Shown: positions 1 through 64,000 of the stretch, one piece after another | How positions within the stretch are numbered: position 1 is the stretch's first letter | Layout: every line of letters begins with the position of its first letter | DNA from: Linanthus parryae | Taxonomy: Eukaryota > Streptophyta > Magnoliopsida > Ericales > Polemoniaceae | DNA length: 64,000 nt | NCBI GenBank assembly: GCA_023055425.1 | Contig: JALGPY010000005.1 | Coordinates: forward strand, 5,605,501-5,669,500 | Direction: 5' to 3' | The notes under the pieces: model-generated | What the model saw: the letters and a program-made list of their open reading frames with translations, nothing else | Told to the model about the DNA's origin: nothing | Database searches by the model: none | Made by a program: the position numbers and the translations under genes

Positions 1-853
1 ATGAAATCAATTGACTTCAACCTGTATGAGTCTAACTATTTTTTTTATATGTCTAGTCTAAGTCTAACAACGAATAGTTACAGATGAAAAAAATACTGCA
101 GTTTGAGACAAACACAATGATATATTTTAAGAGCACTACCACAGATACTTACAGCTCCTGTATGCTGTTTAGCCTAAGAGGCACATTTTCCTCAAGCCCA
201 GCCCACGCCGTTATATCTCCACTAACCTAAACTGAATTACAGTTCATCAACATATACAAAATGAATAAGAGTCCCACTATTAAATCATGCTAAAGATGAG
301 CAGCATGTCAGCTATGAGACCGTGAAGAACCTTGCTAATTAAAGAAACATGCCAATAATTTCAATTTCAATATATGCATAGAAAATAACAGAGAAAGTGT
401 CCATATGCAAAGTGGAGTACCCACAAATATCCACCGTTTGTGTCAAATGCTCACTGGCTACCTTATGTAGGTGATGCTCCAACTCTTTTGCGACTCAGAG
501 TATAAGACGTGGCGTCCAGGTCAGTAGTTAAAAGTCAGCAAGACGTTCAGCTTACTAAGAGTTCCACTCCGTGCTAGCATCTGTCCAAGGAAAATGAAAA
601 TCATAAAGAAATATGCATCAGCCATCCTCTTCCAAATAGTATATCACCGCTGAGAAAACCAGATATAGTAGGCAGTAATAGAGGTTAAAATAGAAATGTT
701 TCGCATTAGTTTCTGCTTGATCATATTCTAAATCACGTGAATGGTGAAAACAGATTTAAATTCAAGTAATTATTAAAGAGATAACTCCGAGACCAGAAGC
801 CAGTGTGCATATGTAAGTAAGAATTACATTAATATGAAATGAATAAAACTTAC
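1..853. other. Non-coding AT-rich stretch
   Basis: No open frame of useful length, no domain and no clear repeat boundary were seen. If the RRM exon at 854-940 belongs to a real minus-strand gene, this stretch would hold its next intron and perhaps later exons, but no further RRM sequence was recognised here. Confidence 0.4.
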
Positions 854-940
854 ATATAGATTGAAAAATTCCACAGCTTTCTCTGCATCTTCAACAGTGC
901 TCATCGTCAGGCAACCGAAACCACAGCTCCTTCCAGTTTC
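854..940 (-). CDS. Isolated exon of an RRM protein (chloroplast cp31/cp29-type), partial
   Basis: Read on the minus strand this is a 29-codon exon bounded by a CAATAG acceptor and a GTAAGT donor. It encodes ETGRSCGFGCLTMSTVEDAE followed by KAVEFFNLY. That is the RNP1 and following helix of an RNA-recognition motif and closely resembles the first RRM of chloroplast ribonucleoproteins of the cp31/cp29/cp33 group, which bind and stabilise plastid mRNAs. Two normally conserved RNP1 positions are cysteine here (Arg to Cys and Phe to Cys), which suggests relaxed selection. No neighbouring exon with RNP2 or the second RRM was recognised, so this is either one exon of a gene continuing past the left edge or a captured or pseudogene fragment. 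The family call is from recognition, not a search. Confidence 0.5.
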
Positions 941-1319
941 CTATTGTAGATAACCTAGCAAAAAAAATATCCATCTTCTTAGCACTACCAGAACTAAACA
1001 AAACAATTTCAATCAATTAGATATCTAAATTACCATGTATAATATAAATCATCCACATTCAGATATTTTTTTAAAAAAAATCATCACATCAAGAAGGATA
1101 GAAATTATCACCAATTAAAGCAGTCACTGCATAAAAAGTTGAGGAACCTGATATTTGTTTTAAATGATCAACCGATAACGACTCAGCAATTGATGCAACT
1201 ACGGTGACCGGAACAATAAACATCAGAGTTGCCCCGCCAAACATGCAGGACATATGACCATCCTTTGACCGAAACAATAAGCCTCGTGTGTTTTTCAACC
1301 AAACCACATAAAGTTTGAT

Positions 1320-1400
1320 CATAGTTTTTTAAAACGGACCGGTCATCAACCCGGCAAGGCATCTAATTCAGTGATTCAACCAGTGGCCAACTGTTAATCC
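1320..1400. repeat. Truncated end of a CCGG-rich hAT-like element
   Basis: The stretch starts CATAGTTTTTTAAAACGGAC and continues ACCGGTCATCAACCCGG, closely matching the termini of the complete element at 5243-6246. No second terminus is nearby, so it looks like a decayed or truncated copy. Confidence 0.4.
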
Positions 1401-1485
1401 CCCGTTCAATAAGTAGTAAATAAATATCTCAGGACCAACGCAGTTTCGCAAATCTGGTATGTGGATATGGGGGTGGGAAGGAAAA

Positions 1486-1570
1486 GAGGCTCAGATCTGT
1501 TAGTGATTAAACAGAGGATGATAACACCACAATGGCTGCAAAAAAATCATTTTGCCTCTGAAAGAAGTTC
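1486..1570. repeat. Dispersed repeat, degenerate copy 1 of 5
   Basis: Shares the core GAGGCTCAGATCTGTT and the later ATGGCTGCAAAA with the better copies at 2149, 3400, 3671 and 3959. This copy is the most diverged and its right end cannot be placed. Confidence 0.35.
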
Positions 1571-2148
1571 CAAACAGTTTCTCCAGAGGCAAATGATTGT
1601 CTCGCCAAGACGTGTTTGATCCTCAAAGCCCAATCATTCTCGCAGATACATCATCACTGCCCATTCAGAGAGGAAATTTCCAGTTGCTCCACGAGCAATA
1701 GATGCTCATGATCTAAGAGATGTCTGAATAATCATATGACCACTGATATTAAATCAGCCCCTAAATTGATAAATCTCCACTGCAAAGTAAGATAGTGAAT
1801 GCATAAGCTATCGGCAAGGTCAAATCAACTACCTGTTAATTAGAGGAAAAAGAAAGTTCCAGTGAGTCACATGATGAATTTGTAAGCCTTAATTCTGGTG
1901 CAATCAAGCTTTACGCCTCAATTCTGATCCCTGACATAAACACGAGTGAGGGTCAAAGCAAGTTTTTTTGAATGAATGCTATATCTGTCTCAAACAGAGG
2001 TGAACCACTCTGGAAGTAACAGTTATCTTTCTTCTCCTTCTTCTAAGTGTTTCAATTAAATCCCAAAATCTCAACGCTAAATATTCATTCAGGCACGACA
2101 ACATTAAAAATTAAAAAGCTCATAAAATTGTATTGAATGTTCGGGAGA
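1571..2148. other. Non-coding spacer
   Basis: AT-rich sequence between repeat copies. No coding frame, terminal inverted repeat or RNA gene was seen. Confidence 0.35.
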
Positions 2149-2340
2149 GGCTCAGATCTGTTGGAGTGATCGGCCGAGAACGAACCCACCGTGGCTGCAA
2201 CTATGGTGGACAAAAGACCTCCGAGTCGCCGTGCCAACACGTGGAACCGATCTCCGTGCTTGAATCATTTGATCGAGAGTATTCATCGTCACAGCCTCAT
2301 ATCAACCCAAACCAGAAGGGGGCGAAAGTGCAATTTAGCC
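2149..2340. repeat. Dispersed repeat, copy 2 of 5
   Basis: About 190 bp from AGGCTCAGATCTGTTGGAGT to the GGGCGAAAGTGCAATT segment. It is nearly collinear with copy 3 at 3400-3591, differing by scattered substitutions. Small frames across it are not conserved between the two copies, so it is treated as a non-coding repeat. Confidence 0.6.
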
Positions 2341-3127
2341 AAGCAAATATATATATACCACTGTAATGGTACAAAGAACGAAACAAATAACATGAGTTAA
2401 ACAAAAATTTGAGACCAAATGAACACACGAATCAAAACCCAGAAGCCTAATTCTTCAATTGCATTCTCAGACTCAAATTAAACCAGAAATAAACAACCAA
2501 TTTCAGTTCTTTGAGCATAACCCACAAGATTGACATGGACAGACACTAAGAAACCAAATTAGGGTTTTGATTTAAAACTATACAAGCTCGGAACTAAACA
2601 AAATTCAACATGCAAGCCAAGACAAACTGAAATTGGTGAAAACAAACCCAGACTTTGAAGGTTCGTCTTTGACGGTTCGTACCGTCGATGATGTAGCTGA
2701 AAACAGAGTGAACCCAAAACCATTCATGCCACATAGAAGGCCGAGACAGTTTGATGGGTTCATCTGCTTTGATCGAGAGAGAGAGAGAGAGAGGAAGTCA
2801 CCTCAGAGAGCCAGGAAGACGCACAACCCAGAGTGACAGAATTCAAAGAAGCTGAAGACACCGGTAGAGAGAGAGAGACAAACCTGAACCAGAGCAAACC
2901 CACACCATAACCACACCACAACTCAACGGCTTAATAGATGCAAGCATGCAATAACACGTGGCCGACTCCACAGTAACTCCACTAAGCCGCGGAAGCGAAG
3001 CCACAGAAGCTACCAACGCCGTCGCCATAGAGACACGAGAGACACGGACCTGGAGAAGAAGCCGAAGAGCTGACAGCAAAAAGACAGAATCAACCCCAAC
3101 TACAGCCAACAAACACAACAGAAACAA
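2341..3127. other. Non-coding spacer with (GA)n microsatellites
   Basis: Contains GA-dinucleotide runs near 2776-2794 and 2866-2880. Overlapping frames on both strands around 2843-3245 have mirror low-complexity composition and no recognisable domain. Confidence 0.35.
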
Positions 3128-3242
3128 AAGGGCAAAAGAGACAATTCGAGAAGCAGATGTGGACGGCAACCAAAGGAACAACATGGCAAAAAATGGTGAA
3201 GTGGCGCCAGGGTGTAACAGCCCTATTCTCTTCATATATAGC
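3128..3242. repeat. Duplicated 115-bp segment, copy 1
   Basis: The GCAGATGTGGACGGCAACCA core and the following GGCGCCAGGGTGTAACAGCC recur at 6340-6456 in the same orientation with few changes. Copy 2 lies just outside the hAT element at 5243-6246, so the duplication is not part of that element. Confidence 0.6.
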
Positions 3243-3399
3243 TAGTAAGAAATACAAAAACCAACTCAACTTTCCATTCTTGAAATTTCACAAACCTTGA
3301 TACTTTAATTAGTCAAGAAAGATTGGCACATTAACCATGCCTATGACATGTATCTTCAGCAGATAACTTTTTATAAGACTACCAAAATAGAAATAACGG

Positions 3400-3591
3400 A
3401 GGCTCAGATCTGCTGGACTGATCGGCCGAGAACAAACCCACCGTGACTGCAACTACGGTGGCCAAAAGACCTCCGAGTCGCCCTGCCAACACGTGGATCC
3501 GATCTCCGTGCCTGAATCATTTGATCGAGAGAATTCATCGTCACAGCCTCATATCAACCAAAACCAGAAGGGGGCGAAAGTGCAATTGGCT
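3400..3591. repeat. Dispersed repeat, copy 3 of 5
   Basis: Closest relative of copy 2 (2149-2340). It shares the GATCGGCCGAGAAC, GCCAACACGTGGA and AACCAGAAGGGGGCGAAAGT blocks in the same order. Confidence 0.6.
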
Positions 3592-3670
3592 AGTTTACTG
3601 ATCAACAAAAAGGATAAAGCATGGAAACATGGAAGCTATAGGCCATAACAGGATAGCGAACTTCGAAAAA

Positions 3671-3840
3671 AGGCTCAGATCTCCAAGCGGAATCAGACTG
3701 CACTCCCACTACCATGGCTGCAAAACAGAGATATAATATCAAGTTGCCCCGCCAACATAGGGGTCGAAATGTAATCTGAAAAGCAAGCTCTAGAAAGATA
3801 TCATCACAGCCTTTGGCAACAACATAGGCCACCTTTCAAT
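3671..3840. repeat. Dispersed repeat, copy 4 of 5
   Basis: Begins AGGCTCAGATCT and pairs best with copy 5 (3959-4140). Both share AATCAGACTGCACTC, CATGGCTGCAAAA, AGAAAGATATCATCACAGCC and the closing CACCTTTCAATAGC. Start-to-start spacing between copies 4 and 5 is about 288 bp. Confidence 0.55.
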
Positions 3841-3958
3841 AGCGTAAAAGACAGCGAGGCAATGGTGAAAAAGGGATCAAAGTAACCAAAACACCAAGCT
3901 ACAAACAATCAAAGTCTCAACAGGATAGGCCACAATAGGATAGCGAACTTCCAAAACA

Positions 3959-4140
3959 GGCTCAGATCTGCAGGCGCAATCAGACTGCACTCGCACCACC
4001 ATGGCTGCAAAAGAGAGAGATAATCTCCAGTTGCACTGCCAAGATAAGGGTCGAGTCGTAGTATGAAAACCAAGTCCTAGAAAGATATCATCACAGCCTT
4101 GCGCAACAACATAGGTCACCTTTCAATAGCATAACAGACA
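3959..4140. repeat. Dispersed repeat, copy 5 of 5
   Basis: Partner of copy 4, with which it forms an apparent local tandem duplication. The 70-80 codon minus frames over copies 4 and 5 resemble each other only because the DNA is duplicated. Confidence 0.55.
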
Positions 4141-4788
4141 GTGAGCCAATAGCAGAAACCATAATGGTTCTAAGCATTTTACAGTGTAGAAATCCCAATG
4201 TTGGAAGTAACCAATGTTTAAAACACGGTACAACTACAACTCAGCGCAAGTTGAAGGAATCAACAGTCATTCCAGCCAGAACTTGAGCAAGTGAGCAATC
4301 AAAACTTCAAAAGTGGACAAATATTCAGAAAGCCAATCCATGATACCACCATAGCCACTGTCTACTCATTTAAATTTCAATGGTGATAACCAATTATCTT
4401 AAAAATACCCAATAAATTTATCATTGAACAATCCAAATTCGCAGTTCTCATTACCACCTAATCTTCTTTCCAGAGTCCCAGTGATTCCAATTTCAAGGAT
4501 GATAATCCAAATTCTAAACTACCCAATTAATCTATGAAACGACCCAACATAACTACGAACATAGTCAATAAAACAAATCAATCGCCACAAGACCCACCAA
4601 CAAAATCAGGCAAAAAGTCGAATCTTTTCGCAGACCCAGTAAGAAATTCAACAAATAAATCCCCAATTATGTTAGACCCACCACAGAAATCGGCAGAAAT
4701 TGCCCCCAATTTTCCCAAACCCGAGTTACAAGCGACCACTATGTGCCCCAACAGTGTTTTATTGACGGATAGGAAGAAAAGTTTATAC
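4141..4788. other. Non-coding spacer
   Basis: AT-rich. A minus frame continues here from the exon-like piece at 4789-4952 but changes composition after a GTATAAAC splice-donor-like site, as an intron would. No repeat was recognised. Confidence 0.3.
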
Positions 4789-4952
4789 CTTTCGGGCAAA
4801 CGAAGACGAATCAAAGACAGCGGCATGCAAGTGCCAGGGTTCACCGTCGGTGGCGTAGAAATAAAAAGAAGAACAGAAGCCTCTAGGGCACCGGCTAGAA
4901 GATATGGGCCGTCATCCACCTTCATCTCCGGCGACCACCTGAAGCACACCAT
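4789..4952 (-). other. Possible first coding exon of an unknown minus-strand gene
   Basis: An ATG at 4952 (minus) follows a CT-rich leader typical of plant 5' untranslated regions (the (GA)n run near 4998-5012 read in reverse). About 54 codons stay open to CGAAAG followed by a GTATAAAC donor-like site near 4788. The piece is richer in GC than its surroundings. The product is not recognised and no second exon was found, so this could be a genuine first exon, a dead remnant, or chance. Confidence 0.22.
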
Positions 4953-5242
4953 CACATTCGTCTTCTTCTCCGGCGAGACGGAGAGAGAAGAGGAGTGAGA
5001 GAGAGAGAGAGATGGGAGAGAACGGTTTGATGGGTTCATCTGGAAAACCAGATCTGGACATGCAACCCCACCACAGAGCACCACAACGCCCTAATTGGGA
5101 GGTCCAGTACTCTCTTCGCTGCCTCTAAGTGAAACAATTGATCAACAGAGCAGAAGCAGAAGAAGACGGAGCACAGAGAACACAGTGAGAGAGAGAGAGA
5201 CAGAGAGGATAGGTGTCTGGGAATAAACCAGAGCCTTCTCAT

Positions 5243-6246
5243 CAAAGTTTTAAAAACCGGACCGGTCATCGAACCGGCGAGGCTCCGGTTTGTGGTTCAA
5301 CCGGTCGGACCGGTGGTTCAACCGATTTGACCGCACATTTTTTATTTAGTCTGTAACTATTTTATGATATAATTACACAATATAATTAATAAACAAAATT
5401 TCAAAAAACTCAAAATAACTTAATATTTTTATAATTGCAAACCAATAACACAATGTATTTATGCTTATCCACAAACATCAACAACATCTTCTAATAGTAA
5501 GGAATTCAAAGAAAACATAACAATAATTATTCAAAATATACCCATTATTTCAAAAAATAATTATCTAAGCTTCACATAACAAATTTTTTCAAAGAGTCTG
5601 GAGATGCAAACTTCATAAGATGACGTGGCAACTTTGTACCCACAAGCCACAGCCTCATTCTTCAATCTGCCTTGACATTTTCTTTGTTCTTATCCTCTCA
5701 TCCTCCCATTCTCTCTCTCCTGCTCAACAACTTTCCCTACGACCCCTACCCCCTTGTTCTCTCTCCCACCACTCCGGTTCTCAAGCAGCACACTGCACAC
5801 ATCTCTCTTAACCCTCTTTCTGCTTCTAAACTGAAGGCAACTAATTCGACTAAGTTGGTTGTGCTTTCGTCATCTTCTTCCAAGTTTTCTAGAAGGGCGT
5901 CGATGATAAGGAATTTATGGTGGCAGCAAGTCCCTTTGGTTATGTCGATTGTGAACCAGCAAGCCATTCGTTGCCCCATTCGCAAGGGAAGGGCGTAGAT
6001 CTGCGAATTTTTCGATTGGAAACGAGTTTCTTCAGCTATTTTAGATGTTTGAACAAAATACACAAAAACTAGTCAAACCGGGGAAAACCGGCCGGTTCAC
6101 TGGTTTAGCAGTAAACCGGCGGTTTTGGCCGGTTTTGACCGGTCTGTTAACATGGGCGGTCTTATAGCAGGACCGGACCGGTGGGACACCGGTTCACCGA
6201 TTCAACCGGTCGAACCGGCCGGTCCGGTCCGGTTTTAAAAACTATG
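5243..6246. mobile_element. Non-autonomous hAT-superfamily DNA transposon (about 1 kb)
   Basis: An 8-bp duplication CTTCTCAT lies at 5235-5242 and again at 6247-6254. The ends are inverted: the left begins CAAAGTTTTAAAAACCGGAC and the reverse complement of the right begins CATAGTTTTTAAAACCGGAC. Both then run into GC-rich subterminal blocks full of ACCGGT/CCGGACC repeats. An 8-bp duplication with CA..AG termini is the hAT signature. No transposase frame is present, so the element depends on a partner. The interior (5340-5600) is AT-rich and 5600-6000 is distinctly more GC- and CT-rich. Confidence 0.82.
5672..5998 (+). other. ORF inside the hAT element, possible captured exon
   Basis: An open frame of 108 codons ends at 5998. 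Its second half is Ser/Thr/Lys/Arg-rich with almost no acidic residues, for example KLVVLSSSSSKFSRRAS, which resembles a chloroplast transit peptide. Composition differs sharply from the AT-rich element around it. A fragment of a host first exon captured by the transposon (Pack-hAT style) would explain this, but no specific donor gene is recognised and the frame may be accidental. Confidence 0.25.
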
Positions 6247-6339
6247 CTTCTCATCGAAGAGAGGCGGAGAGAGAGAGAGAGGGATAACACTGAATTGACA
6301 CTAATAACCTCAGGTGGGTGCGAAACAGCAGAGCAAAGT

Positions 6340-6456
6340 GGAGGGCAAAAGAGTAATTTCGAGAAGCAGATGTGGACGGCAACCAAAGGAACAGCGTGGC
6401 AAAAAATGCTGAGGTGGCGCCAGGGTGTAACAGCCCTATTCTCTTTACATATAGGT
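6340..6456. repeat. Duplicated 115-bp segment, copy 2
   Basis: Direct repeat of 3128-3242. It is followed by AAATAGTGGGGCCCATGTGA and GATTAAAATAA. A very similar phrase occurs at 61526-61555 in the right flank. Confidence 0.55.
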
Positions 6457-6503
6457 AGAAAGATAAAACTCCACAAATAGTGGGGCCCATGTGATTAAAA
6501 TAA

Positions 6504-6720
6504 GGGTTAATGGCATTTTACTCATATGTGGTTAGGAGTTGGTGTGACACCCCCCCCCCCCCAAGGTTTCAAATGTTGCAAATACACCTCCCTGTGGTTT
6601 GGTTTTTGTGCAGTTCCGTTAATATTAACGGAATCCGTCAAATTACGGACTTGGGAAGTTTATTTTACCCTCCACTTTTAACATATTACCAAAAATAATA
6701 ATACCCAATATTAATATATA
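6504..6720. repeat. Plant intergenic repeat with poly-C tract
   Basis: Contains a C-homopolymer run near 6549-6562, then CAAATACACCTCCCTGTGGT and the short palindrome GTTAATATTAAC. These phrases are common in plant intergenic repeats. Its class cannot be fixed here, and the C-run may be a weak point for assembly. Confidence 0.35.
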
Positions 6721-6799
6721 AAGTACATAAAAATGAAATAAAAGAAAACAATAAAAGAGCGGAAGAACTGGGCATGCGAGAAGAAGACAGAGACGAAGA

Positions 6800-7020
6800 A
6801 TGATCATTCCCTCCTTGGACTAAGCTTCGTCCTCGAAGCTTGAACGCGGTACTAGGATTTAGAGGTCTCTATGGGAAGTCACAACTAGACAAAGAGACAA
6901 TTAACAGGCAAATGAATACAGGGACAAAACAAGGTTGTTACATCTTCCCCCACTTAGGACTGAGCTTCATCGTCGAAGCTCAAAAGGTTTCTAAGAGTCT
7001 CTATGGGTTTCTAATATGAA
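6800..7020 (-). pseudogene. Relic of a gypsy pol C-terminus, PPT and 3' LTR start
   Basis: On the minus strand, GAGCTTCGACGATGAAGCTC followed by AGTCCTAAGTGGGGGAAGA and TGTAACAACC is the usual junction in plant chromovirus-type gypsy elements: an acidic pol tail, a purine tract, then the LTR start. A second weaker version lies at 6805-6845. No long frame survives. Confidence 0.35.
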
Positions 7021-7285
7021 GTGAAATGAAGGGATTGTGGAAATATAGTGTATCTGTCACCATATTGTTAGTCGTTCTCTCTGCTATCTGGTTCATTATG
7101 GAGATTTGGAAACCTGGCCTCTGGCTGTTTGTCGGAGCTACATTCACTCCATTGAATCGTTGCTTCTCGTGGCATAGCAGGAGTTCCAATTAGACGTGTG
7201 TCTTAATCCAAAGCCTATCGATTACACAGGGCAGGGGTATGCAAACTGGTATGATATGAATCAATGCACACACAAAAAATGGCTC
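7021..7285. other. Non-coding spacer
   Basis: Short minus frames occur here without recognisable domains. The sequence lies between the gypsy relic and the LTR ladder and may be part of the same decayed element. Confidence 0.3.
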
Positions 7286-7807
7286 GAACTTGGCAAAATG
7301 ACATTATATAAACTCATACATAGTAACATTAAATCATATCTGAAACTCGTTGCAATTCACAAAGATTGAAAATATAATTCTCACAAGTAAATGAGCATAT
7401 AACGAAGTGGGACTACTCAATCAGACATTATAACAAACGAGGGTAAAACACTCTTAAGTCATGTAAGCAAGAAAACATACAAGTGTAGGACATGGAATTT
7501 CAAAATTAAGGATGAGGGTGGATGGGAAACACCCCCAGTCAGTCACTGGTTCTTTTAACAACTAAGAAACACTGAGGTTTGAAACGGAACGAAAATAAAG
7601 ACAGGTAACATATATCAAACAGGCATGCGATGATAAAGAAAGAAGCAGAACCTAAAATCCCCGGCTTATTCAGATTTTACTTTCAGTTTGTTTTGCCCTA
7701 CCGATTAAAAATTTAAGTTTAAAATTAGCTTTGATTATTTTCAAAAATACTTCGTCTTAACGTTTTCTCCCTACATTCCTACTGGATGTCACTGCTCTAA
7801 TACCAAC

Positions 7808-8608
7808 TGTAACACCCCAGATATCCAGACGAGCCGGAGATCGGGATGGTTCCCTCCGTACAAGGGATTTTACCCTTTCGTATAAGGAGTGGTAACAATA
7901 AACAAGTGAAAAGGGAACATCCGACAATTGATTTATATTACACGATAACATTGTTCATGGTTGAGTCCAAACGAGACAACAAACCTAGCAAAAGAGATTA
8001 AACATCAAAAGTGGGCTCTCCGGTTAGTTACGAAGTACTACTTCTTGTGAGTGGGAACGAGATCGCATTCCCAACACGTTACTCCGAGCAACCAATCATA
8101 TACCTGCTAGGAATTTAAAAGAAACACAAGGACGCAGTTTTTCGAGTATCAGTAAAAACTGAGTGAATAAACAACTTAGCATGTAAAACAGAGTGGCTGA
8201 GACGGGTTATGTGGTTTTGTATTTAAAAGAGTTTAAACAGTAACAGAGTATAACTATAAACATCAAAGTAAAGACTTGAAAGATTTTGAGAAATACAAGT
8301 ACGAGTAGAAGTGAAGATTATCAGAGTTCTCAAAAGTTGTTATTTCCAAAGTGAAAGTTATTACAAGTAGCCAATTTGTTTACCGAGATATATATAAGTT
8401 CCCAAACGTGGAATGAAACAAGTCATATTATTAAGTCGAAGTATCCAGGAGAGACCAGGGTGAATAGTAACAGATGAGTATAGGGGGTTCTGATAACCCG
8501 GCCTCTTTACCAAGCATTGCTGACGATTCGTCCAGCTATTCATCATACAAGCCAACTACTATACCTTAAGTGTCGAGACCCCCTTAAGATTGTAAGTCAG
8601 AAGAGTAA
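7808..8608 (-). repeat. Gypsy LTR piece, ladder unit 1
   Basis: Begins TGTAACACCCCAGATATCC right after CTCTAATACCAAC, a mutated primer site. It ends where the next leader (ACATTATATAAACTCACACA) begins near 8609. Confidence 0.55.
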
Positions 8609-9124
8609 CTTGGAAAAAGGACATTATATAAACTCACACATAGTAACATTAAATCATATTTGAAACTCGTTGCAATTCACAAAGCTTGAAAATTAATTCT
8701 CACAAGTAAAGGAGCATATAACGAAGTGGGACTGCACAATAAGACATTATCACAAACGAGGTAAAAAACTCTTAAGTCATGTAAGCAAGAAAACATACAA
8801 GTGTAGAATATAGCATTTGAAAATCAAGGATGAGGGTGGGTGGGAAACACTTCTAGTCAGTCACTGGTTCTTCTAACAACTAAGAAACAATGAGGTTTGA
8901 AACGGAACGAAAATAAATACATGTAACATATATCAGTTAGGCATGCGAGGATAAAGAAAGAGATAGAACCTAGAATCCCCGGCTTATTCAGATTTTACTT
9001 TCAGTTTGTCTTGCCCTACCGATTTCAAATTCAAGTTAAAAATTAGCTTTAATTATTTTCAAAGATACTTCGTCTTGACGTTTATCCCTACATTCCTACT
9101 GGATGTCACTGCTCTGATACCAAC

Positions 9125-9914
9125 TGTAACACTCCTGATATCCAGACGAGCCGGAGATCGGGATGGTGTCCCTCGTACAAAAGATTTTACCCTTTCGTAC
9201 AAGGAGTGGTAACAATAAACAAGTGAAAAGGGAACATCCAACCACTGATTTATATTACACGATAACATTGTTCATGGTTGAGTCCAAACGAGACAACAAA
9301 CCTAGAAAAAGAGATTTTACATCAAAAGCGGGATCTCCGGATAGTTACGAAGTACTACTTCTTGTGAGTGGGAACGAGATCGCAATCCCAACACGTTACC
9401 CCGAGCAACCAATCATATACCTGCTAGGAATTTAAAAGAAACACAAGGACGCGGTTTTTCGAGTATCAGTAAAAACTGAGTGAATAAACAACATAGCATT
9501 TAAAACAGAGTTGCTGAGACGGGTTACGTGGTTTTGTATTTAAAAGAGCTTAAACATTAACAGAGTATAACTATAAACATCAAAGTAAAGACTTGAACTA
9601 TTTTCAGAAATATAAGTACGTGTAGAAGCAAAGATTATCATAGTTCTCGAAAGTTGCTATTTCCAAAGTGAAAGTTATTACAGGTAGCCAATTTGTTTAC
9701 CGAGATATATATAAGTTCCCAATCATGGAATGAAACAAGTCATATTAAGTATCCAGGAGAGACCAGGGTGAATAGTAACAGATGAGTATAGGGGTTCTGA
9801 TAACCCGGCCTCTCTATCAAGCATTGCGGACGATTCGTCCCGCTAGTCATCATACAAGCCAACCACTATACCTTAAGTGTCGACACCCCCTTAAGATTGT
9901 AAGTCAGAAGAGTA
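9125..9914 (-). repeat. Gypsy LTR piece, ladder unit 2
   Basis: Starts TGTAACACTCCTGATATCC. It is strikingly close to unit 4 at 10783, including the shared TTTATCCCTACATTCCTACT leader just upstream. Confidence 0.55.
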
Positions 9915-10433
9915 ACTTGGCAAAATGACATTATATAAACTCATACATAGTAACATTAAATCATATCTGAAACTCGTTGCAATTCACAGAGCTTGAAATT
10001 ATAATTCTCACAAGTAAAGGAGCATATAACGAAGTGGGACTGCACAATCAGACATTATCACAAACGAGGGTAAAACACTCTTAAGTCATGTAAGCAAGAA
10101 AACATACAAGTGTAGGATATAGAATTTCAAAATCAAGGATGAGGGTGGGTGGGAAACACTTCTAAGCAGTCACTGGTTCTTCTAACAACTAAGAAACAAT
10201 GAGGTTTGAAACGGAACAAAAATAAAGACATGTAACATATATTAGATAGGCATGCGAGGATAAGAAAGAGACAGAACCTAGAATCCCCAGCTTATTCAGA
10301 TTTTACTTTCATTTTGCCTTGCCCTACCGATTTCAAATTCAAGTTCAAAATTAGCTTTAATTATTTTCAAAAATACTTCATCTTAACATTTTCTCCCTAC
10401 TTTCCTACTGGATGTCACCGCTCTGATACAAAC

Positions 10434-10738
10434 TGTAACACCCTTGATATTCAGAGGAGCCTGAGATCGGGATGGTGCCCTCCGTACAGGGGATTTTACC
10501 CTTTCGTACAAGGAGTGGTAACAATAAAAAAGTGAAAACAGAACATCCAACCACTGATTTATATTACACAATAACATTGTTCATGGTTGAGTCCAAACGA
10601 GACAACAAACCTAGCAAAAAAGATTTTACATCAAAAGCGGGCTCTCCGGTTAGTTACTAAGTAATACTTCTTGTGAGTGGGAACGAGATCGCAATCCTAA
10701 CACGTTACCCCCAACCAACCAATCATATACCTCCGAGG
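10434..10738 (-). repeat. Gypsy LTR piece, ladder unit 3, truncated
   Basis: Only about 305 bp of the LTR remain before the sequence jumps, at ATACCTCCGAGG, into the leader of unit 4. This marks a recombination or deletion junction. Confidence 0.55.
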
Positions 10739-10782
10739 TTTATCCCTACATTCCTACTGGATGTCACTGCTCTGATACCAAC

Positions 10783-12000
10783 TGTAACACTCCTGATATC
10801 CAGACGAGCCGGAGATCGGGATGGTGTCCCTCGTACAAGAGATTTTACCCTTTCGTACAAGGAGTGGTAACAATAAACAAGTGAAAAGGGAACATCCAAC
10901 CACTGATTTATATTACACGATAACATTGTTCATGGTTGAGTCCAAACGAGACAACAAACCTAGAAAAAGAGATTTTACATCAAAAGCGGGCTCTCCGGAT
11001 AGTTACGAAGTACTACTTCTTGTGAGTGGGAACGAGATCGCAATCCCAACACGTTACCCCGAGCAACCAATCATATACCTTCTAGGAATCTAAAAGAAAC
11101 ACAAGGACGCGGTTTTTCGAGTATCAGTAAAAACTGAGTGAATAAACAACTTAGCATTTAAAACAGAGTGGCTGAGACGGGTTACGTGGTTTTGTATTTA
11201 AAAGAGTTTAAACAGTAAAAGAGTATAACTATAAACATCAAAGTAAAGACTTGAACAATTTTCAGAAATATAAGTACGAGTAGAAGTGAAGATTATCTGA
11301 GTTCTCGAAAGTTGCTATTTCCAAACTAAAAGTTATTAAAAGTAGCCAATTTGTTTCTTGAGATATATATAAGTTCCTAACGTGGAATGAAACAAGTCAT
11401 ATTATTAAGTCGAAGTATCCAGGAGAGACCATGTTGAATAGTAACAAATGAGTATAGGGGGTTCTGATAACCCGACCTCTCTACCAAGCATTGCGGACGA
11501 TTCGTCCCGATAGTCATCATACAGGACAACTACTAGACCTTAAGTGTCGACACCCCCTTAAGATTGTAACTCAGAAGAGTAGTACTAGAACGCTGGAATT
11601 TAGCCTACGGGGGAAGGATTCGGGGCGCACGGAGTCCCATGCCTTTAGGAGGCTGGCCCAGGGAATCATCACCCGATAGTAACATAAAGTAAAGTAACAC
11701 GACATAGGAGTATATCACTGTCATAGACCCAACTAGTTCCGGTATACGCGATTCTTTCACTTTACGTTACTAATGAATTCTGGCTAAGTGACATTTGAAC
11801 CATTAATTTTCCAATTTTAAAACAAGTAATAAAGTGACGATTTAAAAGCAAGTACGGCAAGTTTGACAAATAGAGAAGAAAGTACGACAGTCATTTTCAA
11901 ACAAACAAGTATATCACATGAAAGGGTAAAAACCCCGGTAAGGGAACCACCCCGGTCTCCGGCTCCTCTAGATATCGGGGGTGTTTTTCTCACCCTAAAA
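10783..12000 (-). repeat. Gypsy LTR piece, ladder unit 4, longest
   Basis: Matches unit 2 to about 11575, then continues into sequence absent from the other units (GGGGAAGGATTCGGGGCGCA and following). It is therefore likely to hold the fuller LTR. Its outer end was not identified and could lie beyond 12000. Confidence 0.45.
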
Positions 12001-12717
12001 TATATTTACAGGTACCGGACCGAGTTCGATTGGAGACTATAGACGGAATAGATTTATAGCGTCATCGAATTAGTTGTAATATTTTTAAGATTTGTGTATT
12101 TGATATTTGTAAACGATTATTTATCAAATGAATATGAAAGATTCATTTTTTAAATTGAAAAGAGTTGTATATTTCTTAGCTTCTGCTCTCTTTTATGGAA
12201 AAGCGACACGGTTTGTATTTCCGTCGCAGCCGAAAATCGCGCGTTTTACTCTGATAAATTTGTAATCAACTTAAAGTGAAGAGGTTCGGTCGTGTCATAG
12301 TTGCCCATTATCGAGAGTGTTCTTGTACTTTGTAGACTACATGGTGTATAAGACTCTCTAGATCATCACTTGTAAATATCTTAGGCTAGAATATGGGGGG
12401 AAGGTTCTAGGTCTCCAGTCCTAGCCGTTAGATTAGATCATCTCTAGATTCTTCCAAAGGGTAATGTCTTTGTATAAATTACTGCAGTTATTGAGGAGGG
12501 AAAATTCTTGCTACCTATTCATAGTAATGAATTTACAAGTTGAAGATAGATTAGTCTCTCCTGAAAAAGATATCCAAAACAGCTAATAAAGCTTCAATTT
12601 GGAAGTATATTCATCTCCTAGTGAGTTATAGAAAAGAAAATCAAAATTAGAAACTACAAACGGATGCAAAAGCCAGAAATCAACTGTGACTTCTTTCTGT
12701 GTTACAAAGATTTCAAA
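12001..12717. other. Non-coding, possibly LTR continuation
   Basis: Mixed composition without a long frame. The TGTCTTTGTATAAATTACTG stretch near 12466 resembles a plant TATA region but has no gene after it. Confidence 0.3.
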
Positions 12718-12920
12718 TCCTCAAAATGTTATTTTTCACGGTTGGTTATGTTTAATTTCCACCCAGAAAGAAAATGGTTACATTCCTATAATCATCATGA
12801 AATTTGTTAGACTTGCAAAAAGTACGCGATTTAGGAAAAAAAGTAGTTCTAATAGGATGAGTTTTAGAGAGCCATAAAATCACCAAGAAACAGTGCGCCC
12901 TATTTCTCCCCAAGCCAACC
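12718..12920. repeat. 200-bp direct repeat, copy 1
   Basis: Shares TTATTTTTCACG, CACCCAGAAAGAAAATGGTT, ACATTCCTATAATCATCATG and CTCCCCAAGCCAACCAT with 13050-13252. The copies lie about 330 bp apart in direct orientation. Confidence 0.65.
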
Positions 12921-13049
12921 ATCTGAGTTGGTACTTTTCGTCATTTTGTATCTAATTTCAGATTTTTCAAAGAAGTGCAGAGTAAAAAAAATGTCAAGGG
13001 ATATAAATGCCCCAGAACAATTTTAGACATGGAATCACCCAAAATCATT

Positions 13050-13252
13050 TAAAATCTTATTTTTCACGTCTTGTTATGATTAACTTTCACCCAGAAAGAA
13101 AATGGTTACATTCCTATAATCATCATGAAATTTTGTAGACTAGCAAAAAGTATGCAATTTAGGAAAAAGTGTAGTTCTGATAGAATGAGTTTGAGAGAGC
13201 CATAGAATCACCAAGAAGCAGTGCCCTATTTTCTCCCCAAGCCAACCATATT
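13050..13252. repeat. 200-bp direct repeat, copy 2
   Basis: Partner of 12718-12920. It ends directly before the flanking repeat at 13277. Confidence 0.65.
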
Positions 13253-13276
13253 GTAAAAGCTATAAACTATTGTGGT

Positions 13277-13393
13277 TTAGAACCTGTACGAAACTGAGAA
13301 TGCAAACAGAAATATTTTCAAGGGAAAAACTCTCTGGTTTATTTCATCAATCCAAAACTTAAGAATAACTTCTCAGTCTTTATCCTCGTCATT
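13277..13393. repeat. Flanking repeat, left copy (LTR-like)
   Basis: About 117 bp starting AGAACCTGTACGAAACTGAG recur at 59344-59460, on the far side of the nested stack, with only a few mismatches and a small indel. The right copy abuts a minus-strand primer-binding site, so the pair may be LTR remnants of an older minus-strand retroelement that took the element D insertion. Confidence 0.6.
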
Positions 13394-14037
13394 CTCCTCC
13401 ACTGAGAAAACTCTACTCCGGAGAGTTTAATGAAAGAAACAGAGCACGGACGACCTTTCCAGAGCAACAAGTACTTCCATATGTCACCATCAAGCAGCCG
13501 CTTTAGATGATTCGTCCATTGAACCAAATACATCCAGGAATCACTTCGAACTGAAATCTTTGGACGATTTTTTGAGTTAACCGAATATCCAGACAAATCA
13601 CTTTCCTTCGGCCAGTTCTTCCAATAAGCGAGAAATTCCTGAATTGAAATTTTCGTGATATGCAAACTTTGGAAGTCATTTCCATATGACCAAGTAGTGT
13701 AGCAAATCACCACAAATAAAAATTCTCACAATGAAGCATATGTGGCAAATTGCAATTTTGTGATGAAAAGTATGGGCGATCCTTCCATTACACTAGATAC
13801 TTCCAAATCATATCTCGAGATGCAAGAGAATACTTGGACTCGATGCTTGCACATATCCCATCAAGTTTTTGAACAACTTGAGAAAGTAAGTAAGAGATAT
13901 TAGTCGCATCACCTTTGCACAAGTTCAATTGAGGCTGGTAAATAGAATTTAAATTCAATTGAGCATGCTTTTCGGAACGGTCAATGAACTCTAGAGTTGT
14001 AGGAGGCGGCTCTGTAGGACGTGACGTCTCAAAAGGA
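13394..14037 (-). other. Unrecognised tail downstream of the PDS5-like fragment
   Basis: Two minus frames (13713 to 13339 and 14087 to 13788) remain open but overlap neither each other nor the PDS5-like frame in phase. Neither product is recognised. The second starts in the region where the PDS5-like frame ends and could be its continuation after a frameshift or an intron. Confidence 0.25.
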
Positions 14038-15279
14038 TTACGATCGAGATATAGGCCGACACAAATCCCTTCGACTATCCTTGGCATACCTACATGAGAC
14101 TTGATGTGTAAGTGAACAACCGTGAAGACAGAACTGGGTACCTTTGAAATGCTTCATAGGCCTAAGCATAACATTCTTTCTTGCTAGGATAGAAACGATT
14201 CCCCATCTTTGAAATGTCTTAACATGCTTAGGTATCCGAAGAACATATGGATATGAGACATGAGGATTAGGAGTTACTGTGTCGAGAGCCTGGGTCGATT
14301 CTGTAAAAGTGAGACCACAATGATCAACAATTTTGTCACATGTACTATTTTTACACGATGTTTCGACTCTAGATGCACTCTTCTTCTTAAAATCCTCCAA
14401 GTAAGGAGTGAGTCTTGCAGAACAATGGTCAAACACTTTCTTAGCCAATACTTGAGCGCTCTTTGTAACTTGGCTACTATCTTCCATGCAAGTTAGAAGA
14501 GGAGCAATTCGCTCGAACGATATGTCGTCACTTTCTTTGAGGATAGTGCTCATAATATACTCCATGTCTTCAAACATTGATTGAGGCTGCTCGAACGAGA
14601 TAGATGCGAGAAATAAGTGAAACATGACAATGATTAAATCGTCACAGTCGAGATCCAACATTATAATGAATAGTTCGGAACTTGCGATGATGTTGAGAAT
14701 GTTGATGACTTTGGTGTAAGAGCGGCTAAAAGGATTAGACACTTTTTTGAAGGAAGATACAATGAGCTTAAAAATTAACATTGCTTGATCGTCATTGTAT
14801 GGGAGCTTTGGGGCTGTAATTCTGGTCAGTTCACAAATGCACGCAATAGCCGCAATTTTTACATCATCGTTAGAGTGTTCCAATAGTCCTTGTTGAACTA
14901 ACGAGTTTTCATACGAAGAGAGAACTTTTTGCAACTCGCTCGACGGAGACTGGCTCACTTCACTTAGCAAATTCTTGACTTGATCAAGTAGATAGAGAAC
15001 CTCATGAGCTGATGACGGTAAGTGCAATAGCTTAACTGCAGCATCCGCTAGTTGTTCAGGAAACTCCTTTTCTTTGAGCCAACATGGTTGTAACTTCAAC
15101 CAACGCGGTCGTAAGTCTAACATCTTATTTTTAAAATTTGACGATCTTGCATGAGATGAAGAAGTATTTACACATGTTTTGACTTGAAATTCTGAAGAGA
15201 ATTTAAGCAAGGAATTATCCAAAATCCAAAGGATATAAATCGAGAGAGGTGACCAAAAATTCCAAAGAATATGAGCCAA
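14038..15279 (-). pseudogene. PDS5: PDS5-like sister-chromatid cohesion protein fragment
   Basis: PDS5 is a HEAT-repeat cohesin regulator acting on chromatin. Roughly positions 15085 down to 14390 encode its N-terminal HEAT region: EQLADAAVKLLHLPSSAHEV, then IAAIACICELTRITAPKLPY, LIVSSFKKVSNPFSRSY, MLDLDCDDLIIVMFHLF and ESDDISFERIAPLLTCM, all in family order. The first 65 or so residues before this and everything after about residue 300 do not resemble PDS5. A full plant PDS5 is far longer. The 700-bp homologous part has no intron, although plant PDS5 genes are normally split into many short exons, which suggests a retrocopied or captured fragment. A small functional PDS5-like gene cannot be excluded. 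Confidence 0.65.
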
Positions 15280-15480
15280 GGTGTAACAAAATTCCTCGAA
15301 AGGAAATTCGCCAAATAGCTTCGTTTTTTTTCTTTATTTTTTTTAGGGGAATAGAAACAAAACTGGGCTGTTTATTTTATAACTATGGCTTATTTAGAAG
15401 TTGCAACTGCTCTTGCAAGTAGGTAAAAAGTGGGCTGGCTTTGGGGGAATGAGGGTTGCTTTTGTTAGGCTTAAACTGTG
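15280..15480. other. Leader between the PDS5-like frame and element D
   Basis: Short T- and G-rich sequence ending at the element D LTR. AGGTAAAAAGTGGGCTGGCT at 15421 weakly resembles the sequence just right of element D (58988-59017). Confidence 0.3.
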
Positions 15481-15658
15481 TGTTAAGAGGTAGTTTTGCT
15501 ATTTGTAATAAGGTTAGGGGCTTATGTGTAATTTCTATATTGTTAGCAGCTTAATTCTGAAACTATATAAAGTGTAATTGTGGTTAATTTTCTGTTAATG
15601 AGAAGTTCATATTGTTTTTCCCTCTTTTGCATTTCTGAAGAACCCTAGTTCTTCTTCA
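15481..15658 (+). repeat. Element D 5' LTR
   Basis: Starts TGTTAAGAGGTAGTTTTGCT and ends TTCTTCTTCA. By eye it is identical over 178 bp to 58810-58987. It contains an ACTATATAAAG TATA-like motif. Confidence 0.92.
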
Positions 15659-15671
15659 TGGTATCAGAGCC
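15659..15671 (+). promoter_or_regulatory. Element D primer-binding site
   Basis: TGGTATCAGAGCC directly after the LTR is complementary to the 3' end of plant initiator tRNA-Met. Confidence 0.9.
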
Positions 15672-15738
15672 TTGAGCTCGTCTCTTTCTGGTGATTTCTC
15701 GCCTCTTTCTCTGAGAATCGTCAATTTCTTTGCCGTCT

Positions 15739-18700
15739 ATGAGTTCTACGGCAACCTCTACTTCGTCGTTTGGTATGGCGTCGATTTCTTCGTCCGATTC
15801 TCTTCCTCCAGGTCTGACGTTTCTCATCTCTAATCTCAAGTCGCTGGTTCAAATTAAGCTCGATTCAAGCAATTACATCGTCTGGCGAGCACAGATGGAG
15901 AATGTGTTCCTCGCTAATGGCCTTTTGGAGTTTGTTTCTGGTCGAATTTCTGCTCCTCCGTCGCTGATTTCGTCCGATTCTGGTGATCTTCAACCTAATC
16001 CAGCGTTTGCGCAGTGGAAATCAATTGATCAACATTTGAAGAGTTGTTTGTTCGCTTCGATTTCGCAGTCTGTACTTCCATTGACTCTTCATCTCTCTGG
16101 TGCTTCTGCAATTTGGCTGAGTCTTGAATCAAGGTTTGCTTCTCTTTCACGCTCACATATTCATCAAATTAAGCTCCTGTTATGCACACTTGAGAAAGGT
16201 TCAATGACTATGGATGAATATCTGAACAAGGTTAAGTCTCTGGATGATAGTCTTTTACAAGTTAATGAAGTTGTTTCTGAAGAAGATCTAGTTCTTTACA
16301 TCTTAAAAGGTCTACCTATGGAGTATGAACATTTTAGATCTGGTATTCGGATTCGTTCCACTCCAATTACAGTACATGAGCTTAGTGCTCTTCTTCTCAC
16401 TGAAGAGCTGCATAAATCCATGTCTCAGTTACATGTTTCCTCTATGCCTGTTGCTAATGTGGCTCAAGGCCATTATTCTATGAATACTTCTGGTCACAGA
16501 CCTAGTTTCCCTGGCTCAAGTAAACAAATGCCTAATCATTTTGCACATCAGTCTGTGCCTCCCTACTCACACACACAACCTCAACCTCAGTCTTCTGTTA
16601 GACCTTTTGGAAGAGGTAGTGCTGGTTCTAAATTGGTGTGTCAGATATGTGGAAAAGGGAGGCATTCAGCTCTCAATTGTTGGAAGAGGTTAAATACAAC
16701 TCAATTTGCTGCCACAAAGCCTAGACCTCAGGGTATGATGTCTACCACACACATACCTCATTCTTCTTACACCCCTGGCTATGCATATATGGCTTCTAGT
16801 GGTGCAGCTGTGTCACATGGTGCTTCCTCCTCTTATGTGCCACCATCTGCATCAACTTCTAGCCACACTCCTCTGGTTTACAATACTGTTGCTCCTCCAC
16901 CACTACAACCTTGGCTTCTAGATAGTGGAGCAAATAATCATGTTACTAATGATTTCAATGCTCTAGCATCACCTACTCAGTATCATGGAGCTGAGACAGT
17001 GTCTGTGGGAAATGGAGCTTCTGTTCCTATTACTCATTATGGAGATGGTATTCTTCCTACTCCTCATTACTCTTTTAAGTTGAATCATGTTCTTCATTCA
17101 CCAAAATTTGCTTCCAATTTGGTGTCTATTTCTAAACTTACACATGATAATAACTGTTCTGTGCTGTTTACTCCATCTGGTTTTGTGGTACAGGACAATG
17201 TTACCAAGGCTATCCTATCTCAGGGCCCTTGTAGACATGGTCTGTACACCATTCCAGCTCAGTCATCATCTGTCCTTGCTGCTCCTCAAGCTCTCACTGT
17301 GTCAAATATTCCTCCACCATCTTTGTGGCATGTTAGGTTGGGTCATACCTCCACAAAAGTGTATAATCACTTAGCAAAATTGTTGCATTTTCCAGCACAG
17401 TCAGCTACTCACATTTGTGAACATTGTAATGTAGCTAAGAGTCATAAACTCAAGTTCTCTTTGTCTAAATCTGTGGCTGTGTCTCCTTTTGATTTGGTAC
17501 ATGCTGATGTATGGGGACCTGCCCCAATTCACTCATTCAATAAATTTAGATTTTATCTCATTTTCATTGATGATCATAGTAGATTCTGTTGGCTGTATCC
17601 ATTGAGACATAAGTCAGAAGCTTTTTCTTCTTATGTGCATTTTACAAACTTGGTTTCTACTCAGTTCAGGTCTAAAATCAAAATATTTAGAACTGATAAT
17701 GGTGGAGAATTCTTGAGTCATGATTTTGGACAGTAATTGTCTAGTGAAGGTACTATTCAACAACTTACCTGTCCTCACACTCCTGAACAAGCAGGAAGAG
17801 TAGAAAGGAGACATAGACATATTGTTGAAGTTGCTTTAGCTCTTCTTCAACAGTCTCATCTTCCTCTTTCTTTCTGGATTGATGCCTTTGCTACTGCCAA
17901 TTTTCTTATTAACAGACAACCAAAATCAAAATTGCAGTTCAAGTCCTCTTATCAGGTTTTATATCAACACTTACCTGATTATAATTTTCTTAAATCTTTT
18001 GGTTGTCTGTGTTTTCCTTGGATTAGACCATACATGTCTCACAAACTCATGCCTAGGTCTACAAAATGTGTTTTTTCTTGGCTATTGTCCTACTACAAAA
18101 GGATATAGATGCCTAGATCTTTCAAACAATAAGGTGTATGTTTCAAGACATGTTGTGTTCTATGAAACAGTTTTTCCTTATAATTCTTCTGTTTCTGGTT
18201 CCTCTCCCAGCTCTAAACCAGTGTCCTCTGTGTCTGCTTTCTTTCAGAATCCTTTCTTCTCACATAATGTGTCTTCATCTTCTGTTTCTCATGTTGTGGA
18301 GTCTCCTTCTGAGTTGTCAGCTTCTCCTTCTTCTGTACCATCTCCTGTTTCTCCATCTCCTTCCCCAGCCCCTGTTTCTCATCCCATGGTTACCAGATCA
18401 AGAGCTGGTATTTTGAAACCAAATCCAAGATATCAAGTTCATCTAGCTGAGAGTGGTTATGTGGAGACTGAACCTCCATCTTTTCATGAGGCAGTCACTT
18501 GTGATCATTGGAAGCAAGCTATGACAGAAGAGTACACTGCTCTTCTTCAACAACAAACCTGGGTTTTGGTTCCAAAACCTTCAAATAGACATGCCATTGG
18601 TTCAAAATGGGTTTATAAGATTAAAAGAGCAGCAGATGGGTCTATAGCCAGGTACAAGGCTAGGTTGTTAGCTCAGGGGTACTCTCAAGAGTTTGGTGTT

Positions 18701-19410
18701 GACTATACAGAGACCTTCAGTCCAGTGGTGAAACATGTCACCATCAGAGTGGTGTTGACTTTGGCTCTATCTCAAGGTTGGCACATTAAACAGTTAGATG
18801 TGTCAAATGCCTTATTACATGGTTATCTAGAAGAAGAAGTGTACATGAAACAGCCAGCTGGGTTTGTTCATCCTCAGTACTCTTCTTATGTGTGTAAGCT
18901 TCAAAAGTCCTTGTATGGTCTCAAGCAAGCTCCTAGAGCTTGGTATCACAGACTTTCTACTTTTCTGCTCTCTCAGGGGTTTAAGTCTAGCATTGCTGAC
19001 ACTTCTTTGTTTATATTCAAGACATCTCAGCAACTGGTTTTGATTTTGATCTATGTTGATGATATTTTGATCACTGGTAGTGATCAGCACCTCATATCTG
19101 CTCTTCTTCAGAAAATGAGGTCTCAATTTGCTCTTAAGGATCTTGGTAATCTGCATTACTTCTTGGGCATAGAAGTGTTCGATTCAGCTCCAAATTGTGT
19201 TCTGCATCAGACTAAATATGCTACTGAGTTACTACATAAAGCAGGTCTTCATGATAGTAAGGCCATGTCTACACCTCTTGCTCTTCCAAGTTCATCTTCT
19301 TCAACTTGTTCATCTTCTTTGATCACTGAGGCAGATAAGTCTTTCTTTAGAAGCATGGTTGGTGGTCTTCAGTATCTCACCATTACTAGACCTGACTTGC
19401 AGTTTGCAGT
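15739..19410 (+). pseudogene. gag-pol: Element D gag-pol polyprotein, 5' part
   Basis: The first ATG of the frame is at 15739. In order: a UBN2-type gag (about 15850-16440); a zinc knuckle CQICGKGRHSALNC at 16639-16680 (C-x2-C-x4-H-x4-C); an aspartic protease site DSGA at 16921; a GAG-pre-integrase HHCC region (HVRLGH, CEHC); the integrase core with Asp in HADVWGP, Asp in RTDNGG and Glu in GRVERR; and reverse transcriptase with YVDD at 19052-19063. The polyprotein is broken by an in-frame TAA at 17734-17736, by a frame change in a run of six T at 18071-18076, and by the element A insertion after 19410. It resumes at 58186. Confidence 0.9.
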
Positions 19411-20034
19411 TGTAGATACTGCTTTCTGACATGACAGATCTTGGCCACGTGGCAACCATCCAGCACACCATATTGTGCTCCACACACACAGGATCACCAG
19501 CCGAGCTGATCCATGTGGGGGCTGCGAGACAGAGCCCTCGCATACCACTGCACGGGACCTGTAGGGACTTAGTGGTTTGGAGGCTAGAGTAAGCCCTGTC
19601 GCGTGCGAGCCAAGCCCGCGCGCGACCTTTAGTAACTGTTTTGAGAGATCTATGGCACGAGCTCCCTAGACCCGGTCAATCCGGTCAAACCCGGTCAACC
19701 TCGGAACGGTTCCGGTATTCGCGCACCACGTGCTATAACGGTTCCTATATACTCGGACGAACGTGCCGTTATGGTTAAGCTAATTAAGCCGCCATTAATG
19801 GGCGCATTAACCACACTACAACGGTCATGTTCTCCAGTATATATATCGTTAACCTTTCCATACAAAGGAGAACACACTGCCATACGCGGAAGCTCTGCCA
19901 AACCTCTGTCTCTCTCTCAGAAATTGCTACTGACTTGCTCTCTCCCTACACACACCCCTACTCTTCCTGTGCGATCCCTGATCCACTACGTACGGTGTAC
20001 ACGGAGGTCTCCCCGCCGGAATCTCTTGTGCACA
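19411..20034 (+). repeat. Element A 5' LTR
   Basis: 624 bp. It contains two G-boxes CACGTG (19446-19451, 19727-19732), a cluster of three GGTCAA motifs (W-box TTGACC on the minus strand) at 19674-19701, and TATA-like runs at 19746-19751 and 19838-19846. Confidence 0.93.
19446..19732. promoter_or_regulatory. LTR promoter motifs: two G-boxes and a W-box cluster
   Basis: CACGTG at 19446 and 19727 and three closely spaced GGTCAA repeats between them lie upstream of CTATATA at 19745. The same set is present in all four LTRs of elements A and B. G-boxes bind bZIP/bHLH factors and W-boxes bind WRKY factors. Stress-responsive LTR expression is an inference. Confidence 0.5.
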
Positions 20035-20037
20035 TTT

Positions 20038-20055
20038 TGGTGAACCCGACGTGAA
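20038..20055 (+). promoter_or_regulatory. Element A primer-binding site
   Basis: TGGTGAACCCGACGTGAA follows the LTR after a 3-nt gap and is the same in element B. The tRNA is not identified; it is not initiator Met. Confidence 0.6.
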
Positions 20056-20075
20056 ACTTACCAGCAAAAGCAACC

Positions 20076-22686
20076 ATGTCTCAGGAGGATGATGTCAGCA
20101 ACCGATCGCCTTCCACCGAAACTCCCTCGGGAGACGAGACCCGCCGTACTCCGACGACTCCCGGCGAGGCACCGACTTTAGAGTCTTTGGACGCCACTGT
20201 CCAAAGTCAGGCGAAAGCTCTCAAGTCTCAGTCTGTGCAATTAGAACGAATCTTGGCCGTTCTGGGCACCCTTGCGCCGAATCCTCCACCAGCCGCCGCT
20301 ATCCCTCAGGGAGGAGGAACCCCTACCACTCCAGGATTGGGAGTGTCAGCTACACCTCCCAACCCTCATCTGCAGACTCCACCGTCGGCTACGCAGCTGC
20401 CTTCAGTTCAGGGGTCAACGGCACAGATGCTGCCTCCTGCTGCTCACGCTCCTCAGCCCTCGGCTTTGGCGTCCAACCCAACTTTGCAGTACACTCTGCC
20501 TCCACCAACGACGATCTGGGGAAATGCGGGTAGTCAGTACGCTCCCAATCCTCCGGCGGCGTACGTGTCGCCACCGCCTACGGCAACCCCTCCGGCAACT
20601 ACCGAGGGGAGCATTCCAGAATGCATGACGTCTTTGCAGAAGCGCGTGGACACCATCCTGGCTCATCAGTCATTCGCGGATACCATTATCCCGAAGTTAG
20701 ACAACGATCCGCCCATTCCACGAGAAATCTATCTCATGCCTAACCCGGCGGGGTACAAGGCTCCCAAATGGGATAAGTTCGAGGACGTCAATGGAAACGC
20801 TCATGAGCATGTCATGCGTTTCATTGATGTCATGGGTCCGTACGGAGCCGATCCCAAGCTGCTGATGCGAGAATTCCCAAAATCTCTTGGGAACGTAGCA
20901 TACAAATGGTATCGAACGTTGGAGGCTGGATCCGTGAAGACTTGGGACGACATGGTCCAGAAGTTCTATACCAAGTTCTTCCAAATGGAATAAAAGGTGA
21001 CAATGATCCATCTCTCACGGATGTACCAGAAGCGCGAGGAGGATGGGATCACCTTCATCAGAAATTCCGGGCGAAATCCTTGGAGTGCAAAGATCCAATG
21101 CCCGAAAGCCGGCTCGTGGAGATATGCCTGCAGTGCATGCGAGATGAATACAAAGGTATGCTCATCAATCTGCAAACACCTACGTTTTCAAAGCTAATCG
21201 AATGCACGAAGAACATCGAGCCCATAGTCGAGAGACAGAAAAAGAAGAACGCTCCAGAACGACCTGCGAGCGGCCCCACCTACAAGATCGACAGATTTAG
21301 CTACAAGCGGGGACGCGAAGCTGAGGTCAATACAGTTTCGCCCCAGAAACAAGCGAAGGTTGCGAGCTTCGATGCACCGCCTCTGCCATGCTCGGTGGAG
21401 GAAGCAAGCGATCTCTGCAGACAGTGGCGCAAGGACGGCGTCCTGCCACCGCTCGAGAAAACACCCTCCAAGGAGATGACGAGGGACCCTAAGTGGTGCG
21501 AATACCACGGCAAGGTCATGCACCCCACGGCCGAGTGCAAGAAGCTCAGATTCGCGTTCGATCAGAAGATGAAAAACGGCGAGCTCATCGTCAGCGACCA
21601 CCGAAAGGATGTGCGCAACAACCCGCTGCCTGCCCATACAGAGTCGGGCTCGAAGGGCAAAGAGGTCGCCATGATCTCGATAGTGGACTTGGAAGAAGTC
21701 GCAGAGGATGGTCTACCTATCATTGCTGAGTCCATGAAGATGAAGACTACAGCATGGACACGGAGGATGAGCGTGCCGACCGCATGAAAGGGTCGCACGG
21801 CTTCAACAAATTCTTCGACGAGATGAACTTCTCCGAAAAGTGCCGAACAGATATGACAAAAGCAATCTTAAGGATAGCGGAGGACTACGAGGAGGACCTC
21901 GTGGTCTCCAACGGGAAATTCATCAGGGCGTCTCGTTCCACAGAAAAGATCATGACCTTTTCTGCCAGCGACAAGAAGACGGATGCGAGTCATCAGAGGC
22001 CCCTGTACGTCACCGCCATCATCAACGGCGTCGAATTCAAGCGAGCATTCGTCGATGGGGGAGCAGCGGTCAATGTTGTTCCACTCCACACACTGAAGCT
22101 AGCAGGAATCCCCGAGCACAAGGTAGTCAAGCGTCCATCTCCACTGGTGGGATTCGGAAGCGACTCTAGAATGACGATCGGATGGATCCGCCTGGGCGTC
22201 CAGATTGGCAAAATCAAGTGCTCGGCGAAGTTCTATGTCATAGATGCGAACACCACATACCACATGATTATAGGTCGAGCCTGGATTCATCGCTTCGACG
22301 CAGTCCCTTCGACGGCTCACCAGGTCATGAAAGCTATCTGGAACGACAGAATAGTCGAGATACCGGCTTCGACCAACCCGTTCAACTTGGACGAAGCACA
22401 TCTCAGCGAGGCGGTGTGGTTCACTGAGATGGCGGACGAGCAAACGCCCGGGCCGTTCAACCCTACTCCTTTGCCTCTCTGGGAGGACATCAAGGACCAG
22501 TCACCTGCAGGCGTGATGGTGACAAGGGAAGATGCCAAGGAAAAGCCGCCTACATGCGAAGAGGTGCCGCGTATCGCATATCATCGAAAGAATGTGTACA
22601 CTTTGAAGAGGATCGCAAAGCATGACCCCGAGGGCAAGGAGATAGAGAGCTTCTACGCCAATGGGAAGAAATGCTATCGCATATGA
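20076..22686 (+). pseudogene. gag: Element A gag-protease, broken
   Basis: The ATG at 20076 begins MSQEDDVSNRSP, matching the intact gag of element B. It has a Pro/Ala-rich N-terminus, a gag capsid region (FIDVMGPYGADPKLL, then WYRTLE), a His/Cys motif CEYHGKVMHPTAEC and a protease core FVDGGAAVNVVPL. Relative to B there is a nonsense TAA at 20992-20994, a single-base loss near 21059 and another near 21729, so the frame moves through three registers. The gag stop TGA at 22684-22686 is at the same place as in B. Confidence 0.88.
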
Positions 22687-22698
22687 AGGTGCGCGGGG

Positions 22699-22893
22699 AT
22701 GTCCTCACACGGGCATGGGGATGTCCCTGAGCAAATCAATCAAATCGAGCAAGTTGCGCTCACGGAAGAGCCAACACCAGGCACTCCAGACGAGAAACTC
22801 AAAGAAGCGCCCGAATGCATGGAAGATAGGCCAAGACCACAAAAGGAAGAGCTAAAGGAAGTGTCCCTCAAACCGAACGAGGAAAAGAAAAGG
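22699..22893 (+). pseudogene. pol: Element A pol, N-terminal stub
   Basis: An ATG at 22699 lies in the gag frame 12 nt after the gag stop. The linker runs VALTEEPTPGTPDEKLKEAP to ERPVV-like sequence and is cut at 22898 by element B. Pol resumes at 46837. Confidence 0.8.
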
Positions 22894-22898
22894 CCAGT

Positions 22899-23523
22899 TG
22901 TGCACAAGAGATTCCGGCGGGGAGACCTCCGTGTACACCGTACGTAGTGGATCGGGGATCGCACAGGAAGAATAGGGGTGTGTGTAGGGAGAGAGTAAGT
23001 CAGTAGCAATGTCTGAGAGAGAGACAGAGGTTTGGCAGAGCTTCCGCGTATAGCAGTGTTGTTCTTTTTGTATGGAAAGAGTAACGATATATATATACTG
23101 GAGAACGTGACCGTTGTAGTGTGGTTAATGCGCCCATTAATGGCGGCTTAATTAGCTTAACCATAACGGCACGTTCGTCCGAGTATATAGGAACCGTTAG
23201 AGCACGTGGTGCGCGAGTACCGGAACCGTTATGAGGTTGACCGGGTTTGACCGGATTGACCGGGTCTAGGGAGCTCGTGCCAAAGATCTCTCAAAACAGT
23301 TACTAAAGGTCGCGCGCGGGCTTGGCTCGCACGCGACAGGGCTTACCCTAGCCTCCAAACCACAAGTCCCTACAAGTCCCGTGCAGTGGTATGCGAGGGC
23401 TCTGTCTCGCAGCCCCCACATGGATCAGCTCGGCTGGTGATCCTGTGTGTGTGGAGCACAATATGGTGTGCTGGATGGTCGCCACGTGGCCCAGATCTGC
23501 CATGTCATAAAGCAGTATCTACA
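22899..23523 (-). repeat. Element B 3' LTR
   Basis: Reverse-orientation LTR starting TGTGCACAAGAG and ending AGCAGTATCTACA on the + strand. The minus-strand purine tract (reverse of TTAGCCCCCTTTCT at 23524-23537) adjoins it. Confidence 0.92.
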
Positions 23524-24211
23524 TTAGCCCCCTTTCTGCGCGTGAAGGCTCGTAGCTGTATAGGCTTCCATGCGCGGAAACCAACATGCGCGTCGTTGCC
23601 ACGCACCAATTCAAATACGGGTAAGTTCAGCCCCCGTGCGTGTCATTATGACCTAAAACCCCTAGAGTCGTGCCGTCTGACCTTTAGGGTTTTAGGCGTG
23701 ACGTCAGCCCGTCCTGTGATTGCGCGATACGACGATGACGGTTGCGATTCGACTACTGAAGGGACGCAACCCTTCATTCTTTTGGATAAATACCTTGTAT
23801 CCCATTATTGCAAAGCATCACTTCTTTCTCTTAAAGTGAATGGTATCCGGAGATCTTCGAGAGCAGATCCAGATAATCAATCACCAGTTCAGGACTGCAA
23901 ATCGTATTCTTCAATTGTGCATATCCAAGCAGGCTTCAAGGAAACAAGGTTGGCCTCGTTTACTTTTTTGACTTTAAAATTCCGGCGTTTGTCTTGAACT
24001 GCGTTGAATCTGTAAACTCATGAAATCTGTGAAGAGGCTTTGATCTTTAAACCCGCTTCGCTTTACTCTTTCGACGATATTGGATCTTGCAATTACCCAA
24101 TTTCTGAAATCGGCACCGGAACTGTTTGCATTCCTTTGCATAAGTCTCGAATTCAAAATTCAAACTGACTGGTGTGGTATTTCTCCCCCCCTTTTTTGCC
24201 CTTTCGCAGGA
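23524..24211 (+). promoter_or_regulatory. Promoter and 5' leader of the antisense gene in element B
   Basis: Between the 3' LTR and the ATG at 24212. GGATAAATACC (23784-23794) is a TATA-like box, conserved in element A at 57286-57296 (minus). A pyrimidine tract ending CGCAG at 24209, two bases before the ATG, looks like a splice acceptor, so a leader intron is likely. No coding frame was recognised. Confidence 0.5.
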
Positions 24212-27006
24212 ATGGCCAAAACAAGGGTAACCAGACCCGTCAAGGAAGATGAAGAGATGCCGGAGCTTCCGCAGTCTCTGTGGCGAAAAGCCCCCTTTCT
24301 GGGTGGGAAAGATTTTTACCACGCGAGGGTGAAGGCGAGGAGGATGCCTGATCCTGTTCCCGTTGAGCGGTTGTTGACACTGACTCGCCCAGTTAACTCA
24401 GCCTTGCTCGAGTTAGTTGGCTCCGAGGATGTGGTTCGATTGGGAATCGAGAACGGGCACTTCCCATACACTGCGATTTCTACTCAGGCGTTTGTCCAGA
24501 AGTTGGACTATATGGATGAGTGGACTGACCACGTGTTGGGTAATTACGCCGAAACTCTTGATGAAGCCGGCATTTTCTTCGCTGTTCGTGCTATGAAGGG
24601 TGCTGCCGTGAAGTTGGATCAGTCCATGCTTCTAGACCTTCTGTCCCGCTATTCGCCTGCAACTCACACGTTTCACTTTGCTGAGTTCGAGGCTGCCCCC
24701 ACGCTCGAGGACGTTCAAATGCTGTATGAGCTTTCCCCCATGGGCGAGGTGGACCCCTTGAGTCACTTAAGGACATCTGCGGAATTAGCCTTGTACGCGC
24801 AGATGGAGGAGTGCCTAGCAGAGGTGAAGAAAATCTCCACTCGGTGGACCAGTACAAAACCTCTTCCGAACTGGCAGCTGGTTGATACGTCTGCGAAGAA
24901 TACCTGGAACAAGTGGTTGCAGTACTTCTTCTGAGACTATGCGAGCAGCAGCATTACTAAGAAGCTTTTGAGCCAGAACCCGGAGGCCGAGAATTACATA
25001 GAGGGCAAGGGTTATCACCTGACCCTTTGTGCCTTTCTTTGTGCTTGGCTGTCGAGATTTCTGATTGATGGTCACCCCCATGATGGGGTCTTCTACCATG
25101 TGCTGCCACTTGCCGTGAGGCTCGCTCTTGGCCAGAGAGTCGCACTTGGACCCTTGGTCTTGGGCACGCTATATTACAGGCTGGATCAGCTGGTTCTGGC
25201 GATGAGGGAATCGCGCGGCCGTCTCGATGTTCTGACCTTTGTCAATATCAGCTTTTTGACAATGTGGGTTTTTGAACGCTGGCCGTCTTATGCACCAACT
25301 CCCCTCCCACTTGAGAAGTGGTGTCCCCCAGGCGAGACGAAAGCGCTCAACAGCGGAAGAGCTGCGAGATGGTTTGGAGCAAGCAACACCAAGTGTACTT
25401 GGAGCTTGATATGCGACAAGCGAAGGAAGTTCACTGCCAGGCCTTACGCCACACGTGTTGAGAATGTGCGGTGGTTTCCAAAGCTATACCCCTCCGAAGG
25501 TATGGTCTTGTCAGAAGACCTTCTCTTTGAAAAGGGACCGCATTTCCACGAGCGCTATCGTGAGTTCTTTTGCTGGTGTCTGCGAGGTTCTCTTCCTGCA
25601 CTTGCAGAGCATATTCGTGAGCTCGCGCCACGATATGAAAGGCTTACAGTGGATGTTGACCCCACTCGGGTCTCTCCTCAGTTTGGTTTCGATGCGGTGG
25701 CCCCATCAATCTGGCCCCAGTCTATCGTTAGAGGGTGCTACAAGCGCTTGCTGACAAAGGAATGCAAGACGGTCCTTATGCGCAATCTTCCCTTTGAGCA
25801 GCCTGCGGGAACTCGCAGGGGTGGTTGTTCCCAGAATTGGATCGCATACTGGATTGCCCAGCATACGAGAATGGAGACGGAGGCGGCGGCGCAGCCAGGA
25901 AGGGCCCCCTTGATCAAGAGAAACTCTTTTCCGTTTCGCCCCAATTGTAGTTTGAGCGAGTCTGAGTATGGTTGCTACTCGTTGTTGGACCGAGAGAACC
26001 ATTTGTGCCCCGATTTCATTCTGAAGGAGCAAGTCGACGCCATCAAGAAAGGTGACACGCAGGTCGTCAAATATAGCAAGGCATTTGCTGAGGTAAGCAA
26101 TTTCCTTGTGTGCTTTAAGCTTTTTGATTTCCTTGTACTGATGCTTTTCGTTCTGCATTGTTTAGTGTCACGTGCGGAGATTCGCAGCTGGTGACCGTTC
26201 CAAAGCGCTGGTGGACACTATCGTTGCCACCAGAAAGAGGGGAGAATCGTACCGGCTAGCATGGAGGATGGATGCCGAGGTCGAAACAAAGGTTCGCGCA
26301 GTCATGAACACTTTCGCTGACTCGCTGATAGACAACCCTCAGGCTCCGTCTCCTCCTAGGGATGACCCGTCCCCTCCAGCGACTGCGGCGCCGAGAGTGA
26401 AAAGACCTAGGCAAAAGGGAATTACGATTTCTTCCCCTAGGAGCGCTCCAGCTTCGCCCCCAGTGAGGTCCCTTTCTGTCAAGGACAAAGGTAAGGGTCG
26501 TATGCCCGGCAAGGTGCGAAAAGATCTCGCAGTTGAAACCTTCGTTCCATTCAACCAAGAGGAAGAGGAAGAGAGGCAGGAGCCCCAAGCAAGTAATGAA
26601 GAAGAAGAAGAAGGAACAGTTGTGATGCGCGAGGAAGAGTCAGGAGGTACTTCCGTCGCATTTCCTTGTCCTTTATCATGACTTCTATGCAGTTCTTTTC
26701 TTTGAACCAATTGTATATTCGCAGATGATGATGATGAAGCCGTTGGTGGCTTTGTGGCCAAGAGGCAAAAGAGAGATGCCCGCTCTGGCGTTTCAGATGA
26801 TCCCATAAGCGAGGATGTTCTTGCTGAGTCCCGGAGGACAGCCGCGGAGGCTGCTGAAAGAAGAAGGCAGCGAGAGAAAGAGGAGCTCGAGCGTGTGAAG
26901 CAACGGAGCCTCGAAGAGCAGCATGTCGACGACCTAGTGCGTCCAGTTGGCGAGGAAGACGAGCTTCCCGAAGAAATTGCTCCTCATGTGGAGGAGGAGA
27001 ATGAGG
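24212..27006 (+). pseudogene. Antisense PMD gene of element B, exons 1-3 (5' part)
   Basis: Runs antisense to element B's gag-pol. Exon 1 is 24212-26092, exon 2 26166-26646 and exon 3 begins at 26725; introns are GTAAGC to TTTAG and GTACTT to CGCAG. It encodes a plant mobile domain (FHFAEFEAAPTLEDVQMLYE, then LTLCAFLCAWLSR). This is followed by a Pro/Ser/acidic region with basic KRPRQK and KRQKRD patches and a charged helix (AAERRRQREKEELERVKQR). Codon 241 is TGA at 24932-24934 where element A has an Arg codon. Exon 3 is interrupted at 27006 by element C. Dead as it stands. Confidence 0.85.
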
Positions 27007-28568
27007 TGTAGGGTTTTGATTCATGGATTGCACAACGGAAGCATAAACAAACATAAAACCATGCAAAACCCTCCAAGGATCACAAGTCAAGAGACATAAC
27101 GATGGTAAGGGTTAGAAATCATAAACACACCTTTGGGTTCTCCTTGATGACTTCTAACGCGAATAGTGTCACGTCTCTACGGTTGATCCACGCCTAGAGG
27201 TGAGATCTAGACCCTCCAAATCCATGTGCTAGCTAGGAAGAATGGAGGAGGAAGAAGGAATCGCCAACAATGGAGTGCCAAGAGGTGGGGCGGCACCTTT
27301 AGGCCGACGGGTAGGGGGCGGCAATCCCTAAGGGGGTTCGGCCCTCTATGGGACTTGCTCTCTCCTTGCTTTGTTCTCTCCTTTCTTCTATCATATAGAT
27401 GGGTGGGTGTGTAGAGAGAAAAATAAGCTAGGAGTGTTCTTTATATAGTCCAACAACTCCTTGTCCTACTACATAAAGAACCCCTCATAATCCTACTCAA
27501 GTTCGGATTAGTCCCTTTTGCAAAATAGTCCTTATCATGTCAATACATGGATTAGTTCTATTTGCAAATTAATCCTAATCATGTCCCTACATGAATTAGG
27601 CCACCTTGGCAAATCCTAATCATGTCTATACATGGATTAGTCCAACTTGCATATTAGTCCTACTAAGTTAGCAAGTTGTTGCGATTTGATCCTTTTAATT
27701 AATTAATCATATTAATTAATTAATTCCCATGTCTAGTTCACCCCTATATGGCGTGTGACCCCATAGGTTCTATTTAGTTGGTAGTAACTATTTACTAATA
27801 TGGAGCGGCCTCTAGCAAGACATCCATTCTAGCCAACAAATAGAATAGTCATCATGACAAACCTTGTGCAAGTAATTGTCTCATCCCTTTGTCCCAATAT
27901 CCGGATTGGACACGAGACATACAAGTCACACTCGTATATCCAATCCATAGTTTCTCGATCCTGGGAATAGCCTTATTCGTGCAAATAACATCAATATCCT
28001 ATATTGATTTATTTGAGTCTGGCCAGACATTTTATAAGCACTATCCCTCGAGTGGCCTAGGATATTTGCTCCCGTTATGTGGGAGGGACAAATCCTATCT
28101 ACGTCCACTACGATCTCTAAGCTTGCTTCTTATTGTATCCAGTACACGCCTTTATAACTACCCAGTTACGGTGTAGCGTTTAACGCTACCAAGATCACAA
28201 TAATCCACAACTAGAATATCTAGTGACTTCAAGTCTAAGGATGACAATACCATTGCACCGCGAGAAGCGCTTGTGACTTAACATAACATGTATGTAGCCT
28301 TCTCGGAGATGGGTCAATCCAGTATGCCATTACTCCTAATGCATACCCATGTGTTGGATCATGATATCTCCATATCAATCCAACCCCATACTAGTCTATA
28401 GATGATTGTCCCATTAATCATTATAATTGACTAGGGATATTTAAGAATATAACACTTATATTCTAAGGACTTCATTCATGTTAACATATCTCCATATCGA
28501 TAACATAATGAATCGTAAATCCATAAATGTCACAATTAATTGATTGCCTCTAGGGCACAATTCCAACA
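27007..28568 (-). repeat. Element C 3' LTR
   Basis: 1562 bp from TGTAGGGTTTTGATTC to GGCACAATTCCAACA on the + strand. Small frames inside it (27226-27414, 27889-28176) recur unchanged in the other LTR and are not genes. Confidence 0.92.
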
Positions 28569-31500
28569 GTCTCCCACTTGCACTAGAGTCAATCTCCTGC
28601 ATCATATGCCTATTGATCCAGCGCGGCCCTCCACGCTCACGCTGCATAGGGGCGAGACATATGCTGGCACTTTGCAAATATTCACATCTCCTCCATCAAC
28701 GATTTGATTGAGATTGAATGTTCTGAGTAAATGCATCTTATGCATTAATTTACTCAGTCCTCTATGTTAGAATCAGTGACTGAATCTTGCCTGGAACCTT
28801 TCCAGCTCACAGTCGCTCCCACTAGGGCAAAACACAAAACTCGACTTATAATCTGAATCTTCTTTCAGATTTGAAGTTCGCATCACTGTAACCCCTTACA
28901 GTAAACTCTTCATATTATCTATTTATCAAAAATTCATCCTTAGTGCTTCTCAAGTACTAAAGGATAATCTTGATAATTAATCCCGTGACTCTCACCCGGA
29001 TTTGACTGGTATCTTTGTGTCATACCATATGACACGTCTGGCCTAGTACATCTCATAGCGTATCTCGTGAATCTAATTCATACGGTCCATTCCCAATCTA
29101 ATTGGTAAGACAATTAGCCTTCCAAAGACTAATTCCATGTGACATGGGTAAGAATCAATATTCTTTTCACGTTGAACCATCTCAACACCTTTGTCAATTT
29201 GTGTACTATGACCTAAGCTACACAACCATCTTGATCTACCTCAATAGATCTTCACAAGTTGCTTCGCTTAAGTCTACCATTAGGAAGTCAACTCCCTAGT
29301 CAATCTACGTAAGACTGCCAAGTAGGGGCAACATTCCCAATGATTAAGTATGTCTCCACATACAAGACCAGAAAAATAACTGTGCTCCCATTAACCTTCT
29401 TGTAAACACAAGTCTCATCTTCAATTTTGATGGAATCAAACTCCTTTGATTACATCATCAATTTGAAGAGTCCAACTCCTAGAAGCTTGATCAAATCTAT
29501 AAATAGATTGCTACAAGCAAGATGTGAATGGATTTAAGCATCACAATTGGGGAAAGATTTTGTCATAGTCTATACTATGAGCTCACATGAAATCCTTTTC
29601 TTACCAATTTTCCCTTAAAGGTAATCATATTACCATCCATGTTGGTTTCCTCATAACCCACTTGCACCTTTTAGGTGGTTCCAACAAGGTCCATACTTTG
29701 TTGGTAAACATGGATTCCATTTTGTATCTCATGGCTCCAAGCCATTTCTGAGAGTATGGCCACACGTGGCCATCTCATAGGTTGTAGGCTCATCTCGATG
29801 AGTAATATATCACTGGTTGTGAGAAATCCTTATTTCTCTAGTCCCTCGATATATCCTACCTGACCTACGAGGTTCTTGTGTTTTTCTGAGTAGGTTGCTC
29901 CACAACATCTTGTGATCCTACTCATGTTCCATCAAGAGGATCAATGTTCTAGTGTGGTTCTTGAACTCCTTCAAGTTCTACCGTCCTCCCACTGTTTCCT
30001 TTTAGAGACAATCTCTACCTAGAAACACTGTGGTTCGAGTAACAAACAGTTTGTTCTCGATTAGGTTGTAGAAATAATGTCCTTTTTCAGGATTTTCCAC
30101 AAAACATTTATCCAACTTGGGTTCTAGTTTATTTTGTAAACTCTTTTACATAAACTTCCTAATCCCAAATTTTTATGAATGACATACTAGGACACTTCCT
30201 AGTCCATATCTCATATGGCGTTTTTCATATTTCGTTTTTGATGGAACAAGGTTAAGGACGAAATTTGCTGTAATTAGAACATAGCCCCAAAAGTAAACTG
30301 GAAGTTCTGTTTGACTCATCATGGACTGAACCGTGTCCTACAAGGTTCGAAATCTCCTCTTACACACGCCAAACCATGTGGCGTGCTAGGTGGAGCGAGT
30401 TTTGGATCATATCCAACACTCCCATGGATTCTTGTCAAACTCTTGGCTCAAGTACTTTCCTCTATGATCCAATCTTAGAGCCTAAATGCTTTTGCCAAGC
30501 TGGTTCTCTACTTCATTCCTGAATTCTTTGAACAACTCAAAGGACTCTGATTTGTTTCTTCATAAGATACACAAATCCATATCTCTCTGATCCCATCAGT
30601 AAATATGATGAAGTACTGAAAACCATCTTTAGCATTTATGCTTAGTGGCCTTCATACATCGATATGTATGATTCCCAAAAGATCATATCTTTGCCAAATA
30701 AGTCTTACATGTCTCATATGATTCAATAATCAAATGAGTTCTAGAAATCCATCCTCATGGGGTTCTAGATATGTATCTCTTATTTATGGGGCCTAAACGA
30801 TAATGCTAAAGATAAGTGAAGTTCATATCATTATATGCAAACCTCTAGGTATTAATGTTATAGATGAAATTATCATGATCATGGATATAGAATCCACTTA
30901 GACAAAATTGCATTACAATAATGCATACCATAATGAATGGAACAACATTTGTCCTTTTATTATGATAAGGAGATTTCTTGTCCAAACAAGAAACTATGAT
31001 AATGTTCCTACTCATAGTAGGGACATTATCGCTTTTGTCTAATTCATGAACAATTTCTTAAAGGTAGAAATAATTCCCCACGGCTTATTCAGCAACCCTT
31101 TGCTTCATAGCCCCACGTGTAGGATTATTTCTTCCTTATCCAATTGTCTTCGTCTCTTGAGATCCACCACATTTCTATAAATGTGAGATCCTCATCTAGT
31201 ATCATATACTTATGATGATAAGACAGACACATTGATTTCTATAACAAAATACCTATATTGGAATTCATAATTCCTTTATTATTTACTTCCAGGTACTTTG
31301 GGTAGTTTCTCTTCCTCTACACTACCTATGGGACTTCGAGGTAACTTGGTTTTAGCAACAGGCTTGCTTTATACCCATGGGGTTGGCGCAAACTATTTTG
31401 CCCTTACCCATGTTGTTATCCATTAACAACTATGCCCATGCCCATTATTAGTGTTTTGTTTAGTGATTTTTCAATCATATTGAGTAAATCAATTTTAAAA

Positions 31501-33614
31501 CAAAACTCTAATTGCATCCAATGCAATTCTTGGTCAACTTGGGTGAATAACCTTTTATTCTTTATCTATCTCATAGATAATGCATATTCACTAATGTTTC
31601 AATCATATTGAATTAGTATATTTGCATAACCCAAAGTAGAGCAACACTTCAAACCTTTTATGTCTAGCTCGCTCTTTTGAAAGAGCTTCTTTCAATGTAT
31701 GATCATATCATACTTCTCCATGTCTCTCTTCTTGCTTCCAAAGCTCAGAGTTCATGGCAGCTAGCATGAGACAAGTCATAACCAAAGAACCATTCTTTGG
31801 TGTTCCTTTCATAGGTTTTAGTGTGTTTTTGGTAGTCGGTGGAAGAGAACTTTATGTTCTACGAAGTACAACAATTTCTCTTTTATTTGAGAACAATTCT
31901 CAATTTTATACCAGTTTAGAAAAAGATAAAGTCGTGTTTTTATTTGTTTAATGCCATGGGTATTCAACATAATAGGATTATGCAAAGTTTGTGACGTTTA
32001 ACTATATTCAACAAGGATTTAAATTGTCAAATATAGCTCCCACTATTTTACTACGGATTAATAACCCTCAAGATATTAATGCGGAAAATATCCTTATATT
32101 TTCTAGTGGGCCAAGATCCATGTTTCATCTCCTTATGAGCTTGCTTTGGCAAGTCACCCATAATTCGACTACTTTAGGTAGGAACAATTCCAATTGCATC
32201 CCTTATGCAACTCTTGGTTCAATTGGGCAAATAACTACTTATTTATCCATCCATATGGATAATCCCAATTGATTGCCTCTAGGTTTCTTAATCATATTAA
32301 TAGCCCAGTTGTGTTCAACCTCTTATTTAAACAATTGCACATTGTTACGTGCCATCGCATTCCATCATTATGAACCAAGTCGCCATGCTTTGGCACGCAC
32401 GATCTTGATAAATAATGATGATCATGAGTGTTTAAATAACGAGAAGGCAAGAACACAATATTTGAATTTTGAGGGATTTTGAATTCAATTTTAATTGTTT
32501 TGTTGATCAACATCAACTAATCTATCTATTTGAGTTTGGGCACAACTCCAAATAATAGATCCGGGTTGTCTCATTATCTTATTATCCTAATTGCATGCAT
32601 CATCCATACACCAACCACACAATAATAAGACAATAAAATAAACAACCACAAAACAGAAATTAAACGTGATGTGGATATGGCCTTTTCTAGACTAAGATAA
32701 TTCCAAGCCAATGGAATTATCTATGAACCCTAAAACAAACACATCTCCATGCGTCTTGATCTCTTGGTCCATCCTTCATAGTCATGTGGGATACTCCATG
32801 CTCCATGCTCCATCTTTTGTGGCTCCTTTTGGCTTTGGGCTTCTTTTCTCCAATCTTGGCTAACAATCTACTTTATCTAGCACTAGCTAACTTCTATACT
32901 AAATAAAATAAATCTCACAAGTTGAGAAAAAAAATGGCTCGCAGGCCATAAAACCCTAATTAATTATTACAATTAATTGATCAGCTCGCAGGCCGTAAAA
33001 CCAAACCACAAAAGTAAACATCCACATCAAACCACATCCTAAGACCATATCCAATCACCATGCGAATTGCACATAAACAGTTAAAATCCAATTTTAACGC
33101 GCTTGGTCAATTTTAATTGATTTTAGGATATTCTAGGGTTAAAACGGTCCATGGGCCCAACAATCCAATTGCCCGGGCCCAAAAAGGTGAACCGCAAGGC
33201 CCTAGGGCCGGCCGGCCCCTAGCCCACGCGGCTAGGCCGCGGGCTAGGGCTGCCCCGGCCCCTAGGGCGGCCTTGCTTGGGCGGCAAGCAAGGAGGGGCG
33301 GTCCCCTAGGGGGGCCGAACCTCCTTTGGGAGTTGTTTCCAAAACAACTCCCTTGCTTGGTGCCCAAGTTTGGTTGTTTCCTTGTATGGAAAGAACTCCT
33401 TCTTCCCCAAGGATGCCCAAACCCTAGATCTAAGATCCTAAAATTTCTCAAACTCACCAATTCATGCATCCAATGCAAAAATTGTATCTTGTTATGATTA
33501 ATTATTGACAAATTGCATCCCATGCTTGATTTGTCTTGTTTTACGCGATAAACAATCAATTTAAGGTGTAAAACAACTAAAACGTAACACATAAACCACG
33601 TTTATGCTCTACGA
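28569..33614 (-). pseudogene. pol: Element C internal region: degraded copia gag-pol
   Basis: No frame longer than about 160 codons survives. On the minus strand, copia integrase relics are legible at about 30640-30190 (YFIIFTDG near the catalytic core, then ELPVYFWGY-like and KTKYEKRHMRYG-like pieces). Reverse-transcriptase N-terminal relics (DEPTTYEMA, then GPCWNHLKGA-like) lie at about 29830-29640. Stops and frame changes separate them. The gag and RNase H parts could not be recognised. A very GC-rich block with inverted repeats lies at 33170-33320. Confidence 0.75.
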
Positions 33615-33632
33615 CCTGTGGCTCTGATACCA
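33615..33632 (-). promoter_or_regulatory. Element C primer-binding site
   Basis: The reverse complement of TGTGGCTCTGATACCA gives TGGTATCAGAGCC, matching initiator tRNA-Met, one base from the LTR. Confidence 0.88.
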
Positions 33633-33633
33633 C

Positions 33634-35195
33634 TGTAGGGTTTTGATTCATGGATTGCACAACGGAAGCATAAACAAACATAAAACCATGCAAAACCCTC
33701 CAAGGATCACAAGTCAAGAGACATAACGATGGTAAGGGTTAGAAATCATAAACACACCTTTGGGTTCTCCTTGATGACTTCTAACGCGAATAGTGTCACG
33801 TCTCTACGGTTGATCCACGCCTAGAGGTGAGATCTAGACCCTCCAAATCCATGTGCTAGCTAGGAAGAATGGAGGAGGAAGAAGGAATCGCCAACAATGG
33901 AGTGCCAAGAGGTGGGGCGGCACCTTTAGGCCGACGGGTAGGGGGCGGCAATCCCTAAGGGGGTTCGGCCCTCTATGGGACTTGCTCTCTCCTTGCTTTG
34001 TTCTCTCCTTTCTTCTATCATATAGATGGGTGGGTGTGTAGAGAGAAAAATAAGCTAGGAGTGTTCTTTATATAGTCCAACAACTCCTTGTCCTACTACA
34101 TAAAGAACCCCTCATAATCCTACTCAAGTTCGGATTAGTCCCTTTTGCAAAATAGTCCTTATCATGTCAATACATGGATTAGTTCTATTTGCAAATTAAT
34201 CCTAATCATGTCCCTACATGAATTAGGCCACCTTGGCAAATCCTAATCATGTCTATACATGGATTAGTCCAACTTGCATATTAGTCCTACTAAGTTAGCA
34301 AGTTGTTGCGATTTGATCCTTTTAATTAATTAATCATATTAATTAATTAATTCCCATGTCTAGTTCACCCCTATATGGCGTGTGACCCCATAGGTTCTAT
34401 TTAGTTGGTAGTAACTATTTACTAATATGGAGCGGCCTCTAGCAAGACATCCATTCTAGCCAACAAATAGAATAGTCATCATGACAAACCTTGTGCAAGT
34501 AATTGTCTCATCCCTTTGTCCCAATATCCGGATTGGACACGAGACATACAAGTCACACTCGTATATCCAATCCATAGTTTCTCGATCCTGGGAATAGCCT
34601 TATTCGTGCAAATAACATCAATATCCTATATTGATTTATTTGAGTCTGGCCAGACATTTTATAAGCACTATCCCTCGAGTGGCCTAGGATATTTGCTCCC
34701 GTTATGTGGGAGGGACAAATCCTATCTACGTCCACTACGATCTCTAAGCTTGCTTCTTATTGTATCCAGTACACGCCTTTATAACTACCCAGTTACGGTG
34801 TAGCGTTTAACGCTACCAAGATCACAATAATCCACAACTAGAATATCTAGTGACTTCAAGTCTAAGGATGACAATACCATTGCACCGCGAGAAGCGCTTG
34901 TGACTTAACATAACATGTATGTAGCCTTCTCGGAGATGGGTCAATCCAGTATGCCATTACTCCTAATGCATACCCATGTGTTGGATCATGATATCTCCAT
35001 ATCAATCCAACCCCATACTAGTCTATAGATGATTGTCCCATTAATCATTATAATTGACTAGGGATATTTAAGAATATAACACTTATATTCTAAGGACTTC
35101 ATTCATGTTAACATATCTCCATATCGATAACATAATGAATCGTAAATCCATAAATGTCACAATTAATTGATTGCCTCTAGGGCACAATTCCAACA
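33634..35195 (-). repeat. Element C 5' LTR
   Basis: 1562 bp, apparently identical to 27007-28568. Confidence 0.92.
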
Positions 35196-35200
35196 TGAGG

Positions 35201-36692
35201 CTCCTGGAGAGGACGCAGCAGAGCTAGAGCAAGTCCAAACAGACTTCGCAGAGATCGCAGGTGGCGATAAAGGTGAGATCTTCAATCTCGCAGTTACTTA
35301 TAGAGATGTAATTGTGGGTGCATTGAAGCACGGTGTGTCAAAGCCTGACATTCGCCGTTGGTTGGTAAGCAAATGCGGAGAACCCTCAGGTAATCATTTT
35401 GAGTGATATGCATGTACTAAGCTGTAACCATTTGAGACAAAGCCATGACTGGTTTAATCGCATCCCAGGTCACGCCTCTCTTAAAGACTTGCTTAGTGAG
35501 GATACACTGATAGGGCACGGTTCCACGTCCCTAGTGTATGATGAGGATACCTCAATCCCACCTTCGCGTGGAGGTGCTTATTCTTAGCTTTAGCAAAGAT
35601 AGCGAAATAACTTTTAACATAAGTTACCTCATTTTATCGCATTCGGTATCGCAGGTCATGCTGAGGAACCTGAGCTGGAGCAGAGAAGCCAGACTTCTGC
35701 ATCCCATGTTCCAATTTCGAGCTCCCATGCTGAGAAGCCCGTCGCAGCTGCTGGACACGCAAGTGAGCATCTCGAGGATGTCATTGAACTCTCCGATGAT
35801 GTCGAAGCTGATGCCGTGCCGATGGACGAAGGTGTCTGTACCGGTGGTGAGGAGGAAAGGACAAGTGATGCCAACATTTTCGCATCTGATAGTGTCTTCC
35901 GTCCAGCGACTTCGGTTGTGCCTCCGGCGATGACTGAGCCAGGAGCACCTATCCCTGCGTGGAGCATTTGGGGCTCGCAGGTTGGGAATGTAATCGCAGC
36001 TGGTGCAGCTTACACTCTTCCTCCTAACTATGAGAGTTTGGAGCTCGCAGCTGATAGGAGAGCCATGGAGCGAGGGCAGTCTTCGAACAACCCGGTGGCT
36101 CGCATTCCCTCTATTCATGAAATTCTGGAAGGCACTGGTAAGCAGAGATTTACCATTCGCACGTCGCATTATTTGCTTGCGAGTTTTGACATCATGACTT
36201 GTTTTTGATGTCTCAGGTTTGAAGCAAACCGATGTAGACTGGGTGGTTCGAATGCGCCTCAGATACCCCCGATCATTTGTGAGGTGTCTGGAGATCAGTC
36301 CTTTTGACAGGAGGCTATTCCTTACTGAAGCCATCTGGATACTAGAGCAGCTGTGTGCGGCTACACCTGCGACCATTTCGGCCCAGAGTGCTGAATTGCT
36401 GTGTGGCATGTGCCAAAATCTCGTGCTCAAAGTCCAAGGCAGACTTGGTTTCAAATTCCTCAAGGACAGAGTTACACTGATTCGCGCAGCTGTAACTCTG
36501 AATCTCGGGCACCAGAATCTCGCAGCTGAGATGCAGAAGGTGGAGCAGCAGAAGCAAAAGGTTGATGAAGCTTTGAAGCTGTATCAAGAGATGAATGCCA
36601 AGTGCGAGCAACTAAAGCAAGAAGTGCAACAAGTGGAGAGGCTGATCGAGCAGTTCGAGCCCCAGGACTCCTTAGTCAAAAATTTGTTTTGA
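35201..36692 (+). pseudogene. Antisense PMD gene of element B, exons 3-6 (3' part)
   Basis: Continues exon 3 (35201-35389) after element C. Exons 4, 5 and 6 are 35469-35573, 35655-36137 and 36217-36692, each bounded by GT and AG. Exon lengths are 471 (both parts of exon 3), 105, 483 and 476 nt; element A has 471, 105, 489 and 476. The product ends in a coiled coil (AAEMQKVEQQKQKVDEALKL and on) and stops with TGA at 36690-36692. The reading frame in this part is open. Confidence 0.82.
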
Positions 36693-37109
36693 CTTTTCGA
36701 ATTTTTGAAAAGAAAGGAAAATGACTGAGACATTAATGTAATGTTTTGAAACATTAATGTAATGTTGCTAGGGTTTCTCCCCCCTCTTTTTAACAACAAA
36801 CAATGAGTTTGCCCGTTTTGCCCTTTTCGGGATTTGATTGGACATTTTCTGTGCATATCCAATTATGACATCAGCAATTGATTCTTTGCTTGATTTTCGC
36901 GCTAATTTCTCAGCAGATAAGCATGCTTCCGTTGGGAAGTCCATCCGAATCATGACTATCCGTCATTTATTAGGATACGCAACCGAATCGTCGTAGCCTT
37001 TAGTAGGGTAATTGATTGTTACCGCTTTTCAAGGCGTAAGTGATTGAACTTACCCTCTTTTTTGAATTTGCTGACTCATCTCAAGCAACCGAAGAGTCTC
37101 CACAGGGCC
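36693..37109. other. 3' end region of the antisense gene, element B
   Basis: Just after the stop, ACATTAATGTAATG occurs twice (36732-36766). It contains the palindrome ACATTAATGT and is conserved as a pair in element A (52501-52540). No coding frame. The pair may mark the 3' end of the gene. Confidence 0.35.
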
Positions 37110-37117
37110 TATTTAAA
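37110..37117 (+). promoter_or_regulatory. TATA box before a short conserved ORF, element B
   Basis: TATTTAAA in CCTATTTAAACCCCGTC. The aligned site in element A is TATATAAA (52148-52155, minus) in the same context, so the box is kept although the bases differ. Confidence 0.5.
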
Positions 37118-37152
37118 CCCCGTCTTTGCCATTTGGGTTCTTCATCCCAAAC

Positions 37153-37500
37153 ATGTGCTTTGCCGTGAGTCCTTACGACTGCTGGCCTCAACGCTTGTTT
37201 TTCGTTGATTCATGGCAACTTCAAGTTTTGAATCCTGAGTTTGCGCTTCGTGCTATAGAAATGGTTTCCAAGATCCACTTTATGAGGCTTATTGCTGTTT
37301 ATAACCATCATAAAGAGGATGCAGATAATACCTCATGTGTATTCGAAGAAATTTCTTCGTGTATTATGTGTGCAGGTCATGTTTCCGGCCGCCTCGTGGC
37401 GAGGTGCAGCGCCGTAGTGACCGTGCTACCGTCTCGTAATGAACGGCGTGATTCTTCTTCAGCATCTCCAGAGAAGAATCTGTCGCCTTCACATTTGTGA
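37153..37500 (+). CDS. Short conserved antisense ORF, element B
   Basis: The ATG at 37153 begins MCFAVSPYDCWPQRLFFVDS and the frame runs 115 codons to TGA. The frame upstream is open from 37126, but only with a non-ATG start. The element A copy (minus, about 52112 to 51765) has the same length with mostly conservative changes. It lies on the same strand as the PMD gene, downstream of it, with its own TATA box. No known domain is recognised. It could be a small protein gene or an untranslated RNA that happens to stay open. Confidence 0.4.
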   Translation: MCFAVSPYDCWPQRLFFVDSWQLQVLNPEFALRAIEMVSKIHFMRLIAVYNHHKEDADNTSCVFEEISSCIMCAGHVSGRLVARCSAVVTVLPSRNERRDSSSASPEKNLSPSHL

Positions 37501-38179
37501 GGTCGGGGTGCTCGTCAATGCCCTTGTCCAATATGACAAGGAGTCCATCACCAGAGGAATGACTGCTTCGCCTGTCTTGCGGAGTAGCATCTGTCGGAAC
37601 AGGAAGCTCCTCCGGCGCCTATCTTGATCAGACAGAGGCCTTAGTCATTCTTTGGGGTCTTGGGCATATCGTATCCCTGACCTTGCTGCTAGGGATATAG
37701 CGAATGACGAGTTGATCTCTTCGCGGCAGCATCCCTTTTGCTATAGATCTTTGGCCGCGGATCCGCGCACTGTGCTGCCGGTGTCAGGACCGGTGGATTC
37801 TCTCTTTTCTTAGCCGAGAGTTTCCTTGGTGCATATCCGGCTTACCAGCCATTTTTGAATGTATTGTAAGCCATGTTGGCTGTGTAGTTAGATGCGAGCT
37901 TTTCGCTTGTAAGCTGCTATCTAGATAGATAAATTGTAAGTCATTTGACTCATAATGATAAATAGCTTTTGTATTATCTGTTCTTTGCAACAAAATACAA
38001 TTTCGCATGCGTTTCGGCTTGTTTTGCCTTGCGTGATGACATGTAATGATTTTTCATATGTGATGTCAATTCGCAGACATTTCGCTAGATCATTTGAGAT
38101 CGTAATTTCGCAGCTGTGCCATCTTGACGGATGGGCTTGTAGTTGGTCGTTGTAAATCGTATGAAATCACGTTCACAAC
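37501..38179. other. Spacer between the short ORF and minisatellite, element B
   Basis: Collinear with the matching part of element A (51091-51764). Contains AGATAGATAAATTGTAAGTC-like sequence leading into the repeat array. No gene recognised. Confidence 0.4.
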
Positions 38180-39598
38180 GTTGTTATCGTTCCAGATAAC
38201 TTTCCAGAGATCAATTAAGATCGTTGAGCTGTGCAAATTGCTATCATAGAAGATAGGCTTTGTTTGAGATCGTTTCTCGCATAAACTGCTATCACAGCAG
38301 ATAGATCTTTAGAAGATCTAATAAAATGATTCTGCACTTGCGTTGCCATCATAACGGACGGGCTTGGGTGATTAACCAGAATTACTTTGCGTATAAATTG
38401 CTATCGTAACAGATAGGCTTGAGAAGATCATTATAAGATCGCACCTGCTATCCTCAAGAGATAGGCTTTAGACGATCGATTGAGATTGTTTTTGTATTTT
38501 TGCTGCTATCGCACAAGATAGACTTTGGACGATCATGTAAGATCGTATTTGCTTTTGGGTGCTATCGCAAGGGATAGGCTTTAATGATCACTTAAGATCG
38601 CATTCGTATGGACTGCCATCGCGAAAGATAGGCTTCAACAGTCATTCAAGATCGCATTTGCGCCTGGCTGCTATCGTAAAAGATAGACTTTGCATAATCA
38701 CTTAAGATCGCATTTGCATCTGATTGCTACCATAAGAAGTAGGCTTTAGGCGATCAATTGAGATCACATTCGTATTTGGCTGCTATCGTAAAAGATAGGC
38801 TCTGATGATCAACTAGGATCGCATTTGTATTTGGCTGCTATCGTAAGAGATAGGCTTTAGTGATCAATTAAGACCGCATTGGTATTTGGTTGCTATCGTA
38901 AGAGATAGGCTTTAGTGATCAATTAAGACCGCATTGGTATTTGGTTGCTATCGTAAGAGATAGGCTTTAGTGATCAATTAAGATCGCATTCGTATTTGGC
39001 TGCTATCGTAGGAGATAGGCTTTAGTGATCAATTAAGATCGCGACTGTATTCGTTGCTATCGTAAGAGATAGGCTTTGCATGATCATTTAAGATCGTATT
39101 TGCATTTGCTGCTATCGTAGAGATAGGCTTTGATGATCAATTAAGATCACGTTTGTGTTTGCTGCTATCGTAAGAGATAGGCTTTGATGATCAATTAAGA
39201 TCGCATTTGTGTTTGGTGCTATCGTAGAGATAGGCTTTGATGATCAGTTAAGATCGCGTTTGTGTTTGCTGCTATCGTAGAGATAGGCTTTGATGATCAA
39301 TAAAGATCGCATTTGTGTTTGCTGCTATCGTAGAGATAGGCTTTGATGATCAGTTAAGATCGCGTTTGTGTTTGCTGCTATCGTAGAGATAGGCTTTGAT
39401 GATCAATTAAGATCGCGTTTGTGTTTGCTGCTATCGTAGAGATAGGCTTTGATGATCAGTTAAGATCGCGTTTGTGTTTGGTGCTATCGTAGAGATAGGC
39501 TTTGATGATCAGTTAAGATCGCGTTTGTGTTTGCTGCTATCGTAGAGATAGGCTTTGATGATCAATAAAGATCGCATTTGTGTTTGCTGCTATCTGCA
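38180..39598 (+). repeat. Minisatellite array, element B
   Basis: About 23 head-to-tail units of roughly 55-62 bp. Each holds two inverted repeats, CTATCGTAAGAGATAG and GATCAATTAAGATC, joined by short GCATTTGTGTTTG-type linkers. Units are most uniform at the pol side (39100-39598) and degrade towards 38180. Tat-lineage elements are known for variable tandem repeats in this position. Confidence 0.9.
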
Positions 39599-39814
39599 GC
39601 GAATAAATCATTGTCAACAGTGATATCAAATAAAATAGAGCAATATAAGCGGCTAGAAATATGAACTTCTCATTTGGGAGAATTCTTTTATTACATCGCT
39701 CTCATATGGGAGAGGTAGAATTACAATCCTCTCATATGGGAGAGGAGATTGCATCAATCGTAGCCACATGAGATATTAAGCAACGTTATCATAGAACGTA
39801 TAAAATAAGAGAAG
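39599..39814. repeat. Hairpin cluster downstream of pol, element B
   Basis: Three near-palindromic motifs of the type CTCTCATATGGGAGAG occur within 39665-39750. The same cluster is in element A at 49985-50070. Confidence 0.6.
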
Positions 39815-42800
39815 TCAAGGATAGTACTTCTTGATCCAGCGCATGTTGACTGAGCTCGGAGTCGAGGTTGTGCCGTGCAACCTTCGTATGCTGCAGTAGC
39901 CACTATCGAAGACTTCTGTGACTTCGAAGGGTCCTTCCCAATTAGCTGCGAACTTCGGGTGAGTCGCTTCTCGCATGCAGTGGTCGGATGCGCGCAAGAC
40001 CAGGTCGCCAACTGCGAAATCCCGCCGCTGAACTGTCTTGTTGTAGGCGCGAGCGATCCTCTCTTGGTACCGCTGGTTAGTCCTTTTAGCTTGTTCTCGC
40101 TTTTCTTCCAGCAAGACTAAATCGTGATCGCGTTGATTTTCATAGAGCGTATGGAAGGCCAGCCTTGCCGAATTGACTCTGACCTCCGCAGGTACTACAG
40201 CTTCGGCCCCATAACATAATAGAAATGGCGAAGCCCCTGTGGGTGTTCTTGGAGAGGTCCTGTAGGCCCACAGAGCTATGTTAAGAGAGTCGGCCCACTT
40301 CTTGTGGTCATCTGCGACCATCTTGCTCAGAATTCTCAGCAGCGTTTTGTTAGTCGCCTCGGCTTGTCCGTTTCCCTTTGGATAATAGGGGGTAGAGCAT
40401 ATCTGCCTGATATTGTACTCCGCAAGTTTTGTAGCTACCTGACGATTAACAAAAGGAGTACCGTTATCTGAAAGAATAGTATTCGGGATTCCGAACCTGC
40501 ATACGATGTTTTCCTGGATGAAATTGACCACAGCCAGCGCGTTTGCCGTCTTTAGTGGTATTGCTTCCACCCATTTGGTGAACAGCTCAGTTGCAGTGAG
40601 AATGAAATGGTTCCCATGTGACGTTGGTCGGATGGGGCCAATGAAGTCCAAAGCCCATGTGTGAAATGGCCATGGTGTTCCTAATGCATGTAGATCCACA
40701 GCAGGAGCGTGCACTAGGTTCCCTTTGAATTGACATTCTTGGCAGCGTCGCACCTTGGTGCGGCAATCGACTTCCATCGTGGGCCAGAAGTATCCGATTG
40801 AGAGGAGCTGTCTGCATAATTTCGCACCTCCCTGATGTTCCACCTGATGAGAGAGATCCATGACCTCTTGTGCTTCCCTATCGTCTAGGCATCGCAGCAA
40901 GTTGCCCTCGTGACCTTTTCGCCAAAGCAGGTTTTCTTGAACCACATATCGAGAAGCTTTCCTCCTCAATTTATCTGCATCTTTTCTCGATTCGGGTACA
41001 GTGCCCTTGGTGAGGAATTCAAACAATGGCTTTCTCCAGTCTGTGTCGTCATCGATTAGAGCGACAAGTAGAGAATCTTTGATTAGTGCGCAACTTTCGC
41101 ACTTCCCTTGTATCAGGGCTGCCGCTGTAGACATGCTTGGCCAATGGATGCCATATCTCTGAGCTTTCCTGTAGATTGACACCTCGCTTTCTCCGCAAGC
41201 GTGTTGGTGAATCTTTTCCAGCAGCTGTTGTCCCTCTTGCTCGGAGACACATCGCATGAGTATTCCTCCGGGACCCTTGTAGTAAAGGGTGTTGTCGTGG
41301 ATACAATATCCTTTCGTGAGTGCCCAGCTCTCGCTGCTGGTGCCTTTCGCAATGGCTTGCAGGATTGCTTTTCGCCAGTCTGCGTCATCCATGTGTTCGT
41401 CGTCACACGCATCTTCTGTTAATGTGGACGATGTTCGCACTTCGATGGAAATCCTCGCAGGGGCATTTGTCTATGCTGACCTTAGATCCCAGAGTTGCTA
41501 AGGCGTCTGCATGCCTGTTGTCCGCTCGGGGCTTGTGCTCGTATTTCACGTCACAGAATTGCTGCATCAGCTTTTGCACCAGAGTGCGGTATGACAGGAG
41601 GTTGATTTCCTTTAAACCATATTCACCCGAGGCTTGCTTAACAATCAGTTTGTAATCTCCCATGACCGTTAAGTTGCTCACTTCTAAAGCTTTCGCCGCA
41701 CGGAGTCCCGCGATAAGAGCCTCGTATTCCGCCTCGTTGTTCGTGACTGCGAAATTGAGTTTTGCGGACATCTGTATGACTTCCCCGTCGGGCTTTGTCA
41801 AGACTATCCCAATGCCCCCGCCTTTTCTGGTTGACGAACCGTCGAAGTGGAGGGTCCAATAGGGCACGCCAATCGCGTAGATTTCAGGGCCTTCGAGCTC
41901 TTCCTCAATCACGGGTTCGTGACTGTTGTCGGGGAACTGTGCCAACAGATCTGCTACCGCCTGCGACTTGATCGCTCTTGGCTTCACGCATGTGATGTCG
42001 TATTGAGAGATGGTCATATACCATTTCGCCAATCTCCCGCCCGGAGTAGTGTGAGTTAGCAAGTATCTTATGGGGTCGCTTTTGGTGACCACCACTACTT
42101 TGTGCGATGCAAAATAGTGTCTCAACTTCTCTATTACAAAGAATAAAGCAAGGCAATGACGTTCGATGTCTGTGTACCTTGATTCAGCAGGCTGCACAAT
42201 GCGAGAGATGTAATAGATAGGCCTCTCTTGGCCCTCATATACCTGGGCCAAGAGTGCTCCTATAGATCTCCTTGTTGATGTAAGATATAGCAGCAGCGGT
42301 GATCCCAGTTGAGGCGCGATCATAATCTTTGGGGATGTAAGTATCTCCTTTAGCTTTTCGAATGCGGCTTCGTGGTCAGGAGCCCAGTTGTACGCGGCGT
42401 CCTTCTTGAGAAGAGTGCTGAAACAGCATGTGATTTCGGCGATTGCTGGGATGAATCTCCGCAGATATGACAATTTTCCCAAGAATGTTTTCAAGGCGCT
42501 CTGGTCGTGAGGTGGCGTCATGCTGGTGATGGCTGACACTTTCGCAGGGTCAGGCTCGATCCCTTGGCGATGGACCACGCATCCCAAAAACTTCCCCGAG
42601 GTCACGCCGAATGCGCATTTCATAGGGTTCATTTTCAGTTGAAAGCTCCTGCATCTGTTGAACACCTTTCGCAGGTCTGCAAGGTGATCTGCTTCATGCC
42701 TGGATTTGACTACCAGGTCATCCACGTAGAATTCCACCTCTTTGTGCATCATATCGTGGAATAGAGCCATCATGGCCCGCTGATAGGTTGCACCTGCGTT

Positions 42801-43551
42801 CTTAAGACCGAACGGCATTACCGTGTAGTTGAATACCCCCACGGGAGTGATGAATGCAGTTTTCTTCGCATCTTCGGGATCCATCTTGATTTGATTGTAT
42901 CCGCTGAAGCCGTCCATGAAACTGAACATGCGATGGCCTGCCGTCGAATCAATGAGTAAGTCGATGTTAGGCAGTGGGAAATCGTCCTTAGGGCAGAAGC
43001 GGTTGAGATCGCGGAAGTCCACGCAGATGCGGAGCTGTCCGTTCTTCTTCACCACCGGCACGATGTTGGCCAACCATGTAGGATGGTGATTTGGCTCTAT
43101 GAACTTGGCGTCTAGGAGCTTAACGATCTCCTGCTTGATCTTGACGTTGAGCTCTGGTCTGAAGCTCCTGGTGCTTTGCTTGACCGGTTTAGACCCTGGG
43201 ATGATGTCTAAACGGTGCATGGTGATGCTCGTGTCCAGTCCTGGCATCTCATCGTATTCCCACGCGAATACATCCTTGTACTCCGTTAGGAGCTGCAGCA
43301 GCCCTTGTTCCTCTTCGCTTGTGAGGTCCGCACTCAGGAAGACTGGCCTCCTCTTTTCCTCGTTCGGGCTGAGGAACACTTCCTTTAGCTCTTGCTTTTG
43401 TGGTCTTGGCCTGTCTTCCATGCATTCGGGCGCTTCTTTGAGTTTCTCGTCTGAAACAATCTGTGTTGGCTCTTCTGTCAGCGCAACTTGTTTGATTCGA
43501 TTGATTTGCCCAGGGACACCCCCATGCCCGTGTGAGGACGTCCCCGCGCAC
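39815..43551 (-). pseudogene. pol: Element B pol polyprotein with one frameshift
   Basis: Follows gag in the same frame after its TGA. In order: a linker, reverse transcriptase with YVDD at 42719-42730 (minus), a first RNase H, then the second archaeal-type RNase H (LHFDGSSTRKGGGIGIVL, then NNEAEYEALIAGL). The integrase follows, with zinc-binding HHCC (HQVEHQGG, CQEC) and Asp in WALDFIG, Asp in LSDNGTPF and Glu in GQAEATNK. The protein ends KKYYP at 39815. One extra base near 41458-41463, compared with element A, shifts the frame between RNase H and integrase (672-codon and 541-codon frames overlap there). All catalytic motifs remain visible. Confidence 0.9.
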
Positions 43552-43553
43552 CT

Positions 43554-46166
43554 TCATATGCGATAGCATTTCTTCCCGTTGGCGTAGAAGCTCTCTATCT
43601 CCTTACCCTCGGGGTCATGCTTTGCAATCCTCTTCAGGGTATACACATTCTTCCGATGATATGCGATGCGCGGCGCCTCTTCGTGTGTAGGCGGCTTTTC
43701 CTTGGCATCTCCCCTTGTCACCATCACGCCCGCAGGTGACTGGTCTTTGATGTCCTCCCAGAGAGGTAAAGGAGTAGGGTTGAATGGTCCGGGTGTTTGC
43801 TCGTCCGCCATCTCGGTGAACCACACCGCCTCGCTGAGATGTGCTTCGTCCAAGTTGAACGGGTTAGTTGAGGCTGGTATCTCGACAATCCTGTCGTTCC
43901 AGATAGCTTTCATCACCTGGTGAGCCGTCGAAGGGATTGCGTCGAAGCGATGAATCCAAGCTCGACCGATGATCATGTGATATGTGGTGTTCGCATCTAT
44001 GACATAGAACTTCGCCGAACACTTGATCTTACCAATCTGAACGCCTAGGCGGATCCATCCGATCGTCATTCTAGAGTCGCTTCCGAATCCCACCAGCGGG
44101 GATGGACGTTTGACCACTTTGTGCTCGGGGATCCCTGCTAGCTTGAGCGTGTGGAGGGGAACAACATTGACCGCTGCTCCTCCATCGACAAACGCTCGCT
44201 TGAATTCGACGCCGTTGATGATGGCGGTGACGTACAGGGGCCTCTGGTGGCTCGCATCTGTCTTCTTGTCGCTGGCAGAAAAGGTCATAATCTTTTCTGT
44301 GGGACGGGACGCCCTGATGACTTTCCCGTTGGAGACCACGAGCTCCTCTTCGTAGTCCTCCGCTATCCTTAAGATTGCTTTCGTCATATCCGCTCGGCAT
44401 TTTTCTGAGAAGTTCATCTCATCAAAGAATTTGCTGAAGCCGTGCGACCCTTTCATGCGATCGGCACGCTCATCCTCTGTGTCCATGCTGTAGTCTTCCT
44501 CTTCATGGACTTCAGCGATGATCGGTAGACCATCCTCTGCGACTTCTTCTAAGTCTACTACCGAGATCATGGCGACCTCTTTGCCCTTTGAGCCCGAATC
44601 TGTATGGGCAGGCAGCGGGTTGCTGCGCACGTCCTTCCGGTGGTCGCTAACGATGAGTTCGCCGTTCTTCATCTTCTGGTCGAACGCGAATCTGAGCTTC
44701 TTGCACTCGGCCGTGGGGTGCATGACCTTGCCGTGGTATTCGCACCACTTAGGGTCCCTCGTCATCTCCTTGGAGGGTGCTTTCTCGAGCGGTGGCAGGA
44801 CGCCGTCCTTGCGCCACTGTCTGCAGAGATCGCTCGCTTCCTCCACCGAGCATGGCAGAGGCGGTGCGTCGAAGTTTGTAACCTTCGCTTGTTTCTGGGG
44901 CGAAACTGCGTTGACTTCAGCTTCGCGTCCTCGCTTGTAGCCGAATCTGCCGATCTTGTAGGTGGTGCCACTCGCAGGTCGTTCTGGAGCGCTCTTCTTT
45001 CTCTGTCTCTCGACGATGGGCTCGATGTTCATCGTGCACTCGATGAGCTTTGAGAACGTGGGTGTTTGCAAATTGATCAGCATGCTCTTGTATTCATCTC
45101 GCATGCACTGCAGGCATATCTCTACGAGTCGGCTTTCGAGCATGGGATCCTTACACTCCAAGGACTTCGCTCTGAATTTCTTGATGAAAGTGATCCCATC
45201 CTCCTCGCGTTTTTGATACATCCGCGAGAGATGGATCATCGTCACCTTCTCTTCCATCTGGAAGAACTTGGTGTAGAACTTCTGGACCATGTCGTCCCAG
45301 GTCTTTACAGATCCGGGCTCCAATGTTCGGTACCATTTGTATGCTACATTCCCAAGAGTTTTTGGGAACTCTCGCATCAGCAGTTTGGGATCAGCTCCAT
45401 ATGGACCCATGACGTCAATGAAACGCATGACATGCTCATGAGCGTTCCCGTTGACGTCCTCGAACTTATCCCATTTGGGAGCCTTGTACCCCGCCGGGTT
45501 AGGCATGAGATAGATCTCTCGTGGAATGGGTGGATCGTTGTCTAGCTTCGGGATGATGGTATCCGCGAGCGATTGATGAGCTAGGATGGAGTCCACACGC
45601 TTCTGCAAGGACGTCATGCATTCTGGGAGGCTTCCCTCGGTAGCTGCCGGAGGGGTTGCCGTAGGCGGTGGCGACACATATGCCGCCGGGGGATTGGGAG
45701 TGTATTGACTGCCCGCGTTTCCCCAAATCGTCGCTGGTGGAGGCAGAGTGTACTGCAAAGTTGGGTTAGACGCCAAAGCCGTGGGCTGAGAGGCGTGAAC
45801 AGCAGGGGGTAGCATTTGCGCTGTTGATCCTTGGACCGAAGGCAGCTGCGCGGCTGACGGTGGAGTTTGCAGATGAGGGTTGGGAGGCGTGGCCGACACT
45901 CCCATTCCCGGAGCGGTGGGGGTACCACCTCCCTGAGGGATGGCGGCAACTGGTGGAGGATTTGGTGCAAGGGTGTTCAGAACGGCCAAGATCCGTTCCA
46001 ATTGCGCAGATTGAGACTTGAGAGCTTTTGCCTGACTTTGGACAGTGGCGTCCAAGGACTCTAAAGTTGGCGCCTCGCCGGGAGTCGTCGGAGTACGGCG
46101 GACTTCTTCTCCCGAGGGGGTTTCGGCGGAAGGCGATCGGTTGCTGACATCGTCCTCCTGAGACAT
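43554..46166 (-). CDS. gag: Element B gag-protease, intact
   Basis: 870 codons from the ATG at 46166 to TGA at 43554. The frame is open slightly upstream, but 46166 matches the start in element A. It has a low-complexity Pro/Ser/Thr N-terminus and a capsid-type gag domain at roughly residues 230-330 (FIDVMGPYGADPKLL, WYRTLEPGSVKTWDDMV). A basic region follows, then the His/Cys motif CEYHGKVMHPTAEC and an aspartic protease core FVDGGAAVNVVPLHTL near residue 660. It packages the element's RNA into virus-like particles in the cytoplasm. It is the only complete gag in the stack. Confidence 0.9.
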   Translation of the reverse strand: MSQEDDVSNRSPSAETPSGEEVRRTPTTPGEAPTLESLDATVQSQAKALKSQSAQLERILAVLNTLAPNPPPVAAIPQGGGTPTAPGMGVSATPPNPHLQTPPSAAQLPSVQGSTAQMLPPAVHASQPTALASNPTLQYTLPPPATIWGNAGSQYTPNPPAAYVSPPPTATPPAATEGSLPECMTSLQKRVDSILAHQSLADTIIPKLDNDPPIPREIYLMPNPAGYKAPKWDKFEDVNGNAHEHVMRFIDVMGPYGADPKLLMREFPKTLGNVAYKWYRTLEPGSVKTWDDMVQKFYTKFFQMEEKVTMIHLSRMYQKREEDGITFIKKFRAKSLECKDPMLESRLVEICLQCMRDEYKSMLINLQTPTFSKLIECTMNIEPIVERQRKKSAPERPASGTTYKIGRFGYKRGREAEVNAVSPQKQAKVTNFDAPPLPCSVEEASDLCRQWRKDGVLPPLEKAPSKEMTRDPKWCEYHGKVMHPTAECKKLRFAFDQKMKNGELIVSDHRKDVRSNPLPAHTDSGSKGKEVAMISVVDLEEVAEDGLPIIAEVHEEEDYSMDTEDERADRMKGSHGFSKFFDEMNFSEKCRADMTKAILRIAEDYEEELVVSNGKVIRASRPTEKIMTFSASDKKTDASHQRPLYVTAIINGVEFKRAFVDGGAAVNVVPLHTLKLAGIPEHKVVKRPSPLVGFGSDSRMTIGWIRLGVQIGKIKCSAKFYVIDANTTYHMIIGRAWIHRFDAIPSTAHQVMKAIWNDRIVEIPASTNPFNLDEAHLSEAVWFTEMADEQTPGPFNPTPLPLWEDIKDQSPAGVMVTRGDAKEKPPTHEEAPRIAYHRKNVYTLKRIAKHDPEGKEIESFYANGKKCYRI

Positions 46167-46185
46167 GGTTGCTTTTGCTGGTAAG

Positions 46186-46203
46186 TTCACGTCGGGTTCA
46201 CCA
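46186..46203 (-). promoter_or_regulatory. Element B primer-binding site
   Basis: Minus-strand TGGTGAACCCGACGTGAA, the same as in element A, 3 nt from the 5' LTR. Confidence 0.6.
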
Positions 46204-46206
46204 AAA

Positions 46207-46831
46207 TGTGCACAAGAGATTCCGGCGGGGAGACCTACGTGTACACCGTACGTAGTGGATCGGGGATCGCACAGGAAGAATAGGGGTGTGTGTAGGGAGA
46301 GAGTAAGTCAGTAGCAATGTCTGAGAGAGAGACAGAGGTTTGGCAGAGCTTCCGCGTATAGCAGTGTTGTTCTTTTTGTATGGAAAGAGTAACGATATAT
46401 ATATACTGGAGAACGTGACCGTTGTAGTGTGGTTAATGCGCCCATTAATGGCGGCTTAATTAGCTTAACCATAACGGCACGTTCGTCCGAGTATATAGGA
46501 ACCGTTAGAGCACGTGGTGCGCGAGTACCGGAACCGTTATGAGGTTGACCGGGTTTGACCGGATTGACCGGGTCTAGGGAGCTCGTGCCAAAGATCTCTC
46601 AAAACAGTTACTAAAGGTCGCGCGCGGGCTTGGCTCGCACGCGACAGGGCTTACCCTAGCCTCCAAACCACAAGTCCCTACAAGTCCCGTGCAGTGGTAT
46701 GCGAGGGCTCTGTCTCGCAGCCCCCACATGGATCAGCTCGGCTGGTGATCCTGTGTGTGTGGAGCACAATATGGTGTGCTGGATGGTCGCCACGTGGCCC
46801 AGATCTGCCATGTCATAAAGCAGTATCTACA
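46207..46831 (-). repeat. Element B 5' LTR
   Basis: 625 bp. One difference was seen against the 3' LTR (46237 versus 22929). Confidence 0.92.
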
Positions 46832-46836
46832 CCAGT

Positions 46837-49800
46837 CTTCCTGAGTGCGGACCTCACAAGCGAAGAGGAACAAGGACTGCTACGGCTCCTAACTGAATAC
46901 AAAGACGTGTTCGCATGGGAGTATGATGAGATGCCAGGCCTGGATACAAGCATCACCATGCACCGTTTAGACATCATCCCAGGGTCTAAACCAGTCAAGC
47001 AAAGCACCAGGAGCTTCAGGCCGGAGCTCAACGTGAAGATCAAGCAGGAGATTATCAAACTCCTAGATGCCAAGTTCATAGAGCCGAATCACCATCCCAC
47101 ATGGCTGGCCAACATCGTGCCGGTGGTGAAGAAGAACGGACAGCTCCGCATCTGCGTGGACTTCCGAGATCTCAATCGCTTCTGCCCTAAGGACGATTTC
47201 CCACTGCCCAACATCGATTTGCTCATCGATTCAACAGCAGGCCATCGCATGTTCAGTTTCATGGACGGTTTCAGCGGGTACAATCAAATCAAGATGGATC
47301 CCGAAGATGCGCGGAAAACTGCATTCATCACTCCTGTGGGGGTATTCAACTACACGGTGATGCCGTTCGGTCTTAAGAACGCGGGCGCAACTTATCAGCG
47401 AGCCATGATGGCTCTATTCCACGACATGATGCACAAAGAAGTGGAATTCTACGTGGATGACCTGGTAGTTAAATCCAAACACGAAACGGATCACCTTGCA
47501 GACCTGCGAAAGGTGTTCAACAGATGCAGGAGCTTCCAACTGAAAATGAACCCAATGAAATGCGCGTTCGGTGTGACCTCGGGGAAGTATTCTTTGTGAT
47601 AGAGAAGTTGAGACACTATTTTGCATCACACAAAGTAGTGGTGGTCACCAAAAGCGACCCCATAAGATACCTGCTAACTCACACTACTCCGGGCGGGAGA
47701 TTGGGGAAATGGTACATGACCATCTCTCAATACGATATCACATGCGTGAAACCAAGAGCGATCAAGTCGCAGGCGGAAGCAGATCTGTTGGCACAGTTTC
47801 CCGACAACAGCCACGAACCCGTGATCGAAGAAGAGCTCGAAGGCCCTGAAATCTACGCGATCGACGTGCCCTATTGGACCCTCCACTTCGACGGTTCGTC
47901 AACCAGAAAAGGCGGAGGCATTGGGATAGTCTTGACAAAGCCAGACGGGGAAGTCATACAGATGTCCGCAAAGCTCAACTTCGCAGTCACGAACAACGAG
48001 GCGGAATACGAAGCTCTCATTGCGGGGCTCCGTGCGGCGAAAGCTTTGGAGGTGGGCAACTTAACAGTCATGGGAGATTCCAAACTGATTGTTAAGCAAG
48101 CCTCGGGCGAATATGGTTTAAAGGAGATCAACCTCCTGTCATACCGCACCCTAGTACAAAAGCTGATGCAGCAATTCTGCGATGTGAAATACGAGCACAA
48201 GCCCCGAGCGGACAATAGGCACGCAGACGCCTTAGCAACCTTGGGATCTAAGGTCAGCATAGACAAATGCCCCGCAAGGATTTCCATCGAAGTGCGAACA
48301 TCGTCGGCATTAACAGAAAATGCGTGCGACGGCGAACACATAGATGACGCAGATTGGCGGAAAGCAATCCTGCAAGCTATTGCGAAAGGCACCAGCAGCG
48401 AAAGCTGGGCACTCACAAAAGGATACTGCATCCACGACAACACCCTTTACTACAAGGGTCCTGGAGGAATACTCATGCAATGTGTCTCCGAGCAAGAGGG
48501 ACAACAGTTGTTAGAAAAGATTCACCAACACGCTTGCGGAGAAAGCGAAGTGTCAATCTACAGAAAGGCTCAGAGATATGGCATTCATTGGCCAGGCATG
48601 TCAACAGCTGCAGCCCTGATACAAGGGAAGTGCGAAAGTTGCGCACTAATCAAAGATTCTCTACTCGTCGCCCTGACCGATGACGACACGGACTGGAGGA
48701 AACCACTGTTTGACTTCCTCACCCAGGGCACCGTGCCCGAATCGAGAAAAGAAGCCGAAAAATTGAAAAGGAAAGCGTCTCGATATGTGGTACAGGAAAA
48801 CCTGCTTTGGCGAAGAGGTCACGAGGGCAACTTGCTGCGATGTCTAGACGGCAGAGAAGCACAAGAAGTCATGTACCTTTCTCATCAGGTGGAACACCAG
48901 GGAGGTGCGAAATTATGCAGACAGCTCCTCTCAATCGGATACTTCTGGCCCACGATGGAAGTCGATTGCCGCACCAAAGTGCGACGCTGCCAAGAATGCC
49001 AATTCAAAGGGAACCTAGTGCACGCTCCCGCCGTGGATCTACATGCATTAGGGACGCCATGGCCATTTCACACATGGGCTTTGGACTTCATCGGTCCCAT
49101 CCGACCAACGTCACATGGGAACCATTTCATTCTCACCGCAACCGAGCTGTTCACCAAATGGGTGGAAGCAATACCACTGAAGACGGCAAACGCGCTGGCT
49201 GTGGTCAACTTCATCCAGGAAAACATCGTATGCAGATTCGGAATCCCAAATACCATTCTTTCAGATAACGGTACTCCTTTTGTTAATCGCCAGGTAGCTG
49301 CAAAACTCGCGGAGTACAATATCAGGCAGATATGCTCTACCCCCTATTATCCAAAGGGAAACGGACAAGCCGAAGCGACTAACAAAACGCTGTTGAGAAT
49401 TCTGAGCAAGATGGTCGCAGATGACCACAAGAAGTGGGCCGACTCCCTTAGCGTAGCTCTGTGGGCCTACAGAACTTCTCCAAGGACACCCACAGGGGCC
49501 TCGCCATTTCTACTATGTTATGGGGCCGAAGCTGTAGTACCTGCGGAGGTCAGAGTCAATTCGGCAAGGCTGGCCTTCCATGCACTCTATGAAAATCAAC
49601 GCGATCATGATTTATTCTTGCTGGAAGAAAAGCGAGAACAAGCTAAAAGGACCAACAAGCGGTACCAGGAAAGAATCGCCCGCGCTTACAATAAGACAGT
49701 CCAGCGAAGAGATTTCGCAGTCGGCGACCTGGTCTTACGCGCATCTGACCACTGCATGCGAGAAGCAACTCACCCAAAGTTCGCAGCTAATTGGGAAGGA

Positions 49801-49917
49801 CCCTTCGAAGTCACAGAAGTCTTCGATAGTGGCTACTGCAGCATACGAAGGTTGCACGGCACAACCTCAACTCCAAGTTCAGTCAACATGCGCTGGATCA
49901 AGAAGTACTATCCCTGA
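46837..49917 (+). pseudogene. pol: Element A pol, main part, internally deleted
   Basis: Resumes after the CCAGT duplication with reverse transcriptase (YVDD at 47450-47461). At about 47590 the sequence jumps from the TSGK motif straight to FVIEKLRHYF. Compared with element B about 440 bp are missing (B positions about 42148-42590), so the end of the thumb and most of the first RNase H are gone and the frame changes. The archaeal-type RNase H, HHCC zinc region and integrase DD35E follow without a break from 47524 to the stop at 49917. Confidence 0.88.
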
Positions 49918-50137
49918 CTTCTCTCATTTCATACGTTTTATGATAACGTGCTTAATGTCTCATGTGGCTATGATTTACGCAATCTCCTCTCCCATATGAG
50001 AGGATTGTAATCCCATCTCTCCCATATGAGAGCGTCATAATAAAAGAATTCTCCCAAATGAGAAGTTCATATTTCTAGCTGTTTATGTTGCTCTATTTAA
50101 TTTGTTATTACTGTTAACAATGATTTATTCGCTGCAA
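49918..50137. repeat. Hairpin cluster downstream of pol, element A
   Basis: CTCTCCCATATGAGAGG-type palindromes occur twice, with a third decayed copy (TTCTCCCAAATGAGAAG), matching element B at 39665-39750. Confidence 0.6.
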
Positions 50138-51090
50138 TAGCAATCCATACAAATGCGATCTTAATTGATCATAAAAGCCTATCTCTTACGATAGCAGCGA
50201 AATACAAATACGATCTTAAGTGATCATCTAAGCCTATCTCTTACGATAGCAGCCAATGCAAATGCGATCTTAAGTGATCATAAAAGCCTATCTCTTACGA
50301 TAGCAGCCAACGCAAATGCGATCTTAAATGATCATCTAAGCCTATCTCTTACGATAGCAGCCAATACAAATGCAATCTTAAGTGATCATAAAAGCCTATC
50401 TCTCACGATAGCAGCCAATGCAAATACGATCTTAATCGATCATCTAAGCCTATCTCTTACGATAGCAGCCAATACAAATGCGATCTTAAGTGATCATAAA
50501 AGCCTATCTCTTACGATAGCAGCTAATGCAAATGCGATCTTAAGTGATCATCTAAGCCTATCCCTCACGATAGCAGCCAATGCAAATGCGATCTTAATTG
50601 ATCATCTAAAGCCTATCTCTTACGATAGCAGCCAAACGCAAATGCGATCTGAATCGATCATCTAAAGCCTATCTCTTACGATAGCAGCGAAATACAAATG
50701 CGATCTCAATTGATCATCTAAGCCTATCTCTCACGATAGTGGTCTATACAAGTGCGATCTTAATTGATCACCTAAGCCTATCTGTTACGATAGCAACTTA
50801 TACGCAAAACGATCTTATATGATCTTCTCAAGCCTATCTGTTACGATAGCAATTTATACGCAAAGTGATTTTAGTTGATCACCCAAGTCCGTCTGTTACG
50901 ATGGCAACGCATGTGCAGAATCATCTTATTGGATCTTCTAAAAGTCTATCTGTTGCGATAGCAATTTATGCGAGAAACGATCTCAAGCAATTCTCTAACA
51001 AAGCCTATCCTCTGTGATAGCAATTCGCACCACTTAACGATCTTAATTGATCTGCTAAAGACTATCTGTTACGATAGCAATGTTGTGAAC
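50138..51090 (-). repeat. Minisatellite array, element A
   Basis: About 16 units of 58-62 bp, reverse complement of the element B array as expected from its orientation. Core AGCCTATCTCTTACGATAGC plus GCGATCTTAAGTGATCAT. It is shorter and less uniform than in B, and unit order is not shared, so the arrays evolved separately. Confidence 0.9.
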
Positions 51091-51764
51091 ATGATCTCAA
51101 ATGATTTACAACGACCAACTACAAGCCCATCCGCCAAGATGGCACAGCTGCGAAAATATGATCTCGAATGATCTAGCGAAACATCTGCGAATTGATATCG
51201 CATATGTGAAACCATTACATGGCATTATGCAAGGCAAAATAAGCCTAAACGCATGCGAAATTGTATTTTGTCGCAAAGAGACAGCAGATAATACAAAAGC
51301 TATATATCATTATGAGTCAAATGACTTACAATTTATCTATCTAGATAGCAGCTTACAAGCGAAAAGCTCGAATCTAACTACGCAGCCAACATGGCTTACA
51401 ATACATTCGAAAAATGGCTGACAAGCCAGAAACACACAAGGGAACTCCCGACTAAGAAAAGGAGGAACCCACCGGTCCTAACACCGGCAGTGCAACACGC
51501 AGATCTGCGGCCAAAGATCTATAGCAAAAGGGATGCTGCCGCGAAGAGATCAGCTTGTCATTCGCTACATCCCTAGCCGCGAAACCTGGGAAACGATACG
51601 CCCAGGACCCCAAGGGGTGACAAAAGCCTCTCTCTGATCAAGGTAGGCGCCGGAGGAGCTTCCTGTTTCGACATATGCTGCTCTGCAAAACAGGCGAAGC
51701 AGTCATTCCTCTGGTGATGGACTCCTTGTCATATTGGACAAGGGCATTGACGAGCACCCTGAGT
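51091..51764. other. Spacer between minisatellite and short ORF, element A
   Basis: Collinear with 37501-38179 of element B. Small frames here are not conserved between the two elements. Confidence 0.4.
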
Positions 51765-52112
51765 TCAAGAACGAAGAGGCAAGAAATCCTCCTCCAGGAA
51801 TGCTGGAGGAGAATTCCGCCGTTCATTACGAGACGGTAGCACGGTTACTTCGGCGATGCACCTCGCCACGAGGCGGCCGGAAATATGACCTGCACACATA
51901 ATACACGAAGAAATTTCTTCGAACACACATGAGATATTATCTGCATCCTCTTTATGATGGTTATAAAGAGCAATAAGCCTCATAAAGTGGATCTTGGAAA
52001 CTATTTCTATAGCACAAAGCGCAAACTCAGGATTCAAAACTTGAAGTTGCCATGAATCAACGAAAAACAAGCGTTGAAGCCAGCAGTCGTAAGGACTCAC
52101 GGCAAAGCACAT
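51765..52112 (-). CDS. Short conserved antisense ORF, element A
   Basis: Counterpart of 37153-37500: the ATG gives MCFAVSPYDCW and the frame ends at the same place. The internal ISSCIMCAGHISGRLVARC is nearly unchanged between copies, while the last 15 residues vary. A TATATAAA box lies about 36-43 bp upstream of the ATG. Function unknown. Confidence 0.4.
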   Translation of the reverse strand: MCFAVSPYDCWLQRLFFVDSWQLQVLNPEFALCAIEIVSKIHFMRLIALYNHHKEDADNISCVFEEISSCIMCAGHISGRLVARCIAEVTVLPSRNERRNSPPAFLEEDFLPLRS

Positions 52113-52147
52113 GTTTGGGATGAAGAACCCAAATAGCAAAGACAGGG

Positions 52148-52155
52148 TTTATATA
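52148..52155 (-). promoter_or_regulatory. TATA box before a short conserved ORF, element A
   Basis: Minus strand TATATAAA in GTCTATATAAACCCTGTC. Confidence 0.5.
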
Positions 52156-52575
52156 GACCCTGTGGAGACTCTTCGGTTGCCTAAGATGAGTCAGCAAAAT
52201 TCAAAAAGAGGGTAAGTTCAATCACTTACGCCTTGAAAAGCGGTAACAATCAATTACCCTACTAAAGGCTACGACGATTCAGTTGCGTATCCTAATAAAT
52301 GACGGATAGTCATGATTCGGATGGACTTCCCAACGGAAGCGTGCTTATCTGCCGAGAAATTAGCGCGAAAATCAAGCAGAGAATCAATTGCTGATGTCAT
52401 AATTGGATATGCACAGAAATGTCCAATCAAATCCCGAAAAAGGGCAAAACGGGAAAATTCATTGTTCTTGTTAAAAAAAAAGGGGGAGAAACCCTAGCAA
52501 CATTACATTAATGTTTCAAGACATTACATTAATGTTTCAGCTATTTCTTTGTTTTCTTTTCAAAAATTCGAAAAG
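52156..52575. other. 3' end region of the antisense gene, element A
   Basis: Holds the paired ACATTAATGT palindromes at 52501-52540 and an A-rich run near 52472. No gene recognised. Confidence 0.35.
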
Positions 52576-55500
52576 TCAAAACAAATTCTTGATTAAGGAG
52601 TCTTGGGGCTCCAACTGCTCGCTCAGCTTCTCCACTTGTTTCACTTCTTGCTTCAGTAGCTCGCACTTGGCATTCATTTCGTGATACAGCTTCAAAGCTT
52701 CATCAACCTTTTGCTTCTGCTGCTCCACCTTCTGCATCTCAGCTGCGAGATTCTGGTGACCGAGTTTCAAAGTTACAGCTGCGCGAATCAGTGTAACTCT
52801 GTCCTTGAGGAATTTGAAACCAAGTCTGCCCTGGACTTTGATCAGGAGATTTTGGCACATGCCGCACAGCAATTCAGCACTCTGGACCGAAATGGTCGCA
52901 GGTGTAGCCGCAGACAGCTGCTCCAGTATCCAGATGGCTTCAGTAAGGAATAGCCTCCTATCAAAAGGCCCGATCTCCAGAGATCTCACAAACGATCGGG
53001 GGTATCTGAGACGCATCCGAACCACCCAGTCTACATCGGTTTGCTTCAAACCTGAGGAGACGTCAAAAATGAGTTATGATGTCAAAACCCGCAAGCAAAT
53101 AATGCGACGTGCGAACGGTAAATCTTTACTTACCAGTGCCTTCCAGAATCTCATGAAGAGAAGGAATGCGGGCCACCGGGTTGTTCGAAGACTGCCCTCG
53201 CTCCATGGCTCTCCTATTAGCTGCGAGCTCCAACCTCTCATAGTCAGGAGGAAGAGTGTAGGCCGCACCAGCTGCGACTGCATTCCCAACCTGCGAGCCC
53301 CAAATGCTCCACGCAGGAATAGGTGCCTCTGGCTCAGTCATCGCTGGAGGCGAAAGGACAGCCGAAGTCGCTTGGCGAAGGACGCTCTCAGATGCGAAAA
53401 CATTAGCATCACTTGTCCTTTCTTCCTCAGCACCGGTACGGACACCTTCGTCCATCGGCACAGCATCAGCTTCGACATCATCGGAAAGTTCGATGACATC
53501 CTCGAGAGGCTCACTTGCGTGTCCAGCAGCTGCGACGTGCTTCTCGGTATGGGAGCTCGGAATTGGAACATGGGATGCAGAAGGCTGACTTCTCTGCTCC
53601 AGCTCAGGTTCCCCAGCATGACCTGCGATACCAAATGCGATGATGTGAGGTAACTTGTGTTATAAGTTATTTCGCTATCTTTACTAAAGCTAAGAATAAG
53701 CACCTCCACGCGAAGGTGGGATTGAGGTATCCTCATCATACACTAGGGACGTGGAACCGTGCCCTATCAGTGTGTCCTCACTAAGCAAATCTTTAAGAGA
53801 AGCGTGACCTGGGATGCGAGTAAACCAGTCATGATTTTGCCTCAAGTGGCTACAGCCTAGTATGTGCATATCACTCAAATAATTACCTGAGGGTTCTCCG
53901 CATTTGCCTACCAACCAACGGCGAATGTCAGGCTTTGACACACCGTGCTTTAACGCATCCACAATTACATCTCTATAAGTTACTGCGAGATTGAAGATCT
54001 CACCTTTGTCGCCACCTGCGATCTCTTCGAAGTCCGCTTGGACTTGCTCTAGTGCTGCTGCATCCTCTCCAGGAACCTCATCTTCCTCCTCCACATGAGG
54101 AGCCACTTCTTCGGGAAGCTCGTCTTCCTCGCCAACTGGACGCACTAAGTCGTCGACATGCTGCTCTTCGAGGCCCCGCTGTTTCACACGCTCGAGCTCC
54201 TCTTCCTCTCGCTGCCTTCTTCTTTCAGCAGCCTCTGCGGCTGTCTTCCGGGACTCAGCAAGAACATCCTCGCTTATGGGATCATCTGAAATGCTAGAAT
54301 GGGCATCTCTCTTTTGTCTCTTGGCCACAAGGCCACCAACGGCTTCATCATCATCATCTGCGAATACACAATTGGTTCAAAGAAAAGAATTGCAAAGAAG
54401 TTATGATAACGGGCAAGGAGATGCGACGGAAGTACCTCCTGATTCTTCCTCGCGCATCACAACTGTTGCTTCTTCTTCTTCATCACTTGCCTGGGGCTCC
54501 TGCCTCTCTTCCTCTTCCTCTTGGTTGAATGGAACGAAAGTCTCAACTGCGAGATCTTTCCGCACTTTGCTGGGCATGCGACCCTTGCCTTTGTCCTTGA
54601 TAGAAAGGGACCTCACTGGGGGAGAAGCTGGAGCACTCCTAGGGGAAGAAATCGTAATTCCCTTTTGCCTAGGTCTCTTCACTCTCGGCGCTGCAGTCGC
54701 TGGAGGGGACGAGTCATCTCTAGGAGGAGACGGAGCCGGAGGATTGTCTATCAGCGAGTCAGCAAAAGTATTCATGACTGCGCGAACCTTTGTTTCGACC
54801 TCGGCGTCCATTTTCCATGCTTGCCGGAAGGACTGCCCTTGTCTTCTGGTGGAAACAATGGTGTTAACCAGCGATTTGGAGCGATCACCAGCTGCGAACC
54901 TCCGCACATGACACTGAAATGGTGCAGAATGAAAATATCAGTGTAAGCAAGCCAAGAAGCTCAAAGCACACGAAGAAATTGCTTACCTCAGCAAACGCCT
55001 TGCTATATTTGACGACATGCGTGTCGCCCTTCTTGATTGCGTCGACTTGCTCCTTCAGAATGAAATCAGGGCACAAATGGTTCTCGCGGTCCCACAGCGA
55101 GTAGCAACCATACTCAGACTCGCTCAAACTGCAATTGGGGCGAAACGGAAAAGAGTTTCTTTTGATCAAGGGGGCCCTACCTGGCTGCGCCGCCGCCTCC
55201 GTCTCAATCCTCGTTTGCTGGGCAACCCAGTATGCGAGCCAGTTCTGGGAACAACCACCCTTGCGAGTTCCCGCAGGCTGCTCAAAGGGAAGATTGTTCA
55301 TGAAGACCGTCTTGCACTCCTTTGTCAGCAAGCGCTCGTAGCACCCTCTGATAATAGACTGGGGCCAGATCGATGGGGCCACCGCATCAAAACCAAACTG
55401 AGGAGAAACCCGAGTGGGGTCGACATCCACTGTAAGCTTTTCATACCTGGGCGCGAGCTCACGAATATGCTCTGCAAGGGCAGGAAGGGAACCTCGCAGA

Positions 55501-56867
55501 CACCAGCAAAAGAACTCACGATAGCGCTCGTGGAAATGCGGCCCCTTTTCAAAGAGAAGTTCTTCCGAGAAGACCATACCTTTGGAAGGGTATAGCTTTG
55601 GAAACCATCGCACATTCTCGACACGCGTGGCATAGGGCCTGGCAGTAAACTCCTTTCGTTTGTCGCATATCAAACTCCAAGCACACTTGGTGTTGCTTGC
55701 TCCAAACCATCTCGCAGCTCTTCCGCTGTTGCGCGCTTCTGTCTCGCCTGGGGGACACCACTTATCAAGTGGGAGAGCAGTTGGAGCATAAGATGGCCAG
55801 CGCTCGAAAACCCACATTGTCAGAAAGGAAATATTGACAAAGGTCAGAACATCGAGGCGGCCACGCGACTCCCTCATTGCCAGAACCAGCTGATCCAGCC
55901 TATAATATAGCGTGCCCAATACCAAGGGTCCGAGTGCGACTCTCTGGCCAAGAGCGAGCCTCACAGCAAGTGGCAGCACATGGTAGAAGACCCCGTCATG
56001 GGGGTGACCATCAATCAGGTACCTCGATAACCAGGCACAGAGAAAAGCACAAAGGGTCAAATGATAACCCTTGCCCTCTACGTAATTCTCGGCCTCCGGG
56101 TCCTCGCTCAAAAGCTTCTTAGTAATGCTGCTGTTCGCATAGTCTCGAAAGAAGTACTGCAACCATTTGTTCCAGGTATTCTTCGCAGACGTATCAACCA
56201 GCTGCCAGTTCGGAAGAGGCTTTGTAGTGGTCCACCGAGTGGAGATTTTCTTTACCTCTGCTAGGCACTCCTCCATCTGCGCGTACAAGGTCATTTCCGC
56301 AGATGTCCTCAAGGGACTCAAAGGGTCCACGTCGCCCATGGGGGAAAGCTCGTACAGCATTTGAACATCCTCGAGTGTCGGGGCAGCCTCGAACTCAGCA
56401 AAATGGAACGTATGGGTCGCAGGCGAGTAACGGGACAGAAGGTCTAGAAGCATGGACTGATCCAACTTCACGGCAGCACCCTTCATAGCACGGATAGCAA
56501 AGTATACGCCGGCTTCATTAAGAGTCTCGGCGTGATGATCCAACACGTGGTCAATCCACTCATCCATATAGTCCAATTTCTGGACGAACGCCTGAGTAGA
56601 AATCGCAGTATATGGGAAGTGCCCGTTCTCGATCCCCAATCGAACTACATCCTCGGAACCAACCAACTCGAGCAAGGCTGAGTTAACTGGGCGAGTCAGC
56701 GTCAGCAATCGCTCAACTGGAACAGGATCAGGCATCCTCTTCGCCTTCACCCTCGCATGATAGAAATCTTTCCCACCCAGAAAGGGGGCTTTTCGCCACA
56801 AGGCCTGCGGAAGCTCGGGCATCTCTTCATCTTCCTTGACGGGTCTGGTTACTCTTGTCTTGGCCAT
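52576..56867 (-). CDS. Intact six-exon antisense gene of element A: plant mobile domain protein
   Basis: Exons (minus): 56867-54987, 54913-54436, 54357-53887, 53808-53704, 53622-53134 and 53051-52576. All introns are GT-AG and 73-102 nt or less. Exon lengths (1881, 478, 471, 105, 489, 476) sum to 3900 nt, giving 1299 residues with no internal stop. The start MAKTRVTRPV is just after a splice-acceptor-like CGCAG, as in element B. Residues about 150-560 are a plant mobile domain (aminotransferase-like PMD family): FHFAEFEAAPTLEDV at 154, LTLCAFLCAWLSRYL at 271. Then come a Pro/Ser/acidic region with basic KRPRQK and KRQKRD patches, a charged helix and a C-terminal coiled coil. Host PMD proteins (MAIN, MAIL1) act in transcription and transposon silencing. 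A nuclear role here is inferred. Confidence 0.82.
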
Positions 56868-57538
56868 TCCTGCGGAAGAGCAAGAAAAAAAGGGGGGGAG
56901 AAATACCACACTTCAGTTCGAATTTTGGAATTCGAGATCTATGCAAAGGAAAGCGAACAGTTCCGGTACCGATTTCAGAAATTGGGGAGTTGCAAGATCC
57001 AATATTGTTGAAAGATTAAAACGAAGCGGGTTCAAAGATCAAAGCCTCTTCACAAATTTCATGGGTTTACAAATTCAACGCAGTTCAAGGCAAACATTGG
57101 TATTTTAAATCAAAAATAAACGAGGCCAACCTTGTTTCCTTGAAGCTTGCTTGGATATGCACAATTGAAGAATACGATTTGCAGTTCTGAACTGGTGATT
57201 GATTATCTGGATCTGCTCTCGAAGATCTCCGGGTACCATTCACTTTAAGAGAAAGAAGTGATGCTTTGCAATAATGGGGATACAAGGTATTTATCCAAAA
57301 GAATGAAGGGTTGCGTCCCTTCAGTAGTCGAATCGCAACCGTCACCGTCGTATCGCGCAATCACAGGACAGGCTGACGTCACGCCTAAAACCCTAAAGGT
57401 CAGACGGCACGACTCTAGGGGTTTTAGGTCATAATGACACGCACGGGGGCTGAACTTACCCGTATTTGAATTGGTGCGTGGCGGCGACGCGCATGTTGGT
57501 TTCCGCGCATGGAAGTCTATACGGCTATGAGCCTTCAC
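56868..57538 (-). promoter_or_regulatory. Promoter and leader of the antisense gene, element A
   Basis: TATA-like GGATAAATACC read in reverse (57286-57296) lies about 420 bp upstream of the ATG and is kept in element B. A likely leader intron ends next to the ATG. A 91-codon minus frame at 57085-57360 is not conserved as protein in element B. Confidence 0.45.
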
Positions 57539-57556
57539 GCGCAGAAAGGGGGCTAA
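57539..57556 (+). promoter_or_regulatory. Element A polypurine tract
   Basis: GCGCAGAAAGGGGGCTAA directly before the 3' LTR primes plus-strand DNA synthesis. Confidence 0.75.
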
Positions 57557-58180
57557 TGTAGATACTGCTTTCTGACATGACAGATCTTGGCCACGTGGCA
57601 ACCATCCAGCACACCATATTGTGCTCCACACACACAGGATCACCAGCCGAGCTGATCCATGTGGGGGCTGCGAGACAGAGCCCTCGCATACCACTGCACG
57701 GGACCTGTAGGGACTTAGTGGTTTGGAGGCTAGAGTAAGCCCTGTCGCGTGCGATCCAAGCCCGCGCGCGACCTTTAGTAACTGTTTTGAGAGATCTATG
57801 GCACGAGCTCCCTAGACCCGGTCAATCCGGTCAAACCCGGTCAACCTCGGAACGGTTCCGGTATTCGCGCACCACGTGCTATAACGGTTCCTATATACTC
57901 GGACGAACGTGCCGTTATGGTTAAGCTAATTAAGCCGCCATTAATGGGCGCATTAACCACACTACAACGGTCATGTTCTCCAGTATATATATCGTTAACC
58001 TTTCCATACAAAGGAGAACACACTGCCATACGCGGAAGCTCTGCCAAACCTCTGTCTCTCTCTCAGACATTGCTACTGACTTGCTCTCTCCCTACACACA
58101 CCCCTACTCTTCCTGTGCGATCCCCGATCCACTACGTACGGTGTACACGGAGGTCTCCCCGCCGGAATCTCTTGTGCACA
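57557..58180 (+). repeat. Element A 3' LTR
   Basis: 624 bp with three differences from the 5' LTR seen by eye. It is followed by the GCAGT duplication. Confidence 0.93.
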
Positions 58181-58185
58181 GCAGT

Positions 58186-58783
58186 CAATGTCTTGTGCCA
58201 ACATATGCATAGTCCTACATCTTTGGATATTCAAGCTCTCAAAAGAACTTTGAGATATATAAAAGGCACTATTAATACTGGGTTGCATTTTGCAAAGTGT
58301 GTTTCTCCTCTTCATATCACTGCCTTTAGTGATGCAGACTGGGCAGGGTGTAGAGAAGATAGAAGATCAACTTCTGGTTATGCAGTTTTTTTGGGAGAAA
58401 ATATTGTTGCTTGGAGTTCAAAGAAACAACCAACTGTTTCTAGATCAAGCACTGAGGCAGAGTATAGGTCTTTGGCAGTGCTGGCTTGTGAGGTAAAGTG
58501 GCTCACTTATTTGCTGCAAGATTTGGGTATTGCTTCTCCCACTCCACCTCAGCTCTATTGTGATAATATCTCTGCTATAGCTTTGGTGTCTAATCCTGTG
58601 TTTCATGCTAGAACCAAGCATATAGAGATTGATTATCATTTTGTTAGGGAAATGGCTGTAGCCAAACAAGTCCTTGTCTCTCATGTTTCTTCCTCAGATC
58701 AGGTTGCAGATATCATGACAAAAGCTTTGCCTTCTTCTCAATTTCATGTTCTCAGATCCAAACTGCAGCTCACTTCTCTTTGA
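58186..58783 (+). pseudogene. pol: Element D pol, C-terminal RNase H part
   Basis: Resumes the copia frame interrupted at 19410. The RNase H domain shows AFSDADWAGC, YAVFLGENIVAWSSKK, STEAEYRSLA, YCDNISAIAL and the final ADIMTKALPSS, and ends at TGA 58781-58783. This part alone is uninterrupted. Confidence 0.92.
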
Positions 58784-58798
58784 AGAAGTGTTCTGAGT

Positions 58799-58809
58799 TT
58801 GAGGGAGGC
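58799..58809 (+). promoter_or_regulatory. Element D polypurine tract
   Basis: TTGAGGGAGGC just before the 3' LTR. Confidence 0.7.
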
Positions 58810-58987
58810 TGTTAAGAGGTAGTTTTGCTATTTGTAATAAGGTTAGGGGCTTATGTGTAATTTCTATATTGTTAGCAGCTTAATTCTGAAACTATATAAA
58901 GTGTAATTGTGGTTAATTTTCTGTTAATGAGAAGTTCATATTGTTTTTCCCTCTTTTGCATTTCTGAAGAACCCTAGTTCTTCTTCA
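58810..58987 (+). repeat. Element D 3' LTR
   Basis: 178 bp, identical by eye to the 5' LTR. Confidence 0.92.
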
Positions 58988-59324
58988 GGGTAAAAAACAT
59001 AAGTGGTGGGCTGACTTGAATTAACCCAAGTAAATGGGCTACTGGCAGCGGAAGTGATGATAAAAACGTGAACATGGGCGGTGGCGGCTTTGGGCAGACC
59101 CAGGGGCGCTTACGACGGCGAGGACCGCCTGGGTCTTGTTGCGACCAGCAGAGCCGGCGGTTGAGAGATTGTCTAATCCTCTTTTCCTGCTTGTTGCTTC
59201 TTTCGGAACAGTGAGAAAAGGGATTGATTCTGGCTTCGGTAAGCAAAGCAGCGAAGGGAGTGATTCTGGTTGGAAACTGGTACAGTTTGGTGTTGACTCG
59301 GAGTTGGCGGCGGAACAGGGTTGG
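58988..59324 (-). other. Leader-like sequence right of element D
   Basis: On the minus strand this follows a primer-binding site, as the untranslated leader of a retroelement would. A 133-codon minus frame (59372-58974) has no recognised domain and overlaps the primer site. No gene is called. Confidence 0.3.
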
Positions 59325-59336
59325 GCTCTGATACCA
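59325..59336 (-). promoter_or_regulatory. Primer-binding site of an older minus-strand retroelement
   Basis: GCTCTGATACCA, the reverse complement of TGGTATCAGAGC, lies 6 nt before TGTAGAACC, the presumed inner end of an LTR. Confidence 0.6.
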
Positions 59337-59343
59337 AAATAGT

Positions 59344-59460
59344 GTAGAACCTGTACGAAACTGAGAATGCAAACAGAAATATTTGCAAGGGAAAAACTCT
59401 CCGGTTTATTTCATCAATCCAAAACTTAGAATAACTTCTCAATCTTTATCCGCATCATCG
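59344..59460 (-). repeat. Flanking repeat, right copy (LTR-like)
   Basis: Partner of 13277-13393. Beyond 59460 the two copies stop matching, so the full LTR cannot be drawn. Confidence 0.6.
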
Positions 59461-60015
59461 AGCTTCCGTGATTTCTATGTCATGTACAAGAGCTCCTTAT
59501 ATCAAGAATTTAAAACTTCGCCGTTCGCAATGTTTAACAAGTTGTTTATGTTTTTACTAGCCTTCAGTGGCTTCTATAACACCTCATTAGACATGCACCT
59601 CCAAGATTTGTAGTACAATGAAAAACAAGCGTGTCAGCGTCTTGGGAATTCCGGAGAAACGAAAACTGTACCATGAAGTTCACATGTAAAAGATATTTGT
59701 TATGTCTAGTCTCCTCTTGTTTGCCTGTTCCCGCGGCTATGACCTAACTTTCCTTTCATTAAGTGCATATCTCTCTTTTTGTAACTTGGAAATGTAGGTT
59801 ACATAATTAGAAAGAATTCCCAATAGAAGAGAAAAATGGGAGTCATTTGAGGCAGTTTGGTCATGTGTATTATGGACCCTTGGATGCACCAGTTAGAAGT
59901 AATAAGGCCCAGATCGACGGTGGTAGGTGAGGGAGAAAAAAGAAGCCAAGATGCAACCTGCTAGAGAAAATAATACTAGACTAAGCCAAGCAGAGCCTCG
60001 GTAAGCAAATAAATG
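59461..60015. other. Non-coding stretch, possibly the rest of a diverged LTR
   Basis: No gene or repeat boundary recognised. TTTGTAGTACA near 59607-59617 would suit an LTR terminus but has no matching partner on the left. Confidence 0.25.
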
Positions 60016-60023
60016 ACTTTGGA

Positions 60024-60480
60024 CAGTGGCGGAGCCAGGATTTTGGTGAAGGGGGGGCACAATTTTTTATTTTTTTATTTTGAAGGAGAGGGTATAGATT
60101 TTGAATAAATAAAAAATTATGCTAGTGTAATAAATACTATGATTTTTTGTGTGTTTATGAAAAACTAAAGGGTTAATTGTGTATATTAAATAGGTGATGC
60201 ATTTTTTGTGCAAAAAAATGCTTTTACCAAGAACTGGAACTCCTTTTTTGTCCAAAAATATATATGCTCTTGCCAAGAATTGAACCCAGGACCTATGCTT
60301 TGAAAGAAAAACCCCTAACCACTGGACCAAAGTACTAACTGTGTCGTGTATGGGGGGGCACACATATATATTCAATACAGAAACAACTAAAAAAGACTAA
60401 AAATATAGGGGTATCCTAGTGTTTCCGGGGGAGTCAGGGGGGCACGTGCCCCCCCGTGCCCCTACATGGCTCCGCCCCTG
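60024..60480. mobile_element. hAT-type MITE, 457 bp
   Basis: Target duplication ACTTTGGA lies at 60016-60023 and 60481-60488. Inverted ends are CAGTGGCGGAGCC and, reversed, CAGGGGCGGAGCC, followed by G-rich subterminal runs. No transposase. Confidence 0.88.
60255..60345 (-). repeat. tRNA-like sequence inside the hAT MITE
   Basis: On the minus strand, TGGTCCAGTGGTTAGGG resembles a pol III A box and GGGTTCAATTC a B box, spaced as in a tRNA with a variable insert. It does not fold as a canonical tRNA, so a tRNA-derived SINE remnant is more likely. Confidence 0.35.
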
Positions 60481-60488
60481 ACTTTGGA

Positions 60489-61689
60489 CACAACTGGAGT
60501 ATTGGCTTGTCGCGTGGAGTTGGTTCACTCAACTATTCATCTTATGATAATTTCTAACGCGTGATAGACACGCTTATTCTAGTAATCTCACCTTTGTCAT
60601 TCTAATGGGTGCATTTCAGATAGTACAAATGGCCTAAATCTTAAAGTTGTGTTATTGTTACTACGTTCTTAAGTTTAATCCCAGATATTCAATGTGGCGT
60701 ATTAGGTCATCGGTTAAGTGGTATGCTCGGCTCCATTCTTTCTTTCATTTCCAGAAGCTTGTTCTATATCTGAATATTGTTTTGTGGTGGTTCTTGACAG
60801 ATGCAGAGGGGCAGCTCGGGCTGAAACTGGCTTGGTGGTTAGCGTTTGCTATTTGCTATTTAGTTAATTTGGACGTGGACGTCTCTGTTATTTCTTAGGT
60901 CTTAAACTTGAAAGATAATTGGCAAAGAGAAGGGTTATTTTTTATTCACCCCTCTTAAGCTGTTATTTGACATTTGTTATTTTAACTGGGTTGTTCCATT
61001 GACTTGAAAAAGCGGGTAGGTGTTCGTGTTTTCATTGCCCATTTCTGTGTTCTGAAACAGAAAACACAGATAAATTATGGGATATGTTCTTTTGTCTACC
61101 ATCTTTTATGAAAATCTCTTAGACGTTATAACTTCAAGTTGGTGAAATTTGGTGTATTGCTTTTAGTTTTTGTGTTGCCTAAGGGTGATATGTGTAGTTT
61201 CCTGCTGTGCAATGAGTTTCACTTCTGTATTTCTTTTAGCCGCTCTCTTTTCTAGTTGAAATGTCATGCAACATGAAGAAGTTTATGATCAAATGCGAGT
61301 TAGCTCACATAGTAAGAGAGCATTGGTGACACTTGACTCTGGTTTCGGCATGAATGCATTTCTGCAAAGAAACTGAATCTGGTGACAAATAACTAAATTG
61401 TCGGACATGGGTCTTACTGATAACAAAAACGCTATTCTTCTCGGCAGTTCCTCAACGGAGGCTTCACGGATTTGCCTCTCTCCATATTCACTTCGATGTT
61501 CTTTTTTTCTTTAACCACTCCAAAAATAGTGGGCCCATCTGATTAAAATAACATCAATGTAAGTAGGAGTGTAGGACTCTTCTCTCTGTCTCTGTAGACC
61601 ATTCAATATCTATTTCTGTATTTCTCTATCATCATTTTACCCTCTGTTACTTTGAACCACATCGTTTTTGAGAAATTGTCTTTCTCGTC
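60489..61689. other. Non-coding stretch
   Basis: AT-rich. AATAGTGGGCCCATCTGATT at 61527 resembles a phrase at 6473. No coding or RNA gene supported. Confidence 0.35.
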
Positions 61690-61760
61690 AACCGTGTTTG
61701 AACGCAGGACCTCATGGAGAGGTTATCAACGCTCTACCACTTGAGCTATCACCTTAGTTA
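61690..61760 (-). repeat. tRNA-like (SINE-like) remnant
   Basis: Minus strand: TAGCTCAAGTGGTAGAGC (A-box and D-arm like) then GGTCCTGCGTTCAAACACGG (B-box like). Stems are mismatched, so not a functional tRNA. Confidence 0.35.
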
Positions 61761-63156
61761 TACTTTGAACCAGATCTAAGAACTATGTTTATCAAAACAG
61801 GAAGTCCAAATAATTGAAGTGTACAAAGAATCTAACGCTGCTCTTTGTAGATACCACAATAAACATCTACGAGTTTGAAATGTCATAGTTAATTGGAAGT
61901 TCTGGAGGAATTTTGGGAATCTACTAACATGTTTGATTCTAAAATTTCTGAAACAATTTTTTCACTATTCAGATGAGTGACCTCTTTAAAACAAAAGCAA
62001 AGGAATTAGCTTAATCTTTTTGTGGGATTCATTAACTTTAGTGACTGAAATACTCTCCATTTTGTTGAACTGATTGTGTTCAAAGAGGAGATTTGATTGT
62101 TGTGTTGTTTGATGCTTTCGATCTGCTCTCCTTGCCAATTATCGCAAACCCAAAATGCAGCCTGAATTTTGTAACTACTACCCGGCGGGAGAGAGAGAGA
62201 GTATGTGTGTTAACAAGAAGAAGACGAATGGAAAGGGTAGAAAAGAAGAACTAGAAGGCTGTAATGAGGAGGTTTCAACCCGTTACAATTGAGTTTTGCT
62301 TTTGAAGGAAAAAAATTGCTTTTACGATAAGTTAACAGTTAACAGCGTCAAATGCGTTTTGGTGAGTCATTTTCCCAACTGTTCTACACAACCAGTGGGA
62401 ATCATTCGATGGAATGGAGCACCAAGAAACGTCTCCTTTGACATGCCAGATAACCACCCCTCTCGCACCAACTCAACTCCATTTTCCTTACAGTCGTCAA
62501 TTGTATTATATTTTTATAGAATTCAATTTATGCCCCCACAATCTTACAATGTGGTTTTAAATACTCTATGTACTTGACTAGCATATATTAGCATGTTGTC
62601 AAGAGCCAAACTTCGAGTTGTCAATGCTTTCGGAGGACTCTATTCCGATTTCTGTCTTAAAATTATCGGTTGTCGATTCAGAAGCTATTTAGTTAAATTT
62701 AATAAATATCATACGTTACAATTTACCATTGAACTTAAAATCATAAGAGACAATATCTTATTTCTCGTTTCAAAATTCATTTCAGTAGTACGTAACAAAT
62801 TGTATTAGGATCACCATGAATTGGACAAGTTTACTGGTCATGTGCAAGCTGACCTGAACATCTTAATTGATGGCTCGTGAAATGAGAGAGTTCCATGGAG
62901 GAGAATAGAAGAGAGTCAATGGGTTCTTTAAATATCAAAGGACAATGACACAAGCACGATTGAAAAACGACGCGGGCCCAAATAAATGCGCCCACGCAGT
63001 TTGCCTCGGGACTCCTGCTTTCAAGATGCTGTGAGAAATAAATGGGCCCACCCAGTTTGACCCGAATTGAAAAAACAATGGACACCAGAATGACTGTTAA
63101 AAGAAAATAAAAAACGTTGTATGAAATGAAAACAAAAATCAGAAACTAAAACAAAA
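61761..63156. other. Non-coding stretch
   Basis: Contains a short GA microsatellite near 62190. Frames of up to 93 codons (62296-62577, 63085-62831) have no recognisable domain or codon bias. Confidence 0.35.
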
Positions 63157-63390
63157 CTAATAGGCTACTGGTATTTGGCATCCATTTAAAAACAGAACAT
63201 AATGACTCGCATTTAATAACAATATTAATTTTGTTGCTAATTTAATTAAACGTTATTTGTACATACAACCACGACTAATAGGCTACTGGCATTTGGCATC
63301 CATTTAAAAACAGAAAATAATAACTCACATTTAATAACAGTATTAAATTTTGTTGCTAATTTAATTAAACGTTGTACATACAACAACGAC
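63157..63390. repeat. Two-copy tandem repeat, 118-bp period
   Basis: CTAATAGGCTACTGG starts at 63157 and again at 63275. The copies share TTTGGCATCCATTTAAAAAC and TTTGTTGCTAATTTAATTAA. Confidence 0.8.
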
Positions 63391-63477
63391 ATATAACATT
63401 TTATAGAGAAACACGACATATAATTGTTATTAGATGCATTCATTAAAAGTGTGAGTTTTGTTTTTTCGAAATTATTG

Positions 63478-63545
63478 TTTTTACTTTAACCGGGTTTGAA
63501 CCCGGGACCAAAAGTGTGAGTCTGGGAGTGTACTTAACTACTAAG
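63478..63545 (-). repeat. tRNA-like B-box sequence
   Basis: Minus strand GGTCCCGGGTTCAAACCCGG is a B-box with a good T-arm stem, but the A-box side is weak (TAGTAGTTAAGT). Likely a SINE or tRNA relic. Confidence 0.3.
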
Positions 63546-63691
63546 AGAACAAAAAGGTAAAAAAACACCAAAAATATATTTCCAGAAACACCTAGTTTTT
63601 CCTTTGTTTTTCTTAAGTCCTGCAAAAATTCTGCCCCCAAACATGCTTTTTAAGAAACGCACTATTTTATCTGATATTGTCTAAAAACGTA

Positions 63692-63967
63692 CCCCCTCTA
63701 TCTCATGTGGTTCTTCGAAAAATCTTAAAATTACTTTATTAAAAACGGGACAAAAGTATCGAAATGTCCCTTTTAAGTGAAGATATTTTTTAGTGGAATC
63801 TCAGTCAACAAATTTATCCACTCATTAAAAGGGGTAAGATGATATTTTTCACCCCAAAAGATTTTCATTTTATGAAATCTTGAAATATCGATAAATCTCG
63901 AAAAGAGAAAAACAAGGTGGGACGTCCAAATAAATGAATTATGAAGAACCTGGTGGGACGGAGGGAG
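63692..63967. mobile_element. Stowaway-like MITE (Tc1/mariner type)
   Basis: Flanked by TA at 63690-63691 and 63968-63969. The right end GGGACGGAGGGAG is the classic Stowaway terminus. The left end CCCCCTCTATCTCATGTGGT is its diverged inverse, both followed by GTTCTTC on the inner side. About 276 bp, non-coding. Confidence 0.7.
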
Positions 63968-64000
63968 TACCTTCCAAACATGCACTAAAACTAAACTAAA

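Follow-up and report, generated by a model that had tools for sequence, protein, structure and literature searches.

Plant mobile domains (PMDs) and antisense genes have both been described from plant retrotransposons. Ikeda et al. (2017, PMC5418596) described two clades of PMDs, PMD-A1 and PMD-A2, that are found across angiosperms and only in gypsy elements. These resemble the protein that we describe here in that they come from Ty3/gypsy elements, but the passages on these clades use an Fgenesh prediction around each PMD and do not say how exons are arranged, which way the genes point, or how strong selection is. Neumann et al. (2019, PMC6317226) reported an extra open reading frame (ORF) with pfam10536 in 57% of Ogre elements and Transposase_28 in 23% of Retand elements. 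Ogre and Retand belong to the Tat clade, as does our element, and Ogre's extra ORF is also a PMD. Our element differs from the Tat elements of that survey in its 624-bp LTRs and in having an antisense gene near the 3' LTR. Because the survey called uninterrupted ORFs of 250 codons or more, it would have picked up multi-exon genes in part. PMD is also the commonest of the atypical domains in gypsy consensus sequences (PMC9289625). Antisense ORFs between pol and the 3' LTR are described for Retand, Grande, and RIRE2 (Vicient 2025, PMC11963269; Vicient and Casacuberta 2020, PMC7264820), including in recent Retand clusters (PMC11963269). Further background is in PMC7156037, PMC10673657, PMC6123737, and PMC12786077.

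So it is already in print that gypsy elements can encode PMDs and that Tat elements can carry extra ORFs in antisense, and so is the idea that such PMDs counter silencing. In the parts of the literature that we consulted, we found no work that joins a retrotransposon antisense gene, introns, and the plant mobile domain. To this we add a gene that is complete with its introns, measurements of the selection on it, and a promoter-like block that is conserved.

Nested Tat elements

The window (the whole 64-kb stretch of Linanthus parryae DNA that we analyzed) contains nested retrotransposons, whose borders we identified by comparing the window to itself and finding pairs of LTRs and target site duplications (TSDs). 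Element B, which owns the complete PMD gene, is a Tat-type Ty3/gypsy element on the plus strand (19411–22898 and 46832–58180). Its 5' LTR (19411–20034, plus strand, TGTAGA...GTGCACA) and its 3' LTR (57557–58180, plus strand) differ at 3 of 624 positions, and the TSD GCAGT is present on both sides (19406–19410 and 58181–58185). B is evidently a young insertion. The primer binding site region and gag are at 20035–22898 (plus strand), with a gag frame that is broken relative to the other Tat element in the window (element A) and is split into three frames. The pol region (46832–49917, plus strand) has a remnant of the reverse transcriptase (RT), a second RNase H, and an integrase, and is missing ~445 bp of RT/RNase H relative to A. 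Because gag is broken and pol is incomplete, B is not autonomous. A 54-bp tandem repeat array (50150–50969) lies between pol and the PMD gene.

A nested insertion of ~24 kb, absent from an earlier note on this DNA, divides B in two. The insertion is element A, a sister Tat element on the minus strand (22899–46831; LTRs at 22899–23523 and 46207–46831, which differ at 1 of 625 positions; TSD CCAGT). A's pol frame is interrupted. A also carries a second, broken copy of the PMD gene (about 24212 to 36689, plus strand), likewise absent from the earlier note. Two lesions disrupt this copy: a single nonsense codon in exon 1 and element C in exon 3. C (27007–35195) has identical LTRs of 1,562 bp, the TSD TGAGG, and no ORF of 160 or more amino acids in its interior. 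The near-identical LTRs of A imply a recent transposition, even though the PMD copy in A now carries a nonsense codon and an insertion. B itself lies within a Ty1/copia element: to its left are domains of copia-type gag, integrase, and RT, and, by eye, a frame on its right resembles copia RNase H.

The order of domains in the pol of A and B is RT, RNase H, second RNase H, and integrase. The second RNase H is a match to RVT_3, which we take to be the archaeal-type RNase H; RVT_3 follows RT_RNaseH in A and precedes H2C2/rve in B. Since the mark of the Tat clade is an additional, archaeal-type RNase H that lies between the first RNase H and the integrase (PMC6317226), A and B belong to this clade, which bears out the earlier assignment of the host element to Tat. 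Relatives of the pol protein include one from Camellia at 60% identity (among the best 120 of 4,925 matches, which carry no lineage labels). Ogre elements are described as having a tRNA-Arg primer binding site and long LTRs (PMC9289625), but B's LTR is just 624 bp; the sequence directly after B's 5' LTR is TTTTGGTGAACCCGACGTG. B shares with Retand, Grande, and RIRE2 the place and orientation of its antisense ORF, between pol and the 3' LTR, as well as tandem repeats in that interval. However, TRP28 is found in 97% of the clusters of antisense ORFs from those elements (PMC11963269), while Transposase_28/TRP28 (PF04195) is absent from the Pfam matches of B's spliced antisense product at E ≤ 1. 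Also, the interval between pol and the 3' LTR is 7,639 bp in B (49918–57556), or 7.6 kb, as compared to 2,933–6,566 bp (2.9–6.6 kb) in Retand, Grande, and RIRE2 (PMC11963269). Given the absence of TRP28 and the overlong interval, we do not call B a Retand element.

The antisense PMD gene

The earlier note proposed a gene of six exons with GT-AG borders, adding up to 3,900 nt without a stop, on the strand opposite to gag-pol and just inside the 3' LTR. We confirmed this structure: the six minus-strand exons (56867–52576) join to 3,900 nt, or 1,299 codons and a terminal stop, with no internal stops. Also as proposed, B's pol is on the plus strand and the PMD gene is on the opposite strand, with its start codon 690 bp from the 3' LTR, on the inner side. 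The exons, all on the minus strand, are 1,881, 478, 471, 105, 489, and 476 nt long, and all five introns (73, 78, 78, 81, and 82 nt) are GT-AG. Exon 1 (54987–56867; 627 codons) contains the entire match to Pfam's PMD, at residues 127–499. Exon 2 (54436–54913) encodes a linker that is rich in serine and proline and acidic, with a basic patch at residue 706; exon 3 (53887–54357) encodes a basic patch at residue 799 and is acidic. These are followed by exon 4 (53704–53808), exon 5 (53134–53622), and exon 6 (52576–53051; stop codon at 52576–52578), which encodes the C-terminal region, whose end looks like a coiled coil by eye. In B, each of the five remaining frames of exon 1 contains 6–28 stops, so the open frame is not due to chance. 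Because exon 1 is the longest exon and encodes about half of the protein, surveys that call uninterrupted ORFs alone can undercount such genes.

The earlier note suggested a profile search, and the 1,299-residue product does match PF10536, with 93.7 bits against a curated cut-off of 34.9 (E = 1.7e-26, whole protein; profile positions 5–293 of 347). PMD was the only Pfam family above its cut-off. From its N to its C terminus, the product consists of a PMD, a charged linker that bears basic patches, and the C-terminal part. It shares the PMD domain with MAIN and MAIL1 (PMD-C; PMC5418596), but those are host genes with a standalone PMD and a role in silencing, while B's protein adds the long linker and C-terminal part.

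In the protein database, we found no match for exon 1 alone (E ≤ 1e-5; 7,995 candidates scored) or for residues 20–640 of the spliced product (E ≤ 1e-3; 7,988 candidates scored). Since the database does contain plant Tat-like pol proteins, we put this down to the word filter or to divergence and do not read it as an absence of relatives. Exon 1 had no relative among viral contigs and, among prokaryote genome contigs, eight pattern matches of which none were confirmed; similarly, none of 25 pattern matches of A's pol to viral contigs were confirmed.

Comparison of the two PMD copies

The PMD genes of A and B differ by ~8%. A keeps the GT and AG of all five introns that it shares with B. We aligned the two genes piece by piece and never joined the alignment across element C. 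There are indels of 3 and 6 nt in exons and of 1, 1, 1, and 3 nt in introns; two additional 1-nt gaps in exon 3, at the cut ends (C's target site), were taken as end effects. We computed dN/dS with the Nei-Gojobori method, using our own script and no likelihood model, and excluded codons interrupted by an intron, codons with gaps, stop codons, and a few bases where C had inserted. The overall ratio was 0.155 (1,288 codons scored; 0.123–0.195 in 500 bootstraps), with 184 synonymous and 109 nonsynonymous changes (Fisher p about 1e-52). The ratio for the PMD part alone was 0.093, and for exons 1–6 it was 0.11, 0.13, 0.25, 0, 0.31, and 0.26. Substitutions at codon positions 1, 2, and 3 numbered 65, 41, and 188. 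Outside the coding frame, exon 1 had ratios of 1.39–4.15 in four frames and of 0.163 in the mirror frame, which contains 23 stops in B and 24 in A. By these measures, the PMD reading frame is under purifying selection.

We considered that the reading frame might be incidental, and that the antisense transcript itself matters, as double-stranded RNA or as a source of siRNAs. In tea, PMD genes are reported to be phasiRNA loci (175 loci), and silencing can be set off by the antisense transcripts of retroelements (PMC7264820). But this explanation is contradicted by the bias towards synonymous changes, by exon indels in multiples of three, and by the conserved splice sites, all of which show that conservation is at the level of the protein. 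We rejected a non-coding role because of the dN/dS bias, and we view this explanation as very unlikely.

For comparison, dN/dS between A and B was 0.070 for gag, 0.023 for RT, and 0.053 for RNase H-integrase. That the PMD gene's ratio is within about twofold of gag's, and that its frames are kept across diverged copies, would fit with a protein that takes part in replication or in the choice of target site (such as a tether to integration sites or chromatin) instead of regulating expression. On the other hand, exon 1 has no relative in PDB at E ≤ 1, a single-sequence AlphaFold model of the PMD protein was uninformative (pLDDT of 36), and we know of no enzymatic activity for PMD. A role in replication or targeting seems unlikely to us.

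The earlier note also pointed to a TATA-like box, so that the gene could be expressed apart from the LTR. The box, GATAAATA at 57295–57288, is present and is also found in A. It lies in a promoter-like block of 300 bp (57182–57481, minus strand) that is 98–100% identical between A and B, as compared to 90–93% for the adjoining 100-bp blocks and 81–91% for the introns. This block fits a constrained promoter and makes it more likely that the gene has its own promoter, as the note had supposed. Alternatively, recombination between elements could account for the block. The LTRs (96% identity) and the stretch beyond the PMD stop codon (51865–52464; 96–97%) are likewise well conserved between A and B. 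(A scan for bacterial promoters was disregarded, as it is not applicable to plants.) There is a precedent in Grande, whose antisense gene has an internal promoter upstream (PMC7264820).

Other copies and other elements

We used exon 1 to search the 1.51-Gb genome that the window is from. The best 70 of 17,326 first-look candidates all matched over residues 1–627, at 97–100% identity. Exon 1 was free of stops in 61 of these 70 (including B) and had one stop in the other nine. Because these are the best-scoring candidates, they favor intact copies; A, at 93% identity, falls outside. We read six of the 70 in full (L037–L042), all on the plus strand and hand-picked across the range of identities, including one with a known stop. 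For these six, our reading covered the PMD gene itself. All six keep all five introns, with GT-AG in 30 of 30 cases, so that, with A and B, the introns are kept in all eight copies examined. In five of the six, the frame runs uninterrupted for 3,897 or 3,900 nt; L042 has two premature stops. Among B and these six, dN/dS was 0.134–0.182 in 20 of 21 pairs. The exception was the youngest and closest pair, B and L038, at 0.506 (10 synonymous and 17 nonsynonymous changes). This is what one would expect of a constraint that operates through successive rounds of transposition rather than on copies already inserted. Overall, this looks like a real antisense six-exon gene that is kept across copies by selection.

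The genome contains at least 127 matches to PF10536, some of which are pieces of one gene (the window's own copies are outside this list). We took 28 PMD loci (L001–L028) and examined 29-kb surroundings for four of them (L009, L012, L014, and L015). Two of the four are LTR elements with a PMD antisense to gag-pol, between pol and the 3' LTR. Both are Tat-like: C46:90447788–90463982, with LTRs that are 98.8% identical, no matching TSD at its ends, and an antisense PMD frame of 978 amino acids (stop to stop); and C68:8529108–8545529, with LTRs that are 98.1% identical and the TSD GAGAG. Over 640 residues, the pol of these elements and that of A are 48% identical. The C2 locus has a more distant pol (35%) near its PMD, with no repeat pair seen around the PMD in 29 kb. 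The 29 kb around L015 has no match to gag or pol, and the sole flanking repeat is 201 bp at 79% identity.

We built a tree of PMDs from this genome with 19 rows; L025 was dropped as a fragment, and L005, L007, L008, L016–L019, and L026–L028 were not entered. The PMDs of A and B group with L015, separately from the tandem PMD genes and from the type found in C46 and C68. They form a branch with a long stem, whose depth is unsure because long branches meet. The element PMD is 24–27% identical to the ten tandem-cluster PMDs that we compared; the nearest relative outside an element that we saw was L015, at 31% identity.

These results bear on whether one or a few copies of the element recently captured (transduced) a host PMD gene. 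The gene does have introns, as a host gene would, and PMD genes are abundant in this genome. But recent capture is contradicted by the full-length copies of exon 1 at high identity (among the best 70), by the antisense PMD frames at the same place in two more Tat-like elements, and by the long-stem branch apart from the tandem PMD genes (although the tree tool warns about long branches), and no relative outside an element came closer than L015. We find recent capture hardly credible: on this evidence, the PMD gene is a gene of the element.

Proposed function

We propose that the PMD gene serves a multi-copy Tat-type Ty3/gypsy element as an accessory gene, and that it probably encodes, from a spliced antisense transcript, a nuclear protein that aids the propagation of its own family. 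Transcription would start from a promoter within the element, a short way in from the 3' LTR, and the transcript would be spliced. The protein would then enter the nucleus, as suggested by its basic patches and by the literature. There, it would act on the element's transcription or chromatin, so that its own family propagates. It might activate the LTR directly, or it might interfere with a host complex of the MAIN/MAIL1 type. This would be analogous to the antisense accessory genes of some retroviruses, which have this kind of action. Because the gene is antisense, its introns would present no splice signals in the genomic RNA, and an intron-bearing gene could survive reverse transcription unchanged. 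Some observations count against the proposal: the ratio for B and L038 is 0.506, A moved recently but now has a damaged PMD copy, B is not autonomous, recombination might explain the 300-bp block, and the best 70 candidates favor intact copies.

A sharper version of this proposal, in line with the earlier note's suggestion that the element's protein may interact with or counter host silencing, is that the element's PMD competes with or poisons the host's PMDs (MAIN/MAIL1 with PP7L) and relieves the silencing of its own family. (The odds of the two explanations overlap.) MAIN and MAIL1 silence transposable elements in the host (PMC5418596), and a review proposes PMDs in transposable elements as such a strategy (PMC8616336). 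That the element's PMD is kept by selection, and that it branches apart from this genome's tandem PMD genes, would also fit. However, its low similarity to the tandem-cluster PMDs argues against such competition. Also, if the suppressor were diffusible, broken copies could hitchhike on it, but the frames are kept; this is a weak argument, as our sample favors intact copies. We regard relief from host silencing as possible, but only tentatively. As for the fullest form of the idea, that strong selection makes the Tat elements of this plant keep an antisense gene that is spliced, has its own promoter, and encodes a nuclear PMD protein that counters the host's PMD-dependent silencing, and that antisense orientation lets the introns survive RNA-mediated replication, we are doubtful that all of it holds.

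PMD proteins seem to be on both sides of the conflict between plants and transposons, with the host's copies silencing transposons. A family with many full-length copies of exon 1 (61 of the best 70 are open, out of 17,326 candidates) and with measured selection provides a system for studying the function of transposon PMDs.

Related elements and the surroundings of element B

Two further Tat-like elements in the same genome carry an antisense plant mobile domain (PMD, PF10536) frame at the same position as in element B, the young Tat-type element of the window. One lies at C46:90447788-90463982 (pieces L031, L012, and L032) and the other at C68:8529108-8545529 (L033, L009, and L034). In the tree, the PMD proteins of these two elements fall in a clade other than that of B's PMD.

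Downstream of the PMD stop, B and its sister element A are 96–97% identical across 51865-52464, the second such stretch, within which we saw no clear coding. Between pol and the PMD gene, both elements have tandem repeats of 53–54 bp (50150-50969 in B and 38445-39594 in A). The C46 element has repeats spaced 53 bp apart (L012 6030-6238).

Element B sits inside a Ty1/copia element, within its pol region, as judged from Pfam matches on the left (15730-19410) and by eye on the right (58181-58783). The nest in the window is thus four levels deep: copia, B, A, and C. Element C (27007-35195) is a very young LTR element, with identical LTRs of 1,562 bp and the target site duplication TGAGG. It is probably non-autonomous; its interior of about 5 kb has no ORF of at least 160 amino acids. 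Elsewhere in the window, 7287-11581 is a long tandem duplication (unit of about 1.3 kb, copies 91–94% identical).

PMD genes elsewhere in the genome

PMD matches form large clusters at C57:126.3-127.7 Mb, C46:155.0-155.9 Mb, and C2:29.2-29.9 Mb, and many of these matches have long open frames; PMD genes are unusually expanded at these places. Among the PMDs compared, the closest relative of the element PMD (31% identity) is encoded at locus L015 (C57:122935000-122944000), by a 667-amino-acid open frame on the minus strand (3278-5281 of the locus). The surrounding 29 kb contains no gag-pol match. L015 is a candidate for a domesticated gene or an old host relative.
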